Virus record (IMG/VR): IMGVR_UViG_3300025770_000012
Location: 20,948 to 84,947 of that record
DNA: 64,000 bases
From: a virus
Direction: 5' to 3' (one strand)
Below the pieces are notes generated by a model, which was not told where the DNA came from, ran no database searches, and saw only the letters and a list, made by a program, of their open reading frames with translations. Positions 1-64,000 of the stretch are shown here, piece after piece. Position 1 is the first letter of the stretch. Each line of letters starts with the position of its first letter. Made by a program: the position numbers and the translations under genes.

Positions 1-2
1 TG

Positions 3-416
3 TTGACTTCTACAGATAAAGATAATTCAACATTGGCACTGTCTATGATGGCCCATTGCAATCTTGCAAAATCTAAGACTATGTTAGCATTTTTATTTTT
101 TCATTATGGAGATCTTATGAAATCAATGCCAGGTTGGAATCAAGTAGCCTTTAAGACGCTAAGAAAACGGTATTCTAAATATTGGCATTTATCGAATAGC
201 TACCATTATAATGTCCCAGCCAAGTACGAGAACTTTGTTAGTCTTCTTATAGAAGATGGGGCCTATACTAAAGAAGCTGAAAAAAATATACTAGATTTAG
301 TATTTGATACTGCAATCTTACAGAACAACATTGGTAAAACCAATAGTTTGTTTAGTTTACAGAGAAAAGACCTGAAAATGAACACTAAAAAATTAACACA
401 AATAACCAGCAAGTAA
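3..416 (+). CDS. Partial gene, C-terminal part of an unknown phage protein
   Basis: The frame is open from the window edge to a TAA stop and encodes about 137 residues. The only possible start at the edge is a TTG, so I read this as the 3' end of a longer gene that begins outside the window. The fragment is mostly helical in character, with a hydrophobic stretch (MLAFLFFHYG) near residue 30 and a Lys-rich end. I do not recognise the family. It lies upstream of a FEN-type exonuclease on the same strand and is followed by a hairpin terminator, so it probably belongs to the replication module. Confidence 0.6.
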   Translation: MTSTDKDNSTLALSMMAHCNLAKSKTMLAFLFFHYGDLMKSMPGWNQVAFKTLRKRYSKYWHLSNSYHYNVPAKYENFVSLLIEDGAYTKEAEKNILDLVFDTAILQNNIGKTNSLFSLQRKDLKMNTKKLTQITSK

Positions 417-456
417 GCTGTTTGTTAGTTGATTGATAAATAGTGTTTAGATGAGG

Positions 457-488
457 AGTGCCGAGGAAGAGTAATCCTTCTCGGCACT
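457..488 (+). terminator. Hairpin terminator after the partial gene
   Basis: The arm AGTGCCGAGGAAG (457-469) pairs with CTTCTCGGCACT (477-488) with one bulged base, enclosing a 7-base loop, and is followed by TTATTAAC. The stem is strong for this AT-rich genome and sits between two same-strand genes. The T-run is short, so termination may be partial, or the hairpin may stabilise the upstream 3' end. Confidence 0.6.
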
Positions 489-514
489 TTATTAACAAAT
501 AAAAATAACTTAAT

Positions 515-1279
515 ATGGAAAAAGAAAACACAGAGCCAGTGGTTCTAATAGACGGAGATAGTCTTCTCTACTTTGAGATGGGGAAGAACACCTTAGAAGA
601 AGCCTTACTTGGCATCGACGAAAGGATTATGAATATGTTAGACGCAGGAAAAACAAAACGATACGCCGGATTCCTAACAATAGGAAAATGTTTTAGGTAC
701 AAAGAAGCAAAAACACGTATATACAAAGGCAATAGAAAACGAGGAAGCAAACCAATCATATTTTACGCACTAGCAGAATATTTAAAACAACATTGGCAAT
801 TCACATATGTGTCAGCTTTAGAAGCAGATGACTTAGTAGCTATTTATAGCGCAGAGTATCCTGCGGCACTGATATGTAGCCCAGACAAAGATGTTCTACA
901 TCAAGTGGAGGCATCGCATTACAATTATAGAACCAGCAAATACATAACAACTACTACGAAGCAGAGTGATACTTTCTTATGGAAACAGATGCTAATGGGA
1001 GATTCAACTGATGGAATAGTTGGGATCCCCAAATTAGGTGTAAAAACAGCAGATAAGATGCTAGACCCCTTGAAAACAAAGGATATGCCAACTTTTGTGC
1101 TAAACAAATACATCGAAACCTTTGGAATTCACGAAGGAATTAGTAAATTTGGAGAAACCTTTAAACTTGTTTATATCTTAAGATCTCGTAAAGAAGCCTT
1201 ACTAGAAACAGGAATAGAGTTAGACGATTTAGTCATTAACAAGGTAGAAACAGCAGAATCCGACGAATTATGGGCGTAA
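515..1279 (+). CDS. FEN/T5-type 5'-3' exonuclease (flap endonuclease family)
   Basis: The 254-residue protein has the acidic metal-binding residues of the FEN/RNase H-type 5' nuclease fold in order: VVLIDGD (Asp13, Asp15), LEADD (Glu103, Asp105, Asp106), SPDKD (Asp124, Asp126) and MGDSTDGIVG (Asp163, Asp166). A helix-hairpin-helix-like segment GIPKLGVKTA (residues 170-179) follows. The basic YKGNRK segment at 70-75 matches the conserved helical-arch region of phage exonucleases. Such enzymes remove RNA primers or resect 5' ends during phage DNA replication. The length matches phage-encoded stand-alone 5' nucleases. The start follows an AT-rich leader without a clear Shine-Dalgarno sequence. 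The 3' end overlaps the next gene by 10 bases, suggesting one operon. Confidence 0.9.
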   Translation: MEKENTEPVVLIDGDSLLYFEMGKNTLEEALLGIDERIMNMLDAGKTKRYAGFLTIGKCFRYKEAKTRIYKGNRKRGSKPIIFYALAEYLKQHWQFTYVSALEADDLVAIYSAEYPAALICSPDKDVLHQVEASHYNYRTSKYITTTTKQSDTFLWKQMLMGDSTDGIVGIPKLGVKTADKMLDPLKTKDMPTFVLNKYIETFGIHEGISKFGETFKLVYILRSRKEALLETGIELDDLVINKVETAESDELWA

Positions 1280-2028
1280 AATGTGATCAATTAGTATTTA
1301 CACCTATCTCTCCTCTAACTTTTAGAGTGAGCGGTGGGACTAAGATATTAGAATCACACACCCTTAACAATCTCATACAATCTGTGGAGGGCCCTGAAAC
1401 GCATATACCTTTAGGAATCACATATATTGTAAAAAAACTGCGGTATAAAGTTAATATCATTGAAGAAAGATGGACTCAAAATATTTTAGCCTACGATTTT
1501 ACTACGGCGAAGAGAACAAAGTCTTCTATCTTCATGTTACCTATATTCGGAGCAAGCAGGAGTCTCTACTTATGGAGTCAACTGTTTATGAACTGCTTCA
1601 TTGGAGAAGAAGATGGGACACCTGTTATTCAATTGCTGTATAGAGATTCAGCAGACCCGTTATTTATAGATTTTGAAAACGCCTTAAATCAATTTAGAAC
1701 ATTTAAACGACAAGAACGACCAGCTAAAGATTTTGTATTGTACACCTTTGCCATACCAAAAAGACATTTAAAAACATACGACCATTTTAAAAACGGAGAA
1801 TATTCAAAGCTGACCTTAACATATAAACATGCTATTTTAGATTTTCATGGGTATGAAGTAGACAGTCTAATTGGACAAGTTCTATTTAAAACACCTACCC
1901 GTAAAAAAGCATTAGAGCAAAAAATAGGAATACTTCTACCTGAAGATTCTGAGTTACTAAGCATAATCAACTTAAAAGACGAAATATTCAACCCAAAAAC
2001 ATACTTCAATGAGCAACGACTACGATGA
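1270..2028 (+). CDS. Protein of unknown function in the replication module
   Basis: The 252-residue protein has mixed alpha/beta composition, no signal peptide and no obvious membrane segment. I do not recognise a catalytic motif. It starts within the last codons of the exonuclease gene (10-base overlap), and its own end overlaps the next gene by 20 bases, so the three are probably co-translated. Aromatic- and basic-rich stretches such as FRTFKRQERPAK near residue 138 could suit nucleic-acid binding, but that is only inference. A role in DNA replication or nucleotide metabolism is suggested by context alone. Confidence 0.75.
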   Translation: MGVKCDQLVFTPISPLTFRVSGGTKILESHTLNNLIQSVEGPETHIPLGITYIVKKLRYKVNIIEERWTQNILAYDFTTAKRTKSSIFMLPIFGASRSLYLWSQLFMNCFIGEEDGTPVIQLLYRDSADPLFIDFENALNQFRTFKRQERPAKDFVLYTFAIPKRHLKTYDHFKNGEYSKLTLTYKHAILDFHGYEVDSLIGQVLFKTPTRKKALEQKIGILLPEDSELLSIINLKDEIFNPKTYFNEQRLR

Positions 2029-2323
2029 CGAATTACTAAAAGCCGGATATTATTCTACTGACACAGCAGAATCCCCATTCGAGCGAGACGTGGACCAAAT
2101 AGCTACACACATTACAAATATATTAAAAACCAAAAACAAAGCATATGGTAATAGTGCACTAGAACCTTGCAATATATTCAGTCAACTGGATGCTAAGGAG
2201 TCTATATGTGCTAGACTAGATGACAAACTAATGAGGATTAAAAACAAAGGCATCACTGATGCAACTGAAGATACAGTAGATGATCTCATCGGGTATCTGT
2301 TTTTATTAAAAATGTCTATGTAA
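2009..2323 (+). CDS. Nmad1/DUF1599-like protein, possible nucleotide-modification or NTP-pyrophosphatase-related
   Basis: This small acidic helical protein of 104 residues contains KNKAYGNSALEP followed by a helix with AKESICARLDDKLMRI and a C-terminal TEDTVDDLIGYLFLL. That arrangement resembles DUF1599 (nucleotide modification associated domain 1), a MazG-like all-alpha family found next to phage nucleotide-modification genes. The acidic and basic residues on the middle helix (Glu, Asp, Lys, Arg) fit a metal/NTP-binding site. It is the last gene of the + strand operon, directly before a bidirectional terminator. Its substrate cannot be read from sequence. It may process a deoxynucleotide pool or take part in base modification. 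Confidence 0.65.
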   Translation: MSNDYDDELLKAGYYSTDTAESPFERDVDQIATHITNILKTKNKAYGNSALEPCNIFSQLDAKESICARLDDKLMRIKNKGITDATEDTVDDLIGYLFLLKMSM

Positions 2324-2354
2324 GTAAAAGGGGGGCTAATGCCTCCCTTTTTAC
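2324..2354. terminator. Bidirectional terminator between convergent modules
   Basis: GTAAAAGGGGGGC pairs with GCCTCCCTTTTTAC across a TAAT loop, with one G-T pair and one bulge. It has A-rich sequence on one side and T-rich on the other, so it can terminate transcription from both directions. It lies exactly between the + strand replication module and the end of the long - strand virion operon. Confidence 0.8.
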
Positions 2355-2397
2355 TTTACCAACTTAGGTACCCCCTTTTTTCCTGTGTAGCCGTCTT

Positions 2398-5300
2398 TTA
2401 GCGGACGATCTTATCTTGAGGATAGATCTCAGCAGCGCGCACTACCCCAGAGAGACCAGGTAAGAACTTCCAAGTATAATATCCTGGGCCTGTTCTGTCT
2501 TGTGCAGAATCTTCTCCGAAGAGTCCGTCTCGCATCTCATCCATAGAGTTCGAAGTCCACTTTAAACCTTGTTGAGCAAGTGAAATAAGTGGAATACCAG
2601 ATGCTCTAGGTCCTGTCATCTCTGTAGGATCGTAGAATACAGCAGTCTCACGGTATATCCTATTGACCACACTCAATAGCTTTCTTCCAGCCCAAGATTG
2701 TTTTAGATCAACTTTATCATCATCGTCCCAGTCTCCTCCAAGCGCAAGCATGAGTCCTATTAAGAGGAACACCGCTCTAAGCTCCATGAGAGCTCCTCTA
2801 ATGTTAGCACGTTTAAAGTCTAAAAACTTTTCAAAAGATACTTCCTTTTCTGCTTCATTTTTAAAATCAAATTCTGGGTTACCTTTTTCGTTCTCTATAA
2901 ACTTTTCAAATTCTAACCGAGCTCTATTATCTTTAATTTTATAGGCATTAGTTAAACCAAAGGTTCCTATATCTACACCAATCTTAGCTAAATCAGTAAG
3001 AGCGTCTGTAGTAAAGATATGCATCCATGTCTCCGTGTCTACTACTTGCCCAAAACTGTCAAATTGTGCATCTGCTCCTATGTTGCCCCACATTGTCTTC
3101 CAAGTACCCTGATCAAAATTCTCCATAATATAATCATAGCGCAGGTTTCCAAATCTTTCAATGGCAATACCAGGTAACCAAGATCTGTAATGGATAAACA
3201 GCCTGTTAATCAGCTTATTTTGAGAATTAAATCTATCCTCTTTAGGCACAGCACCCTTCACTTTGGATCCTATTTTATGTACTTTTTGTTTAAAAGATAC
3301 CCAATTTCTATTATTTTCTTTTAAATTCTCCACTTCAGGAATCTTAGTAAGATACCTATCTTGAGTTCCTGTACGTTCCCAGGTAGGGTTTTCTTCAATT
3401 TCAATAGTATCCCATATGGATTCTGTCCCTTCAGGAAGGTCCTTTAAAAGTTCTAACTTTTTTGTTTTTGGATTAATTCCGTAGTTCATAGCCATACCTG
3501 CTGCTAAAACAGCATCTAAAGTACGATCTGCTCGAGCTAAAAACTCAAACCATCTATCCGCTGTCATGTATTTAGCACGAGTAGTAGATGATAGCATATC
3601 CGCACGCCTTGTAGACAAGTCCTCTAAGGTTAATTGAAAGTACTCAAATACTGCACGTAACTTAGGGTCTCGTGAGAAGTATGCTTTTTGTGCTGCTCTT
3701 AGATTAGATCTTGTTAAATATAATCCTTTAGAAGCTTGCATTTCTAATCCCATAAATCCAGCACCCAAAGCTCCAATTGCTACTGGAGATTTTAAACCAA
3801 GAGTAGCTATAGTATGGTAATTTTTAGCTACTAATATAGTTTTATTAACACTTAAATCTTTACCGAAAGTTTTATCTTTAGTAACCAGACTTTGTCCAAA
3901 AAATTCTGCATTAATAAATTCGGTTATAGTACCAGCATTAGTTCTAGTAGCCTCTCCTTTTGCTCTACCAATAGAATCAAGAATTATATCCCCAAGTTTA
4001 TCTTGTGTAGCTTCTTCTATATGAGAATCTTTAAAAAGACTTTCCATCATAAGCAGAGTAGGAGTTATGTCATTTAAATAGCTATACATATGAGCGGCGC
4101 TTCCTAGTAGATAAAGATTTTTACCTAGCTCTTTACTTTTTAAACTAGAATCATACTTATCTTGACTGTTCTTTAAAGGAGTAACATGAAATCTTGGTAT
4201 GCTACGAAGAAACTCTCCGTCCAACCCTACCATACCAAATTGCTTATCATGCTCCTTAAGTTGAAATTTATCTAACCATGCTTGCTTCATCTTTCCCATG
4301 TCAAACCCATCCTGTAAGAACTGGTCGATCATATTTTTATGAATATCTGCAACATAGTTATATTTCTTATCTACACCCATCAATCGTAAGAACTCAGATG
4401 TTTTCTTAATATGGTAATCATAAAAATCTTTAAGTACTGGAGAATTTTGAATCTTCATGTACTCAGGAGATAGATATTTACCCATCTTATTATTATCCTT
4501 GCCAGCCTTTAAAAAAGGGTTTGTAGGATTATACCATGCGGTCTCATGTTTAGGATTAAATCTAGTTTCCCACTTTGCTAGTCTAGAAGCCTGTGTTTTA
4601 GCACTTCCTCCTTTCTCTTTTAAAAGCTTAATTTGATTCGCTCTCCAATTCTTGTACTCTTTATCAAGTAGCTCTTGATCAACCTCAAAATACTGCTGTA
4701 ACCATTTTATATCCTGATCCTCAAATGCCTTTTTTCTATCTTCAGTATACTTCTCATTAAATCTAGCATAGAGATTTCTAGTGTTAGGGTTAATAAGAAC
4801 ATCGTATACTGACGCGCCTGGGTAGCCATTTGCAGACCCCCACTCAAAAAGTGCATTAGTTTTAGATTCTATTTCAGTAGCTAGCTCTTTTTCTATTCTA
4901 ACTAGGTGTCCTTCTATTTCAGCTTTAAAGTTATGTATCAACCTAAGCGCAGGGTGAGACTGACCTGATCTACTAACCCAGTCTGCAGTAAGCTTACCAA
5001 CTTCTTTATTAAACTCTGTAATACCTCGAACCCCTTTATTACTAGCAGATACATCAAGACGTTCCATCATCTTTTCTACTAAAGATTCCTGCTTTCTAGC
5101 TATGTCAGCATGTAATACTTCCAAATCTTTGGACAGTCTAGCTGCTGCATCCTTGTCTTTTTTTTCTAAAGATTTAATAATATCTGTCAGTGTTGTAAAC
5201 TTACTAAAGTGCTTTAAATCCTGGTATGCATTATTTAGTTCTGCAGCAGACATGTAGTCTGGATTGGGATCCCCATTTTTAAGGTACTCCTTATTAGTAT

Positions 5301-7299
5301 TCAGGCCTTTTTCTATAACTTTTAACGTTTGAGAAACCTCCCTAATAACTGCATTAGCGCTTTTAGATACCTGCAGGTCTCTAATAATTCTTCTAGACGC
5401 ATTAATTCTTTCTTGCAAACGTTGCCTCTCAGCATAGTTGGCATCTTTTTGTTGAGAAATAAGAATAGTTAATCTATCCCCTTCCTTTCTTATCAACTTA
5501 TCTAGCCTAGCGAAACCGGTAGTCTCGTGAGCCAAAGCTAGCTGTTGTATGTATTGATTATCATCTGTTTCTAGCTGAATATCATTTACAATCTTGGTGG
5601 GCATGTTATTAGAGTCTCTCTTATAGTCTAACATAATAGGCACAACTCTAGATCTAACAACTTCAGTAACTCCGTATTCACTTAACAGAGTATGTACATA
5701 ACTACCCATCTGTAAGTCATAAGTCTCAGCGCTCTCTAACCATACGTCCTTTCTAAGAACTACTTTACCTGTTTTTTTATCTCGGTAAGCATATCCAGTA
5801 TGTGTTTGAGCGATCTTAGATTTGTAGTCAAATATAGCTGCTGAACCATCACTAAAGAATGCAAGAAGGTCAATAGTACCACCCATCTTCTTAGCACGAT
5901 TAAGAACAAACATCTCTGTACGAATATGAACTTTACCTTTAGGATCTTTTTCCTTCTGTATTGCTTTAATGTCTGCAACTAATTTCTTAGCATACGCATT
6001 AAGCTTCTTAAAGTTTGCTCCGTATTCTGAGTACTCTCGTTCTATTTCTGCAGGGCTTATTTTAGAATTACCAGCATGAAAGTCAATTAGACGCTCCATA
6101 GTTTCGTGAACCCTATTTCCTGAGGTAGTGTGTATCTCAGACCATCTGTCATACTTCTCTTTCTGCTCATCCGAATAGTATCTTTCTGTACTAGAATACT
6201 TCAAAGACCCCTCGTCTGACATACGTTTAAACAGAACCTCACCAGTTACTGAGTTTCGGTAACGCATCACCGTGGTCTCTCCAACACCGGCTAATTTCTT
6301 AAAGTACGGATCATCTCCCACAGGCACTGGTACGGCTTCCCACTTCGATTGGTCTGCTTCTACCCTTTCTAATGGAGTGGCTTCTGCCGTAGCAGAGGAT
6401 GCTTTATAAAAGGTTTCATCTGGCAATACCATAGTAGCCGGATCTGCTTGCATCACATCAGCTAAACGATTATCCATAAGAATCCGCGCAGTCTTTGAGA
6501 AAGGGTTCCCGGCTGTGCCAAATACTTTATTTAGAAGGGCTAATACTTTTTGCCACCATCTATTTAATCTCGATAATTTAGCAGGGTCTAGCTCTGTAGC
6601 TTCAACGTCTGTCTCATTACCCATAATGTGACGTGCTATTACTTTACCAATCGCTTCACGTTTAAGAAGCTCTACGTTTCCTTCATATTTTTTATAGTAG
6701 AATCCATTAGGATCCATAATTTCCGCAAATTCAGCATATCCCTCAATCTGACTCATCATAGAGCGGTATAAGGGATGGTCATCAGTTTGAAGCATAGCTG
6801 TAATAAAGTGAGCTGCCTCCTCTGCTAATGCATCAGTAGTTGCCTCACCTTGAGAAAGTCTTATAACTCTATCAAGAAGTCTAGCCTGACCGACTACTGG
6901 AAGTACCTGTCCAGTCTTATCTTTAATCTGGCTAGCAACTTCAACTTTAACTCCCACGGTCTCTAAGAAGTTATGAAGTGCCTCACCTAGCTTGTCTTTC
7001 TTGTACTCATGGCTTAACTCATGTACAGCAGCTTCATATTCCCCCACATTCTGTGCCGCCTTAGTTATTAAACGTACGGCGTCAGGAGTTAAAGCAGGGT
7101 TGACCTCCCCCTGATTATTCATAACAGCTTGAATTTCTCCAGACTCCGCTTTAGTTTGGAGTTCTAGGTATGAAGCATACGATGCGGTAGGATCGCCTAC
7201 TATCTGATTGATAAATTCAAACAGAGCAGATGGATTCCCATCATTAGCATATACTTCAACTACTTTGCCTGCGTTATCTTTTACTATATTACATGCCAT
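2398..7299 (-). CDS. Giant virion-associated polyvalent protein with HExxH and PD-(D/E)XK nuclease motifs
   Basis: This 1633-residue protein is the last gene of the virion operon and starts on the stop codon of the 4636-residue polymerase gene (TAATG). Near the N-terminus it has a zincin-like AVHELSHEY (His93-Glu94...His97) and a second helix LAEEAAHF (160-165). A RecB-type PD-(D/E)XK nuclease follows: GNRVHETMERL, RTEMFVLN, then GTIDLLAFF (Asp477) and IFDYKSK (Asp491, Lys493). The middle is long and helical with many charged heptads. Hydrophobic segments occur near 1165-1195 and 1505-1520 (LRAVFLLIGLMLALGG). The size, position after the RNA polymerase and mixed enzymatic domains suggest a cargo protein ejected with the DNA, perhaps acting on host DNA. 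Both enzymatic activities are inferred from motifs. Confidence 0.8.
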   Translation of the reverse strand: MACNIVKDNAGKVVEVYANDGNPSALFEFINQIVGDPTASYASYLELQTKAESGEIQAVMNNQGEVNPALTPDAVRLITKAAQNVGEYEAAVHELSHEYKKDKLGEALHNFLETVGVKVEVASQIKDKTGQVLPVVGQARLLDRVIRLSQGEATTDALAEEAAHFITAMLQTDDHPLYRSMMSQIEGYAEFAEIMDPNGFYYKKYEGNVELLKREAIGKVIARHIMGNETDVEATELDPAKLSRLNRWWQKVLALLNKVFGTAGNPFSKTARILMDNRLADVMQADPATMVLPDETFYKASSATAEATPLERVEADQSKWEAVPVPVGDDPYFKKLAGVGETTVMRYRNSVTGEVLFKRMSDEGSLKYSSTERYYSDEQKEKYDRWSEIHTTSGNRVHETMERLIDFHAGNSKISPAEIEREYSEYGANFKKLNAYAKKLVADIKAIQKEKDPKGKVHIRTEMFVLNRAKKMGGTIDLLAFFSDGSAAIFDYKSKIAQTHTGYAYRDKKTGKVVLRKDVWLESAETYDLQMGSYVHTLLSEYGVTEVVRSRVVPIMLDYKRDSNNMPTKIVNDIQLETDDNQYIQQLALAHETTGFARLDKLIRKEGDRLTILISQQKDANYAERQRLQERINASRRIIRDLQVSKSANAVIREVSQTLKVIEKGLNTNKEYLKNGDPNPDYMSAAELNNAYQDLKHFSKFTTLTDIIKSLEKKDKDAAARLSKDLEVLHADIARKQESLVEKMMERLDVSASNKGVRGITEFNKEVGKLTADWVSRSGQSHPALRLIHNFKAEIEGHLVRIEKELATEIESKTNALFEWGSANGYPGASVYDVLINPNTRNLYARFNEKYTEDRKKAFEDQDIKWLQQYFEVDQELLDKEYKNWRANQIKLLKEKGGSAKTQASRLAKWETRFNPKHETAWYNPTNPFLKAGKDNNKMGKYLSPEYMKIQNSPVLKDFYDYHIKKTSEFLRLMGVDKKYNYVADIHKNMIDQFLQDGFDMGKMKQAWLDKFQLKEHDKQFGMVGLDGEFLRSIPRFHVTPLKNSQDKYDSSLKSKELGKNLYLLGSAAHMYSYLNDITPTLLMMESLFKDSHIEEATQDKLGDIILDSIGRAKGEATRTNAGTITEFINAEFFGQSLVTKDKTFGKDLSVNKTILVAKNYHTIATLGLKSPVAIGALGAGFMGLEMQASKGLYLTRSNLRAAQKAYFSRDPKLRAVFEYFQLTLEDLSTRRADMLSSTTRAKYMTADRWFEFLARADRTLDAVLAAGMAMNYGINPKTKKLELLKDLPEGTESIWDTIEIEENPTWERTGTQDRYLTKIPEVENLKENNRNWVSFKQKVHKIGSKVKGAVPKEDRFNSQNKLINRLFIHYRSWLPGIAIERFGNLRYDYIMENFDQGTWKTMWGNIGADAQFDSFGQVVDTETWMHIFTTDALTDLAKIGVDIGTFGLTNAYKIKDNRARLEFEKFIENEKGNPEFDFKNEAEKEVSFEKFLDFKRANIRGALMELRAVFLLIGLMLALGGDWDDDDKVDLKQSWAGRKLLSVVNRIYRETAVFYDPTEMTGPRASGIPLISLAQQGLKWTSNSMDEMRDGLFGEDSAQDRTGPGYYTWKFLPGLSGVVRAAEIYPQDKIVR

Positions 7300-10200
7300 T
7301 ATTCACACTCATTTTCGTTGTTTGCTTTTCTTAAAGATTGTAGGTCTAAAGTACTTGATACTGTTTCAGGTGCTAACTCTTTAGGTTGAGAAGGTATCAA
7401 CTTCTGCGTTTCTAATGTTTCTACTGCAAAGAAACTTCGTTTAACTCTGCCATTAATAAAGGACGTGTTGTATTTATCCTTAGAAAAGTCAGCCCAGTTT
7501 TTATATCCTGAGCGTTTTGCAATAGAGGCTTTAAGGGCCTTTTCATCCTTAACTCCAAAAATACGATATTCATCCTTATTAAGCAACTCCCGCAATGAGC
7601 TGGTTGAAATGTGCTCTAAATGAATAACAGTTCCATTGGGTAATATCTTCGTTCCAGCCTTAACCCGCTTTGGGTCATTAACATCATATGCAAAATGCAA
7701 CATGTCACGTTTAGATTCGTGTAGCTGCTTAATTATTTTTGTAGTTAGATGAAGCCTTTGTCTACCAAATGGATGATTATTAGATTCTATAATCGACTTA
7801 TCTGTGTTTACTTCTATTAAGTGGCCCATAATGCCTTTTTTAGCTCTTCGCTTATAGACATAATAACCATCTTCACTAGTGCCTACATATTCTAAGTGCA
7901 CTGTAAAATACTTCTCATTTGAATTGGACGCGATACCTTTTGCAGCCCCTCTTTGTCTAAGTGACTTTATAGTTACTCTGTCATCATTAAACTCTTTAGT
8001 GTAGATCACTTCATCAGATTTATACATACTCTTATTGGAGTACTTATGACGTGTAATCCTAGGGTTATCCCAAGAATTATCTAAGAAGTCTATTTTTATG
8101 TCTTGGATTACTGAGGTAGTAATACCCCCAACACTTATAGCGTCATGAACTGCCTTCAGCATAGGTGCTGTTGCATCTAAAACTTCAACTCCAGGGAGCG
8201 CATGAAAGAAAGAAGTAGGATGAAAACCTGTTCCAGACTTCATCATACTAAATAGTACAATATCATCCGCTAGTCTTTTTCCAGTGGGTCCACTATTAGA
8301 AAGCTCATACCAAGCATCTGCTAAGTCATCAATTTCTGAAGGAGCGTACTTTCTAGAGAATAACTGCATCATATCTATTGTATGATCGAAATCTGTAGGG
8401 TCTGTAAACTCTTGCAAACTAGAAATAAGGTCTTGAATAAGAGCGTTATCTGGGAAGGTATCTTTAGCTTTAAGTACTCTAGCAGGTAAACTGTTATCTC
8501 CTTGGAAGTACTCAGACAAACTCTCATTTAACTTAGTTAAATCAGTTCTTTGATGTGCCTGCCAAACCCAAGAGGTAACAAAATTATCAAATGCACGTAG
8601 TACATATATAATCTCATCTTTTGATTTACCTTCTGAAATAAGATCTTCTGCCATTTCCACCATCGCAGACTTTAAAGGATTAATCGACTTACCATTAATA
8701 TCAGTACTCATTGCCTCTTTCAAATCAGTCTGTGTAAAGTAATCTGGAGCTGTAGTATACATATCCTGTAGTTTACTTACAAAAGGAGCAGACTTATCTA
8801 TTCCCTCCTCAGACCCTAATTGACCAAGACCAAAGATTCTACTTGTCTTATTAGAAAGACCGTAGAATGCATTCTTACGATTTACAATATTACCAAGCGC
8901 AGCTAGATGTATAAGATCATACCCACTTCCTATCTTATCCGTGTCGAAGGATGAGAGCTTCTGAGCTTTTCTAAGAAGATCTGCATATTCTTTATATCGT
9001 AAGAAGTCTGAGAAGATTTGAGCTTGTAATCCCTTTTGTCCCTTACCCATATCCTTGAGGTTAGTAACTAGCAGACTATCTGAAGCTCTAACCATTTTAC
9101 CAGATCGAGATTCCTCATGTCTGTCCAAAGCCATCTCATTTAAAGCGGCTGTTCCTTCAGATTCTCCTACTAACTTTCTAATCTGATCTTGAACATCGGT
9201 TTCAGAATACGACTCAGCATAATCACTTGTTGTGGAAGCTATAGATTGCATATTCTTTAAGCGATAGTACTCTTGTATTACAGGCTGTGACATAAACTTA
9301 AGAACTGTTTCTAGAGGAACTCCAGCGCGTATTAGCATAACGTGCACTGCAGCTCCTGATTGCCCTGCATTGACATACATAGCAAATGGATCCTTCTCAC
9401 CATCTACATAAGCAGTAATGTACTGCTGCATAGAACGATTTATATAGTTTCCATTAACATCTTTAACTCGTGATAAAGAAATAGTCTCATTCTGCAGGCC
9501 TTCGAAGTTTAGATTATATACTGTAGTATCCATTGGATCTCCAAATCTATCTACTTCTTCTCCTGCCTGATTAAACCCAAATCCGGCTCTTTGTGATTTT
9601 CCAAGGTCAGACATATTGGTTGCAATAATACCCGTACCCCCTAACGTTTGGTGCATTTGATACGTAGTAGTAATGAGATTATCCATACTAAATATATCAA
9701 AGAGTGCTGTGGCTTCTGCTTCTACACCCTTAATACCTGCGGCTACTTGTGCGTTATGTATCTCATGTGCAATATCCTTTAGCTCAAATGCACCTACTGG
9801 GGCAATTAACTGTGGAAAGCTTGCTGGGTGCTTTAAGATATTCTTCATATTCTCAAGAAGCATATTCTGAACAACGTCACTAGGCTGTTGCATTACATCA
9901 GATAGATTATCCCATCCCATCTGAACCATTGTAGTACTTAACTCTATACCCATGACAACCTTTTCAGAAGGATCTATCTCATCTCGGTAAGCTGTGATGT
10001 CAAGTAAGAAATCTCGTAAGCTGTTAGAATCTGTTCCAAATAACTCTGCAGCTGCAGCTCTGAATGCGTTAACATCCCTATCTAACAACTCTAATGGATT
10101 GTCTATTCTTGATACTAACCCTACTTTACTTGTTCCATCTTCTAAAACTGTTCTAGAAACATTAGGTAAGTAGATAGTTAATTTATCAATATCATAGTCA

Positions 10201-13200
10201 GCTCCTGACTTAGCTACCATCTCATGTGGTACAACTACTGTTGCCCCCATACTCTCTGGTAAGAAATCAGCTACTTTGATAAACTCTACAGAATTCAATC
10301 CCTCAGTAGGGATACGGAATCCTACTAGTTCTCTAGCAGCATCAGTTAAGTCTTCAATTCTAACTTCTCCTTCTCCAAAGTGCTTACGCATGTAGTGAGG
10401 TAAGTAAACTTCCATAGCTGTTACAGTTTTACCATCTTTCTCGAAATCATAAAAACGTAATGTTCTATACCCTGGTAAATCTACTGTATCTTGCTTTCTA
10501 GCTTTTAAAGTAAACCCTACATCAGGTTGAAGTACAGCCATAGTACCATTGATCTTTCTAGCTATAACCGCATTGGTTACTATTGAATATAGAAGATCAT
10601 CTAATTTTTGTTTATTGGCTAGCGAGTTTGTATATGAAAGATCCCCAGCAAATAACTCTTCAACTGTATCCTTCATATGCTCCGGATTCTCTCTCTTAGA
10701 AAGTTCTTCAAGGAGAGCATTTTTCATAGACGGCTTAGATTTTCCTGGGATGGCCTCATATCCTTCTTGAGTTCTAATGAATCCTAACTTAGCCGCTAAT
10801 GATGCTTTATCCTTTTCTATCATCGCACTATGGATGGCATGGAACTGCTCATCCAAAGCTTTAAACTCTGGTCCGTAATTTTCAGTATTTAATACCCCGT
10901 CTACAAAGACATTCATAAGAGCCATACTTGCAGACTGTGTACCTACTCGGACGTTAGTCTTATTCTTTAAAGTAGGATCTAACTGCACACCAAAGTATTC
11001 AAGATCGAATTCTTGTTGGTATGAGCTGTCGGCGGACAGTGGTATGTACTCTCCGGTTTCTGTATTAAATGCAGGCTCAAATTGACCCTTAGCATTAGTC
11101 TTAGCTCCAACCTTAGTACCAGACTCAAACACCATATAGTCAAGATTATTATTAACCATATCATAATAAAGATCATCCATAGCAGTATCCTGACCTTGTT
11201 GTGACACGGTCTTGGATAAATTTGGATGTACTGGGTATAAAGCGAATTTGTTGAAGATATTGACTCGCATACCTCCTACTACAGAAGGTGCAAATACTTG
11301 TGGCTTCAATGGTGGAAACAGCGCTAACTCTGAAGGATGTACCTGCTCTCCGGCAATGATCTTTCTATATGCCTGCTCCTGCTTATCACTCCAGTTATCT
11401 GTTAAGAACAATGTACTCCGATAAAAGTCAAACGTAACTAAACCTCCACCATCAAAGATTTCCATATTAGAATATGCTTTAGACACAGAATCTACAAGAT
11501 CCTCACGGCCTAATTCTACAAGTCTGTTTATGTACTTATCTAAATATGGAGACTTCCCAATAACATGTTCCTTTCTAGTAACGAATCTAACAGTTGGAGT
11601 ATGATCCTTCTTCGTACCCATATTAGGCATGTTATTATTCATCCACTCTAGTATACCTTGTGTGTATGTTGGATACTTCTTAACACCCACCATACCCGAT
11701 GTTCTCTTGAACACATCTTTATAAAGTGCAGGACTACCTAAGAACAATCTATGTTGCTCTACTATTCCAATCAACTGATTGTTAGCTAATTTAGTAGCTA
11801 CCCTATTTATAACCGCAGAAGATACTCTACCGTTATCTGTAAACGCAGCTGATCTTTCTCTCTCCGGCAGTGACTCATATGCCTCGTCTATGTGAGTATT
11901 ATCAATACCAATGTTATTATATCCACCCTTTGCTCCTTTGCTAATAAAGCCATACTTAGTTAGTAAGTCTAAAGCCTCCTTTTCTTTTTTAGCTAAGAAA
12001 GCCAGTATTTCTATTTGGGCATCTTTTCCGTATACTGCATCTAACAGTTTAGGATCTGTTTCTGATAATTTACCATTTCCAATATGGAATAGAGCCAATT
12101 TCTGAATCCGTGGAAAGGCTACAGGGTCACCAAAGAACTGTAGTTTCTGCCCGTTCTTTTTTAATTCTGGAATTTGTTGAATCTCTTTATTATTAGCGAT
12201 TGAGTTAGCCATTAAGATTTCACCCAAAAGCAGGTCTTGTAAATACTTACGCATTTCCGGTAAAGACCTATGCTTATTATGGCCTATCTGCAAGGCCTTT
12301 TCCATCTTCTTATTTCCTGTTCGAATCAATGGAACAAAACCCTCTAAAATAGAAGCTACATGCTCTAACGCAATATTGGCCTTGGTAGTCCTAGAAATAT
12401 CATGCCCCACTCCTCTATGTATATCCTTACCTCCCTCAATGGTCCTTATATTCATCACAGGCTCCGAGAGATATAATGACCCTCGCATCCAAGGTGATTC
12501 TTTTAATAAAGCCTCTGCCTCTTCTTCGGTGCTATTCAGTTTGTCAGCTAGTATATTAATATAGCTTTTACGAGTAATACCGAACACCACTTTATTCATA
12601 GGATTAACGTGTTGAAGTGTGATAGCTAAATCTGTAGTATCTATCTCGTAGCCTAATAAAGTCTTTAAGTTACCTTCTACCTCTCTACCAAACAAAGAAG
12701 ATACGTCTCCTTCTGATTCTATAATCTCTTTAAATACCCATCCAGCCACTGCTTCAAACCCCTCTAGTCTGCCATTCTCCTGCATCTCAATAATACGAGA
12801 CTTATTGCTATAGTTGATTCCAATAACATCAAGTAATGCTAGCAGCTGTGGGAATGTTAAGTTTGTCTGAGTCCACTGTTTGAATGATTTGTGCTGCATA
12901 AGACCAGACCCACTAGGTATACCAATGCTTCCTTTTTTATCTATATCAAGTACACGTCTACCCCCTTCTATAGTTTTACCCAGTCCTCTTCTAACGTTGT
13001 CTTTGAAGATGCTGTTCCATGAGCGCTTTAATATATTCTCTGCTCTGTCTGTATTAGAATTAGTAAAATATCTACCCGGATTAGTTTCATAACTTGTCTG
13101 GTTAGCCATTAATGTCACATACTCTTCAGAAGCCACATTGAACGTATTCAAAAAGCCCATTAACATGTACATCTGATTAGCGTTTAAATGCTCTACAGAT

Positions 13201-16200
13201 TCTATTCCCTGACGTATACCTAAACGGTCAAGTAAAAACGCGTATGTTTTGTTTTCTTGGGCAAGCCCTTGTAATACATCTACCATGTCTTCCACATTGT
13301 GGACATTAGCTAGATTTTTATACAGAGTATTAATAACTTGACTAAACGTAGCCAACTGATATGTACCCGATCTATTCTTCTTAAACAAAGATTGCCCGTC
13401 CATATCACTAATGGTCTGAGGTAAAGTACCTAGAAGTAATTTAACTCCAGGAGAAACAAGTGTTCTCTGATCAATAGTATTAGCAGCTCTAATTCCAAGA
13501 GTATCTCTGCTCATACCATTCTCTTCTAGTTCCTGATTTAGAACCTCTTCTAAGCTTCTAGTATTTGCATCCAATTTAAATTGCTGCAAGTACTCTATAT
13601 TCTTAGCAATCAGAGACCCCCATTCTGCTTCGAGAACAGTTAAGACCTCCTCAAGTTTCTGATAATCCGTTTTAAGCTGTAATATACTCTTAGCCATAGA
13701 TGCAGGCTTCCCTGCAGCTCGCCAAGTTTGTATCATTGCATTAGTTTTTTCTCTTAAAGCTTTTTTGTCCTGTACAATAGAACTTCTCACGATAGAATAG
13801 ACAGTGCCCTTACTTCCAGGTATGCCGTATAGTTTACCCAGCTTTTTACCCAATGCTTTGGGATCATTTTTAATCCCGAACAGATCTTCAATCTTGATAG
13901 TATCTGTTTTAGACATAACGTCAAATAGCGCCACTGTCATACCACTGCTCAAATCTCGCTGAACTCCCGTAGTAGATTTCTTAGCTCGACTTGCCGCTCC
14001 TGCTCTTCCGTTTAGAGCCTCTTCAACACTGTAGACGGTATAATCCTCAATAGCATTATTATAGTACCCTGTGTGGATCCTATGAAACAAATCTTGTGAT
14101 TGCTTTGCACTATTTAAGAACTTAAATAAGAAACTAAATAACTTCTGAATCCAAGACTTTTCTATATTGTCCCCGACAGTATAGTTACCATCAGCTTGGA
14201 CATATTCACGAAACTCCTCAGCTAACCACTCATCTGCTTCTAAATCTGTAAAGTCTTTAAGATCTTTAACTGCTCCTTTATATGTAGTTGCTTTTCCTTT
14301 TAGACCTCGAACTTCATTGTATAGCTCAGCTCTTTCCTCTGGAGAAAGTAGTTTTAATGTGATTCCGTGGAATGTCTCGTGATAAAGTGTACCGGCGGCA
14401 GCATCTGCAGAAAGAAGTATTTTCTCTGTCTTACTAAAGAATCCCCAATCTGTACCATTGACTAGCCTTCTAACTATTTCAACATCAAAGATAGGATTAC
14501 CATGTTTGTCTTTGGGAACCATCTTCAAGAATTTAGCATATTCTTCCTCGAAGTTCATACGCTGATAGTCATCGGATATAAGAGCAACTCTGCTGCTTCC
14601 TAATGTATCATCATCTTCTTCCTCATCCTCTTCAGGAAGTTCTTCTATGTCGTTCTTTTTAAGATCCTTTTCATCCTTCTTTGCTTCGTCTTCAGTCTTT
14701 TTACCTAGATCTCCCAACTTCTGTTCAGTAGTCTCATATACTGTATACTCAACTACTCCATCCTCATCTACATTTTCTCGAGATGTATATATAGCAGCCA
14801 TTAGCTCTGCAGACATTTCATCAGTTACCCTCTCTAACGCTATAGAGTTTCCCTCTGGTCCTGTTATAGATTCTAAATCAAAGTGAGTTAAACCGTTCTC
14901 ATGGTCAACGTGATTTATAGTGAGTATAATCTCAACACCGCTTGATCCTTGAACGTACCTATATGTCTGTCCTTCCATAACCCCTGAAGGGGCCAGCCCC
15001 TCTACCTTCTCTTCGGCAACTGGAGTTTCTTCGTCAGTTTCGTCGTCGAGAATATCTGCATTTACAGGAACGTTTCTCAACTTTGGGGCTGAAGTTGGGT
15101 CTCCCATCTGAGATAAAGGAGTGGTCTTAACTTGTGAGCCGTAAGTAAGATAAACATTCATAAATTGAGGAACCTCATACGATAAGTTATCTCTACTAGC
15201 AGAGGACACATCTTCTTCCATATTTACTGTAACGGGAACCTCATGAATACTTCTAGATGAAGTTTCATTAAGAGCCTTTTTACCCATTAAGAAATGAGTA
15301 TAGTTATCCCAGACTCTAGTAGTCACTGTAAGATCTGCTCCAACTACGACCTCAGTATACTGCTTATAATTAGGATTAGCATCCTGCTTTTTTAGAAGGG
15401 CTTTTTCTTTATTAGTTAAACGAGCTAGTTTATTTCTAATCTCCGACTCACTTGCAGTTTTATGTTTTTTTCTAGCTGCTATTATCTTCTTGCGAATAGC
15501 CTTCATTACGTCTGAACTAGATTCAGTAGCAATATCTGTTCTTCCTTTGCTTCGTACTTCTTCGTCAGCTTTTAACGCTAGATTATTAACTTGAACATGT
15601 AGATTAGCAATGAATGTTCGAAGCTCCTCATGCATAACAGGGTATGTCTCCTCACTTGCTAATTGAGCAAATGTGATAGACTGGTCTCCGAAATACAAAG
15701 TATCTCCCTTAGTAAAAATAGAAAACGCAGAGTTTTCCCTTCCTGCAGAGTGCTTACCAAAGTATATTAATTCAGTAAGCTGCTTTATAATACTCTTATC
15801 GTAGTTAGGAGGGAATAGAGCGGATGTGGGTGTGAAATCAGCATTCTCAGTCTTAGAGTTCTCCACTTGAGTAGCTAAGAGCTTTAAGAGATGGTACACA
15901 TTACTAGCTATCTGAGGAGGTAGCGTATTCATTTTAAATCTAACTAGGTTATCATCCTTAACTGCATAGAGAAAACCTGCTCTAACAGTGTATTGTCTAC
16001 CCGCAATGGATACCTTATTAGTTTCCTTATTACTACTAATTCTAAGATCAATATTTTTAACATCTTCTTCTCTTTTAACCAGCGTAGTGCCTGCAAATCC
16101 TTTATGGTCATAGTTCAGACCTGGATAAATTTGCATTCCGTGAGATTTACCAGAGATAGGAATATAAGTGTTACCTTCAGATTGAGCTAGTAACTTTCTA

Positions 16201-19200
16201 CGGAAATCTACATGCTGCTCTAGAATAGCTTTAGACTCCTCTGACATCTCGCCAGTAAAAAAGTACTTACCATCAACTTTAAACCCAGGTACAGTTCCAT
16301 TTACTTTCTTAAGATCTGCTCTACCGTATCTATAAACTTGATGAGTCTTACCTTGAAGATCTGCTTGAGGCTTGTACGCCTCACTGCCCATCATACTAGT
16401 ATAAATGACTCTTCCGTTTACTCTTACTGGAACACCGCGTGAATCTACTACTAAAAGAACAAGATCTTCTTGAGATTCATCTCTCAACTCATTTGTACTA
16501 AACTTAGTTGGTTTCCCCTCTTTATTTGTAGCCGCAGAATACCTTGGATCTCCCTTAGCTCGCTTAGCTCCTGGATGATTATAAAAGAGAACATCTGCCC
16601 CAACCTTATTATCAGCATTTGCTAACTGATTATCAAAATCTATAATATTCTGTCTTGTAAGAACAACTAACTTATGATGATTTGCCAAATCATTTCTATT
16701 AGTTTTAGCTGTCCATTCAAAAAATACTTCTTGGTTTATATACGCTTGAAGTTGAGCTTTCTCAAAAGGCTTTAACTCTCGTTGTGTGGCAAGCAACTGC
16801 AATTCTTCTCGCTTAGCACTAGCAACTGCATGGCTTCCTGCAGTTTTACCCATTCCAGTATGTATAATTGCAGGACTATTATAATAAACCTTTGGCTTAG
16901 TTCCCTTTTGATTATCTATGCTCTTCTCAAATTCCTCATCGTCCATCTCTGCCTCCTTATTATTATCTTCATACTTTCCTTTCTCTCTTTCGTCGGGGAT
17001 AGTACTAGCTTCTGGCGTGAGAATATCATCTATAATAGTAGTAACAGTATTAAACTGATCAATTAAGATGTTGTTGGCGGCGACAATTTTCCCTTGAAGG
17101 GTAGTCTGTTTCTGCACCTCCTCAAAAACGGGACTTAGCTCCATTTGTAGCTCTGTCCTAAGTTTTTCAACAGCAGTATTATATCCAAGCAGCATAGCGT
17201 CAACATTGTTAACCATAGCTTCATATGTAGCCCTATTCTGTTCTTCTGTTGCGCTTTTAAATCTAGCATCATAAGACCCATCTGCTTTGAAATGGAGCAT
17301 ACTTCTAAGACTTTCTAAAACAGGTAACGCTTCTTCGTATTTAGTTTTAAGATCTGCAACTCCTGCATCGAGAAGTCGTACAAGCTCCAGAGGAAGCTCA
17401 TCCATAGTAGATGCAAAATGATATACAGCTTGTGCTAGCTTGTTTAGTTTGTCCACATCCTCCTCGGTAGTGAACATCTCAGACAGCAATTCTACATCTT
17501 TGAAAAAGCCATCCCCTACAAACTTTTCTAAAGTTTCAGCTAATGTATTCCACTGTGTTTTTAGATGCTCTTTGATTCTCTCAGCAACATCCTCTCTAGA
17601 CTCTGCTCCTAAAACAACCTCAATCAGCTTATTGACATTATTAAGCTTTTCAACTAAGACAGCTTTATTTACTTCAATACTAGAAATAGCTTGTTCAACC
17701 GCTGCTAGCTCTACTGCCAAGTTTTTAACTTTCTCTGCAAGATCTTTCTTACGTCTCTCACTTACTCGTGAAGAGTTTGCTTTAACTAAATCTTCAGCTA
17801 ACTTCTCTGCTGCTTCAACAGCATTCTTTAGTCGTTGATCTTCTGCTGCTATTTGATTTTCTAATTCTTGTCTAGCCTCGATTGTAGCAATGTCGATAAT
17901 CTCTTGCACCTGAGCCCCAGCACTTATTTCTCTAAGATTCTCTGCCTGTAATAAAAAGCTAAGATTACGTTCTTGATACTCTGTTGTAAACCCATTAGCT
18001 TTTAATAGTTCATTTATCTCCTCAATTCTTTTGCTGGCCTCTCTGTTGCCTTCTAGCTTTTCTAAAGCTCTTAACTCTAAAATAAGCTCCACATTCTCTT
18101 GTGTAGGATATGTGATTAAGAAGTTGTCCTGATCCGAAGTTGGCTTACCCGGTCTTACATAGAACCTATATGTTCCCGTTTTAGGACCAGTCTCTATCTT
18201 AACACCTGCCGTGGTAAGAGCCGTTTTTAAAGAATCTATTTCTGATAGCCCAGAATCTTTTTCACGAAGCGCTAAAGCATCTTTAATAATTTTCTCTTCT
18301 ATACCTGCCTCTTTAGCTCGAGCAAGAAGACCTTCTTTGGTATCCTTATTAATTCTAGTATAATCAAATTCAATTACTTTTCCTTGGTACTTGACGAATA
18401 GACGCTTAAGTCTGAGATCTTTAATGTCTTCAGCATTGTCTGTCGCCGGGTCATGTAACATCTCAGGACGTAACATCCTAGGCTTTGGTACTTTTTTACC
18501 TCTGTGCTCCTGACTTCCTAAACCAAATGCTGCTTCGTTCTCATGGTAATCCATAAGCTCGTTCACCATATCTATCTTTCTGTGACGTCTAGCTCTGACC
18601 TTTCTAAGGTCCTTCATCATAGTCGTTACATTCTTAATATTTTCTGTGTGCGATCCAGGATCGTCATTCTTCCACTTATCTAAAAGAGCTTGCTCTGAGG
18701 CACTTAAATCTGGGTCTAACCCTTCATTTATCGCTTCTAGTAACTCGGTAGTCTTCTTATCTATCGAGTCAAATTCGTCTCCTAAAGTTCTTAGCTTAGC
18801 CCACTTAACTTGCTCTGCTTCAGTGCCTCCAATATTATGACCGTCTTTATCAAAGACAGCAGGTTTAGGAGTTACTGAGTCGTCTTCTTCTAATGCGGTT
18901 ATTTCCTCCTCTAATTCTTTTCTACGCGTGATTAGGTTTAACACCAATTCCTCCATATGTGTAGGATCGGTAAATTCTTTGATGCCAACCATCTTCATGT
19001 AAGCCTTAGCTTCAGGAAGTGCTAATATCTTTGACTTCTGCTTCTTTGTCAGACGGCCCCACAGTCTAGATACTCTAGCTCGAACCCCTATATCTTCTCT
19101 CTTATCTCTTTCTAAACGAGATTCCACATCCATCTCTCCTTCCAGTGTGCTCCCTATGATCTCTTCAATAGCTTGGATCATAGCATCTTCACGAGCATCT

Positions 19201-21209
19201 AAGTTCTTACTAGTTGCCAGCGCGTGTACAATAGCATCTTTAACGTCTTCGTCGTAATTAACAAACGTTCTATTTACTTTGTTAGATGTAGTTTTTATTT
19301 CAGCAGTTCTAGCTTCCATTAAATCTGCCATCTCTGTTTGCTTATTTCTAATCTCTGCATCATTTAAGTCTTGCAGCTCATCCCAAGCAAAGTTTTGTCT
19401 AAACTCTTCAACGGACATATTACGGATAGTTTCAATATCATCTAAAACCTCTTGCTCAAATCCAGCTTTAAGTCTACTGCTTATATAGTTAAAGATGTTA
19501 TCATCTTTAGTATTCTTACCCATGTAAGGGCTATCAATGATCTGAGACAGGTCTGCCTGGTCTAAATTCACACCTCCTCGAACCATACGATCTCTGTATA
19601 GGTTAAGTGATGTAACAGCGTCGGAATTCTCTTTAAGATCTGTAACCAACTGGTCCAACATCTTCTTTTCAAACTGGCCGTCTTTAATGGTACCATACAC
19701 TCCTCCTTGCCATTTAAACCCAGTCTTAGTCTTACCAGTTAGTTTATCTACTACCGCATCTCCTTTAGAATCTGTTTTAACTCCCATACCAGGAAGCCCG
19801 ATAGCTGCTAATAAAATTCCTATACCAATTTCTTTTTGTCCTTCTTTGGAGCCATATGCCTCCCCCATAGCCCCACCAATGTTACTTACTAATTCAGTTG
19901 CCATTCCTAGAGCGGACGGATCTTTTTTACTATGGTACCAATTCTCTGCAGCCTCTTGTCCTGATAGGTCTAATAATTTTTGACCTCCCTCTTCTACAAA
20001 TCCTTCATATAAAGGAGCCTTTAAAACTCTCCAAGCCTGCCTAGTAAATCCTCTTCCTTTACCAACTGATTTATATAAGGCCTTGTAATCTCTTGCCTTA
20101 CCTTTTACACTGTTACCAATTTGCTTTTTAAAACTATTTTTAGTAGCATTAAATCCTTTACCAAAGATTCTAGGGAACATCATATAGTTACCATACCCCA
20201 CAAGAGCAACATTACCTGCAAATACAGCATTAGCACTCTTAGTGGCAATGTCTACCAAATGGGCCATCTCTTCGTCTCCAGGCTGTCTGCCATACTCCTC
20301 TAGAAATGCACCTGTAAGGTTAGTCATAGTCTGATCGTAGTGGTGTCTAGCTTCTACACCAGATTCATACATAGCACCTGTACCTAACTGTCTTAATGTG
20401 GTACGAGCATTAGACCACCTTTTAGCATTCAGAATATCATCTGCAGCTTTACCTGCTCCCTTACTAGTTGCTCCGGCGCCTAAGTACGCTTTTCCTTTAC
20501 TGAGCCCGGAAGCTTTCCCCGCTTTATGAAAAAGCTGTCCTGCCCGTGCTGCAAGTGAAGACGTAGCAGCACCTCTAGTTAAAGCCTCTGATAAAACAGC
20601 ACCTACAACAAAAGATAAACCTTGAGAAAAGTCATTAGCCCAAAAATTAGCTGTCCCCATAGATTGGAAAAAGTTATAGTCCTGTTCTTCTTTAGTATAG
20701 TAATGTGGAAGGGCACCATCCATCCAATCATTGATGCCATCCATGCTTCTCTGAAAGTCATTATCAAAGAAAGATTTGGTTGCATTGTCTCCTTCAGGAC
20801 CATCGAATAGACCTCCTAAGAAAGCACCTCCTCCATAGACTAATCCTACTGTGGATCCCAAGACATTGGTACCAACACGAGTAACTAGTTTAGGTAAAGC
20901 ATATGCCCATTTTTCTCCTGTAGATTGTCCGTAAGCTCTTAAATCATCTGGATCATCTGAAATGAATGAGAAAGGACGATCAATATATTTTGCATACTCA
21001 GCATAATTAACATTCTTAAGCTGTACTCCTGTTGAAGGAGTATACGAAGCTCCTTCCATATCAAAAGGAATAGGCTCCGCAACGGGAGCTTCTTCGGTAC
21101 CTGTTGTATCTATAATACCATCAGACCCAACTTCATTTCCATCCCCAGGCTGAATTAGATCCGAGTTTGATGTTAAATCTGGGCCTCCATGTTGCTTCTT
21201 GTATGTCAT
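7299..21209 (-). CDS. Giant polyprotein-like virion RNA polymerase (crAss-like vRNAP) with N-terminal ejection and zincin regions
   Basis: At 4636 residues it is the largest gene here. The C-terminal third carries the two-barrel RNA polymerase signature: GFRIPTEGLNSVEF followed by GADYDIDKLTIY, with Asp3671/Asp3673/Asp3675 as the Mg-binding DxDxD motif. This matches the single-polypeptide polymerases of crAss-like phages, which are packaged and ejected to transcribe early genes. Upstream are Gly/Ala-rich hydrophobic segments (about 105-130, 193-223, 445-475), a long coiled-coil region (about 1115-1400), an acidic linker (about 2165-2210) and a metallopeptidase motif LYHETFHGI (His2277-Glu2278...His2281). 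The frame is uninterrupted. It starts just after a 754-residue ejection-type gene and is coupled to the 1633-residue gene. It may be processed into several chains; that is inference. Confidence 0.9.
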   Translation of the reverse strand: MTYKKQHGGPDLTSNSDLIQPGDGNEVGSDGIIDTTGTEEAPVAEPIPFDMEGASYTPSTGVQLKNVNYAEYAKYIDRPFSFISDDPDDLRAYGQSTGEKWAYALPKLVTRVGTNVLGSTVGLVYGGGAFLGGLFDGPEGDNATKSFFDNDFQRSMDGINDWMDGALPHYYTKEEQDYNFFQSMGTANFWANDFSQGLSFVVGAVLSEALTRGAATSSLAARAGQLFHKAGKASGLSKGKAYLGAGATSKGAGKAADDILNAKRWSNARTTLRQLGTGAMYESGVEARHHYDQTMTNLTGAFLEEYGRQPGDEEMAHLVDIATKSANAVFAGNVALVGYGNYMMFPRIFGKGFNATKNSFKKQIGNSVKGKARDYKALYKSVGKGRGFTRQAWRVLKAPLYEGFVEEGGQKLLDLSGQEAAENWYHSKKDPSALGMATELVSNIGGAMGEAYGSKEGQKEIGIGILLAAIGLPGMGVKTDSKGDAVVDKLTGKTKTGFKWQGGVYGTIKDGQFEKKMLDQLVTDLKENSDAVTSLNLYRDRMVRGGVNLDQADLSQIIDSPYMGKNTKDDNIFNYISSRLKAGFEQEVLDDIETIRNMSVEEFRQNFAWDELQDLNDAEIRNKQTEMADLMEARTAEIKTTSNKVNRTFVNYDEDVKDAIVHALATSKNLDAREDAMIQAIEEIIGSTLEGEMDVESRLERDKREDIGVRARVSRLWGRLTKKQKSKILALPEAKAYMKMVGIKEFTDPTHMEELVLNLITRRKELEEEITALEEDDSVTPKPAVFDKDGHNIGGTEAEQVKWAKLRTLGDEFDSIDKKTTELLEAINEGLDPDLSASEQALLDKWKNDDPGSHTENIKNVTTMMKDLRKVRARRHRKIDMVNELMDYHENEAAFGLGSQEHRGKKVPKPRMLRPEMLHDPATDNAEDIKDLRLKRLFVKYQGKVIEFDYTRINKDTKEGLLARAKEAGIEEKIIKDALALREKDSGLSEIDSLKTALTTAGVKIETGPKTGTYRFYVRPGKPTSDQDNFLITYPTQENVELILELRALEKLEGNREASKRIEEINELLKANGFTTEYQERNLSFLLQAENLREISAGAQVQEIIDIATIEARQELENQIAAEDQRLKNAVEAAEKLAEDLVKANSSRVSERRKKDLAEKVKNLAVELAAVEQAISSIEVNKAVLVEKLNNVNKLIEVVLGAESREDVAERIKEHLKTQWNTLAETLEKFVGDGFFKDVELLSEMFTTEEDVDKLNKLAQAVYHFASTMDELPLELVRLLDAGVADLKTKYEEALPVLESLRSMLHFKADGSYDARFKSATEEQNRATYEAMVNNVDAMLLGYNTAVEKLRTELQMELSPVFEEVQKQTTLQGKIVAANNILIDQFNTVTTIIDDILTPEASTIPDEREKGKYEDNNKEAEMDDEEFEKSIDNQKGTKPKVYYNSPAIIHTGMGKTAGSHAVASAKREELQLLATQRELKPFEKAQLQAYINQEVFFEWTAKTNRNDLANHHKLVVLTRQNIIDFDNQLANADNKVGADVLFYNHPGAKRAKGDPRYSAATNKEGKPTKFSTNELRDESQEDLVLLVVDSRGVPVRVNGRVIYTSMMGSEAYKPQADLQGKTHQVYRYGRADLKKVNGTVPGFKVDGKYFFTGEMSEESKAILEQHVDFRRKLLAQSEGNTYIPISGKSHGMQIYPGLNYDHKGFAGTTLVKREEDVKNIDLRISSNKETNKVSIAGRQYTVRAGFLYAVKDDNLVRFKMNTLPPQIASNVYHLLKLLATQVENSKTENADFTPTSALFPPNYDKSIIKQLTELIYFGKHSAGRENSAFSIFTKGDTLYFGDQSITFAQLASEETYPVMHEELRTFIANLHVQVNNLALKADEEVRSKGRTDIATESSSDVMKAIRKKIIAARKKHKTASESEIRNKLARLTNKEKALLKKQDANPNYKQYTEVVVGADLTVTTRVWDNYTHFLMGKKALNETSSRSIHEVPVTVNMEEDVSSASRDNLSYEVPQFMNVYLTYGSQVKTTPLSQMGDPTSAPKLRNVPVNADILDDETDEETPVAEEKVEGLAPSGVMEGQTYRYVQGSSGVEIILTINHVDHENGLTHFDLESITGPEGNSIALERVTDEMSAELMAAIYTSRENVDEDGVVEYTVYETTEQKLGDLGKKTEDEAKKDEKDLKKNDIEELPEEDEEEDDDTLGSSRVALISDDYQRMNFEEEYAKFLKMVPKDKHGNPIFDVEIVRRLVNGTDWGFFSKTEKILLSADAAAGTLYHETFHGITLKLLSPEERAELYNEVRGLKGKATTYKGAVKDLKDFTDLEADEWLAEEFREYVQADGNYTVGDNIEKSWIQKLFSFLFKFLNSAKQSQDLFHRIHTGYYNNAIEDYTVYSVEEALNGRAGAASRAKKSTTGVQRDLSSGMTVALFDVMSKTDTIKIEDLFGIKNDPKALGKKLGKLYGIPGSKGTVYSIVRSSIVQDKKALREKTNAMIQTWRAAGKPASMAKSILQLKTDYQKLEEVLTVLEAEWGSLIAKNIEYLQQFKLDANTRSLEEVLNQELEENGMSRDTLGIRAANTIDQRTLVSPGVKLLLGTLPQTISDMDGQSLFKKNRSGTYQLATFSQVINTLYKNLANVHNVEDMVDVLQGLAQENKTYAFLLDRLGIRQGIESVEHLNANQMYMLMGFLNTFNVASEEYVTLMANQTSYETNPGRYFTNSNTDRAENILKRSWNSIFKDNVRRGLGKTIEGGRRVLDIDKKGSIGIPSGSGLMQHKSFKQWTQTNLTFPQLLALLDVIGINYSNKSRIIEMQENGRLEGFEAVAGWVFKEIIESEGDVSSLFGREVEGNLKTLLGYEIDTTDLAITLQHVNPMNKVVFGITRKSYINILADKLNSTEEEAEALLKESPWMRGSLYLSEPVMNIRTIEGGKDIHRGVGHDISRTTKANIALEHVASILEGFVPLIRTGNKKMEKALQIGHNKHRSLPEMRKYLQDLLLGEILMANSIANNKEIQQIPELKKNGQKLQFFGDPVAFPRIQKLALFHIGNGKLSETDPKLLDAVYGKDAQIEILAFLAKKEKEALDLLTKYGFISKGAKGGYNNIGIDNTHIDEAYESLPERERSAAFTDNGRVSSAVINRVATKLANNQLIGIVEQHRLFLGSPALYKDVFKRTSGMVGVKKYPTYTQGILEWMNNNMPNMGTKKDHTPTVRFVTRKEHVIGKSPYLDKYINRLVELGREDLVDSVSKAYSNMEIFDGGGLVTFDFYRSTLFLTDNWSDKQEQAYRKIIAGEQVHPSELALFPPLKPQVFAPSVVGGMRVNIFNKFALYPVHPNLSKTVSQQGQDTAMDDLYYDMVNNNLDYMVFESGTKVGAKTNAKGQFEPAFNTETGEYIPLSADSSYQQEFDLEYFGVQLDPTLKNKTNVRVGTQSASMALMNVFVDGVLNTENYGPEFKALDEQFHAIHSAMIEKDKASLAAKLGFIRTQEGYEAIPGKSKPSMKNALLEELSKRENPEHMKDTVEELFAGDLSYTNSLANKQKLDDLLYSIVTNAVIARKINGTMAVLQPDVGFTLKARKQDTVDLPGYRTLRFYDFEKDGKTVTAMEVYLPHYMRKHFGEGEVRIEDLTDAARELVGFRIPTEGLNSVEFIKVADFLPESMGATVVVPHEMVAKSGADYDIDKLTIYLPNVSRTVLEDGTSKVGLVSRIDNPLELLDRDVNAFRAAAAELFGTDSNSLRDFLLDITAYRDEIDPSEKVVMGIELSTTMVQMGWDNLSDVMQQPSDVVQNMLLENMKNILKHPASFPQLIAPVGAFELKDIAHEIHNAQVAAGIKGVEAEATALFDIFSMDNLITTTYQMHQTLGGTGIIATNMSDLGKSQRAGFGFNQAGEEVDRFGDPMDTTVYNLNFEGLQNETISLSRVKDVNGNYINRSMQQYITAYVDGEKDPFAMYVNAGQSGAAVHVMLIRAGVPLETVLKFMSQPVIQEYYRLKNMQSIASTTSDYAESYSETDVQDQIRKLVGESEGTAALNEMALDRHEESRSGKMVRASDSLLVTNLKDMGKGQKGLQAQIFSDFLRYKEYADLLRKAQKLSSFDTDKIGSGYDLIHLAALGNIVNRKNAFYGLSNKTSRIFGLGQLGSEEGIDKSAPFVSKLQDMYTTAPDYFTQTDLKEAMSTDINGKSINPLKSAMVEMAEDLISEGKSKDEIIYVLRAFDNFVTSWVWQAHQRTDLTKLNESLSEYFQGDNSLPARVLKAKDTFPDNALIQDLISSLQEFTDPTDFDHTIDMMQLFSRKYAPSEIDDLADAWYELSNSGPTGKRLADDIVLFSMMKSGTGFHPTSFFHALPGVEVLDATAPMLKAVHDAISVGGITTSVIQDIKIDFLDNSWDNPRITRHKYSNKSMYKSDEVIYTKEFNDDRVTIKSLRQRGAAKGIASNSNEKYFTVHLEYVGTSEDGYYVYKRRAKKGIMGHLIEVNTDKSIIESNNHPFGRQRLHLTTKIIKQLHESKRDMLHFAYDVNDPKRVKAGTKILPNGTVIHLEHISTSSLRELLNKDEYRIFGVKDEKALKASIAKRSGYKNWADFSKDKYNTSFINGRVKRSFFAVETLETQKLIPSQPKELAPETVSSTLDLQSLRKANNENECE

Positions 21210-21222
21210 ATTCTATATATTA

Positions 21223-23487
21223 TTACCCTCTAACTTCTTTCTCTTTAAACAGAGTAAATCCTGCCATGTAACGCTGCTTTGCTTCAAGCTGATCTCCCGC
21301 AGAAAGCTTATCAAAGGGAGTATTGGTAGGTAAGCCCTTCTCCTGCATAAGTAACGCAGCTTCATTATTTAGTCCGTTTGGATAGGCACGTTCATAAGAA
21401 CCAAAGATATAACTATTTGCCCAATTATAGGCATTCTGTTCAGTAGAACCGGTATGAGCTTGATGTAATCTAGTTAACTGATCTACAAACTGAGCTCCTG
21501 TGGCTTCTTTATTTTTACCCTCCCCAGTCTGAGATTCCTCAACATAATTGATCCACTGCCTGCCCTGGTCTAGTATGATAAGATCTGCTTTATTCAGCCC
21601 CATAGTAATTTGCTCTAACAGATTTTGATACTGCGGTGAGTTAGCCTTTGGCTTAGCTAAGTACGTATCGCCATTTATACTCCATTTAAACATTAATTCG
21701 GTATCATCTACCTCACTTGGAGCAACAATTCCTCTGAATTCTATGTCCGCATCTCCGGGCCCCTTTCCTTCACCGTCTGGATCAAAAATACCCTCCCATC
21801 TTGAACTAAGTTCTGGAACTCCAAATATATCCCAATCTTCGGGATCCCAATTTTTCTCGATGCTCCCAATAGCTTGATTCATTTCTTTATTATAAATATC
21901 TGGGACCCATGTTTCTGCTTCGAAAATATCTCCATCATAATTGTTCATCTTATCGGTTAACTCGTCTCCTCCTCCTTGCTGCTTATATAATAGAAATGCT
22001 TGTGCATTCTTTTTAAGTTGTTCCCACGTTGCTTCCCCCTCTTGGTAGTCAGTACCTAAAAGTTCATTAATGTGCTCGACATCATTAAGGTTTGCCGCCA
22101 ACTCTTCGGCCTCAGAATCAAGCATACCAAAAAGCATTCCATCCCCCTGCTGAGGATTCCACGTATCTCTTACATTTCCGGACTCACTTGTAAGCATCTT
22201 ACCTCCTTGATAAGCAGAATCACCCACTGCACCAATTGCACCTCCCGCCAGGGCACCGTAGCCTACCATTGTTGCACCCGCCGCCAGTGTAGGTAGACCG
22301 ATCGGGGCACCAAGACCTGTAGCGGTTAACGCAGCCCCAACCACTGATAACACTAGACCTGCAGCTGCTCCTAAAACTGTTCCTACTCCAATAGCTGATC
22401 CTAACTCTTCCGCGTCAAAATCATCATCTGCTGCGTAAGTTGGATTCCAAGTTTGAGTTGTAGCATATTCCATATAAGAACCAAACTCATTATGTCCTCT
22501 AAATAAGTTTTGATTCTTTTTCCACAGTTCGTACTCCTCAGGAGTAAGAGACTCTCTTGCAACACTGTTATCTATGCTGCGCATTTCTTTAGCAGCTTTC
22601 CATTTATCACCGGCAGGTAAATCTCTAAATACATCTCCATGCAAAGATAATATTTTATTACCATAATCTTTGCCAGTAAGTCCCGCTTGCTGCATTGCAG
22701 TATATCCTTTATTAAGTGCACCCGAGCCAGACATTGCGTGCGCACCATTTGTAATGGCGGCTTGTTTAGTCATATGTATTTGCTGATCTGTAAGAGATTG
22801 CATTCGTTGATTAATATCCGTTAAAGCTTCGTCATGAGTAAAGCCCTCTATCTGTGTTAATCGTCTGTAATCTTGATCTCCAACAGTACCTTGAAGATAC
22901 ATTTGGGTTAAGCCTGCTGCTATAGCATCTGCTTTTCTTCTAGAAATACCTGTGTAATCAGCCTTTATGTTTCCGACCATGGACGCCATATTGGCAGCAT
23001 AATCTTGCTCGGACTCGTTAAGGGGTTGGTATACATTCTCCACATATTCCCCCTCCTCATTCTTATAATAAGATACATGAGTATCTGCAGATCCTCTTCC
23101 AAAATCTAAGAAATTAGCACCCGTTTTTATGGTAGCCTCGTTCATATAATCAAGCTCCTGCTTACGAGCTGCGAAAGATAACTTAGCAGACCTTAAACCT
23201 CTGTCCGATTCTAGATCTGTCATTACTTCAGATACAAGTAATCCGGAATCTTCCCAATTGCCCTGATCTACATAGTTTGACATCTTGTCTCTCACCTGGC
23301 CTTTAGCAGATTCTACTAAATGTTTATCACCTTTAAGGGTATCCATGGCCCCTAAGGTTACATCGATAGTATCCTTAGCAGCCTTATTTGTATCCCATCT
23401 CTCACGAAGAATAGCTGCAGACTCTGCCTTAAATGGATTTACGTATTGGCTAACGTATGGTTTTAATTCGTATTGTTCAACTGGCAT
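21223..23487 (-). CDS. Probable ejected cargo (internal virion) protein
   Basis: The 754-residue protein is mostly helical and charged, with a long Gly/Ala/Val-rich hydrophobic region around residues 365-430 (GVGTVLGAAAGLVLSVVGAALT, then a second similar stretch). Soluble helical arms around a membrane-insertable Gly-rich core are typical of phage ejection proteins that help DNA or proteins cross the host membrane. It lies between the 1083-residue protein and the giant RNA polymerase, where crAss-like phages encode capsid cargo proteins. No catalytic motif is recognised. It probably contributes to genome and polymerase delivery. Confidence 0.7.
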   Translation of the reverse strand: MPVEQYELKPYVSQYVNPFKAESAAILRERWDTNKAAKDTIDVTLGAMDTLKGDKHLVESAKGQVRDKMSNYVDQGNWEDSGLLVSEVMTDLESDRGLRSAKLSFAARKQELDYMNEATIKTGANFLDFGRGSADTHVSYYKNEEGEYVENVYQPLNESEQDYAANMASMVGNIKADYTGISRRKADAIAAGLTQMYLQGTVGDQDYRRLTQIEGFTHDEALTDINQRMQSLTDQQIHMTKQAAITNGAHAMSGSGALNKGYTAMQQAGLTGKDYGNKILSLHGDVFRDLPAGDKWKAAKEMRSIDNSVARESLTPEEYELWKKNQNLFRGHNEFGSYMEYATTQTWNPTYAADDDFDAEELGSAIGVGTVLGAAAGLVLSVVGAALTATGLGAPIGLPTLAAGATMVGYGALAGGAIGAVGDSAYQGGKMLTSESGNVRDTWNPQQGDGMLFGMLDSEAEELAANLNDVEHINELLGTDYQEGEATWEQLKKNAQAFLLYKQQGGGDELTDKMNNYDGDIFEAETWVPDIYNKEMNQAIGSIEKNWDPEDWDIFGVPELSSRWEGIFDPDGEGKGPGDADIEFRGIVAPSEVDDTELMFKWSINGDTYLAKPKANSPQYQNLLEQITMGLNKADLIILDQGRQWINYVEESQTGEGKNKEATGAQFVDQLTRLHQAHTGSTEQNAYNWANSYIFGSYERAYPNGLNNEAALLMQEKGLPTNTPFDKLSAGDQLEAKQRYMAGFTLFKEKEVRG

Positions 23488-23498
23488 GATTATTAATT

Positions 23499-26400
23499 TT
23501 AAAAGTATCTACGCTTATAGCCATTACTGCTAAAGCCTCCCTTCTGCGCTTTGTCTGGCTTATCATTACGGTTATTAAAAGTAGTCATCATCTCTATTCC
23601 TTTGGGTGAATTAGGATCTATATTGTTTTTAAGTAGGAGTTCTTGGTAATTAGCGCGTTCGTCTACGCCAGTGGTACCTGCGATAGCAGCTGTATATCTA
23701 TCTTGAGCATCGTACGACAGTCTATCTCTGTTCATATTAGCCAAGTTAGAAGTAGCAGTATCTAAAGCCATTAGCTTTCTGTTCTTCACTCTAACATCCT
23801 GGTCTCTATTATACGTTTCTGTAGCAGATCTTTCAGCAGCATTAACCACATTGACATCTTTTTGATTGCCCACATTTACTTGAGAAGCGGTTAATGCATT
23901 TTGAGCATTGGTAGCTTTACGCTGAGCATCCATAACAGTTTCTTGGTTCCTTATAGCATCGTTAGCTTGTAACTCCTGAGATCGTACCTGACCCAAAGCT
24001 TGTTGCTTTTTAGAGTAAGCTGCCATTTTATTTATAACATTAGACGATCCTCCACCTGATGAATCTATAAACTGATTCATTGCGTGGGCATCTGCTCCAA
24101 CAATTGCTTTGTCAGAATTTAAATCAACTCTCTCTAAATTAGACTTGGCTAAACGCTCAGCAAAGATTGGAGGTATATTGGCCATAAGGTTATTTTTCTT
24201 ATAGTCAGGCCCTTGTTTAGAAGCTAATGCTGCAGGAAGTAATTGAGCCATAGCAGCAAGTTGAGATAATTTATCATCTCCTTCCTCTAAGATTTCATCG
24301 GTGCCGCTGCTATCCTCCGTATCAACTGTCTCCATATTTCCCTCATCGTCTTCTTTAACTACTTCTTCCTCACCCTCTTCCTCGTCAGTGTTACCAGTAG
24401 CTGTTCTCCAAGTCTGTTCTCCTAGTTTACCATCTACTTTAATCGTATTATCAGGATGTAGTTCATTCCAAGAGCTTTGATAAGCTGTTACTTTATCAGC
24501 ATCTTTCATATCTTCAAGACTTGTTATACCAGCAGCTTCTAAAACAGCAGGGTCTGCATTTTCTATCCAATTGTCTCTAAACTCGGAATCTTGCAGACTC
24601 TCTCTAAAAGCCGAATCATCACTACCTGCGTAAAACGTTTGTCCATCTACTACATAACTATCTTGTCTATCAGCTATATCTCCATACACCTCTGTGTCGT
24701 AATATGTATCAGAGGCTACTTTAAAGGTATTTCCTCTACCTGAGGGAGACCTAGAACCAGAAGTACTAGTAGTAGTAGGCTTTGATGTAGCAGGTGCTGA
24801 TTCTGACTTAAGTTCAGCTTTCTCTGCAGCTCTGCCCTTTTCAGCCTCTGGTGAAGCCTCCTGTGTGCCGGCTACATCTGAGTAGTCTGCAGGAAGGTTA
24901 TTAGATTTTCTATGGGCCATATATTCCTCTTCACTCTTAAATCTACGTCTCTTACCATCGCCCCCTAGATAATAAACTGCGTCAGAGTTAGGATCTTTAT
25001 AATAAGTACCAGACGGCTCTTTCTTAGACTTAGACATAAATGGTGTAGTATTCCCACCTCCACCTCCACCTCCTACACCGCCCCATTGGTATCTTAGCCC
25101 ACCATTTTTAGCTAGATTCACAGGTTTATTAGCCAACGGCTTTCTACCATAATGTTGCTCTTGTAGCTGGGCTAACATGTGCTTTTGGTTTTCTTTTTCC
25201 CCAGGAGATGAATTACTGTTAAGTATAGATTGGTGGTTCTCAGCAAAGGTACTTCCATTTTTAGCTTTACCGTCTGATGAGAAGAAATAATCTCTACCAG
25301 CAATCCTATCTTTAGTTTCTTGATCTTCAACTTCGGTTCCAACATCATTAGAACCTCCTCTCTCTAATCTAGTATCTTTATCCACATCTAGTAAAATTCC
25401 ACTTTGAGAGCCCTGTCCAGATTCATCGTGTTCATTACCTAGATAAATTTCTGCATGCTCTCCACCAGGCAATGACTTAGCTACTCCACCAGGTAATCGT
25501 TTTCCTCCAGTTTCGTACTGCTGCATTCGCGCCATATAGTTTCCTTCATCTCCAACAGGTTGAGCTTGCGGTACTCCCATATATCCTCCTTTCTGCATTT
25601 GAGGACTAGGCTTAGCTTTTTCACAATCTACACAAGGTTCCATTCCGTATCCAGTATTTACAAAAGGAGGAAGAGCTCGTTGTCCTCCATCTTTGGCTGT
25701 AGTATTTGTACCAAGATCATACCCAGAAGTAGTCTTAGATTGGAGCTCTGCTATTTTAGCTTCTGTAGAATTGGCGTACATATCTCTGACTAACTGACTA
25801 TTATCTCCTTCAATTTGACTGTCTTCACGTCTCTTATTAGAATCCCACTGTAGTCTAGCTTTATTTCTGTCATGAAGAGTCTCCGCTACCCCCAGTCCAC
25901 CACCGACAACACCACCAACAACACTCCCTACAGGACCAAATACGGAACCGTACCCCGCAAATTCCCCTGCCCTAGACATCATGTTACCTCCAATCTCAGC
26001 AGCATTTACAGTTCTATCATTATCATCCGCCCCTAGCACTTTAATACCAGTACCTGCCACATTAGCTATTGTAGCATACGGCGTCGAATATGATCCAGCA
26101 CTAGAGACGGCTGATGTCGCTGCTTCTGTTCCCACCTTTTTTGCTGCCTCTGCCCCTGCAGTTTTTGCCCCTTCGGTTGCTACCTGCTTCGCACCATAAT
26201 TAGCCATAACATCCAATGCTGACCCCATCCCCTCCTTCGCAAAAGTAGACGATGTCTTTGAAAGTAAGGCATCTCTTGTTACATCTCCTGTAAGACGCTT
26301 TGCAATCTCTCCAGAGCCCCTCCTTAAACCGTCCGTAGCAGCTTGCTTAGCCAGTTGTTTAGCTTGGTGATTAGCTAGTACGCCAGACACCCCATTTTTG

Positions 26401-26750
26401 AATTTCTCCGATTGAGAGTACTCTAAGGATTTACCTGCAGTAGTAAACGCAGAGTTTCTCCCCTGCCGATCTTCCTCGAGTCCCTCTGAAATGAGATTTT
26501 TATTTTCCTCCCTAGTCCTTACCGCTTCTTCTGCCAACGCCGCAGAGTCTGTCACAGCCTTTTTCTTACCTAAAGCTAAAGCCTCCTGCTTAGCTTTGAG
26601 TGTATTAGGATCGTTTTCCGCATATACTATATTAGCAGTAGTGTTTCCAGATCCTTGCCCTGCCGCCTGGATAGTATTATCAGAATACATCTTGCTGCCT
26701 GCGAATTGGTATCTGCGTGTTTGTCTTTTATTAAGTGCTCTTTTGGCCAT
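23499..26750 (-). CDS. Probable cargo protein with KGG-motifs and a peptidoglycan-binding-like segment
   Basis: The 1083-residue protein starts on the stop codon of the muzzle-like gene (TAATG). The N-terminal third is Ala-rich and helical, with a Gly-rich hydrophobic patch (VFGPVGSVVGGVVGGG). The middle contains QKGGYMG, ETGGKRLPGG, a KNGG motif, a poly-Gly tract before residue 580, then a disordered Ser/Thr-rich linker. A segment with AYQSSWNELHP...KVDGKLGEQTW resembles the PG_binding_1 repeat (Gln/Trp helix followed by VDGxxGxxTW). An acidic stretch and a long Gln/Asn-rich coiled coil follow, and the C-terminus is AQKGGFSSNGYKRRYF. I read it as a virion cargo or ejection protein that may contact the cell wall. 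The peptidoglycan-binding reading is tentative. Confidence 0.65.
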   Translation of the reverse strand: MAKRALNKRQTRRYQFAGSKMYSDNTIQAAGQGSGNTTANIVYAENDPNTLKAKQEALALGKKKAVTDSAALAEEAVRTREENKNLISEGLEEDRQGRNSAFTTAGKSLEYSQSEKFKNGVSGVLANHQAKQLAKQAATDGLRRGSGEIAKRLTGDVTRDALLSKTSSTFAKEGMGSALDVMANYGAKQVATEGAKTAGAEAAKKVGTEAATSAVSSAGSYSTPYATIANVAGTGIKVLGADDNDRTVNAAEIGGNMMSRAGEFAGYGSVFGPVGSVVGGVVGGGLGVAETLHDRNKARLQWDSNKRREDSQIEGDNSQLVRDMYANSTEAKIAELQSKTTSGYDLGTNTTAKDGGQRALPPFVNTGYGMEPCVDCEKAKPSPQMQKGGYMGVPQAQPVGDEGNYMARMQQYETGGKRLPGGVAKSLPGGEHAEIYLGNEHDESGQGSQSGILLDVDKDTRLERGGSNDVGTEVEDQETKDRIAGRDYFFSSDGKAKNGSTFAENHQSILNSNSSPGEKENQKHMLAQLQEQHYGRKPLANKPVNLAKNGGLRYQWGGVGGGGGGGNTTPFMSKSKKEPSGTYYKDPNSDAVYYLGGDGKRRRFKSEEEYMAHRKSNNLPADYSDVAGTQEASPEAEKGRAAEKAELKSESAPATSKPTTTSTSGSRSPSGRGNTFKVASDTYYDTEVYGDIADRQDSYVVDGQTFYAGSDDSAFRESLQDSEFRDNWIENADPAVLEAAGITSLEDMKDADKVTAYQSSWNELHPDNTIKVDGKLGEQTWRTATGNTDEEEGEEEVVKEDDEGNMETVDTEDSSGTDEILEEGDDKLSQLAAMAQLLPAALASKQGPDYKKNNLMANIPPIFAERLAKSNLERVDLNSDKAIVGADAHAMNQFIDSSGGGSSNVINKMAAYSKKQQALGQVRSQELQANDAIRNQETVMDAQRKATNAQNALTASQVNVGNQKDVNVVNAAERSATETYNRDQDVRVKNRKLMALDTATSNLANMNRDRLSYDAQDRYTAAIAGTTGVDERANYQELLLKNNIDPNSPKGIEMMTTFNNRNDKPDKAQKGGFSSNGYKRRYF

Positions 26751-29700
26751 TATCGGTACATTTTTCGGATAGAGACATTTGTAGAGTATAAATTTAAGGA
26801 ATTATTCGTTACATTACTATAAATTAGACGAATTCCTACCCATTTATCTATAAATTTCTTCTTTTGATTCCAGTTTTTGTTTAAATCTAAGTAAGCTGCG
26901 TTTATAACTTCCGACATCCCTGATACAGTAAACATAGCTGCTATAGATGAAGTTGTTACAGTTCCCATATTAATACCCCCAGCAACGTTCTCAGCAGTGG
27001 ACATATAGTAGGGAGAGGTATTAACAGCTATAGCTGCTAAGTCTCTAAAGTTGTTGACCTTCCAGTTATTCCCGATACGTCGTATATTTATAAGATAATC
27101 TAACATAGATTCCCCAGAGTTCTGGAACGTATTATATAGGAAAAAGCTTGTAAAGCCGTGATCTAGAATATTAACCCCTAAAGGAGTAAAAGTTTCTAGA
27201 GTATAGTTTAATGAAGCAAGGACAGCAGTATCTGATTTATGTTCATTATGGATGACTTCAAATTCGAAAGGAAACGGAGTTTCCTCTGCCACAACCTCTT
27301 GATAGAAAACACCTTTATTCCCTACATTATGCTGCCATATACCAACATTACCAAATACAGTTCCTAAGCCCAATGCGCCCAGTGTCTCGCTTCTCTCATA
27401 CTGGTCTGTAAAAGAGTAGAAGTCTGTAGATGTATTAAAATATAGGTATGGCTGGTAGTCATGAAATCCACCCCAAACACCTAGTGCAGGATAGTACGAA
27501 ATAGTCCAACCATCACAAGTAAAGTATTTATGGTCTTCACAGCTTAGAGGAAGCGGTACCCAGACATCATCAATAAGAACCTCATAAATAGATAAGCCAG
27601 AGTCAAACCTTATAACTCCCCTTTCAAACTCCCCTATAAAAAAAGCAGTTGGCACAAGGTCTCTTTTAGTTAAGAGTATTCTCTTATACCTTGGATCCCA
27701 TGTAGAGTGCATTCCCATACCTTGTATAGGATTGTCGATACCATATCCTGAGTATCCGTAATCCTCTAAGTTGAATTTTAAATTCTCGTTAAACCACTGT
27801 CTCATTCCCAAGCCGCTGATCTCACTCATCGACTCTCCCATTAAGAATACTTTTCTAGCGTTTACATCTACAAAAAAGTACCCATATCTGGTAGTAAGAA
27901 CCGCCCATTGAGATTGTGTGCCACCAAAGCCTCCCTCAGTCTGTATAACTTCATCTGGCTCTTGCTCGAATATATCTCCTCCTCCTATAAAGGCTTGAGT
28001 TCCATCACTGAGCCCCATAGACTGCTTACCTTTTGTGGCAAATAGACTGTCCTCCATATGGAAGTAAAGTAGATTGTTAAAACTGGCTAGAGACCAAAGC
28101 TCTCCACGATTCTTTGGAAGATCTTTATATTGATTAGCTAGGAAGATCCTAAAATTATCAATAAGACTTGTAGTATCATCCTTGGTGCTTCTATGCGTCC
28201 TTGTAGAAAAGTCATCTTGATCCACAGTTTTAAGAGGCAAAGGAAATGCCGGTCTAATATCGTTAACTGAAGAGTAATCTGTATTATAAGTTAAATTATC
28301 GAAATGGCTATAATCACCATCTTCACTGCCCACCTGTCTAAGAATATCTCTTACAGGTGTGCCAGGAAAGTATAAACTTTTATCACTCTCCATATGTCTG
28401 AATGCTATATTATCTGTACTCTCTACAATAACTGAATGTACGGCTTTTTTAGGCGTACTAGATAAAGCAGGAGTGCTAGGTTTAAGAGCTGAGGCAAAAG
28501 CGTACCTAGCTATAAAAGTATCCCCACCAAAGATACCTGTATCATAAAGTGGAGTCTCATTAATGGCTTGTAAAGTAGCAATACTATAATTTGCATCAAA
28601 AACTCCGTACTTGTTTGTAAAAGTATTTGGAGATCCATCCGCTTCAAAAATAAAATTCTCTAGCTCGTCCCCTAGAACTTCGAATCCCGTCCAAACTAAA
28701 GTTTGACTATCCAAGGATTTGTATACATCTGTTTTAAATGCATGTAGATTAATTAAATACATCTGCATTCTATGCCAAGGCTCTGTAGCATCTGAAGCAT
28801 CATACGCTAAATCTACATTCTCATTTACTAACATAGGACTAGCAAGAGGGTAGTATACCCCAAATCTATAACTAGGTTCGCCACTTGGACTAGCTGGATT
28901 TACGGATAATGGAGGCAATTCATGTTTATCTCGTAACCCAAAAGCAGCACAACTAACTCCGAACTCATTAAACAACTTACCCCCAAAACCTAAAGATTGC
29001 CCTCTAAAAATAGTATCTCCAAGAAGATATGTTTTAGATTTTTGAGAAAGTATTCTAGGATACGAGTAGGTAAAAATAGAATTAGAACCTGTGCCCTCTT
29101 GATCAAACCTTGAGTTTAAATAATTTACCCCCATCGTGATTACAGAGTACATTTCTTTAGGGTAACACGTTGACGCGTCGTACCCCCATAGCTCTTTAAC
29201 TATTAATGGCTCTCCGTCATCCGCCTCCACATTTGCTATGACGGTATTCATTCGACGGTTTTGTGTAATACCTGGCCCATTCCAAACATATGGTACTACT
29301 ACATATTCAGGCTTAATATGAGTGGCTCCCGCAATGCTTCCTTTATGTTTAAGCATTGTAAAATCATGAAACGAAAAGTTCTTATACCCACGACTGTCGT
29401 GCTCGTAGGCACCTACTTGGTCATTAAATATGGTCTCATACTCGGGGTACTCATCACTAGCAAGTGGCCATGGATCAACATTATAAAATTCTTCAGGGTC
29501 TGAAGTTAAAGATTGTAATACCTGCATAGTGGCTGCAGAGGTCTGAAGGCCCGGTGTTGTTGCATCCTGTGCTTCTTGGCAAATACCTATTACAGCTCTA
29601 TGTTGTTGCATAGGCATTAATAAAGATTGCCCTAAAATTCTACGATTAACATGTTCTCGTTTGGCGTAAAAGATTCTAAATCCTTGTACTGTATCAGCTA

Positions 29701-32257
29701 TAGCTCTAGGAATTTTAATGTCAGCTAAATTAAACCCTAGTCTTTGAACCTCATGAGATACTTTAACATCACTGTATAATCCAGTATCTAAAAGCGCATC
29801 CTCTTGGGGCCTTATAAAAAATGATACGTATGACATTTTTGGCATAGCTTCAACATCTTCAACATTATTACACCCCGATATGTTAAAATCAGAATCGCAG
29901 TCCTCTTGGTTATGGGTACCTATCATTCTTATATCATCTCCCTTCAGACCTGTATATCTACATTGTATCTGTATAGTATCTCCAGCACTCAAGTTAATAT
30001 ATGGGGTCGCTCCTCCTAGTTGCCCCGCAGAATCATTCAACCAATAAGCCTCACTGGGTGAGCTGAAAGAGTCGGTCGTACCACCTTCCCCCCAGCCAGA
30101 CTGGGTTGCTGACCCATCGGCAACTTCCCCTAAGAAAAGTGGAGCTACATCATTCTGATTCCAACACCCGCCATAGTCATTTGTGAACCCGTTTGTAGGA
30201 ATTTCACCAGTTGTAAGCAAGTCCTCTTGCACACCTCCTATCATCCTCAGTATTCTGGCCTCTACAGGCTGATTTGTGGTATTACCATTCTTCTTAGTGA
30301 ACCATAGTAAAGCTTTAACACTGACTTGTATATCCGTAAGGGCTGTAAATACACCATTTCCAAAATAGGCGCTTGCCGCTTCACCATCTCCAGCATACTC
30401 ATAATCAAGATTCTGAAAGTTTGCCCAAGTATCATCATCCTCTGTGAACGTATCTTCGTCGCAACTCTCACGCACATTAGTAAACCAAGTTGGATCTATA
30501 CCCCCACCTACCGAAGAAGTTCCATCAGAGTCAAAGTGTTCAGAATTATGACTTAGAATGGTTTTATACTTCTCATTAGAATTAGACGGGAAATGGTGGT
30601 GTCTAACATTTGATCCTTTTAAACTGTCTAAAATACCATATTCGTTCCACACCTCAAAGTTATCTGTTTGAGGGTAGAACTCAGTGGCATTCTCCCAGTA
30701 CTGCATTCCCAAAGTGCTACCTACAGTATCTGAATAATCATAAAAATGAAAATTTCTACTATACTGCTTACTTAGATCTCTTAAATCTCTTGCTATTTCA
30801 TTTGACTCACCTTCAAAAGGAAGCACAGATAGTTCTTGGCTAAGAGCCTTTCTACCAGGAATATGGTACGCATATGACATGCTACCATCATTCATTACAA
30901 ATGCAATATAAAATGCATACACCTCATCTCTTGTGTAACCTTTATATTTAAAAATATTAGGAGCCCACCTATACGACCTAGTCTCGTCAACCTTGTTCCC
31001 CATATCAACAACTTTGGTACCGAAGCCTGTTTCAAAATTATCTACAGTAGCATATATAGTATCAAAATCTGGTATTGGGTGCACTACAGCGTCGAGTGAA
31101 ATATTATTGGCGTATTTCTGATACCCTACATCCTTACTGCCTGTAAGATTTCCAAGGTATAAAATACCATCTAGTTGTCTAATAGTTTTGGCAGTCTCAT
31201 ATGATGTAGTATCTATTATAACCTCTTCCACAGAAGAAGTAGCCGATCCCTCAGTTCCGCTGTATACAATTCCCGCTTTAATAGCTACACTCAAGTCCAC
31301 ATCGTTTAACTGAAAAGCCTCTTTAACTCCTCCCATCGTACGTATAATAACTGGGCGGATAAATTGGTAATCCGTATTTAGATTAGACACTGTCCATTTA
31401 ATAGCCTTAGAGGTCTGCCCACCATCCTTGAATCCACTCTTCCTTGTTGTAGGGCGAGTATGGTCAAATTCTGGTACAATTGAAACTGGGTTGGCTACAG
31501 TCAAGTAATTAGTAGCTACAAAGTCTGCATCCACATAAGCTAGGGCTAAGTAATAAACACCAGTCCTAAGACCTCCTCCTTCTATAATTGATGATTGATT
31601 AGAAGATTGATTATCAGGAGTATCCGAAAGATTAATAATATACTCTAAGGATACTCTAGGAACCGGACCTGAACTCGGGAACAAATTCAATAAGTCTATA
31701 TGATTCGCGTGCGTCTCTTGAGGATCGATTGCATATAACCAAGAGATAGGATTCCCTTCTGCAATACTTCTTTGTTGCCTAGCTACATTAAATGCCCTAG
31801 GAGTGTTTAAATCGTCTGTAAAGTAAACTATTAAATCTCCTTTAGAATCAATCTTAAAGGTACCTTGTATGGGGTGTGTTTCTCTTAACTTTAGATCATG
31901 AGGAAGCACAGTAGCAGAGACATCCGGTCTGTACAAAACAGTGTATACATTATTTTCCCATATACCAATTTCACTACTAGGAACTATACCAGTTATATCT
32001 AGGGTATTTACAATATCTGTTACAAAGATAACCGTACGATCGTTATCAACTTCGATAGCTCCGATAGCTTTATACTCTTGTGTGCCAAATATTGACGAAT
32101 CTCCTAGATACCCAGTAAGACTCGTACCCCCCTCATTAGATATGGCACCATCAACAGCTGCTACCACAGCATTACGAGCGTATCTCCAAGACCCTTCAAT
32201 TTGGTCTATAGGAGCGGTATCTTTAAATAACCCCTTTATAAAGTGCTTTTCTGCCAT
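26750..32257 (-). CDS. Muzzle/tail-stabilisation-like protein (distal tail tube)
   Basis: The 1835-residue protein is rich in beta strands, Gly, Asp and aromatic residues. It starts with HFIKGLFKDTAPIDQIEGSW...RNAVVA...ISNEGG, the opening typical of phage tail stabilisation proteins, which form propeller-like rings below the connector. In crAss-like phages the large gene after the ring proteins and before the cargo genes encodes the muzzle at the tail end, and both position and size fit. It is one-base-overlap coupled with its neighbours on both sides (32257 and 26750). Cysteines are sparse and there is no signal peptide. It probably forms the distal tail tube and anchors adhesins. Confidence 0.75.
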   Translation of the reverse strand: MAEKHFIKGLFKDTAPIDQIEGSWRYARNAVVAAVDGAISNEGGTSLTGYLGDSSIFGTQEYKAIGAIEVDNDRTVIFVTDIVNTLDITGIVPSSEIGIWENNVYTVLYRPDVSATVLPHDLKLRETHPIQGTFKIDSKGDLIVYFTDDLNTPRAFNVARQQRSIAEGNPISWLYAIDPQETHANHIDLLNLFPSSGPVPRVSLEYIINLSDTPDNQSSNQSSIIEGGGLRTGVYYLALAYVDADFVATNYLTVANPVSIVPEFDHTRPTTRKSGFKDGGQTSKAIKWTVSNLNTDYQFIRPVIIRTMGGVKEAFQLNDVDLSVAIKAGIVYSGTEGSATSSVEEVIIDTTSYETAKTIRQLDGILYLGNLTGSKDVGYQKYANNISLDAVVHPIPDFDTIYATVDNFETGFGTKVVDMGNKVDETRSYRWAPNIFKYKGYTRDEVYAFYIAFVMNDGSMSYAYHIPGRKALSQELSVLPFEGESNEIARDLRDLSKQYSRNFHFYDYSDTVGSTLGMQYWENATEFYPQTDNFEVWNEYGILDSLKGSNVRHHHFPSNSNEKYKTILSHNSEHFDSDGTSSVGGGIDPTWFTNVRESCDEDTFTEDDDTWANFQNLDYEYAGDGEAASAYFGNGVFTALTDIQVSVKALLWFTKKNGNTTNQPVEARILRMIGGVQEDLLTTGEIPTNGFTNDYGGCWNQNDVAPLFLGEVADGSATQSGWGEGGTTDSFSSPSEAYWLNDSAGQLGGATPYINLSAGDTIQIQCRYTGLKGDDIRMIGTHNQEDCDSDFNISGCNNVEDVEAMPKMSYVSFFIRPQEDALLDTGLYSDVKVSHEVQRLGFNLADIKIPRAIADTVQGFRIFYAKREHVNRRILGQSLLMPMQQHRAVIGICQEAQDATTPGLQTSAATMQVLQSLTSDPEEFYNVDPWPLASDEYPEYETIFNDQVGAYEHDSRGYKNFSFHDFTMLKHKGSIAGATHIKPEYVVVPYVWNGPGITQNRRMNTVIANVEADDGEPLIVKELWGYDASTCYPKEMYSVITMGVNYLNSRFDQEGTGSNSIFTYSYPRILSQKSKTYLLGDTIFRGQSLGFGGKLFNEFGVSCAAFGLRDKHELPPLSVNPASPSGEPSYRFGVYYPLASPMLVNENVDLAYDASDATEPWHRMQMYLINLHAFKTDVYKSLDSQTLVWTGFEVLGDELENFIFEADGSPNTFTNKYGVFDANYSIATLQAINETPLYDTGIFGGDTFIARYAFASALKPSTPALSSTPKKAVHSVIVESTDNIAFRHMESDKSLYFPGTPVRDILRQVGSEDGDYSHFDNLTYNTDYSSVNDIRPAFPLPLKTVDQDDFSTRTHRSTKDDTTSLIDNFRIFLANQYKDLPKNRGELWSLASFNNLLYFHMEDSLFATKGKQSMGLSDGTQAFIGGGDIFEQEPDEVIQTEGGFGGTQSQWAVLTTRYGYFFVDVNARKVFLMGESMSEISGLGMRQWFNENLKFNLEDYGYSGYGIDNPIQGMGMHSTWDPRYKRILLTKRDLVPTAFFIGEFERGVIRFDSGLSIYEVLIDDVWVPLPLSCEDHKYFTCDGWTISYYPALGVWGGFHDYQPYLYFNTSTDFYSFTDQYERSETLGALGLGTVFGNVGIWQHNVGNKGVFYQEVVAEETPFPFEFEVIHNEHKSDTAVLASLNYTLETFTPLGVNILDHGFTSFFLYNTFQNSGESMLDYLINIRRIGNNWKVNNFRDLAAIAVNTSPYYMSTAENVAGGINMGTVTTSSIAAMFTVSGMSEVINAAYLDLNKNWNQKKKFIDKWVGIRLIYSNVTNNSLNLYSTNVSIRKMYR

Positions 32258-33141
32258 TATCCTCTATATAAATCTTCTCGTGTGTTTAATTCTTCAAATG
32301 ATTGACTATGTCTGTTAAGGTGAGGTATTAATCTAACCCACTGATTCATGAATGATTCATACCTATCAATATCAGGGAAGTTAGCTGCATTTCTAGCTTG
32401 AGTACAGTAGTACTTCCATTGAGTTTCTGCTAGTTCGTATCCAATTCCGTTTGCTTTGAACGTAGGATTCATAAGTAATAGTTTTTTATATATGTACCAG
32501 AACATAGCCTCCTTAAAGCTAATGTCATCTGGAACTAATGGGAAGCAGTCTTCATCAGTAGGTATGGCCTTATAGCTAAGGCATATCTTCCCTGAAGGAA
32601 ATGAGGTTTTAATATAATCATTATCGATTATATAGGTATCATCGTAGGATACTGTCTCATTAACACAGCCTGTACAATGCATGCTTGCATGGAATGTGCT
32701 AGCACCATATTGCAATGGCTGAAGAGAAGCGCTATCTTTAAAAAAGACATTTTCTAAAACTACAATTCTAGAATTGATTTCATTAAGTACATTGACTGTG
32801 TCTGCGTAATCCTCACCTGCCTCAGTGGCATCTAAGATAGCCTTCTTCAAAGAATCCACTTTTAATATTAGAGTATCTAACTCAGTTGACGCTGTAGGTG
32901 ATACTACGGTATTAATTGCTACTTGATTGATATAGTAGAGATCATTAGGCAAAAGTACTTTATGGTCCACCACAGTGAGGAGACATTGACGTTGAACGAG
33001 TTGAGGTGAGGCCCCGATATGCTCGAGTGCTTCACCTATCCATTCTATCGCATCATCTATCCAATTATCAGTATCAGGGCGCAGATCTCGAAAGATCTTC
33101 CTAATAATAACTTGGCTTGATATAGTTTTATAAATTGCCAT
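32257..33141 (-). CDS. Ring / tail tubular protein A-like connector protein
   Basis: The 294-residue protein begins with a helical segment (IIRKIFRDLRPDTDNWIDDAIEWIGEAL), followed by HKVLLPNDLYYINQVAI, a pattern seen in the T7 gp11-like and crAss ring proteins of the head-to-tail interface. A second half with DTYIIDNDYIKTSFPSGKICLSYKAIPTDEDCFPLVPDD ends in an aromatic helix containing MFWYIYKKL, again typical of this family. It directly precedes the muzzle-like gene with a one-base stop/start overlap. It probably forms one of the stacked rings under the portal. Confidence 0.7.
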   Translation of the reverse strand: MAIYKTISSQVIIRKIFRDLRPDTDNWIDDAIEWIGEALEHIGASPQLVQRQCLLTVVDHKVLLPNDLYYINQVAINTVVSPTASTELDTLILKVDSLKKAILDATEAGEDYADTVNVLNEINSRIVVLENVFFKDSASLQPLQYGASTFHASMHCTGCVNETVSYDDTYIIDNDYIKTSFPSGKICLSYKAIPTDEDCFPLVPDDISFKEAMFWYIYKKLLLMNPTFKANGIGYELAETQWKYYCTQARNAANFPDIDRYESFMNQWVRLIPHLNRHSQSFEELNTREDLYRG

Positions 33142-33148
33142 TTTCTAT

Positions 33149-33871
33149 TTAATCTAGTGATTCAATTTCAGGATCTAAGAATCCAGCTTCCTGTTTGCAA
33201 TATTTACCTTTGTTTCTTTTTTGTTTCCTACGTCGTTGTCTTGTGTCTCTGTTTCTTTGTCTTGTGTTTTTGTTCCTCTTTCTTTGCTCATTCCACGTAT
33301 CCCACTTACTTCCACCTAATTGCTTTTCATCTGCCCCAGAAACCTGGTGAACATTAATTTCTCTAGCCCTATCATAAGGGTCAGTGCCAGAATCAGTATC
33401 ACGGTATTCTCTATTAGTTTGAAGCCTGCCTTGTGTATTGTTCCAATCTATCATATTTGCAATCCCTGATCTATTTGCAATAGTTGTGCTGTCTCTAGCT
33501 ATAGCAGTATCAATTTTAGATCGACTATGATCACCTCTTCGACCCTTTGTATTAGGCATAGTAGGATCATATATTAGAGGTTTATCTACTTGTTTTCCAT
33601 CCCATATATGGGCAAACCCCGCTTCTTGACGCCTGAGGAAGTTTGGTGTCTCCGCTGCATTGTTAGGGTTGGTGCCTGGAGAAGAGACGGTCTTAACGTC
33701 ATAATTCATAGGCGGCTCTACTGGAGGGTTCTCACTAACTGGCGGCGGCACAGGCGGTGCAACACCAGGCCCTCCTAGTCTATTCCACATTCTAGGAGGA
33801 GCTCCTCTAACCATGTTTTTAACAAACTGTTTTGCTCCAACTCCCGCTCGTTGAGATTTCTTACTTGCCAT
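33149..33871 (-). CDS. Arg-rich protein with C-terminal GFLDP tag
   Basis: The 240-residue protein looks disordered. It has a Pro-rich stretch near residues 30-55, an internal RRQEAGFAHIW motif and a very basic region with repeated RQRNRDTRQRRRKQKRNK. It ends in KQEAGFLDPEIESLD. The basic region could bind DNA. The acidic end closely resembles that of the 216-residue protein two genes upstream, although the rest does not. It sits between ring-protein genes, so it is probably a minor virion component. No enzyme motif is visible. Confidence 0.7.
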   Translation of the reverse strand: MASKKSQRAGVGAKQFVKNMVRGAPPRMWNRLGGPGVAPPVPPPVSENPPVEPPMNYDVKTVSSPGTNPNNAAETPNFLRRQEAGFAHIWDGKQVDKPLIYDPTMPNTKGRRGDHSRSKIDTAIARDSTTIANRSGIANMIDWNNTQGRLQTNREYRDTDSGTDPYDRAREINVHQVSGADEKQLGGSKWDTWNEQRKRNKNTRQRNRDTRQRRRKQKRNKGKYCKQEAGFLDPEIESLD

Positions 33872-33877
33872 CTTTTC

Positions 33878-34351
33878 TTAGTGCTTCTTAAAGTTTAAAT
33901 AAGCCAAATCATTATTTTTTAAAAGGTAGATTAGCTTCTCTTTGTTGCCTTTTGACCCCCTAGTGGCGTCGAATCTATAAACTGACTTATTCGGAATTTT
34001 ACATTTTCCTTTATTCCAGTAGTATTTACAATAGAACTCATCGGTAAAATAAATATGCCACTTAGTGCCCAGCTTAGTATCAGAGTTATAAAGAGGATCT
34101 CCATTTTTAATGAGCTCTTCTTTATACTTATTACTCTCTCCCCAATCAATTCTAGGGGATCTAGGATCTCTTTCCCTCCTAATAATAGAAAGGCTTGAGA
34201 GATTATTCCCCATATTAAAAGGTTTACCTTCAAGAATATATTCAAATATTTCTACGTTAAAAGTGTGGCATATATCAAAAAACACCGTCCTATCTATATC
34301 CCCGCCCTCTTCAACATACTGTTTATATATGTCACTGAGGTTGTAGATCAT
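33878..34351 (-). CDS. Conserved crAss-type small virion protein, function unknown
   Basis: The 157-residue protein has a compact look: an N-terminal helical part (IYNLSDIYKQYVEEG), EIFEYILEGKPFNMGNNL, IDWGESNKYKEEL, an aromatic YFTDEFYCKYYWNKGKCKIPN and a basic end. I associate this pattern with a small protein found among crAss-like tail and ring genes, but cannot name its role. It overlaps the preceding gene by four bases (ATGA). The two basic tagged proteins flank it directly, suggesting that the three assemble together. An overlapping same-strand frame at 33931-34245 is a shadow. Confidence 0.7.
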   Translation of the reverse strand: MIYNLSDIYKQYVEEGGDIDRTVFFDICHTFNVEIFEYILEGKPFNMGNNLSSLSIIRRERDPRSPRIDWGESNKYKEELIKNGDPLYNSDTKLGTKWHIYFTDEFYCKYYWNKGKCKIPNKSVYRFDATRGSKGNKEKLIYLLKNNDLAYLNFKKH

Positions 34352-34998
34352 TCAAATAAAATATCCATTGGGGGCTCTAAAAATCCACCTTCCATTTTTC
34401 TCTTAGACTTCTTACCTCCATGTCCGAATCTGTTTTTTACATCAGATTCTATATCAGCCATTATAGCGTTTTCTTTTGCTTTTTTAGATGCGTTAGCTAC
34501 TGCACCAGAATTGGAGTTCGAGGTACGATTAACTTTCCGTGCAGCTCTATTTGTCTTCCTACGAAGAACTCTCTTTGCCTTACCAGTAAGAGCAGCAGTA
34601 GGAGCAGCAGTAGGTTTAGCTACTGCTAATGTCTTTGCAGGAGCAGCACTAGAAATAGTTGTAGGCTTCTTTGCTGCTACCAGTTCTGGAGGTTTATTAT
34701 GACTTTTGTGTAGTTCGTATTGGCGTTTCTCAGCCTGCTTCTTAGCATACGCTTCCTCCGCTGCTCGCCCTTTAGTTGCATCCTCTGATGGTGTGGTATC
34801 TCTTTGTGGTCCTTTTTGGTACGCAGCGTTAATTGAATTTTGAGCTTCCTTCCATTGAGTACTGTTTTTATCGGAGTTATTACGTATTTTAATATACGAA
34901 TCTAATTTAGGATCTCTCTTTTTAGCTTCCGCATAAGGATCTTTTGGTTTAGACGCTCCTTTTGGAGGCCTAGCGGAGTTATCATTTATCTTTCCCAT
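34348..34998 (-). CDS. Lys/Ala-rich protein with C-terminal GFLEP tag
   Basis: The 216-residue protein is predicted to be disordered and very basic, with Pro/Ala/Lys tracts (KPTTISSAAPAKTLAVAKPTAAP) and an Arg/Lys cluster (KAKRVLRRKTNRAARKVNR), like a histone tail or DNA-binding cargo protein. It ends in KMEGGFLEPPMDILFE, an acidic-hydrophobic tag shared with the 240-residue protein. It follows a ring-protein gene and overlaps the next gene by four bases. A role in DNA condensation or virion assembly is inferred from composition and position only. Confidence 0.7.
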   Translation of the reverse strand: MGKINDNSARPPKGASKPKDPYAEAKKRDPKLDSYIKIRNNSDKNSTQWKEAQNSINAAYQKGPQRDTTPSEDATKGRAAEEAYAKKQAEKRQYELHKSHNKPPELVAAKKPTTISSAAPAKTLAVAKPTAAPTAALTGKAKRVLRRKTNRAARKVNRTSNSNSGAVANASKKAKENAIMADIESDVKNRFGHGGKKSKRKMEGGFLEPPMDILFE

Positions 34999-35010
34999 AT
35001 CTAATTTATT

Positions 35011-35730
35011 TTATTGTTGTTCTTGTTGTTGGGGTTGAGTCCCAGGAATTCCCCTACTCGATTTAGGATCTTGAGACCTATCATTCATAGTATCAGAAAA
35101 CGTTCTAGAAATCAAAGACAGTTCCCCATTTAGAAGTCCTTGATTTATTAATTGCAGCATGTCCATAGGAATAGGAAAATCGGTCGCACTGTCATCATAA
35201 CAAGCACCACCGGAACAATCCCCAAAAACAGCTATATCCCTAGGATCTTCAAAAACCCCACGGATATTTATATACTCTAGACCTTCTGCATTGTAAATAT
35301 ACAAATATTTATCTATCATATAAGCTTTTCTCTTATTTTTTGTGTATTTATCGTAAGGAAGCCACTTAATAGCATTCGAATTAACTAATGGAATAGTACT
35401 GAATCCAGTTACGTCTCCAACATAGGTAATAGCTTCCTCAAAGTTATACCTAATAGTTTTAGGTACTGCTTTAACTGTTCTGTAAACTGCGCAACTAATT
35501 GGCAGATCACAGCACTTAGATGCATCAACAGCCTCAAGCTGGATACACCCTAAATCTTGTTCCACATGTCTTGTGGTTAATCCGTTACGGGCATAGTCTC
35601 TTCTTATAAACATAGCTCTATAATGCAGGATATTAAACTTTATCTGCTCTAGAGAAATATGCTCATCATGATTAGACCTTCCTCCTCGGAGTAAGTTTAA
35701 GAGATTGTATGCAACTTCATCAAATGTCAT
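35011..35730 (-). CDS. crAss-type ring protein (head-tail connector)
   Basis: The 239-residue protein has the features of a connector ring family shared by crAss-like and some T7-like Bacteroidota phages: an N-terminal helical part (VAYNLLNLLRGGR..ISLEQIKFNILHYRAMFIRRDYARN), a QDLGCIQLEAVDASKC segment, then WLPYDKYTKNKRKAYMIDKYLYIYN and INIRGVFEDPRDIAVF, and a C-terminal DFPIPMDMLQLINQGLL helix. The tail (PQQQEQQ) is disordered. It is the first gene after the holin and starts the ring/muzzle block. It probably forms one ring of the tail barrel. Confidence 0.75.
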   Translation of the reverse strand: MTFDEVAYNLLNLLRGGRSNHDEHISLEQIKFNILHYRAMFIRRDYARNGLTTRHVEQDLGCIQLEAVDASKCCDLPISCAVYRTVKAVPKTIRYNFEEAITYVGDVTGFSTIPLVNSNAIKWLPYDKYTKNKRKAYMIDKYLYIYNAEGLEYINIRGVFEDPRDIAVFGDCSGGACYDDSATDFPIPMDMLQLINQGLLNGELSLISRTFSDTMNDRSQDPKSSRGIPGTQPQQQEQQ

Positions 35731-35736
35731 TATCTT

Positions 35737-36192
35737 CTATTTTCTATCTTGTGAGCTAGTTCCGTAGTAGTATGCAAAAATGTTACCAATAACAACACCT
35801 TCAACCATACCTAAAAGGTGTATAAAAAGATCATTGTCAGTAATACCATCTACATATACTACTGCATATATTAAAAATACGAAAGAGCCTAATCCTATAA
35901 TACCTGTTAGAGCCATCATCCAATCTTGCCCTCCTGCTTTTTTAATTTCTACTTCTCTAGATCTAGCAGAAGACCTATCAGCTACTTCTAGCTCATACAT
36001 TGCCTTCGCTTGATTTAGAGCTATCTCCTTATCTGCTGGAGATATAGATTCATCTTTTTCAATAAGGTTTTTAACTACCCCCAAGACACCTGCGTCAGGA
36101 AGTAAATCCCCTGCAATGTCTAAGATACTTGGAGCAGTCTTTTCCAAGAACTGTCCTAGTTTAGTATCTTTAAATTTCTTTTTATCTTCCAT
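35737..36192 (-). CDS. 3-TM holin family protein
   Basis: The 151-residue protein has a long charged helical N-terminal half (DKEIALNQAKAMYELEVADRSS) and a C-terminal membrane part: QDWMMALTGIIGLGSFVFLIYAVVYV, then LLGMVEGVVIGNIFAYYYGTSSQDRK. This is the layout of the GTA/3TM holin family (charged helix, tryptophan at the membrane edge, final helix ending in FYFG-like residues followed by Ser). Holins permeabilise the inner membrane at lysis. It lies in a cassette of exported and membrane proteins, separated by six bases from the thioredoxin-fold gene, which supports a role at the host envelope. Confidence 0.75.
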   Translation of the reverse strand: MEDKKKFKDTKLGQFLEKTAPSILDIAGDLLPDAGVLGVVKNLIEKDESISPADKEIALNQAKAMYELEVADRSSARSREVEIKKAGGQDWMMALTGIIGLGSFVFLIYAVVYVDGITDNDLFIHLLGMVEGVVIGNIFAYYYGTSSQDRK

Positions 36193-36198
36193 ATTTTC

Positions 36199-36561
36199 TT
36201 AAAATGAGTCCATTAAAATATCATCGATCGCGTCTTGCACTTCTTCTTCAGTTGTCTCAAGCTCCATCATAATGTTAGCTTGGAACCGCTGAACTTCTTT
36301 TCCGTCCCAAAAAAGTATAATAGTTGGGACAACAACTATCTTGTGTTCTTTTTGTAACTCAGGGTTAGCAGCTATGTCTACTCTCTTGCCTTCGCAATCA
36401 CTAAGATTATCTATCCAACTAACGCTATTAGAAGCGTTAAAACTAGCATTAAACTCTACCACACAAATGCCCGAGTCTGGTATTTCTTCAACTGCGGGGG
36501 CGGTTACATATACTGCTGTTGACAGTAAGCTAAGGAGGCATATGGTAAGAAAGGCTTTCAT
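36199..36561 (-). CDS. Exported thioredoxin-fold protein lacking the CxxC active site
   Basis: The 120-residue protein starts with a signal peptide or anchor (MKAFLTICLLSLLSTAVYVT). The rest follows the thioredoxin fold: VVEFNASFNASNS in place of the usual strand-WCxxC-helix, a middle RVDIAANPELQKEHKI, and VVVPTIILFWDGKEVQRF with the expected cis-proline. The two redox cysteines are absent; only Cys33 and a Cys near 55 remain outside the signal segment. It should therefore act as a binding or chaperone-like domain, not as a disulphide oxidoreductase. It sits between the membrane/coiled-coil gene and the holin gene, so a periplasmic job during lysis or infection control is plausible. Confidence 0.75.
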   Translation of the reverse strand: MKAFLTICLLSLLSTAVYVTAPAVEEIPDSGICVVEFNASFNASNSVSWIDNLSDCEGKRVDIAANPELQKEHKIVVVPTIILFWDGKEVQRFQANIMMELETTEEEVQDAIDDILMDSF

Positions 36562-36567
36562 AAGTTT

Positions 36568-36852
36568 TTATTTTAAGGCATCTATTTTTTGTTCTATAGA
36601 TTTAAGATCATCTTTAATTTCTTTTACATCGTCTTGAGTAGTCATAATAGTTTGACGCACCAGCTTATCTTTCATGTCAAACTCCATACGTGTTATTTCT
36701 GGGTCAAGAGGAAGTGGTAATTCCATAGCTCGCGCTATATCAGCCTGCAGAATAAACCACATTGAAATTATGGTTGCCATTCCTACCCCTACCGCTATCA
36801 AGGTTTTTATATTTACTGTAAACCCTGTATTTTCATCTAATTTCATACTCAT
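36568..36852 (-). CDS. Small membrane protein with coiled coil, i-spanin-like topology
   Basis: The 94-residue protein has one transmembrane helix near the N-terminus (TLIAVGVGMATIISMWFIL), then a C-terminal coiled coil (DDVKEIKDDLKSIEQKIDAL). An N-in inner-membrane protein with a periplasmic coiled coil is the layout of inner-membrane spanins, though many small phage proteins share it. It starts on the stop codon of the outer-membrane barrel gene (TAATG) and is six bases from the thioredoxin-fold gene. A lysis or envelope-bridging role is inferred from topology and neighbours. Confidence 0.6.
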   Translation of the reverse strand: MSMKLDENTGFTVNIKTLIAVGVGMATIISMWFILQADIARAMELPLPLDPEITRMEFDMKDKLVRQTIMTTQDDVKEIKDDLKSIEQKIDALK

Positions 36853-37943
36853 TATTTTATTACGTAATTAACACCCATTGTTACACTCCCAAAGGATCTC
36901 CCCCAGTACTCACTAAATTTACCTTCAGCAAAGACTCCTAGGTGTTTACCTATGTTAGCCCCGAAGACAACTCCTGCATTATAATCTATCCATGAATCTC
37001 CTACTACTCTTGCATAAGAATACTCATACTCCCCAAACTCTTTGTGTAAGGGCATTACGTTTGCCCAAGTATGGATCCAAAAGTCTTTAGAGTAATGGTA
37101 GAAGTCAAGCCCAATCGCAGCTGATAGCTGATATTGATTTGGGAGTAGGCTTCTTACGTCTCTATTATACTCATTTACGATTCTTCCATATTGGTAGCGT
37201 CTGAACTCAGAGTCTGTTTCAGCAACTAAATTACCTTCAGGTCCATACCACTCCCAATCACTCCATTCCCCCGAAGTAAATTCCCCATCACTATTAGAAT
37301 CTATGTATACCCAGTTATCTGTGTAGTCATAGTCATATGCTAATAACCACCAAGCACCAAGGTTTTCTTCTATCCAATCCTCAATAGGGGCTACAGTATA
37401 AGCTGGGTGTCTACGACCTGCTACCCCTGCAGTAAAGTTTAATTTCTTACCTACTTTAACACGTAGTTTAAGAGCAGCTTCTAAATACTTTACATCAGCT
37501 CTACCATTCTCTAAGAAATCAAGTTCTGCTACAAACCATTTAGAGAGGTGTCTAAGGAAATATCTCTGGTCCATTGCTCCTCTACCAGTAAGTCTTACCT
37601 CAGAGCGTTCAAACACGTACTCAAAACCGCTTACAGCACCTACATTTGCTTCTTCTGACATGGATACTTCTGATCCGTCATAGAAATTGGTTGCTTTAAT
37701 CTCGTACTTAAAACGTGCTAACTTCCTTAACCCAACAGAAAAGGTGTAGTTAGGCTCATACTCCATAGGGATTACAGTAAGTAACCCATCTCTGACAGCA
37801 TACACATCCTCTTGAACCATAGAGTTAGACTGATTGAAAGAAGCATAAAATGTACTATACTTAAAAAAATCCTTAACAACCTCTTGCCCTACACATGATA
37901 GTGTAAAGAAAGAACACAGTAGAATAAGTAATAATTTTTTCAT
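36852..37943 (-). CDS. Exported outer-membrane beta-barrel protein
   Basis: The 363-residue protein begins with a signal peptide MKKLLLILLCSFFTLSCVGQ. The end VGQ-Glu fits flavobacterial cleavage after Gln; Cys17 could alternatively be a lipobox, though the preceding TLS is not ideal. The mature part is rich in alternating hydrophobic/polar strands with many aromatic residues (TFSVGLRKLARFKYEIKATNF, LSAAIGLDFYHYSKDFWIH, FAEGKFSEYWGRSF), as in outer-membrane barrels. It ends in VTMGVNYVIK, without the usual terminal Phe. A phage-encoded barrel could alter the receptor surface (superinfection exclusion) or help lysis. It is coupled to the next membrane gene by a one-base overlap. Confidence 0.7.
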   Translation of the reverse strand: MKKLLLILLCSFFTLSCVGQEVVKDFFKYSTFYASFNQSNSMVQEDVYAVRDGLLTVIPMEYEPNYTFSVGLRKLARFKYEIKATNFYDGSEVSMSEEANVGAVSGFEYVFERSEVRLTGRGAMDQRYFLRHLSKWFVAELDFLENGRADVKYLEAALKLRVKVGKKLNFTAGVAGRRHPAYTVAPIEDWIEENLGAWWLLAYDYDYTDNWVYIDSNSDGEFTSGEWSDWEWYGPEGNLVAETDSEFRRYQYGRIVNEYNRDVRSLLPNQYQLSAAIGLDFYHYSKDFWIHTWANVMPLHKEFGEYEYSYARVVGDSWIDYNAGVVFGANIGKHLGVFAEGKFSEYWGRSFGSVTMGVNYVIK

Positions 37944-37951
37944 AGTAATGA

Positions 37952-38332
37952 TTAAATTTTATAGTATCCGTAATCTAAACCCATAAATCCGTGTACACCA
38001 TCTCCTGTCACATCAACCGCAGCATCTCCCCAACCTTCAGGGTGTGTAACGGCTTCTTGACCAGTAACTTCTCCATCTACAACGATGTCTGCACCTACAA
38101 GTCCTTTCCATAGAACGTCTACGTGGTATCCGCTAGATAGTACTGGAGCAGTAGTTTCTTCTCCTTCTTCGTCGTATACACCTGGAGTAGTTACTATATT
38201 GCCTAATCTAGCAATAGTGTGCCCGTGTGTAGGGTAGCTGTTACCTTCTTCATCTGTGCCTACACCTAAAGCTGTTATAGCGGTGTCTGCTTGAGCTTTG
38301 CTTGCAAACTCATATTTACCTATTTTTTTCAT
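37952..38332 (-). CDS. Small tail-associated or adhesin accessory protein
   Basis: The 126-residue protein is acidic and Gly-rich, with IGKYEFASKAQADTAITALG at the start and HGHTIARLGNIVTTPGVYDEEG...YHVDVLWKGL in the middle. It lacks a signal peptide. It looks like a small beta-rich structural domain and follows the last lectin-like adhesin with one base between the genes. I do not know a function. It could be a cap, chaperone or accessory subunit of the adhesins. Confidence 0.65.
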   Translation of the reverse strand: MKKIGKYEFASKAQADTAITALGVGTDEEGNSYPTHGHTIARLGNIVTTPGVYDEEGEETTAPVLSSGYHVDVLWKGLVGADIVVDGEVTGQEAVTHPEGWGDAAVDVTGDGVHGFMGLDYGYYKI

Positions 38333-38333
38333 G

Positions 38334-39581
38334 TTATAATGTTGTTAGCGCAGTTAGCTCTGCGTCTGTTAATGCTGTTTTAAATACTTGTAGTTGTTTT
38401 ACTTTTGCGAATAAATATTGAGCACTAGTACTAGAAAACTCTAAAGTATTTAAACTTACAGGTACTGCACCACTTGAATCTGTTGATACTTCAGTTCCAT
38501 CTATCCATAATGCAAAATCATTTAATTTATACTTAAATGCAATTTTAGAAAATGAAGTTTCATCAGTAAGTGTATATTGACAAAGTCCCGATAATCCTGT
38601 AGAAATATAACATAAAGCCTGAAGTATATTTGAAGCATTACTATACCTTATAATTATTCTATTGTCGCTTGTCCCATCACTTATTGTTATACTTCTGTAT
38701 GTTGAATCATTACTTAAAGCAGCCATCTCAACAAACAAAACCCCCTCAGTACTATTAATAGAATTACTAATACCTGTCTGTGAACAAGTCTCCACAACCC
38801 TCGTAACTGCAGTACCACTTGTAGGTATGTATGATGTAGCGTCAGAACCTGCTTCTAATTGTAATCCCCAAACTAAAACTCCATCAGTACCATTAGCAGT
38901 AACAGCAGGGTCTCCCTTTGCATCACACACACCTATACCACTTCCACTACCTAAGACAAAAGCATTTCCTGATGTATAACTTATTTTATACCAATCATTA
39001 CCATAAGATACGATTGTGGCTGTTGGAGTTCCTGCACTTCCCGGTACTACTTGTGTAGTCCCATCACTTAAATCGTAATAAATAAAACCAATTTGACTAC
39101 TAGAGTTAATATAAACCCATACTACATTTTTACCACTTGCTTTAACAAATGCACTAATAGTATATATAGAAGTAGAATTTGTCGTAGAATTGTGTATGTA
39201 TCTGTAATCACCACTACTACTTGGATATAAAAGAGAAGCGTTGTTTGTTCCGTCAGGAGATTGAGAACTATTATCAACAACTGTTACATTACTTCTCGAC
39301 CATTCACTTTCATTAAAACTTTCGCTATATTCAAATAAGTTAGTCCTCTGTGGCTCTAATAATATATGTGGGCCCGCTCCCCCTGTGTAGTCTATACGAG
39401 GTACGTTATAAATCTCAGCATAATTTACTAAACCATCTTCATCTACAACCGTAGCACTTGATGCCCGTGTAAAATCAAATGGCAAAGGTTTATTCTTACC
39501 GCCCGCGTCGCTGTAAGCAAGCAAAGAATCCGCCTTCACTGCCCAATGTCCGTCTGTACCTAATTTTAAACTTGCTGACAT
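38334..39581 (-). CDS. Lectin/LamG-like adhesin, shortest of three paralogues
   Basis: The 415-residue protein starts with LKLGTDGHWAVKADSLLAYSD and DFTRASSATVVDEDGLVNY, then the marker ILLEPQRTNLFEYSE followed by an SxxW turn. A jelly-roll carbohydrate-binding-like module follows (TISAFVKAS...WGLQLEAGSDATSYIPT) and a C-terminal concanavalin/LamG-like module ending in KVKQLQVFKTALTDAELTAL. The same modules recur in the two upstream genes. Phage proteins of this type are surface adhesins on tail fibres or capsids that bind host glycans. It is probably a receptor-binding or accessory adhesin. Confidence 0.75.
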   Translation of the reverse strand: MSASLKLGTDGHWAVKADSLLAYSDAGGKNKPLPFDFTRASSATVVDEDGLVNYAEIYNVPRIDYTGGAGPHILLEPQRTNLFEYSESFNESEWSRSNVTVVDNSSQSPDGTNNASLLYPSSSGDYRYIHNSTTNSTSIYTISAFVKASGKNVVWVYINSSSQIGFIYYDLSDGTTQVVPGSAGTPTATIVSYGNDWYKISYTSGNAFVLGSGSGIGVCDAKGDPAVTANGTDGVLVWGLQLEAGSDATSYIPTSGTAVTRVVETCSQTGISNSINSTEGVLFVEMAALSNDSTYRSITISDGTSDNRIIIRYSNASNILQALCYISTGLSGLCQYTLTDETSFSKIAFKYKLNDFALWIDGTEVSTDSSGAVPVSLNTLEFSSTSAQYLFAKVKQLQVFKTALTDAELTALTTL

Positions 39582-39582
39582 G

Positions 39583-41685
39583 TTATTTAACTGTGTAATT
39601 ATAGGCTACTGCCATTCCTTCGAAAGAGCTCCACTCAGGTAAATCTCCATTGGTTGTTAGATACTCAAGCTCGTCGTCTACTAATGCTCTGTTGAATACT
39701 TGCAATGATTTTATTTTGCCATAGAACCTAGTAGAAGATCCGTTTCCTAAATCAAAGTTTAATGTGTTAAGCTCGTCAACGGCAAATGCCGCAACACTTG
39801 TGTCTGTAGAACCCGCTTGTGAACCGTTAACAAAAAGCTTAAAGTCGTTAAGTTTATAATGAATAGCAGTCTTATAGAAAATACTCACATCAAGATTCTC
39901 CTGCGCGATTGCAAGCTGACTAGTGGTATTCACCACTTGGCCTTTTATAAGGCCTGACGCAGTGCTATGGTATAAACCTACGCGGTTATCGTTAGTTCCA
40001 TCTGAGATAGTTATATACTCATTAGAACTAAATGCATCAGTCAAACCTGCGAGTTCCGAATATAATACACCCTCCACGCTGTTAAAATCTTTAGCTGCAC
40101 CTGCTCCAGTACAAGCCTCTCCACCTCGCGTTACCGCAACCCCGGTTGTTGGGATATATGATGTTGGGTAAGAACCTTCTTCTAATTGTGCGCCCCAAAC
40201 GTAAACTCCTTCTCCATTTGAAATATTAGTTCCATTAGAAATTGTAGTTCCATTATAACTTAAATATATTCCACTATACTTACTTGTAGTGTCTGCATCA
40301 AATGTTGATGTACATCTATACCACCCATTACCAAAATCTTCAATACTACTTGAAATAGTTCCTGTATTAGATAAATTAGTGCCATTATTTAAATCAAAAT
40401 AACTTATAGTAAAAGGGTTTAATCCTACTAAAGCAATATAATCTATTTCTCCTTTTTTTGCAAAACAAGATAATGTATATACACTTCCTGAAGAAACTGT
40501 CGGTGATACGCTAATATATTGCTGATTTGCAGCATTTAAAGCATTTAATTTATCTGCTGTTATTTCTCCACTTGGAGATGTTAATTGATTTGCCACTACA
40601 ACTGATTCCCCCACACCCCATTGAGTAAAATCCTCACTATATTCAACCAAATTAGTCCTCTGTGGTTCTAAAAGTAAATGCCCCTGAGGATTGTTTAAGA
40701 AGTCTATACGAGGTATATCACCAACTGCGTCTGCAATTTTCTTTAAAGAAATATTGTGAATCTCTACTGTGTAGTTTGAAGTCGACGTCTCTCGTGCAAC
40801 TAGGAGATGTATACTACTGCTATTGGACGTGAAATAATGTACCACTGTTTGTAATTCACCGTTCATTGTTAATTTCGAAACTAGAGAGACCAAACCCCCG
40901 GTATTGGCGGAGTTATCTTGAAATCGAACTTGCTTTCCAGAAGTCCCCTTTACAGTAAACTCAGCTCTATATAATTTGCTGTCTACATACATAGAATTCA
41001 TATTTGACTCGCTTTGTAGCACGTAGGCATAACCACTACCTCCGTTATTAGCGATAACGTTCATTCTAAATTTACCCTCGCTAGTCAGATCTATAGAGGA
41101 GAGTACACTACCTGTGGTTGTCCATCTGTTATTCGGATCAACTTCTTTTATTGAGATACTGTTTAGAACTACATTTGTCCCACTGAGATATAGCCCAGCA
41201 AATGAAGGATAATTCGCCGTTTTAATGTATATAACGTTAACTCCAGTGCTTGAAATGGAAGATGACGGGCCGTCTTTGAGCGTCACCGTCAATGTCGAGC
41301 CATTTAAGTTATAAACGTCTACTGTTACTTTATACCACGTTGACACAGCTGCAGTAACTGTATGTGTAACCGACCCGTTAATTATTAACCTATTTTCACT
41401 AAAAGACACACCGCCCCACCACCCAGCTTCATCAGCAAAATCAACAGCATTTGAAGGAATTCTCTCTATACCCAACTCACTAAAGTCTCCATTCTGAATT
41501 AACTCAGGTGAGGGGTCTGACATCTGCTTAATTAAACCATCTCTCCCTACATACGTAGCGTCAGTACCTCTAGCAACGGTAAACTCCGTATTAAGGTATT
41601 TACCCCCAACTTGCTTATAAGCTAAAAGATTGTTCTCTTTAGTAGCCCAGTTTCCGTTACCTAATTTTACTGTTGCGTCGCTCAT
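39583..41685 (-). CDS. Lectin/LamG-like adhesin, middle paralogue
   Basis: The 700-residue protein shares the N-terminal KLGNGNWATKENNLLAY segment, the RGTDATYVGRDGLI motif, the LLLEPQRTNLVEYSEDF marker and the C-terminal LamG-like end (KIKSLQVFNRALVDDELEYL) with its neighbours. It has an additional N-terminal carbohydrate-binding-like region (PSPELIQNGDFSELG...NSISIKEVDPNNRW). It starts on the stop codon of the 894-residue paralogue (TAATG). No catalytic motif is seen. It is probably a surface adhesin. Confidence 0.75.
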   Translation of the reverse strand: MSDATVKLGNGNWATKENNLLAYKQVGGKYLNTEFTVARGTDATYVGRDGLIKQMSDPSPELIQNGDFSELGIERIPSNAVDFADEAGWWGGVSFSENRLIINGSVTHTVTAAVSTWYKVTVDVYNLNGSTLTVTLKDGPSSSISSTGVNVIYIKTANYPSFAGLYLSGTNVVLNSISIKEVDPNNRWTTTGSVLSSIDLTSEGKFRMNVIANNGGSGYAYVLQSESNMNSMYVDSKLYRAEFTVKGTSGKQVRFQDNSANTGGLVSLVSKLTMNGELQTVVHYFTSNSSSIHLLVARETSTSNYTVEIHNISLKKIADAVGDIPRIDFLNNPQGHLLLEPQRTNLVEYSEDFTQWGVGESVVVANQLTSPSGEITADKLNALNAANQQYISVSPTVSSGSVYTLSCFAKKGEIDYIALVGLNPFTISYFDLNNGTNLSNTGTISSSIEDFGNGWYRCTSTFDADTTSKYSGIYLSYNGTTISNGTNISNGEGVYVWGAQLEEGSYPTSYIPTTGVAVTRGGEACTGAGAAKDFNSVEGVLYSELAGLTDAFSSNEYITISDGTNDNRVGLYHSTASGLIKGQVVNTTSQLAIAQENLDVSIFYKTAIHYKLNDFKLFVNGSQAGSTDTSVAAFAVDELNTLNFDLGNGSSTRFYGKIKSLQVFNRALVDDELEYLTTNGDLPEWSSFEGMAVAYNYTVK

Positions 41686-44369
41686 TATTGTATTGTATAT
41701 CCGTTAGCAGCTACAAGCTCACTAAAGCTGTTGTAACTATCACCTGTTAAAGCTTCCATTTCAGCGTCTGTTAAAGCCTCATTGAAATATGCTAAGCACT
41801 TTACTTTCCCCACGAAGGGATTTCCAGTTCCAGTCCCAGCAGTAAAAGTAATCCACTTGAGAAGATCTGCGTCAAAATCTATATTGTAAGTACTAGATCC
41901 TGTTGAGAAATAAGTCTCAAGCACTCCGTTTATATAAAGTTCTATTACATTAGGCCCCCACTTAAAAGCTACTTTGTTATAATCGTAAATAAGTGGATAC
42001 GGATCGCCATCGTGTTCGCCTGCGGAGGTGCTAGTAGTGGCCACAACAGCCCCACCTTTTTTAACTTGAAGAATAATATTACCAGCGCCACCTGACTGAT
42101 AAAGTAAAAATCTATTGTTAGTACTGTTGTCACTTAACGCCATAGAAACTTGATGATCAACACCTTTTGCATAAGCTATTTCTGTATAGAAAGTTCCTCT
42201 TTTGCTATCTATAAGAGATGTATTCCCAGATCCTGTCATAGTCTCCTCACTCCGTGTTACAGAAGATCCTGTATGGGTTGGAATGTATGAGGTTGGGTAC
42301 GCGCCTTCTTCAAACTGAGCACCCCAAACAAAAGTACTACTACTCCCATCTCCTGTAATTGCTTCAGTATTGTCTGCACTTGCTAATTGCAGTCTAATTT
42401 TAGCACTTCCTGTTGTAGCATTTGCTGTTGTTGTTGCTGTACATTTATACCAACCATTGCCAAAATCAGTTATAGTTCCTGAATATCCACTATCAATAGT
42501 ACCTAAAGCACCACTATTAATGTTAAAGAAAACATTTCCTGCCGAAAAAGCACTACCTACACCTGTAAACCTTATTAAGAAAAAATCATAGTCCCCCTTC
42601 TTTACAAAACAAGACATAGTATAATCTTCTCCACTTGTAACTGATAAACTTCCAACATCTAAATATTGTTCACTTGTACCACTTGTTGAAACTATTGTAC
42701 TTGCATTTGTCCCTCCATTTGGAGATGTCGTAGTATTAGAACTTATAGTTGAATTAATTTCAGACCAAGCTGAGGCACTAAAATCCTCACTATAAGGAAG
42801 TAAATTAGTCCTAGCAGGCTCAAGTAATATATGTCCGTTCAAACCGTCTTTATCGTAACTTATTCTTGGTATGTCTAGGTCGTCAGCTAAGGTTATATCT
42901 TGGACTGAGATACTGCTTATAGTTACAAAGTCGGTTGTACTTGTTGAACCTCCTCTAAGGAATAATCTAAAAAACCATTTATCATTCGCTACTACTGTAG
43001 CTGCTGTGTAGTAAAATGTATGAGTTCCTACACCTTGTTCGGGTAAATCAATATAACCAGCAACGCCTGAACCAGTATAGTATTGAATAGCATTTGTGCC
43101 AGTTAAACCGACTGAATGAATTGTGTAGGTTACTTTGTAAGACTTTCCCGATTCTGCAACCGCTTCTGATGTTTTGACTTTTACATCAGCACCTAATGTT
43201 GAAGTCATAGTTAGACCATTCGCACCAAATGTATTTGATTCATCTACACTTACCCAATCCCCTCCGAGTTCTTCAATCGTGAACGTAGTTAAGTCCGTAG
43301 TTCCTGAAGTGTTTTGTCTTATCCATAAACGAGTACCAAGTGAAACAAAGTAATGAGTACCAAAACCACTTCCGTATTCGTTACCACTTCCATCTCCATC
43401 TCCTATTGTAAAACCTGAAGATGTTGTGCTACCCGAAATAACTAACTTATAAGATTTTCCACTTTCTAAATTCCAAGAAGATACTTTACTCAAAAGTCCA
43501 TCTAAACTACCTCCCGCAGTTGTAAACGTATTTGCATCAACAATAACCCCTCCGCTATTTGCATCAAAGTCAACTGTTAAATCTATCGGTTGAGTGAGTT
43601 GCTCTACCGTAGCACTAAAATCTCCGTTTGTGATAAGTTCACTTTCCCCAACTACATCCTGCATATCTTGCAATAACCCGTCTGGTCCTACGCGTGTAGC
43701 ACTGGAGTTGCGGGAGAAGGCGAAGTCTGAGGATGTGTCTCGGATTATTATATCTGTAATATCTACGTACTCAGTTCCTGATCCTGAACCCTGGTAAAAT
43801 CTACAAGTAGCAGGTGAACTCGATGTAATTGGAGTAATATCAAATTCATAGTCTTGAAAAGTAGTTGTTAAAACAGGGTTTTTAATAGCCCCTAAAATAT
43901 TATTAGCCCCTACTGAAGTGAAAGCTGTAGCTCTATCGCCTCTTGCTTTAAACGTAATTCTGTATTGATGGCCAGCAACAAGAGTTGATTCCCTTTTGAG
44001 TGCGACCCCTGAAGTGCCACTATATACGAGTTTTAAAAATTTTTCAGGATTGGATCTACCACTGTAAGATATTGTTCCTGCGCTACTATCCGCCCAATTG
44101 ACATTTGTAGTATTTGTACTAAAGTTTTCACTGTGAACGATCGATGGCGAAGATTTTACAGACCGCATTTTTCCATCACTATAACTTGTTGGAGTTAACA
44201 GTATAGCAGCTTTGTCTAAAATATCCCCTTTAGAGATGTCTTTAATAGTAGATTTAGAATCACCTTTATTTTCCGAATAGGTGGATCTCCCAGCAAGTTT
44301 GCTGATTAATTTACCTAGAGCAGATTGTACTACGCCTTGGGCTAAATTACTTGATCCTAAACCTAGCAT
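41685..44369 (-). CDS. Lectin/LamG-like adhesin, longest paralogue
   Basis: The 894-residue protein has an N-terminal anchor-like part (GLGSSNLAQGVVQSALGKLISKLAG), which the other two paralogues lack, followed by three carbohydrate-binding-like jelly-roll modules, the marker ILLEPARTNLLPYSEDF, and a C-terminal LamG-like domain ending in KVKCLAYFNEALTDAEMEAL. The N-terminal part may attach it to the tail, the other paralogues then forming branches; that is inference. It is coupled to the genes on both sides by one-base overlaps. Confidence 0.75.
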   Translation of the reverse strand: MLGLGSSNLAQGVVQSALGKLISKLAGRSTYSENKGDSKSTIKDISKGDILDKAAILLTPTSYSDGKMRSVKSSPSIVHSENFSTNTTNVNWADSSAGTISYSGRSNPEKFLKLVYSGTSGVALKRESTLVAGHQYRITFKARGDRATAFTSVGANNILGAIKNPVLTTTFQDYEFDITPITSSSPATCRFYQGSGSGTEYVDITDIIIRDTSSDFAFSRNSSATRVGPDGLLQDMQDVVGESELITNGDFSATVEQLTQPIDLTVDFDANSGGVIVDANTFTTAGGSLDGLLSKVSSWNLESGKSYKLVISGSTTSSGFTIGDGDGSGNEYGSGFGTHYFVSLGTRLWIRQNTSGTTDLTTFTIEELGGDWVSVDESNTFGANGLTMTSTLGADVKVKTSEAVAESGKSYKVTYTIHSVGLTGTNAIQYYTGSGVAGYIDLPEQGVGTHTFYYTAATVVANDKWFFRLFLRGGSTSTTDFVTISSISVQDITLADDLDIPRISYDKDGLNGHILLEPARTNLLPYSEDFSASAWSEINSTISSNTTTSPNGGTNASTIVSTSGTSEQYLDVGSLSVTSGEDYTMSCFVKKGDYDFFLIRFTGVGSAFSAGNVFFNINSGALGTIDSGYSGTITDFGNGWYKCTATTTANATTGSAKIRLQLASADNTEAITGDGSSSTFVWGAQFEEGAYPTSYIPTHTGSSVTRSEETMTGSGNTSLIDSKRGTFYTEIAYAKGVDHQVSMALSDNSTNNRFLLYQSGGAGNIILQVKKGGAVVATTSTSAGEHDGDPYPLIYDYNKVAFKWGPNVIELYINGVLETYFSTGSSTYNIDFDADLLKWITFTAGTGTGNPFVGKVKCLAYFNEALTDAEMEALTGDSYNSFSELVAANGYTIQ

Positions 44370-44755
44370 TAGTAATTAATATAAGCAATAATTTTACCAG
44401 AAGCTAATTTAAATCCTGTCCATCGTCCATGAATAGTTAATCCTGCTGGGAATGAAACATTATCTGTATTCCCACCCGCATCAGCATCTATTCCAGTTCC
44501 TTTAGCTGTATCTGCTGACGTTGGGAATAGTCCGGCAGTTTCAGGTATCAACCCTGCATCGAGTGAACTAAACACAGTGTCTTCTATAAATGTAAGTGAT
44601 ACAAACACGGCTCCTGCTATTACACCACTACTAGTGACATCAGTTGTACCTTTTACTAAGATTGATCCTAATTGACCAAACCCATTGTTGAGTGTGACTC
44701 TGCCTGTGGTATTTAAATTGTCTAGTAACTGTTCTTGCCTTGTTCTAATAGCCAT
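44369..44755 (-). CDS. Small adhesin-base or structural protein
   Basis: The 128-residue protein has a coiled N-terminus (RTRQEQLLDNLNTTGRVTLNN) and a Gly/Thr-rich beta part ending in GRWTGFKLASGKIIAYINY. It has the look of a short trimeric attachment or capsid-decoration protein. It sits between the coiled-coil gene and the longest adhesin, with TAATG junctions on both sides, so it is probably made in fixed ratio with them. I do not recognise a named family. Confidence 0.65.
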   Translation of the reverse strand: MAIRTRQEQLLDNLNTTGRVTLNNGFGQLGSILVKGTTDVTSSGVIAGAVFVSLTFIEDTVFSSLDAGLIPETAGLFPTSADTAKGTGIDADAGGNTDNVSFPAGLTIHGRWTGFKLASGKIIAYINY

Positions 44756-45168
44756 TATATTATAATTTTATCAATATTATTAATTTGATCTGCTGTAATA
44801 TCTTCCGGCAGATCTTCTTCGGGTACGGTATGAAGCTCTACAGAAGAGTCTTCTTCCATAGCTGCTTTTAAAACATCTAATTGAGATTTCCTAGTCTCAA
44901 CTATTTCTTTGTTCTCCTCTTCCAGTTTATCGATCTTAGCTTGAGACTCCTCCGTATCTGCATTTGCAATAGCGTGTATCTCTTTAGCTAACTCAACAAA
45001 CTTCTCAGATGGAGCGCTTAAATCCTCTAGCGGCTTTAATTCCGCCATAAGAACTTTAATGTTTTTACCTACAGCAAGACCAAACGTCTTACCTTTTAAA
45101 TCTTTTACGGAGAATAGGCCATTTACTAGCTCTACTAACTCTCCTTTTTTTGCATTAACCGTTGTCAT
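44755..45168 (-). CDS. Coiled-coil protein, possibly assembly chaperone
   Basis: The 137-residue acidic protein begins with ELVELVNGLFSVKDLKGKTFGLAVGKNIKVLMAELKPLE, then a charged coiled coil (KIDKLEEENKEIVETRKSQLDVL, residues about 79-101) and a disordered acidic end. The N-terminal part resembles small phage proteins of the DUF1617 type encoded near tail genes, but this is uncertain. It lies between the fibre gene and the adhesin cluster. A tail-fibre assembly role is inferred from position. Confidence 0.6.
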   Translation of the reverse strand: MTTVNAKKGELVELVNGLFSVKDLKGKTFGLAVGKNIKVLMAELKPLEDLSAPSEKFVELAKEIHAIANADTEESQAKIDKLEEENKEIVETRKSQLDVLKAAMEEDSSVELHTVPEEDLPEDITADQINNIDKIII

Positions 45169-45190
45169 TATATATATATTTTAATTAAAC

Positions 45191-46603
45191 TCAAACATTA
45201 TGTACTGTAAAGTGTACTTTCCAGATATTACTACTTATTGAAGCGGATCCAGGATTAAATAGATGTATGTTTGTAGAGCCAGTAGCCGGTCTCCCCGAAG
45301 CTACTGACAAAAACGAACCGGCTGTTGGGATTGCAGCATTTAGCTCTAAACTTAAGTGAACCAAAGAGGTTGAAGATATAGTACTATTATTAAAATCAAA
45401 CTTAACAGCTGTATGTGCCGCCAAGGGTACATTTGCTAATTGTATAGTTCCAGACGTACTGTTTGCAGTGACGGCTGTAGCATGACTAGTAAGCTGAATG
45501 ACTGTAACTTTAGATGGGTAGTTAATCCCGTCAGTAGCGTCATTTATAACTAGATTTCCGCCTAGTTGAGTATGTCCAGTATTAGTTACAACAAGTGCTG
45601 AAGACTTACCTCCTACTGAAAGGTTAATATTTCCATCCGCCCCTGCACCACTTGAAGCACCGGCATTTATCATGACGTTTCCTGCGTTTCCGCTCCCACT
45701 TGAATCTCCACCAGATAAGGCAATATTTCCTGCGACTCCGCTCACGCTGCCTCCACCTTCGATAGACACAGTCCCCCCACTAGAAGAGCTCGTAGCAGCT
45801 ACCGGTTTAATCTTGGGACTAACATTAGAAGGAAAGGATATATTACCGGCAATATTTAAAGTCTCAGAAAAGGTTGCGGAAGGGGCTGATTGCCCTATAA
45901 ATACCTTACCTGAAGGATCTACCCTAAGGCCTTCATCAGTGCCGTCTCCTGAAATCCAACCTGTTCCTAGGTCAATATTGTAATTTGCCGCATCCAAATT
46001 AGCTGTCAATGCAGTTAAGTTTGATGCTATTGTAAGACCACCCCCACTCGGCGTAAAGTTAATATTAGATCCGGCAGTCAGTGCAGCCCACTGAGGTACT
46101 CCTAAAGATGTGTTACCAATTAATACTTGTCCGTCGGTCGGTGCTGCTAAAGCAGCTATAGTGTTTGTACCACTTGCATAAAGCATCCCACCCTTCGCTA
46201 TTGTAGATAATCCTGTACCTCCGTTGGTCACCCCTAATGTTGACGTAACATTAGTTGCTAAATTTACAGTCTTTAAAAAGTTGGCAGTTGAGTTACTACA
46301 GGCATTTAGATCAATCTGTGCTTCTACCAGAGTAAGCAAAAGATTATCTGATACTGTAGTAACAGTTAGTTTAGTGTCATTACTTTTTAGACCCTTGAAC
46401 TGGATATTGTTTTTATTACTCAGCGTGGAAGAGTTGTAGAGAGTATGTCCGCCTGTTCCAACAGTTGACACGGTGGGAAATAGTCCCTCCAATGTAAATT
46501 TATATGCGACATTGGTGGCGCTCGTAGTGTCTACTGCCAATAGGGAGTGAGCACTAGTTACGGATCCTTTCGCTAAGGGGGGTAAATCTTTTATTTCTGC
46601 CAT
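45191..46603 (-). CDS. Gly/Ser-rich fibre protein
   Basis: The 470-residue protein has N-terminal AEIKDLPPLAKGSVTSAHSLLAVDT, typical of the attachment domain of phage fibres. Beta-helical-like strands follow, then a Gly/Ser-rich repeat region (SGGTVSIEGGGSVSG, GGDSSGSGNAGNVMINAG) where each unit ends in a short hydrophobic strand. The C-terminal domain (KVTVIQLTSHATAVTANSTSG...FTVHNV) looks like a beta-sandwich receptor or knob domain. Trimeric tail or head fibres have this layout. It probably contacts the host surface. Confidence 0.75.
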   Translation of the reverse strand: MAEIKDLPPLAKGSVTSAHSLLAVDTTSATNVAYKFTLEGLFPTVSTVGTGGHTLYNSSTLSNKNNIQFKGLKSNDTKLTVTTVSDNLLLTLVEAQIDLNACSNSTANFLKTVNLATNVTSTLGVTNGGTGLSTIAKGGMLYASGTNTIAALAAPTDGQVLIGNTSLGVPQWAALTAGSNINFTPSGGGLTIASNLTALTANLDAANYNIDLGTGWISGDGTDEGLRVDPSGKVFIGQSAPSATFSETLNIAGNISFPSNVSPKIKPVAATSSSSGGTVSIEGGGSVSGVAGNIALSGGDSSGSGNAGNVMINAGASSGAGADGNINLSVGGKSSALVVTNTGHTQLGGNLVINDATDGINYPSKVTVIQLTSHATAVTANSTSGTIQLANVPLAAHTAVKFDFNNSTISSTSLVHLSLELNAAIPTAGSFLSVASGRPATGSTNIHLFNPGSASISSNIWKVHFTVHNV

Positions 46604-46604
46604 T

Positions 46605-47555
46605 TTAATATGTAATTATTACGCCGTTAACTGACATTGTATCTCCATCAACAGTTGTAGTAGGTGTGGAAGATACGATAGGTACAGTGTTAATCGACGA
46701 AGCTCCATGTTTTAATGCCGGAGCGTTTAACCCGCAGTCATCACACTGCTGGTCTATAAAGTTAATAAATTTATTTAGATGGTTCACAGTGTAAGCACTT
46801 GAACTTGATGCTGCAGGGGTATCTAAGTCCTGACAGTTATAGATACATGCTAACCCTTTCTTAGAGAGTAAGTATTGTACCAAAATCATTTTCCAGAGAT
46901 TTATATCAGAGCACGTATCGGTAATACCCGTCTGTAATTTTAATAGAAATCTAGTTCCTCCATCTCTCATACAGTTACTAACTTTAGTAATAGTAGTAGG
47001 TATAGAGTCAGGTATACAAGATGAACCGACTTCTTTAATAGAAACATTATCAAGAAACCAAGCACTAGTACCAGTGTTTACGTTAGTAATTTCTAACTGA
47101 GTGTTTGCGGTTACCGTAATAATCTTTGAATAGGTAACAAAACTAGTTGTTACATTGAAATCTACACTAATCGCCCCGCCAAGTTTGAATCTAAAACCAC
47201 TACCTTCACCCGTAGCCCCTTTAATACTCGCACTTACTAAATAGCTCCTTCCAGCTACTAGTGGCGTCAAGTTAGTGGAGGACAGTCTAACACCTTGAAT
47301 AGCTGCATCGCCATTGGGTGGGGTATATGTAATTCCACCTCCAGTTTCACCATAAGAACTGCCCCATGTTATAGTACCTGTACCATAGACACCCCAATCA
47401 CCTTGGTCATTATCAAATGTGCTGTTATCAGCAGGATCGTTGATTATCCACTCATCCCCGTAAGCATATACACATGAGCCATCATCAATAGTTGCAGAAC
47501 TATTAAAGTTACTTGCTCCAGGGTCAGTGCATCCTATGGTGTAGTGTGCTGACAT
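46605..47555 (-). CDS. Adhesin-like protein with flavobacterial DDGSC repeat
   Basis: The 316-residue protein opens with GCTDPGASNFN...DDGSCVY, a Cys-containing calcium-type repeat common in secreted flavobacterial proteins. A carbohydrate-binding-like jelly roll follows (ITYTPPNGDAAIQGVRLS, ending in LDNVSIKEVG). The C-terminal half has several Cys residues (CIPDS, SNCMRDGG, TDTCSD, CIYNCQD, QQCDDCG) similar in spacing to the preceding 166-residue protein. It is probably part of the same tail or adhesin assembly. There is no signal peptide, which fits a virion protein rather than a secreted one. Confidence 0.7.
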   Translation of the reverse strand: MSAHYTIGCTDPGASNFNSSATIDDGSCVYAYGDEWIINDPADNSTFDNDQGDWGVYGTGTITWGSSYGETGGGITYTPPNGDAAIQGVRLSSTNLTPLVAGRSYLVSASIKGATGEGSGFRFKLGGAISVDFNVTTSFVTYSKIITVTANTQLEITNVNTGTSAWFLDNVSIKEVGSSCIPDSIPTTITKVSNCMRDGGTRFLLKLQTGITDTCSDINLWKMILVQYLLSKKGLACIYNCQDLDTPAASSSSAYTVNHLNKFINFIDQQCDDCGLNAPALKHGASSINTVPIVSSTPTTTVDGDTMSVNGVIITY

Positions 47556-47558
47556 AGA

Positions 47559-48059
47559 TTAGCAGCCACAACCACAACTCAAATTACAGAGTGCAACTGC
47601 TTTTTTATATTTGTTATACGCGTCGGTTAAATAAGTGCTACTTGATCCATCGTAGGAAAGAGCAGCGTCTTCAGCTGATTTAATCAGTAAGAAGACCTTT
47701 TGAGCCTTAGCTAGAGACGGTGCGCACGTAGTGCATTCACACGAACAATCTAGCAGACTATTTGTAAGGGTTGCTAAGCAGCAGTCTACATCACAATGTG
47801 ATACTACAGCTGTCGTAGCTATTAGGATGCTATTTTGTTTAAGTTCTACCTTAAACACACCATAACTACTTGCAACTAATGGGATAGATAAAGTATGAGA
47901 AGCTGCTGCCCCTGAAAACGTGAATGAAGTTGTTATTGTAACAACAGCTCCGAAATCATCGGTAATAACTATCTCAGCACCAAAGTTGGACCCAATAGTT
48001 TCAGTAGCTCCAATAGCTATATATTTACAATCAGGAGTAAGTACAGCAGTTAAGCTCAT
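47559..48059 (-). CDS. Cys-rich virion-associated protein
   Basis: The 166-residue protein has an N-terminal beta-sandwich-like part (TPDCKYIAIGATETIGSNFGAEIVITDDFG) and a Cys-rich C-terminal part (CDVDCCLATL, LDCSCECTTCAPS, CNLSCGCGC) with about a dozen cysteines, flanking a helix (KVFLLIKSAEDAAL). The cysteines may bind metal or form disulphides after release from the cell. It lies between a head-associated gene and the first adhesin, after a strong hairpin. The function is unknown. Confidence 0.65.
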   Translation of the reverse strand: MSLTAVLTPDCKYIAIGATETIGSNFGAEIVITDDFGAVVTITTSFTFSGAAASHTLSIPLVASSYGVFKVELKQNSILIATTAVVSHCDVDCCLATLTNSLLDCSCECTTCAPSLAKAQKVFLLIKSAEDAALSYDGSSSTYLTDAYNKYKKAVALCNLSCGCGC

Positions 48060-48082
48060 ATTTAAATATTTTTAAGAAAGGA

Positions 48083-48109
48083 TAATGGGGGGCTTATCAC
48101 CCCCCGTTA
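48083..48109 (-). terminator. Strong intergenic hairpin (terminator or attenuator)
   Basis: TAATGGGGGG (48083-48092) pairs with CCCCCCGTTA (48100-48109) around a seven-base loop, with one G-T pair. It sits between the 296-residue and 166-residue genes. On the transcribed strand it is followed by ATTATCCTTTC, not a clean T-run, so partial termination or RNA stabilisation is likely. Confidence 0.6.
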
Positions 48110-48129
48110 ACCTAAGGTATTAAGTACTA

Positions 48130-49020
48130 CTATATAGCAGTTGGTACAAATGCACCGGGCACACTAGCTAAGTAAGCAATAAGCTTCTTTGTAAATCCAT
48201 TTGTAACATCTCCAGATAGCCACGTAGATGTGGTAGCAGGAACTGCAATTTGGATATTACGCATATTATCTACACCGCGAATTTGACCTAAAGCGCTATT
48301 CTGCACATTAAACGAATACATATCGTAAGATGTACCAGCAACAGCAAAAAGATCGTTAGACTGTGGTAGGTGAGTTGCTCTGTAGTAATCAGATTTCTCA
48401 CGTCCTAGCTGCTCGTTTTCTTGATCTACAAGAAAGTATCCAACACCTGAGCCTTTAGAAGCCGGGGTATTAGATAGTACAGCTGTAGCAGTTCCACCAT
48501 TTGCATCAAATGCAATTTGAATGTTAGTTAAACCCGCATCTCCGCCTGCGTAAGTTGTACCAACTAAGGTAACTACGGATCCAGATACTGACTCTCCAGT
48601 TAAAAAGGCTGGGCGATTTGCTTGAATAGCAGCATCTAAGTTAGCTGCAAAGGCTGCAGGATCAACTTCAAAGTTCGCTCGTTCAAACGGCTCATATCCA
48701 GCAGCTGTTTCAATTAACTTAACTGTTACAAGAGGGTCACCCGAGGTGCCGTTTGTACATGTAATCGCTAAACTTTGAGCAGACTGTGCAGCACCAGCAT
48801 TTTCTGCGTATCCTACAATATCTGTACCTTTAATCCAAGGAGAAGCTGAACTAACAACATCTCCTGCACCGTTTCGTACAAAACGAATTTCAGGAGCAGT
48901 AGCTATAGTATCTGCATCTCCAAGCTCTGTAATCACCCCAGTAGTGAGGTTCTTTTTTTGAATCATAATTCCACCATCAGCGGCGGCAAGAACATCTGTT
49001 CCGACAATTAATTGTCTCAT
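48130..49020 (-). CDS. Probable head or tail structural protein
   Basis: The 296-residue protein is Ala/Gly/Thr-rich with beta strands (GIMIQKKNLTTGVITELGDAD, SLAITCTNGTSGDPLVTVKLIETAAGYEPFERANFEV) and a compact C-terminal part (YYRATHLPQSNDLFAVAGTSYDMYSFNVQ). No signal peptide or enzyme motif is visible. Position after the MCP block and composition suggest a capsid auxiliary or tube protein. A strong hairpin directly follows, so it may be made in excess of downstream genes, as structural proteins often are. Confidence 0.65.
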   Translation of the reverse strand: MRQLIVGTDVLAAADGGIMIQKKNLTTGVITELGDADTIATAPEIRFVRNGAGDVVSSASPWIKGTDIVGYAENAGAAQSAQSLAITCTNGTSGDPLVTVKLIETAAGYEPFERANFEVDPAAFAANLDAAIQANRPAFLTGESVSGSVVTLVGTTYAGGDAGLTNIQIAFDANGGTATAVLSNTPASKGSGVGYFLVDQENEQLGREKSDYYRATHLPQSNDLFAVAGTSYDMYSFNVQNSALGQIRGVDNMRNIQIAVPATTSTWLSGDVTNGFTKKLIAYLASVPGAFVPTAI

Positions 49021-49044
49021 TTTTTCTTATGTTTTCGAGTATCT

Positions 49045-50178
49045 CTACTCATTTTTTATTACCTCTTTTTGATGAGTTGCATATCTAGTATCAGCAATGC
49101 TCTCTAGAATGCTACTCACAGCCATGTCCACGATCTCCGAATGAGAATGGTCGGGTAGTTCACAGCTTACTTGCAAAGATAATGAAATCTGAGCAGGTTC
49201 TTTTAAATAGGTTAATTTCACCGAGTCTATTATAAATATATCACTTGTGTAAATATCTATTGAGTTCTGGCGAATTGTAGTTATTGGCAAATTATATTTT
49301 GTAGTATTAAAGGGATCCTCTAATAAAGTAAATATATCGTCCTGTTGTATAAATTTATTTGGTGAAATAACAGTCTCAGAGTACGCAGAAGGCACTCGTG
49401 TAGCATTAAACACAGCAAAAGAAGTATCCGGCAATGAACTCGTAATAATATTATTCATAGAATCCACTCCTACTAGTGGTGTTAAAGGTGTAGCTCCGTT
49501 TATAGAGTTAAACCATGAATGTACACTAGTATCTACTACGATGATAATCTCACCTGGGAAATTAAGCATCCCATAACTTTCCCAATATGTACTAAAGCCA
49601 GGTGTATCTGCAGCTAAAATACTAGTTATAACCGAAGATATATCTTGGGGGTATTGATACCCCTCTGTATTTTCCCACACAATCGCCTGACCAACAGATG
49701 AATCTGTTATATCTGCGTACATGAAAATAGACTGTACTATTGTAGTATTATCCCCTAAAACAAACGTAGTTGGATTTATAGTAAAGAATCCAACTTCTGT
49801 CTCAGAAGAGAGTATCCCATTCTTATCCCATAACGCTTCGCAATTATTTATTACTACTCTAGACCTCTGATTTACCAAATACATATAATCATTGGGAAGT
49901 ACAACCGTATCTATCCAAATAGTAGACGTAGCCTGCTCCTTATAAACAGCCGGCAAATCTGCTTCTACTACCAATGTCCTTAAATCATCAATACGTTTTT
50001 GGCTTTCTTCAAATCCTTTTTGATAGATGTTATTTTTACCGTACTTGGTATTAATAAATCTCATCTGGGACTTATTTAGCTCTATATCGATTTCTTCAGG
50101 TAATAGCATATCAGCCTGGAGTGAATTGATTTTATCCACTCCTTGGCTGACTGCAATATGCATTTCGGTTACATTCAT
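49045..50178 (-). CDS. Probable connector (ring/head-completion) protein
   Basis: The 377-residue protein begins with an alpha-helical part (TEMHIAVSQGVDKINSLQADMLLPEEIDIELNKSQMRFI), then VVLPNDYMYLVNQRSRVVI, a VLPNDYxYL pattern that recurs in the 294-residue ring protein (VLLPNDLYYINQ). The middle is beta-rich, and the C-terminal helix has SEIVDMAVSSILESIADTRYATHQ. I read it as a connector or head-completion protein of the crAss head-tail interface. It starts one base after the 269-residue gene ends. Confidence 0.65.
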   Translation of the reverse strand: MNVTEMHIAVSQGVDKINSLQADMLLPEEIDIELNKSQMRFINTKYGKNNIYQKGFEESQKRIDDLRTLVVEADLPAVYKEQATSTIWIDTVVLPNDYMYLVNQRSRVVINNCEALWDKNGILSSETEVGFFTINPTTFVLGDNTTIVQSIFMYADITDSSVGQAIVWENTEGYQYPQDISSVITSILAADTPGFSTYWESYGMLNFPGEIIIVVDTSVHSWFNSINGATPLTPLVGVDSMNNIITSSLPDTSFAVFNATRVPSAYSETVISPNKFIQQDDIFTLLEDPFNTTKYNLPITTIRQNSIDIYTSDIFIIDSVKLTYLKEPAQISLSLQVSCELPDHSHSEIVDMAVSSILESIADTRYATHQKEVIKNE

Positions 50179-50179
50179 T

Positions 50180-50989
50180 CTATAACGCTAGTTCTTTTAG
50201 TTTCGCTCGCATCACTGTGAGCTTTCCAGAATTCTTTTTATCTTTTAGGTATACAACTGCATTATCCGTAGTATCTCCGACCACTTCATCAATGAAGATA
50301 ACCTGATTACCGATCTTACGTAATACACCTGCAGATACCATTTCTCCTATTTCCGCTTTCAACTCGAGGTTCTTATCGGTTGCAATTCGTAGGAACTTCT
50401 TCGGATCCTTAGTCTTTAAAGCATATAAGTTATTCTCGATTTGCTCAGAGTTTAATCTCTCTGGATTAACATCTGACATAAGTCGAAGAATACGCTTCAT
50501 ACTGTTTGTATTAGACGAGACTTTAATAAACTCTCTGTCTGCATCTTTACTCAACTGAATCTTATTGTTCTGCACAACATCATCTCGTTGGGTATCTTGG
50601 ATATAAAATCTCTTAGTGAAATTAGATTCCATGTCTTCCTTTGTTAGCGCTACATGCGGGTGCTTAAGTGCAAAGTTGTACTTGATATAATCCATTATTA
50701 CTAAGGGATCTTTATTGCCATCAAGGCCAATTTCTAATTCAACACCGACAAAGCTAACAGGGACTGTAAGTTCTGCCCAGAAATTTTTAGTATGCTTAGG
50801 CCAATCCTGATGGGTTGGGCTAACATCTAAAATACCATCCAGGTACTTCTTTTCATCTTCTGCACTAAATCCTTTTAGTGGCTGACGGTTAACAAATACG
50901 CTACTGAGCTTCAATACAGCTTCAGCTTTTACTTCTTTAGGCAGGTGGTTCATGACCTCCTTACACCTTAGATAAACTTTTTTACTCAT
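50180..50989 (-). CDS. Conserved head-associated protein downstream of MCP
   Basis: The 269-residue protein is mixed helical and charged (YLRCKEVMNHLPKEVKAEAVLKLSSVFVNRQPLKGFSAEDEKKYL) with a C-terminal domain (GVLRKIGNQVIFIDEVVGDTTDNAVVYLKDKKN). It follows the MCP gene after a perfect hairpin terminator. crAss-like phages have a conserved unnamed protein here, presumably a head auxiliary or assembly protein. The biochemical role is unknown. The start ATG follows an A-rich leader (GAACTGAAAA). Confidence 0.65.
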   Translation of the reverse strand: MSKKVYLRCKEVMNHLPKEVKAEAVLKLSSVFVNRQPLKGFSAEDEKKYLDGILDVSPTHQDWPKHTKNFWAELTVPVSFVGVELEIGLDGNKDPLVIMDYIKYNFALKHPHVALTKEDMESNFTKRFYIQDTQRDDVVQNNKIQLSKDADREFIKVSSNTNSMKRILRLMSDVNPERLNSEQIENNLYALKTKDPKKFLRIATDKNLELKAEIGEMVSAGVLRKIGNQVIFIDEVVGDTTDNAVVYLKDKKNSGKLTVMRAKLKELAL

Positions 50990-51054
50990 TTTTCAGTTCT
51001 TTTAGAATTTTATTTTGAATTGGTTACGAAGAATAACGCTTTATTTAATCAAAA

Positions 51055-51078
51055 CTGCGGGAGAATGACCTCCCGCAG
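51055..51078 (-). terminator. Rho-independent terminator after the major capsid protein
   Basis: CTGCGGGAG and CTCCCGCAG form a perfect nine-pair stem with a six-base loop, followed on the - strand by TTTTGATT. It is placed 45 bases after the MCP stop codon. It is the best intrinsic terminator inside the virion operon and may set a high MCP-to-downstream ratio. Confidence 0.8.
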
Positions 51079-51122
51079 CCCCAATTAAAAACCAATATAT
51101 ATAGACGCAAATTAATGCCTTT

Positions 51123-52559
51123 TTAGGATGCTGTACAAGTGATGTCAAGCGAAGTATCAAATCGTCGTAGAACGATACCAGCAGTTTTCAACATATGTAC
51201 AGACGCACCGTCAACATCAGACGCTCTAGAAGAAGTCGAATCGAATCCTTTTGGAACAACTGAACCAGCAACACACCATCTCATCATCTCACGACCTTTC
51301 TTAGAGATCATTTGTAAGTTATTCTGACCGTCGTAATTAGACTGATCAACAAATACCATACGGTAAGATTCGAGTGAGTATCCTGTGACAGGGTGCTTCG
51401 CACGAGCTTGTGCAACAGGACCGTGATCAAACAATGGTAATTTTACCACGTTAACTACGTGTCCGTCGATGTGCTCATACGATGTGAAGTAACCCGTTAA
51501 ACCGAGTGAGCGACCAGATCCAGTTATGAATCGATTCTCTCCCCCAACTTTCCAAGAATTAGCTGTACCACCGAAGTGATTCTTTAGAGCCTCGTCAAAT
51601 TCACGAGCTCCACCAGTTCCGGTGTATAGAGTTACTTGCTTCTTAGCTGCATCAGTCATACCATAGAATAAGTCACCAATTATGTTCTTTAACTTATTCT
51701 CAGTCATTACTGAGTAAGTATCACGATTGATGATCTGCTCTAGAAGTCCAGGACCAACAACCACTGGCTGTCCGTTCTCATCCTTCATTTGAGTTTGACC
51801 TTTTGCATCATAAGTCTTTTGGCCGTACCAGTAGTACATCTCACACTCTTCCTTGAAGTTGAGCATGTGTGTGTACTCCTCGTAGTCCATCCATAGCTTA
51901 GTAGTCTTACCTCCTTTCGTTGGTAATGTAAACTCAGCTACGAAATCTTTAGCGTTACCAGACATATGGTAAGACTTACGTACAGTACCAATCTTGTTAC
52001 GCACTTTACCTGGAGTCTCCCAGTTAGAAGCATTGCCTCTAGAGAAGTCTACTCCTACAGGTGCATACATCTGAGCCCAAAGGTCTCCAGCTGTTTGACC
52101 AGTCGTTAGTGCCGCAGTTGCAGATGGATTAACTAACTGAAGTGTGTACTTCCAGTTAGAACCATCTTGTACTGGTTCTGCCATAATTCTTGCTTGCTCA
52201 CCTACGCTGTTTACAACAACGTAAGAGGCTACAAACCATTTATCAGGGAAAGTGAGGTAAAAAGTACTACCTCCCAGTCCTAAAGTGCTACCACCATTGG
52301 TAGCTGCTACTGGTCGAGTTTTCAACGAGTGAGTTTTTACACGATATTCATACTCTAAGCGGTCAATAGACTTTGTGTTACCAACACCTTCAGTTAAGAA
52401 AGATAGTGGGAAACGTTTGTCGTCTTTTCCAGCTAAGTGAGTGATGATCGGTGAAAGCTCAGTTGGCTTCGACAACAGAGCATTGGACAGACTATTCATG
52501 TCTGTCATTTGTGCGTCATTATAAAAATTCTTCTGCACAGTAATGTTCGTTCCGTTCAT
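51123..52559 (-). CDS. Major capsid protein (HK97 fold, crAss type)
   Basis: The 478-residue protein has the crAss-type MCP ending SVVPKGFDSTSSRASDVDGASVHMLKTAG, a conserved part I recognise from crAss-like major capsid proteins, and an E-loop-like region (GNTKSIDRLEYEYRV). The middle domain KLWMDYEEYTHMLNFKEECEMYYWYG and the DHGPVAQARAKHPVTGYSLESYRMVFVD stretch fit the family. It forms the icosahedral shell. It follows the acidic scaffold gene and is followed by a strong terminator, the usual arrangement for a highly expressed shell protein. Confidence 0.9.
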   Translation of the reverse strand: MNGTNITVQKNFYNDAQMTDMNSLSNALLSKPTELSPIITHLAGKDDKRFPLSFLTEGVGNTKSIDRLEYEYRVKTHSLKTRPVAATNGGSTLGLGGSTFYLTFPDKWFVASYVVVNSVGEQARIMAEPVQDGSNWKYTLQLVNPSATAALTTGQTAGDLWAQMYAPVGVDFSRGNASNWETPGKVRNKIGTVRKSYHMSGNAKDFVAEFTLPTKGGKTTKLWMDYEEYTHMLNFKEECEMYYWYGQKTYDAKGQTQMKDENGQPVVVGPGLLEQIINRDTYSVMTENKLKNIIGDLFYGMTDAAKKQVTLYTGTGGAREFDEALKNHFGGTANSWKVGGENRFITGSGRSLGLTGYFTSYEHIDGHVVNVVKLPLFDHGPVAQARAKHPVTGYSLESYRMVFVDQSNYDGQNNLQMISKKGREMMRWCVAGSVVPKGFDSTSSRASDVDGASVHMLKTAGIVLRRFDTSLDITCTAS

Positions 52560-52611
52560 TTCTTAATTATTATTTATTTATACAATACTATTTATTAGTT
52601 GATTGCCATTA

Positions 52612-53697
52612 TTAAAGCGAAAGATCTAGATCCTCAAGATCTACATTTCTCGTACGTTTGGAAGCTCTACGTGCACTCTTAACGCTAGACTCGTTTGCTA
52701 CGATTCTATCTTTAAGATTGCGAACACTTTTTGATCTTGCTTTAGTGTCAATAATGCCGTCTAGGTCGAAACCTTTATACATTAAATAATCTATAGCCAA
52801 CTTAGTGTCCATGTCAGCTCCCTCGTGATCAATATCACGCTGGGTGTGCCCCTCTTGGTTCACTGGAGATGATAAGTATTGGAAAAAAGCACCTTTGTCT
52901 TTTTCCGTTACTCGTAACCCTGCAAATTCTCTCGATTCCTCAATAATATCTGCTACTCCATTCCAAAACTCAGTAAGCTCTTGGTGCTTTTGAGTCTCTT
53001 GTTCTCTTTGTTGGTGAATCATCTCCTGGCGTTGAGCCTGTTGATGATTACCTAACGCTCTACGAGCTGCGTCAGATTTTTGATACAGCTTACCTGTATC
53101 CTCAAAATCTTCTAACATCTCATTTATAAATTCTTTATCATGCCCTTTAGTGGATAAATAATCACCAAGGATAGCTTTTTGACTTTGAATATCGTTTTCT
53201 GCGATACTAAGTTTATTATAATCCATATTTGGATCATGGGCAGTCATGAAATTCTGGGATTCTCCTCCGGCTAGTACATATTGTAGATGATCTTTTACTA
53301 AGGGAAACCTAGTTAGAATATCTTCCATCTGCTCATTAGCCATTTGAGAAGCCATATCTTTAGTTAATTCTACTAGTCCTTCTGTAGTATCATCGTACTT
53401 AGTATCTACGTCATAACCTAGTTTATCTAAAACGGAGTTAACGATGGAATCATCGTCCTCCTCATCATCTTCTTCAAATTCTTTATCGTCTGCTCTTTCA
53501 TCCTCTACATCCTCTTGGTCGTCATACCCGGCTTCATCCTCTGGGCGATCTTCGTTCTCTATGCGTTCTTCTTGTTCCGCCTCCGGAGGGGCTTCTATTT
53601 CTCCTACATCATCTGTAGGGGATAGCTCAATACCATCCCCTCCGATTACATCGTCGAAGGTAATGTCATCCAGCTGTATTTGTTCTCTTGGGTCCAT
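52612..53697 (-). CDS. Probable capsid scaffolding protein
   Basis: The 361-residue protein is extremely acidic in its first 90 residues (many Glu/Asp runs such as EFEEDDEEDDDS). A helical, Gln-rich middle follows (NHQQAQRQEMIHQQREQETQKHQELTEFW) and a basic C-terminus (SVKSARRASKRTRN). An acidic N-terminus, coiled-coil centre and basic C-terminal capsid-binding end is the standard scaffold layout. Its place between portal-side genes and the MCP supports this. A promoter candidate lies 26 bases upstream of the start, within a hairpin. Confidence 0.8.
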   Translation of the reverse strand: MDPREQIQLDDITFDDVIGGDGIELSPTDDVGEIEAPPEAEQEERIENEDRPEDEAGYDDQEDVEDERADDKEFEEDDEEDDDSIVNSVLDKLGYDVDTKYDDTTEGLVELTKDMASQMANEQMEDILTRFPLVKDHLQYVLAGGESQNFMTAHDPNMDYNKLSIAENDIQSQKAILGDYLSTKGHDKEFINEMLEDFEDTGKLYQKSDAARRALGNHQQAQRQEMIHQQREQETQKHQELTEFWNGVADIIEESREFAGLRVTEKDKGAFFQYLSSPVNQEGHTQRDIDHEGADMDTKLAIDYLMYKGFDLDGIIDTKARSKSVRNLKDRIVANESSVKSARRASKRTRNVDLEDLDLSL

Positions 53698-53722
53698 TCT
53701 ATATTGTTTTTATGTAATCCTA

Positions 53723-53730
53723 CAAAAATA
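53723..53730 (-). promoter_or_regulatory. Bacteroidota-type -7 promoter element upstream of scaffold/MCP
   Basis: Read on the - strand the box is TATTTTTG, matching TAnnTTTG, 26 bases before the scaffold start codon. No clear -33 TTG is seen at the usual distance. It overlaps the distal arm of a perfect hairpin (53724-53752), so promoter and terminator share bases. Confidence 0.45.
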
Positions 53731-53752
53731 CGAAAAATATACTCGTATTTTT
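53724..53752 (-). terminator. Hairpin terminator before the scaffold gene, overlapping a promoter box
   Basis: AAAAATACGA (53724-53733) and TCGTATTTTT (53743-53752) form a perfect ten-pair stem around a nine-base loop. On the - strand the distal arm itself ends in a T-run. It may end transcripts coming from the portal/784-residue genes. Confidence 0.6.
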
Positions 53753-53794
53753 TATAGATTTACGGGTTTTTATGTCGTTATTATTATATACCAC

Positions 53795-56149
53795 TTAATA
53801 TCCATATTTAGAAATATAAGTCTGTTTACGTTTAATTTTGGGCCCTCCAGTTTTATTCTGGGCCAATTGACCTACATTAATATTTACCTTGCCACCTTCA
53901 CCCTCACTTGAGCCATAGTTTCTTCCAACCGATCTAAGGATTCTGTAGGGGGAAATTTTGTCAAAGCCTTCCGCTTCATTAAAGTCATCTATAACTCCTG
54001 AAAATCCTTCACCTGTGGCATCATTAAAATTATATTGATCTGTAACTGAGTAGGTGCCATCTCTATTTTGCTTGTAATTTGCTTGGCCAATTGTAGTTTT
54101 CATAGAGTAATTAGGATTGAAGTACTTAAACAAAGGAGCGAATGAGCCGCTAAAAGTTCCACCTACATCGTCATTCTTATGCTCACTGGTTTGGTAATCA
54201 TCATATCCTAGAACTCCTCTCCTTCCACCCCCAGCTTCCCCTATAGCATCTCGAAGGGCCTGTGCTTCTCTATCATTAATAGTAGTCTCATCAATATCTT
54301 GAGAGCCTATGCCAGTTACATCGGAAATAAGTTGCCTTGCATTTGACGGAACTACATTATTAAGAACGTCTCGAGCTGCGCCACCTGCATAGTCTAAGGC
54401 CGACTCAAACCAATTAGACTTGTCCTCTTCTTTATTATCTTTCTCTTCCCCAGAATCTCCACCTGTAGCAAAACGTTTACTTAGATAGGTATCATGAGAT
54501 CTAACTCCTCCCTTTCTGTGAAAAGCTTTGGAAGCAGATGCTGTTTTATAGTGTTTAGCGAAAAAGTCAGCCTGCTCGTCAGTATCAAATCTAAAGTCCT
54601 TCTTACTGGGGGCAGGATTTGGATCGTACGTTAATGGGCCACCAGGATACTTTTCTTGCACAGTTGGAACTGCATGATTATCCCACGCAGACATATAGTG
54701 TGTAGACACACCATCTACTTCGGGTATCTGCATCCTCTGTCCTTCGTCCTTAATCATTCTTTGGGCCGCAGTATTACCTGAGTTGGCCTCGTTATAAATC
54801 TTAAGTGACATCTCCGCGTCGTTAAGAGGTTCTACTCTAGGTCCGCCTGTTCTGGGACCTGCATATTGCATACGATTTCCCCCTGTCTTGAAGCCCCCCT
54901 CTTTCCATTTGAATTTAGGATCCTGATTATGAAGGTTTACAAAGTCTTGAGCAGATAAAATTTTATCTACTTCTGCAACTTGAGAGCCTTTTGGACCTAA
55001 TAGAGTTGTTATATTTTGACCACCTGCTCCTGTTACTTGCATATTAGTTCCTGTCCCAGGTTTTATTTTTGCTAAAGCATCATCAGTAAATTCTGATACA
55101 TTTACTCTTTTAAGTTGATCCGAATTAGGTTTTAATTTAACAACGTAAGGATTTTTACCCCCATATCTATCAACTAAACTGTTTTTACCTAGTATCCAAC
55201 TTTGATCTGTAGTTGCGTTTATATGATCAAAGCCAGTATTAGATTGAACATCCCCTTGAATACCTGTGCGTCTTCCTACTGTTCCTTCAGCAGGTACATG
55301 AGTTGCATATCTTCTAGCAGTTTCAATATCAGGAGCGTCAACTACTCTATATAAACTTTTCACTTCATCAACCGACTTTGCTGTTCCAGGAAGAGCAGCA
55401 AATGCAGCTCCTAAAGCTATATTTTTTGCATTTCCCCATGAAGGATTATTTATCATATCTTTTGTTGCCCCTGCTACATACTTTGCATCTCCTACAGGAG
55501 ATAAATAGTCTGCAAAACTAAAAGATTTTATAGCATCACCCCTAGAATTACTATTATCCCCCATATTAGAAACTACACCATTATAGTAATTCTCTTGCCC
55601 CTCTTCAAATGTAGGTAAAGGAGTTTCCCCATTTAAAGCACGATACTCTGCCGCTACTTTTTGCTTAGTTCTAATTTTTTCCAAAAACTCATCTGAAATA
55701 CCTGTCTCCTTATTTTCCTCTTCTTTGTTTTTCTTTTGATCAAAACCTGCCAATTGCATGCGATTACCTCCAGTCTTAAATCCTCCTTTTTTATATGTGC
55801 CGGGAGTTTCTATAACAGTCCCCACATCATCACCCATAGGTATATTCTCAATACCAGGAGGAACCGACTCATAGGATGCTACAACATTACCTTTCTTATC
55901 GACCTTCTTCATGTCGATTGGATGAGTCATACCCATTGTATTAAAATCTCCAGAAGAGTTTGGGAAGGACATACTTGATCCCTCAGGTTGCCCCCGCAGT
56001 CCGTTAGTGGCTTTTTCTGGAGTATCGGCAATTTGGTCTACACCAGATGCCTGTGCCTCCTGTTGATTGATAAGGTCTCCAATAGAACCCTTATGGCCAG
56101 AAGCTAGTGCCCCCTTAATAATATCTAGTTTCTCCTCAGAGCTTAGCAT
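53795..56149 (-). CDS. Large motif-rich virion protein with repeated GGFKTGG tag and toxin-like central region
   Basis: The 784-residue protein has two identical 11-residue copies of GGFKTGGNRMQ (residues 122-132 and 418-428) and a related RKGGVRSHD near 546. Between them, residues 216-263 (LSPVGDAKYVAGATKDMI..., ALGAAFAALPG) resemble the hydrophobic pre-toxin segments of polymorphic toxins. The following part begins LYRVVDAPDIETARRYATHVP and contains NATTDQSWILG and YVVKLKP, which loosely recalls ADP-ribosyltransferase folds. The C-terminal region is disordered, then beta-rich, ending in KIKRKQTYISKYGY. It starts on the portal stop codon (TAATG). It is probably packaged; the toxin-like reading is tentative. 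Confidence 0.6.
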   Translation of the reverse strand: MLSSEEKLDIIKGALASGHKGSIGDLINQQEAQASGVDQIADTPEKATNGLRGQPEGSSMSFPNSSGDFNTMGMTHPIDMKKVDKKGNVVASYESVPPGIENIPMGDDVGTVIETPGTYKKGGFKTGGNRMQLAGFDQKKNKEEENKETGISDEFLEKIRTKQKVAAEYRALNGETPLPTFEEGQENYYNGVVSNMGDNSNSRGDAIKSFSFADYLSPVGDAKYVAGATKDMINNPSWGNAKNIALGAAFAALPGTAKSVDEVKSLYRVVDAPDIETARRYATHVPAEGTVGRRTGIQGDVQSNTGFDHINATTDQSWILGKNSLVDRYGGKNPYVVKLKPNSDQLKRVNVSEFTDDALAKIKPGTGTNMQVTGAGGQNITTLLGPKGSQVAEVDKILSAQDFVNLHNQDPKFKWKEGGFKTGGNRMQYAGPRTGGPRVEPLNDAEMSLKIYNEANSGNTAAQRMIKDEGQRMQIPEVDGVSTHYMSAWDNHAVPTVQEKYPGGPLTYDPNPAPSKKDFRFDTDEQADFFAKHYKTASASKAFHRKGGVRSHDTYLSKRFATGGDSGEEKDNKEEDKSNWFESALDYAGGAARDVLNNVVPSNARQLISDVTGIGSQDIDETTINDREAQALRDAIGEAGGGRRGVLGYDDYQTSEHKNDDVGGTFSGSFAPLFKYFNPNYSMKTTIGQANYKQNRDGTYSVTDQYNFNDATGEGFSGVIDDFNEAEGFDKISPYRILRSVGRNYGSSEGEGGKVNINVGQLAQNKTGGPKIKRKQTYISKYGY

Positions 56150-58443
56150 TATTTATTCTTATTAGCAGATTTAGCCACTTTAGCTTTTGTACTAGCTTCT
56201 TTATTTTTAATTCCAGCTTCAGTACGTTTAATACTTTCGTTAGCCTTATTAGATCTAGCTTGTTCTTCGGCTTGAGATTGTTTAGTATCCGAGTCTTTAG
56301 CTTTTACCTCTACATCTTTAGCATGCTTAGTGCCATCCATCTCTACTCGAGCGTTGTTATCTTCGGCGTGGATCTTAGCAACTTCGATCTGGGTCTCGCG
56401 ATCCTTTTCTTTATTCATGTTGTCGTTATCTCTGCCTTCCTTCTCTCCTTGCAGTTTAGCTTTCTCTATTTCGTTCTGAGCTTCTTGCTGTTGAGCTTGT
56501 AGCTCTTCCATTTGCTTTTCCGCTAGACCAACCTTTGCTTTAATAGTAGCAAAACTCTCTGAATCTAGCATCTCTACGATTGTAGAAGCTGGCACTCCGT
56601 TTTGGATCATAGATTGAGCTAAGTTTTTGACCATGTCAAACTTCTCCTGCTCCTTCCCTGAGTCGGTCATGAATATACCATAGTTAGATTCCATGTGGGC
56701 TACACTTTCTAAATCTAAAAACTCTTGAGTACCGTCTGGCATCATGAATGCGGCTTTCTTACCTGTATGCCAAGCTTCTTTAGAATAATCAAGGAGGGCT
56801 TGCATGTCCCTCGCCTCCATTCTATTAAACTTTTTAAATAAATCTTCTGTAATATGAGACGACTGTACGATTGCTTGTTGTGATGTAGCCTTGCCCTCAT
56901 ATGATCCAATTTGTCCCTGACGTTGGCGGTTTACACCGGATAACTTCTCCCACTCTAGCATGATAGACTCTAGCAACATTATATACTGATCAATAGTCTG
57001 TATTGACATGTCTAACACTGACTGGTGTTGAGGATTAAGTTGGATACCTTCCTTATTGTAATCTACCCAAGCAATACCTGACCCTTCTACATAGTACATG
57101 AACTTGTCCATGTCCCATTTCTTTGGGATCATATTAATATCAAACTGAGCAATAATGTCTTTACTTCTAGCAACTGCTAACTCTAATCTGTACTTGTAGA
57201 TATTATAAGTTAACTGGAAAGGTATTCCAAGAGATACTAATGAGATATTAACCGCGTTAACATCTGAATACTTTCTACCATTGATAGGAAGCTTACATGA
57301 TGATAGGTTATCTATTGATAGCCTTTGGTTAGATATAGGATTAATATTAATTATCATCCTTCCATCTATTCTTGTGCCCTCCCAAACTTCATTTACCCAC
57401 TTCCAGTCTATAACACCTCCCATCTCCTTAAGTTCCATAGGCATTTTGAACCCATCGTCTACCATCTGCTCTTCGGGGACTCCTGTATTGGGGTCCAAAT
57501 ATGATAAGAAACCTATCCTTTTTCTTGACTTCCAGTAAACGTTGATAACTTCTATCAATCGGTTTCTATAAGAGTTTGGGCTCTTACCTGCTCCACTTGA
57601 ATATAGAAGATATGAATCTGCCTCAGAATTTCTGGGCTCTTCTAGTTCTAGTACTTGTTCTTCCGTGAGACTATCGTAGTAATGATCAACAACAGTAGAG
57701 GCATGCACATATTTACGCACCATAGCCCAATCACCATCTTCCACAAACTCCACATCAGGATCTTTATCATAATCAACATCGATTGGATTTAAAACATCAT
57801 AAAATGGCTCAGACTGTCTTACACCTCTGTGAGTGTAACACTCTCCAGATATAAGGAAATGGAACCATGCTTTGTCTAACTTATCCCCAACTTCTTGCTC
57901 TGTTAAGATATAGTTCATAGCCTGCTGGCCTTTGATAGCTCTATTATCTACGTATGTAGCTTCGAACTGGTCGGCAATATGTTTAGGAAGCTCTACTTCT
58001 TGAGTTTCCATCCCAGTATTTGCTCCTTTGGCGTTCATCTCATTAGCAAACCTCTGCTTAAGGCCCTGAAGGATAGCTTCTTTCTTAGCTTCTTCCTTTA
58101 GACTTATAGAGTCTGCATTTTTAACTACAACACTAAAGTTCATCGGACGCTTAGACTTCTCCCCCAATAAAAGATCGATAATCGGCTTAATGATAGGATA
58201 GTTCCGCATCTGAGATGGGAAGTTCTTTCTAGACTTACCGTAAGGTTTAAGGACATGTGTATAGTCCCCCTCGTCTATGGTACCGTTGTAATAATCGTAC
58301 AATCTTTTGAGATCGTCCTTATGTGAAGTATAACCAGTGCCCTGGTCAGAAAGATTGATGAATGCTTCTACGCATCCTTCTCTCCATTCTTTATCTTTCT
58401 TTTTGATCGACAGTTTCTGTCGAGGAATGTTGTCGTAGCCCAT
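56149..58443 (-). CDS. Portal protein (crAss type)
   Basis: The 764-residue protein directly follows TerL, the usual portal position. N-terminal WREGCVEAFINLSDQGTGYTSHKDDLKRLYDYYNGTID and KPIIDLLLGEKSKRPMNFSVV fit the family, as do the central INPISNQRLSIDNLSSCKLPI and the MLEWEKLSGVNRQRQGQIGSYEG motif (portal stem/loop region). The last 110-130 residues are a Glu/Lys/Gln-rich coiled coil (QQEAQNEIEKAKLQGEKEG...), which may reach into the capsid. It forms the dodecameric DNA gate. A promoter candidate lies six bases from its start codon. Confidence 0.85.
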   Translation of the reverse strand: MGYDNIPRQKLSIKKKDKEWREGCVEAFINLSDQGTGYTSHKDDLKRLYDYYNGTIDEGDYTHVLKPYGKSRKNFPSQMRNYPIIKPIIDLLLGEKSKRPMNFSVVVKNADSISLKEEAKKEAILQGLKQRFANEMNAKGANTGMETQEVELPKHIADQFEATYVDNRAIKGQQAMNYILTEQEVGDKLDKAWFHFLISGECYTHRGVRQSEPFYDVLNPIDVDYDKDPDVEFVEDGDWAMVRKYVHASTVVDHYYDSLTEEQVLELEEPRNSEADSYLLYSSGAGKSPNSYRNRLIEVINVYWKSRKRIGFLSYLDPNTGVPEEQMVDDGFKMPMELKEMGGVIDWKWVNEVWEGTRIDGRMIININPISNQRLSIDNLSSCKLPINGRKYSDVNAVNISLVSLGIPFQLTYNIYKYRLELAVARSKDIIAQFDINMIPKKWDMDKFMYYVEGSGIAWVDYNKEGIQLNPQHQSVLDMSIQTIDQYIMLLESIMLEWEKLSGVNRQRQGQIGSYEGKATSQQAIVQSSHITEDLFKKFNRMEARDMQALLDYSKEAWHTGKKAAFMMPDGTQEFLDLESVAHMESNYGIFMTDSGKEQEKFDMVKNLAQSMIQNGVPASTIVEMLDSESFATIKAKVGLAEKQMEELQAQQQEAQNEIEKAKLQGEKEGRDNDNMNKEKDRETQIEVAKIHAEDNNARVEMDGTKHAKDVEVKAKDSDTKQSQAEEQARSNKANESIKRTEAGIKNKEASTKAKVAKSANKNK

Positions 58444-58449
58444 GATCTA

Positions 58450-58457
58450 CAAATATA
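58450..58457 (-). promoter_or_regulatory. Bacteroidota-type -7 promoter element at the portal gene
   Basis: On the - strand the box TATATTTG (TAnnTTTG) ends six bases before the portal ATG. Transcription would begin within a few bases of the start codon, giving a nearly leaderless message. No clear -33 TTG is visible. The surrounding 75 bases are AT-rich and contain no gene. Confidence 0.5.
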
Positions 58458-58518
58458 CAAAAATTATCCTTACCTGCGATAATAAGATTATTTTCTAAGT
58501 TTCTTTACTAGTATATCA

Positions 58519-60504
58519 CTAATAATAGTTTGAATCAAACCATTTATCTGCGGCTCTATCTTCTAGAATATCTTTTATTTCAGCATTATATAGCTCCCTT
58601 GTGTGATACATACCTATCATAAGAGCCATCACACGGTCAAAGTTACCTTTGTGGTTAAACTTTATTAACTCTGTAAGGAGAGCAGGATCATATATTTTAT
58701 GGATGTTTAATGTAATTTTTCCATTTTCATCAGTATATCTAGGAGTATTTAACCAGTCTCTTATATATATTTCTCCCTGTCTTTTACGGGGCTCTGTCAT
58801 ATGCATCCCATACTGTCTCTTCACGGTCTTAGATCTAAGGTCCCTCTTATCTAACATTTCAAACTCCTCCTGTAGTTTATGTAATTTCCTGTGCCTCTTA
58901 GCATAAGGTATCACTTCTCCACGATCATTCTCAAATCCAATCTTACATCCATAGTAATCTGCTAATAAGAACAGGTTTTTATTATAATCATCTTGAGTAT
59001 CTGGCCGCCCTACATAGCTGGCTACAATAAGATCGTCTGGCTGTGAAAGATTGTTTGGGCGCTTAAGTACATACGCCGCACCAAGGGACGCACTATCGGC
59101 AGATTTGTTTTGACCGTAAGGGTCATGGCAAATCACATACATATTAATAGGTACCTGCTCTTTTTGGTTTCTATAAGGAGACTCGTAGATAACTATTGCA
59201 CCTGTAGTATTATCATCCTTTCTATGTGGGTATTTAGTTACTGCTCTAAGATCACCATCTAGTCGGAACTTTATCTTCCCGTCTGCCGTGTAATAAAGAC
59301 TACCTATAGTACCTACCGATTGCAGATTGTGAGCCTTAATGTTATTATACTGCTCTTGTAACGACGCTATGTCGAACAGATTGGCGGTTACTTGTAGGGT
59401 GGCCTCTTGCGGTGAAAAAGGGTGTTCCGCAATATACTGATCAAGAGACTTTGCGTCTGCTGCGCCTTTCTTCTTCTCCCGCATAGAGTTCTCATATTCT
59501 CTTGCCTTCTGCTCTTGAGAATTTCCATCATCATCAATAAAACCATCTAAGTTCTTGTGTATAGGTATGAAAAATCCACACCTAGTTCCTATAGCTCCCT
59601 CATCCCAGATATTCTCATAGGACATACAATCATAGGCGTCTGGGTTATAAAAAATCTCTTCCATAGCTTCAAAGTCCCCGTCTTTAGTACCACCAGTACC
59701 AAAAGCTATCATCAATCCTAAAGTCTTTGCCCCTTGTCTCATAGTAGGCATAGTTACTTCCCATGCTTTTAATAATCCAGGAAAAGCACCGGCTTCCTCA
59801 AAAAATATGAGCTCTCCAGCCTTACCCCTCACTTTGTCTGGGGCATCCTTAAGTGATACCCCCATGATCTGGGACTTCATCCCCATCTCTATCTCAATAC
59901 CATTGACTTTCTTCTTGTAGCCGGACATCTTATGCATCTCCCTATCCTTAAGGCGGGGTTGCGCCCACGCGGTATGATCGTCAATGAAAGATAAAAACTC
60001 CCAAGCTTTAGATAAGAGACCGTCACCTATAAGGTATTCTTTTTGCGCAGCAAAAACAAAATTCTTAGAATTCCTAACAAAGAAGTAGTTTCTAGCTAAC
60101 ATACTACCTGCCTTGTAAGAATACCCTTTACGTCTAGCTTTAAGTACGATCATATGCTTGTCTTGAGCCCTGGCCTTCTCTATCTCATGATAGTATTCCC
60201 AATCCCCATCATAAAAACTAGGGAAGGTCCTCTCACGTCGGGACTGAGTAGTGCCGTCCGGCATGATCTCATCTATAGCCCTATCTATGGGACAGTAGTT
60301 TAAATAAAAGTAATGAAAGCCTGTAACAGACAATGCCTCTGGGGTACCCGAATCAACGGTATACCCATAGAGACATCTTTTCTTCTCGCCGTCCCAATAC
60401 TCATAATAATCCCTTGTACCTGGAAGAGCGTCAGTATAATGCCCAGATTTTAAAAACTTAACTGCTGAAGGGCGTACCCTATCTATGTTTTTGAATCTCG
60501 ACAT
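58519..60504 (-). CDS. terL: Terminase large subunit (packaging ATPase and nuclease)
   Basis: The 661-residue protein has a Walker A-like loop KARRKGYSYK (residues 122-131), a Walker B ELIFFEEAG (231-239) with catalytic Glu, and a coupling-type IAFGTGG (267-272). The C-terminal RNase H-like nuclease shows VICHDPYGQNKSAD (Asp461 and Asp470), IGFENDRG (Glu525/Asp527) and a final FDRVMALMIGMY. The variant P-loop (Lys-Gly-Tyr-Ser) is common among crAss-like terminases. It cuts concatemers and pumps DNA through the portal. It overlaps the preceding small acidic gene by 22 bases. Confidence 0.92.
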   Translation of the reverse strand: MSRFKNIDRVRPSAVKFLKSGHYTDALPGTRDYYEYWDGEKKRCLYGYTVDSGTPEALSVTGFHYFYLNYCPIDRAIDEIMPDGTTQSRRERTFPSFYDGDWEYYHEIEKARAQDKHMIVLKARRKGYSYKAGSMLARNYFFVRNSKNFVFAAQKEYLIGDGLLSKAWEFLSFIDDHTAWAQPRLKDREMHKMSGYKKKVNGIEIEMGMKSQIMGVSLKDAPDKVRGKAGELIFFEEAGAFPGLLKAWEVTMPTMRQGAKTLGLMIAFGTGGTKDGDFEAMEEIFYNPDAYDCMSYENIWDEGAIGTRCGFFIPIHKNLDGFIDDDGNSQEQKAREYENSMREKKKGAADAKSLDQYIAEHPFSPQEATLQVTANLFDIASLQEQYNNIKAHNLQSVGTIGSLYYTADGKIKFRLDGDLRAVTKYPHRKDDNTTGAIVIYESPYRNQKEQVPINMYVICHDPYGQNKSADSASLGAAYVLKRPNNLSQPDDLIVASYVGRPDTQDDYNKNLFLLADYYGCKIGFENDRGEVIPYAKRHRKLHKLQEEFEMLDKRDLRSKTVKRQYGMHMTEPRKRQGEIYIRDWLNTPRYTDENGKITLNIHKIYDPALLTELIKFNHKGNFDRVMALMIGMYHTRELYNAEIKDILEDRAADKWFDSNYY

Positions 60505-60755
60505 TCCTTTTTAATATCTAACAGTTCTAAGCACTTCTCGTATTCCTCTATGTCCGTGAAATACTCTATTACAATATCTAGAACATCTTCTGTCCGCCCA
60601 TCTTCCTCAAAAGGATCGAAAGGCAGAGGATACGCATCTATAGTTTTATCCTCTAGATCATAATAAATATCATCTAGAGTCTTTCTTCTAGTGATTAGAT
60701 CATATGCATTGTGCATAGACGCACTGTATAGTTCTAAATCATCTAGAAAATCCAT
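60483..60755 (-). CDS. Small acidic protein before TerL
   Basis: The 90-residue protein is very acidic and helical (FLDDLELYSASMHNAYDLITRR, TEDVLDIVIEYFTDIEEYEKCLELL). Its end overlaps the TerL start, suggesting coupled translation and possibly a physical link to packaging. It does not look like a DNA-binding small terminase because it lacks a basic N-terminal helix-turn-helix. The function is unknown. Confidence 0.7.
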   Translation of the reverse strand: MDFLDDLELYSASMHNAYDLITRRKTLDDIYYDLEDKTIDAYPLPFDPFEEDGRTEDVLDIVIEYFTDIEEYEKCLELLDIKKECRDSKT

Positions 60756-60759
60756 AGTA

Positions 60760-60915
60760 TTAATTTTTTACACCCAAGTTTAAAACCACTAATTTAAACT
60801 TTTTTAAGGAAAGATCACAATAAAATTCAAAAATAGTTAATTTACTAACTCGAAAAATAATCTCTACCTTATCTGCCTGTTTCTTATGGGGGGCACCCTT
60901 TATCCATTTAATCAT
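60760..60915 (-). CDS. Short gene (51 codons), unknown
   Basis: An ATG-to-TAA frame of 51 codons fills the apparent gap between two genes and ends four bases before the next start. The product starts MIKWIKGAPHKKQADKVEII and has alternating basic and hydrophobic residues (RVSKLTIFEFYCDLSLKKFK), fitting a small beta-rich protein. The upstream AAATTAAATAATT leader matches other starts here. A possible internal promoter box (60828-60835) lies in the frame, so a noncoding reading is also possible. Confidence 0.55.
   Translation of the reverse strand: MIKWIKGAPHKKQADKVEIIFRVSKLTIFEFYCDLSLKKFKLVVLNLGVKN
60828..60835 (-). promoter_or_regulatory. Possible Bacteroidota -7 element upstream of the TerL pair
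   Basis: On the - strand TATTTTTG matches TAnnTTTG, 73 bases before the 90-residue gene. It lies inside a short reading frame and has no clear -33 box. It could be a chance match in AT-rich sequence. Confidence 0.3.
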
Positions 60916-60932
60916 AATTATTTAATTTTAAT

Positions 60933-61454
60933 TTATATACTGTATTTGTTAACTTCAATGCCACCTCTATTAGAATTGGCGGCCTGCTCTTCTTTCTTTA
61001 CTATCTCTTCCAATCGTGTTAGCCCGTCTACAACCTTCCCCATCTTTTCTAGATTACCTATAAGGTCTTTGGCTGTATATATAGGTTTACCACGGTCGTC
61101 TAATGTAGTAAGATCTATGGTCCTGAAGTATTTTTCCAATTTAGTTACAGACTCTTTAGCTGCTTTCAATAGCCGCACCGCGGAAGTCTCTACTAGCTTG
61201 TCATATCGATCACAGGCAGCTAATACTTTAGGGGAGGGAGTAAATTTACTTCCTTCGCCAAAGATACTATCTTTTACCTCAACTAATCGCTGCTCCCAAT
61301 CATATATTGAAAATGGAGATCGGTGATCACACATAAAGTAAACAAATGATAGCTCTGTACCTTTCAGGCCCTTAAATTCCCGAACAGTCATAGCATACGC
61401 GCTTGGAATAGCTTTATTATCCTTTATAAATATTAAATCATCCTTTAGTCTCAT
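60933..61454 (-). CDS. Candidate small terminase or packaging-associated protein
   Basis: The 173-residue protein begins MRLKDDLIFIKDNKAIPSAYAM and has a middle DWEQRLVEVKDSIFGEGSKFTPSPKVLAACDRYDKLVET, then a long helical C-terminal half (RLLKAAKESVTKLEKYFRTIDL, GKVVDGLTRLEEIVKKEEQAA) suited to oligomerisation. A small terminase is expected near TerL, and size and helical content fit, but I see no clear helix-turn-helix. It overlaps the HU-like gene by 17 bases. Other packaging or regulatory roles are possible. Confidence 0.6.
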   Translation of the reverse strand: MRLKDDLIFIKDNKAIPSAYAMTVREFKGLKGTELSFVYFMCDHRSPFSIYDWEQRLVEVKDSIFGEGSKFTPSPKVLAACDRYDKLVETSAVRLLKAAKESVTKLEKYFRTIDLTTLDDRGKPIYTAKDLIGNLEKMGKVVDGLTRLEEIVKKEEQAANSNRGGIEVNKYSI

Positions 61455-61665
61455 CTTTCTTTTTTCTGTTATTCATATGCTCCAACCTCTTTGGGTTTAC
61501 ATGGAACTTACCGAAATATGGTAATCGTATTCCAGCAAACTTCCCCTCCTTCATTTTTTTAGATACAAATTTGAATTGGTAGTTAGCTATCTCCTCTATT
61601 TTGTGTAGTGGGAGATCATACTTAGTGGCTAAGGCACTTATGATGGCTTTCTTATCCTTGAGCAT
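61438..61665 (-). CDS. Short HU/IHF-like DNA-binding protein
   Basis: The 75-residue protein has an N-terminal two-helix part (KKAIISALATKYDLPLHKIEEIANYQFKFVSKKMKEG), then IRLPYFGKFHVNPKR, corresponding to the LPGFGKF turn of HU/IHF proteins. The usual long beta-arms that wrap DNA are missing or replaced by a basic tail (MNNRKKKDETKG). crAss-like phages often encode IHF-like subunits. It may bend or bind DNA at packaging or promoter sites, possibly pairing with a host subunit. It overlaps the genes on both sides by 14-17 bases. Confidence 0.7.
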   Translation of the reverse strand: MLKDKKAIISALATKYDLPLHKIEEIANYQFKFVSKKMKEGKFAGIRLPYFGKFHVNPKRLEHMNNRKKKDETKG

Positions 61666-61915
61666 CCCATTTCTTTACTGGACAGTCCGAGGTTTTCCAC
61701 TTTGCCTTATGCTCCACTTTACATCCACACTTACCACACGTCATCTTGCGTTTCTTTAAGTCAGGGCACCCATTACAGGTTAACAACCTGTCCGAATACT
61801 CTTTAGGGGATACATTAGGTGCTCCCTGAGCTAAATACTTAGCGGCCTCTTTACCAAAGGTTTTAATCATGGTAAGTATGCCTGGGGGCTTCTCATACAG
61901 ATCGTCATTATTCAT
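61652..61915 (-). CDS. Zinc-ribbon protein
   Basis: The 87-residue protein has six cysteines: CNGC (47, 50), CGKCGC (60, 63, 65) and CPVKKW (78), spaced as a zinc ribbon or knuckle with basic residues between. The N-terminal part is helical (LTMIKTFGKEAAKYLAQGAP). Such small zinc proteins are common in phage early regions and may contact host RNA polymerase, DNA or nucleases. It overlaps the short upstream gene by eight bases and the HU-like gene by 14. The function is not known. Confidence 0.75.
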   Translation of the reverse strand: MNNDDLYEKPPGILTMIKTFGKEAAKYLAQGAPNVSPKEYSDRLLTCNGCPDLKKRKMTCGKCGCKVEHKAKWKTSDCPVKKWDAQG

Positions 61916-62054
61916 ATTTATATATTTTAACCACTATCATGTCACCTTCGAATGTTTGAAATACTTCTATCTCATACGGTGGCACATCATATTCGATTCT
62001 AAGGATTTCATACTTGGTTCCCGGAATTACTTCGGTTGATATGTAGTTCCACAT
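61908..62054 (-). CDS. Short gene (48 codons), unknown
   Basis: A complete ATG-to-TAA frame of 48 codons overlaps the winged-helix gene at its start and the zinc-ribbon gene at its end, filling the apparent gap. The product (MWNYISTEVIPGTKYEILRI, then VPPYEIEVFQTFEGDMIVVKIYKYE) shows alternating hydrophobic and charged residues, like a small beta-barrel or SH3-like fold. Overlap with both neighbours is typical of real genes in this operon. Confidence 0.7.
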   Translation of the reverse strand: MWNYISTEVIPGTKYEILRIEYDVPPYEIEVFQTFEGDMIVVKIYKYE

Positions 62055-62349
62055 GGGTAACTTTAGGATTTAAAAAGGCATTCATTGTATATGATACCCC
62101 ACTCTTTTTAATTGCACCCTTATCTTTAAATCTCTTAACGTAGTTGTTAAGTGTATTGTAATCTGCTATCCCTACAATCTTAGCTACCCGTTTCTTATTA
62201 GGTACGCTGCACAAGTTAGGGCCTTTAGCCTTTAAATCCATAAACGCGGCTAATATTTCCATTTCTTTATTAGTTAAATGAAATAATCCGTTCCACAATT
62301 GTAGATACTTGTAGGTTGTATCTATTTTAATCGTTAGTTTTTTCTTCAT
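62008..62349 (-). CDS. Winged-helix DNA-binding regulator
   Basis: The 113-residue protein has a helix-rich start (YLQLWNGLFHLTNKEMEILAAFMDLKA) followed by SVPNKKRVAKIVGIADYNTLNNYVKRFKDKGAIKKSGVSYTMNAFLNP, a helix-turn-helix with a wing-like end. The organisation fits a small winged-helix transcription regulator like those in crAss-like phages. It may control the virion operon or the early/late switch. It overlaps genes on both sides. The target sites cannot be read from this window. Confidence 0.65.
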   Translation of the reverse strand: MKKKLTIKIDTTYKYLQLWNGLFHLTNKEMEILAAFMDLKAKGPNLCSVPNKKRVAKIVGIADYNTLNNYVKRFKDKGAIKKSGVSYTMNAFLNPKVTHVELHINRSNSGNQV

Positions 62350-62578
62350 TGGTATCTGATGTTCGAGTAAGTAGGTTATACATACCTGGGTCTATAGCAT
62401 TTATCTCAAGTAGATACTCTTTCTCAAGGCGCTTCGCTTCTTCTTTAGTCCCAACATCAAAGGGGGTATTAGTCCCCAGGTTGGAATAGATTGTAGCGCA
62501 TTTACGCAATATCTTGTCTATCATATCCTTAGCTATTTTATCTGACTCATAGCTTCCCTTGTAGCTCGTCTCACTCAT
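62327..62578 (-). CDS. Small helical protein, unknown
   Basis: The 83-residue protein is charged and helical (YESDKIAKDMIDKILRKCATIYSNLG, TKEEAKRLEKEYLLEINAIDPGMYNLLTRT). It has no signal peptide or metal motif. It overlaps the preceding gene by eight bases and the winged-helix gene by 23 bases, so it is part of the same early operon. No function can be assigned. Confidence 0.65.
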   Translation of the reverse strand: MSETSYKGSYESDKIAKDMIDKILRKCATIYSNLGTNTPFDVGTKEEAKRLEKEYLLEINAIDPGMYNLLTRTSDTNEEKTND

Positions 62579-62813
62579 TATTAAATTTTATTTTAGCCCT
62601 GCCGTTCTCTATTGAGATGCTGCAGGTTGTTGATTGTCTATTAAACTCCTCTACGTACTCAGTCATCCCTTCCCGCCCACATATAAACGTAAGGAAAACC
62701 TGCAACTCTTTAGCAATCTGCTTGAGTCGTAGTTCCTTTTCTTTAGCTTCGTCTGTGGATTTGAGTAGTTTATGGTAATCCTCCAATGCTATTGTAGCAC
62801 TGCCTTTTACCAT
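62571..62813 (-). CDS. Small helical protein, unknown
   Basis: The 80-residue protein has a charged helix (LEDYHKLLKSTDEAKEKELRLKQIAKELQVFLTFI) and a short beta-like end (TTCSISIENGRAKIKFNNE). It begins inside the end of the GroES-like gene (seven-base overlap) and ends in the next gene. It is probably translationally coupled to the co-chaperonin gene. No family is recognised. Confidence 0.65.
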   Translation of the reverse strand: MVKGSATIALEDYHKLLKSTDEAKEKELRLKQIAKELQVFLTFICGREGMTEYVEEFNRQSTTCSISIENGRAKIKFNNE

Positions 62814-63079
62814 TTCCCTAAAATTTGGTGCTCACCTACGACAAGGAAGTCTTCCCCGTCAATCTCTGCGCGCACTGCTTCTGTCCTGGGATCTATCATG
62901 ACTGTATCCCCAACCTCTATAAATTGACAGTGCGGCCCTTTAGCTAATACCGCAAGTATGTTTGTAGCACTCTGCTTAGCTAGTTCCTCATCTATGTAGA
63001 TACCTGCTTTTGTTTTGGTGACTACTGGGTTAGGTAATACTACCCATGCGCCGTTAGGCTTAAATTTTAAATCGCTCAT
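62807..63079 (-). CDS. GroES-like co-chaperonin
   Basis: The 90-residue protein follows the GroES/Cpn10 pattern: PNGAWVVLPNPVVTKTKAGIYIDEE at the start, with a mobile-loop-like segment carrying GIYI in place of the GroES hydrophobic tripeptide (residues 26-29), then ILAVLAKGPH, VGDTVMIDPRT and a C-terminal FLVVGEHQILGKW. Phage co-chaperonins such as T4 gp31 redirect host GroEL to fold capsid proteins. It is the first gene after a promoter candidate, so it is probably made in good amount. GroEL itself is not in this window. Confidence 0.85.
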   Translation of the reverse strand: MSDLKFKPNGAWVVLPNPVVTKTKAGIYIDEELAKQSATNILAVLAKGPHCQFIEVGDTVMIDPRTEAVRAEIDGEDFLVVGEHQILGKW

Positions 63080-63101
63080 TACTTTATATATTAGTTTGGT
63101 A

Positions 63102-63109
63102 CAAATATA
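63102..63109 (-). promoter_or_regulatory. Bacteroidota-type -7 promoter element upstream of the GroES-like operon
   Basis: On the - strand TATATTTG (TAnnTTTG) lies 22 bases before the GroES-like start codon in a 72-base AT-rich gap, leaving a short leader. The -33 region holds GGTTTATAAGG without a clean TTG. It is well placed to drive the small-gene cluster. Confidence 0.5.
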
Positions 63110-63151
63110 TAAAATAATTCCTTATAAACCTATTCTTCTATTACTAGCGTT

Positions 63152-63748
63152 TTATTTTATATCTTTTGATTCAATCAGAGTATAGGTAAAACTATTTCTC
63201 CATATCATACACGATTTTCTCATAATCTTCATAAACTTAGTCCAGTCATCGTTAGCCGCTATGACTTGACACCCTGCTGACCACTTGTTTATCTGTGTAG
63301 ATTTTCTACCCGCGTATTTAGTTGCTCTATGTATGTTAATACCAAATAACCCAGTGTCAGTTTCTACTAAATCGTAATTACCGTCTTTGTTATTGTCACG
63401 ATACACCGTTACTGGCTTTTGTTGCCCAAGTGCTTCGTACCTATTCTGATGTTTCCTGATTTTATGAGAACCTCTGTATTGACCAGGTTTTAATATAGCA
63501 ACTCCTTTGTCATTAAGTACGTTCTTTACCCAATGAGTTCCTGGATCCGTAGTACAAGCAAATTCATGGTATTCCCATTGTCCATTTACTTTGTAAGATA
63601 CAGTCATCAAGTCATCAAATTTATTTGTTACCTTATTAGCGGTCTCAGAGTTTCTAATACCTATTATATTAACATTCCAATCTGATTCTTCAAAAAACTT
63701 ATGGCCCTTAGACTCTACAGCTTCTTTAATCTGTTCTTTTGAATACAT
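63152..63748 (-). CDS. Candidate endolysin or cell-wall protein with HxnSxGC motif
   Basis: The 198-residue protein belongs to a family I associate with Bacteroidota phages: MYSKEQIKEAVESKGHKFF at the start, NINIIGIRNSET-like strand, DDLMTVSYKVNGQWEYHEF, TTDPGTHW, a YRGSHKI turn and GLFGINIHRAT...KWSAGCQVIA. The His and SAGC pair resembles the catalytic His and Cys of YkuD-type L,D-transpeptidase or related peptidases. No signal peptide is visible, so export would need a holin, such as the one at 35.7-36.2 kb. The call as a cell-wall enzyme is tentative. Confidence 0.65.
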   Translation of the reverse strand: MYSKEQIKEAVESKGHKFFEESDWNVNIIGIRNSETANKVTNKFDDLMTVSYKVNGQWEYHEFACTTDPGTHWVKNVLNDKGVAILKPGQYRGSHKIRKHQNRYEALGQQKPVTVYRDNNKDGNYDLVETDTGLFGINIHRATKYAGRKSTQINKWSAGCQVIAANDDWTKFMKIMRKSCMIWRNSFTYTLIESKDIK

Positions 63749-63945
63749 TGCTTTACCGATTAAACATAATTTCTCCCTTAGGGTTTTAATTACGAACCAG
63801 CTTTTTGCAGTTGACAGTGCTTCTCTTTTCGAGTTACCCAGGGGTGATAAGATCGATGTTAATTCATCACACTTACCTATGTGTAGTCCACCCCAATCAA
63901 CGCTTATAGCTGATCCTTTTGAAGCTATGGGAGAAAATTTCCTAC
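63749..63945 (-). other. Gene-free stretch of about 200 bases before the candidate endolysin
   Basis: No ATG-started gene, tRNA or TAnnTTTG box is seen. The frame of the 198-residue gene stays open for 67 codons upstream from 63949 without any ATG, GTG or TTG. A short palindrome CCCTAAGGG lies about 20 bases before the start. It could be a leader RNA. Confidence 0.4.
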
Positions 63946-64000
63946 TTACTTATAGTGTCTCACGACAGTTTTGTAAGCGTTAACCGGACTAATCCAATTG
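63946..64000 (-). CDS. Partial gene, last 17 codons of an unknown protein
   Basis: The window edge cuts a - strand frame that ends NWISPVNAYKTVVRHYK before a TAA stop. Only the C-terminus is visible, so neither family nor function can be given. It is on the same strand as the candidate endolysin. Confidence 0.35.
   Translation of the reverse strand, partial: NWISPVNAYKTVVRHYK

Follow-up and report, generated by a model that had tools for sequence, protein, structure and literature searches.

The 64,000-nucleotide stretch of DNA analysed here (the window) carries on its minus strand a giant gene whose product is best read as a fusion of two virion-packaged proteins, the gp47-type protein of crAss001 (gp67 in phi14:2) and the RNA polymerase (gp50 in crAss001, gp66 in phi14:2). 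It would be packaged, ejected and refolded as one chain, with cutting between the two halves as a final step that is favoured but not proven; we give this reading as a whole a probability of about 0.75. The ejection part is called A, the zincin-like domain at the joint Z1 and the polymerase B. The features concerned, all on the minus strand, are:

7299..21209 (-): giant fused virion cargo protein A-Z1-B, 4,636 aa (open reading frame; colinear relative L007)
19788..20951 (-): N module, ejection-type, residues 87-474 (phmmer and HMM matches, PHROG 32390)
14565..14669 (-): acidic, predicted-disordered linker, residues ~2181-2215 (charge profile, pLDDT 39-54)
13920..14477 (-): zincin-like domain Z1, residues ~2245-2430 (alignment, AlphaFold, homology to the crAss001 gp47 C-terminus)
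7740..13889 (-): RNA polymerase, residues ~2441-4490 (6vr4 profile and Foldseek matches; catalytic DYDID 3671-3675)
2398..7299 (-): protein C, downstream cargo protein of gp49/gp65 type, 1,633 aa (Z2 and a PD-(D/E)XK-like nuclease)
6340..7002 (-): zincin-like Z2 region of protein C, residues 100-320 (EEAAH at 160-164 replaces HExxH)
21223..23487 (-): upstream gene, 754 aa, candidate channel or cargo protein by position (strongly hydrophobic segment 365-383)
23499..26750 (-): upstream gene, 1,083 aa, candidate cargo protein by position (Gly-rich hydrophobic segment 270-288)

The gene is a single uninterrupted frame, as the first-pass annotation had claimed without giving the strand; it runs from an ATG to a TAA that overlaps the following gene's ATG (TAATG), and codon-position GC is uniform along its length. 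The virus contig that carries it is 84,947 bp long. Its terminase, portal and major capsid protein families are of Crassvirales type, it also encodes crAss tail ring protein 1, and its TerL matches those of gut crAss-like phages at 42%. Neither a near-identity DNA search in phages nor an Rfam search of positions 2398-24000 gave a match. The closest relative, locus L007 on another contig, has a colinear gene of 4,626 aa, with a polymerase 55% identical to that of the window.

That the C-terminal part is a crAss-like (Crassvirales) virion RNA polymerase, as had been proposed from the sequence, can be regarded as established from profile matches and the predicted structure. A single-sequence search of the PDB gave one match, the phi14:2 virion RNA polymerase 6vr4 (E 6e-19), and a profile of residues 2880-4079 found the same protein, gp66, with E 6.9e-182. 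The AlphaFold model of these residues (pLDDT 87, pTM 0.87) has 6vr4 as its first Foldseek match (E 2.4e-37, TMq 0.71, over 1,358 columns); the lack of a two-barrel fold around residues 3600-3700 had been named beforehand as a refutation, and it did not come about, the model as a whole matching the two-barrel 6vr4. The DxDxD motif, DYDID at 3671-3675, aligns with DFDID 1361 of gp66; its three Asp are invariant in 60 sequences (alignment columns D792, D794 and D796), as are several Lys/Arg columns. The polymerase of gp66 is of the same kind, two barrels and a DxDxD in a single chain, and the homology extends over the 1,200 aa that were modelled; the outer limits of ~2441-4490 are inferred from gp66. 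An N4-type (T7-like single-subunit) polymerase was considered and rejected, 6vr4 being the sole PDB relative below E 0.001.

The first-pass annotation had also described an ejection-like region, and the N module (~87-474) does belong with virion proteins of the gp47/gp67 type: it is homologous to the N-termini of crAss001 gp47 (phmmer E 3e-21), phi14:2 gp67 and phi17:2 gp39, which have been reported as virion proteins, and matches PHROG 32390 with E 5e-47. In phi17:2 gp39 it occurs without the zincin motif and without the polymerase, so the module is autonomous. Virions of crAss001 have been reported to contain gp47 together with gp49 and gp50 (PMC10172136), and the annotation of gp65-gp67 in the phi14:2 record is based on proteomics. 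The hydrophobic Gly-rich segments noticed earlier are present as Gly/Ala-rich stretches, which peak at 116-134 and 461-479; they are compatible with membrane engagement, and a channel role may be inferred. The long coiled coils described alongside them are weakly supported, a single 56-aa segment passing a simple heptad test.

Between the two halves lie the acidic linker and the HExxH motif, both of which had been pointed out before and both of which were recovered: residues 2101-2200 include 34 D/E (net charge -24), and HETFH stands at 2277-2281, where composition would predict 0.13 such motifs in the whole protein. The motif belongs to a zincin-like domain, Z1, which is placed exactly at the joint of the ejection part and the polymerase and which corresponds by homology to the C-terminus of crAss001 gp47. 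Since a gp47-type N module and Z1 are here joined to a polymerase, the gene is a fusion of a gp47-like and a gp50-like part. Few parts of the giant protein are as well conserved as Z1, with 63% identity between the window and L007 as against 23% in the linker region (2001-2200). In an alignment of 50 loci the His-Glu pair is invariant, the second ligand position is His or Glu, and a conserved ExxA(E/D) follows ~45 residues after the motif. This includes the putative third ligand, E2327 (alignment E188), which is at least 90% conserved and lies on model helix 183-199. The core of the AlphaFold model is confident, and HETFH falls in a helix (135-148) after a strand (124-128). A Pfam scan of the Z1 alignment members gave no zincin family at E 0.1, NCBIfam (whole protein) and PDB sequence searches gave no significant zincin match, and Foldseek of the model in the PDB gave no significant fold match (best E 1.3), so the label of putative metallopeptidase rests on the motif and secondary structure. 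In BFVD, the model matches mostly other crAss-like giant proteins.

A relative of Z1 is found beyond the polymerase. Protein C, which carries the PD-(D/E)XK-like nuclease at residues ~388-500, begins with a region, Z2, in which an EExxH of the type TLxEEAAHF is present in 116 of 131 loci. A comparison of the Z1 and Z2 profiles matched 134 columns and set HExxH against EExxH (probability 93, E 2.6e-7), while none of twelve controls (reversed, column-shuffled and other regions) did better than E 0.0045; a second, independent pair of alignments gave the same register (probability 53, E 1.3e-4). Z1 and Z2 are thus probably paralogues, to judge from these profiles, and the polymerase would be bracketed as A-Z1-B / Z2-C. 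HELSH at residue 93 had been tried as the zincin motif of protein C and was discarded, the profile placing the conserved site at EEAAH 160-164.

Each of these parts has its counterpart in known phages, differently arranged. In phi14:2, gp67 carries the N module, as the window protein does; unlike in the window, gp66 and gp67 are separate genes, and neither has a detectable Z1 or an HExxH. In crAss001, gp47 has the N module and, towards its C-terminal end, a Z1 whose HEAFH is intact, gp50 is the polymerase and gp49 matches protein C; these are three genes, with gp47 on the opposite strand, whereas A and B of the window form one frame. The Suoliviridae cr50_1 (4,774 aa), cr4_1 (4,491 aa) and cr273_1 (5,794 aa), like the window, have one giant gene in which HExxH stands at the joint and DxDxD is present. 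They differ in that their N module falls below detection with the HMM used and that cr4_1 and cr273_1, unlike the window, need TAG read as an amino acid, cr50_1 using the standard code. The in-frame stops in the giant cargo genes, 36 in cr273_1 (L006) and 38 in cr4_1 (L249), are consistent with that reading of TAG. The cr50_1 gene (L248, CDS 8321-22645; 4,774 aa) has HEAFH at 1665 and DFDID at 3154 and is publicly labelled "DNA helicase"; the survey thus reveals fused virion polymerases behind public giant proteins that bear this name or are annotated as "structural protein" or "hypothetical".

Outside this group, an injected polypeptide joining a virion RNA polymerase to a possibly processing zincin has been proposed for N4-like phages and plasmids, as part of the polyvalent proteins (PMC5512222), a paper from which crAss-like phages are absent. 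Judged by its sequence, the window protein appears to have the same type of architecture, with unrelated enzymatic domains and a zincin-like domain in one polypeptide. The N4 virion polymerase gp50 and the polyvalent proteins resemble it in combining an injection region, an RNA polymerase and a zincin-like domain in one virion protein, but the N4 polymerase is of the unrelated T7 type and the order there is injection-RNAP-zincin rather than injection-zincin-RNAP. Phage P23-45 likewise has a virion protein of ~5,000 aa with a fused RNA polymerase homologous to cellular ones, though there it forms the N-terminus of the tail tape measure protein (PMC10770324). The window protein would act in the manner of these proteins, but every test applied places its polymerase in the crAss type.

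Related loci were collected by three alignment-based scans, which gave 240 in IMG/VR and 206 after near-identical polymerases were dropped; the scans are pattern-limited and do not amount to a census, and loci with unreadable ends were left out. (A search using the whole protein found no related locus, because its patterns fell in variable parts.) Ends could be read in 189 non-redundant loci, of which 94 are fused at the A/B joint and 95 split, so the fused layout of the window is not unusual. The rarity implied by the first-pass annotation therefore does not hold, the same N-module/zincin/polymerase fusion being present on dozens of IMG/VR contigs as well as in gut crAss-like genomes from public records. 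The window gene belongs to a known kind, giant transcription proteins having already been named as a crAss signature (PMC7886860). Complete fused frames range from 2,969 to 5,925 aa (median 4,213); one open-ended frame carrying the polymerase core (L206) is at least 6,441 aa long. Counted from the start of the polymerase core, HExxH is concentrated in two bands, -900 to -1100 and +1200 to +1450 aa, in ~200 loci, and the ~1,900 aa between these bands hold only five motifs in all of these sequences; in split genes it lies mostly 156-377 aa ahead of the polymerase frame. What the survey adds is these bands flanking the polymerase, the Z2 relative and the decay of Z1 described below, an earlier mention of the zincin being possible.

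On the reading preferred here, the protein would be packed in the head with other cargo proteins, as suggested by the mass-spectrometric detection of its homologues in virions. It would exit by its N-terminus, so that the N module, hydrophobic and rich in Gly/Ala, goes ahead through the tail and the envelope, and the polymerase would refold in the cytoplasm and transcribe the early genes, as is established for phi14:2 and expected here by homology. Taken as a set, these three steps are highly probable. Finally Z1, which follows the flexible acidic linker at the exact joint, might cut and so free the polymerase from the membrane-engaged part; this step is put forward tentatively, at somewhat less than even odds. 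How a polymerase-containing protein of ~500 kDa passes through a narrow tail and is then activated is a question that concerns the commonest gut phages.

The evidence on self-cutting by Z1 is mixed, and the earlier suggestion that the protein delivers itself and is then cut is plausible, with a conceptual precedent in the polyvalent proteins (PMC5512222). The window's clade comprises 19 loci (support 1.0) and includes a split sister clade (L008-L010, L018, L020 and L021; support 0.993). In those six loci Z1 is degenerate at the start of the polymerase frame (YENSFN, YSNTFS, YYHNFV) or gone, while the fused window and L007 retain the intact motif; this decay favours self-cutting, though it counts as one evolutionary event. 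Order-wide, among loci with an A protein in view, fusion shows no association with an intact HExxH (retained to not retained, 40:37 fused and 18:22 split; p 0.56). When HExxE is also taken as retained, the counts become 61:16 against 19:21 (p 7e-4, uncorrected for relatedness). Parsimony gave six motif losses over 59 units of fused branch and four over 25 units of split branch, numbers too small to tell the two apart; crAss001 was there miscounted as a split loss because A proteins on the opposite strand were ignored. HExxE replaces HExxH in a fused clade of ~22 loci, and another ~17 fused loci are without Z1, while HExxH is kept despite the split in crAss001, Dulem virus 41 and Intestiviridae-type splits. 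It is the single decay event, the order-wide null, these HExxE and Z1-less fused loci and the crAss001 motif together that keep the hypothesis of cleavage a little short of an even bet. Among the HExxE loci the forms HEAFE and HEIFE occur with the Glu kept throughout (L034, L036, L039-L042, L045, L046, L050, L051, L055, L057, L060 and others).

Another possibility, worth serious consideration if clearly under even odds, is that the protein is never cut, Z1 being a structural or encapsidation module, and that fusion and fission reflect neutral drift of the gene boundaries between three giant cargo proteins travelling as a group. There are ~18 changes between fused and split in the tree, and the N4 virion polymerase is packaged uncleaved though its zincin sits in a region needed for encapsidation (PMC5512222); the large HExxE clade would suit such a role, and the EExxH of Z2 indicates that inactive-looking relatives persist. 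Against it, wherever Z1 is in view in the window's clade, the fused members all have both HExxH and ExxA, which the split sister clade has lost, and two His and a Glu are not needed for a purely structural role.

It is unlikely that Z1 is instead an injected effector which travels with the polymerase and acts by cutting a protein of the host, such as one of defence or transcription. The polyvalent-protein precedent allows effector zincins (PMC5512222) and the separate gp47 of crAss001 ends in an intact HExxH, but the position of Z1 is fixed at the joint, and an independent effector would not be expected to decay when the joint breaks, as happened in the window's sister clade. Equally improbable, as a whole, is a wider extension of the cutting model, in which the paralogous Z1 (HExxH) and Z2 (EExxH, possibly a non-catalytic partner) would form a two-site maturation system common to the Crassvirales cargo proteins, A-Z1-B-Z2-C; Z1 would free the polymerase during assembly or delivery, fusion and fission would be interchangeable while Z1 works, and Z1 would decay after a break at the gene level. 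The position of Z1 at the joint, its decay in the sister clade and Z2 do yield residue-level, falsifiable predictions for laboratory phages, among them crAss001 and phi14:2.

That the long frame is an artefact of assembly or of stop codons can be dismissed: TAG is read through in some relatives, but the standard code is enough for the window gene, its coding signal is uniform, and fused loci occur independently by the dozen. The colinear gene of L007, on a separate contig, excludes an accident of assembly and shows the length to be real.

A few further observations concern related genomes and the rest of the window. In cr108_1 (L001), ~290 nt at 19860-20154 interrupt the polymerase gene exactly at the DxDxD codons, and the halves are annotated as separate ORFs; this is probably an unannotated intron. 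The virion-detected gp70 of phi14:2 (L002) contains two HExxH motifs, HEFTH (234) and HEFIH (461). At 53795-56149 (-) the window encodes a protein of 784 aa that begins with a DUF192-like part and has a C-terminus of the endolysin family. Three tandem genes at 38334-44369 (-), of 415, 700 and 894 aa, all belong to the tail-protein family PHROG 5939 and are probable duplicated tail or receptor-binding genes.
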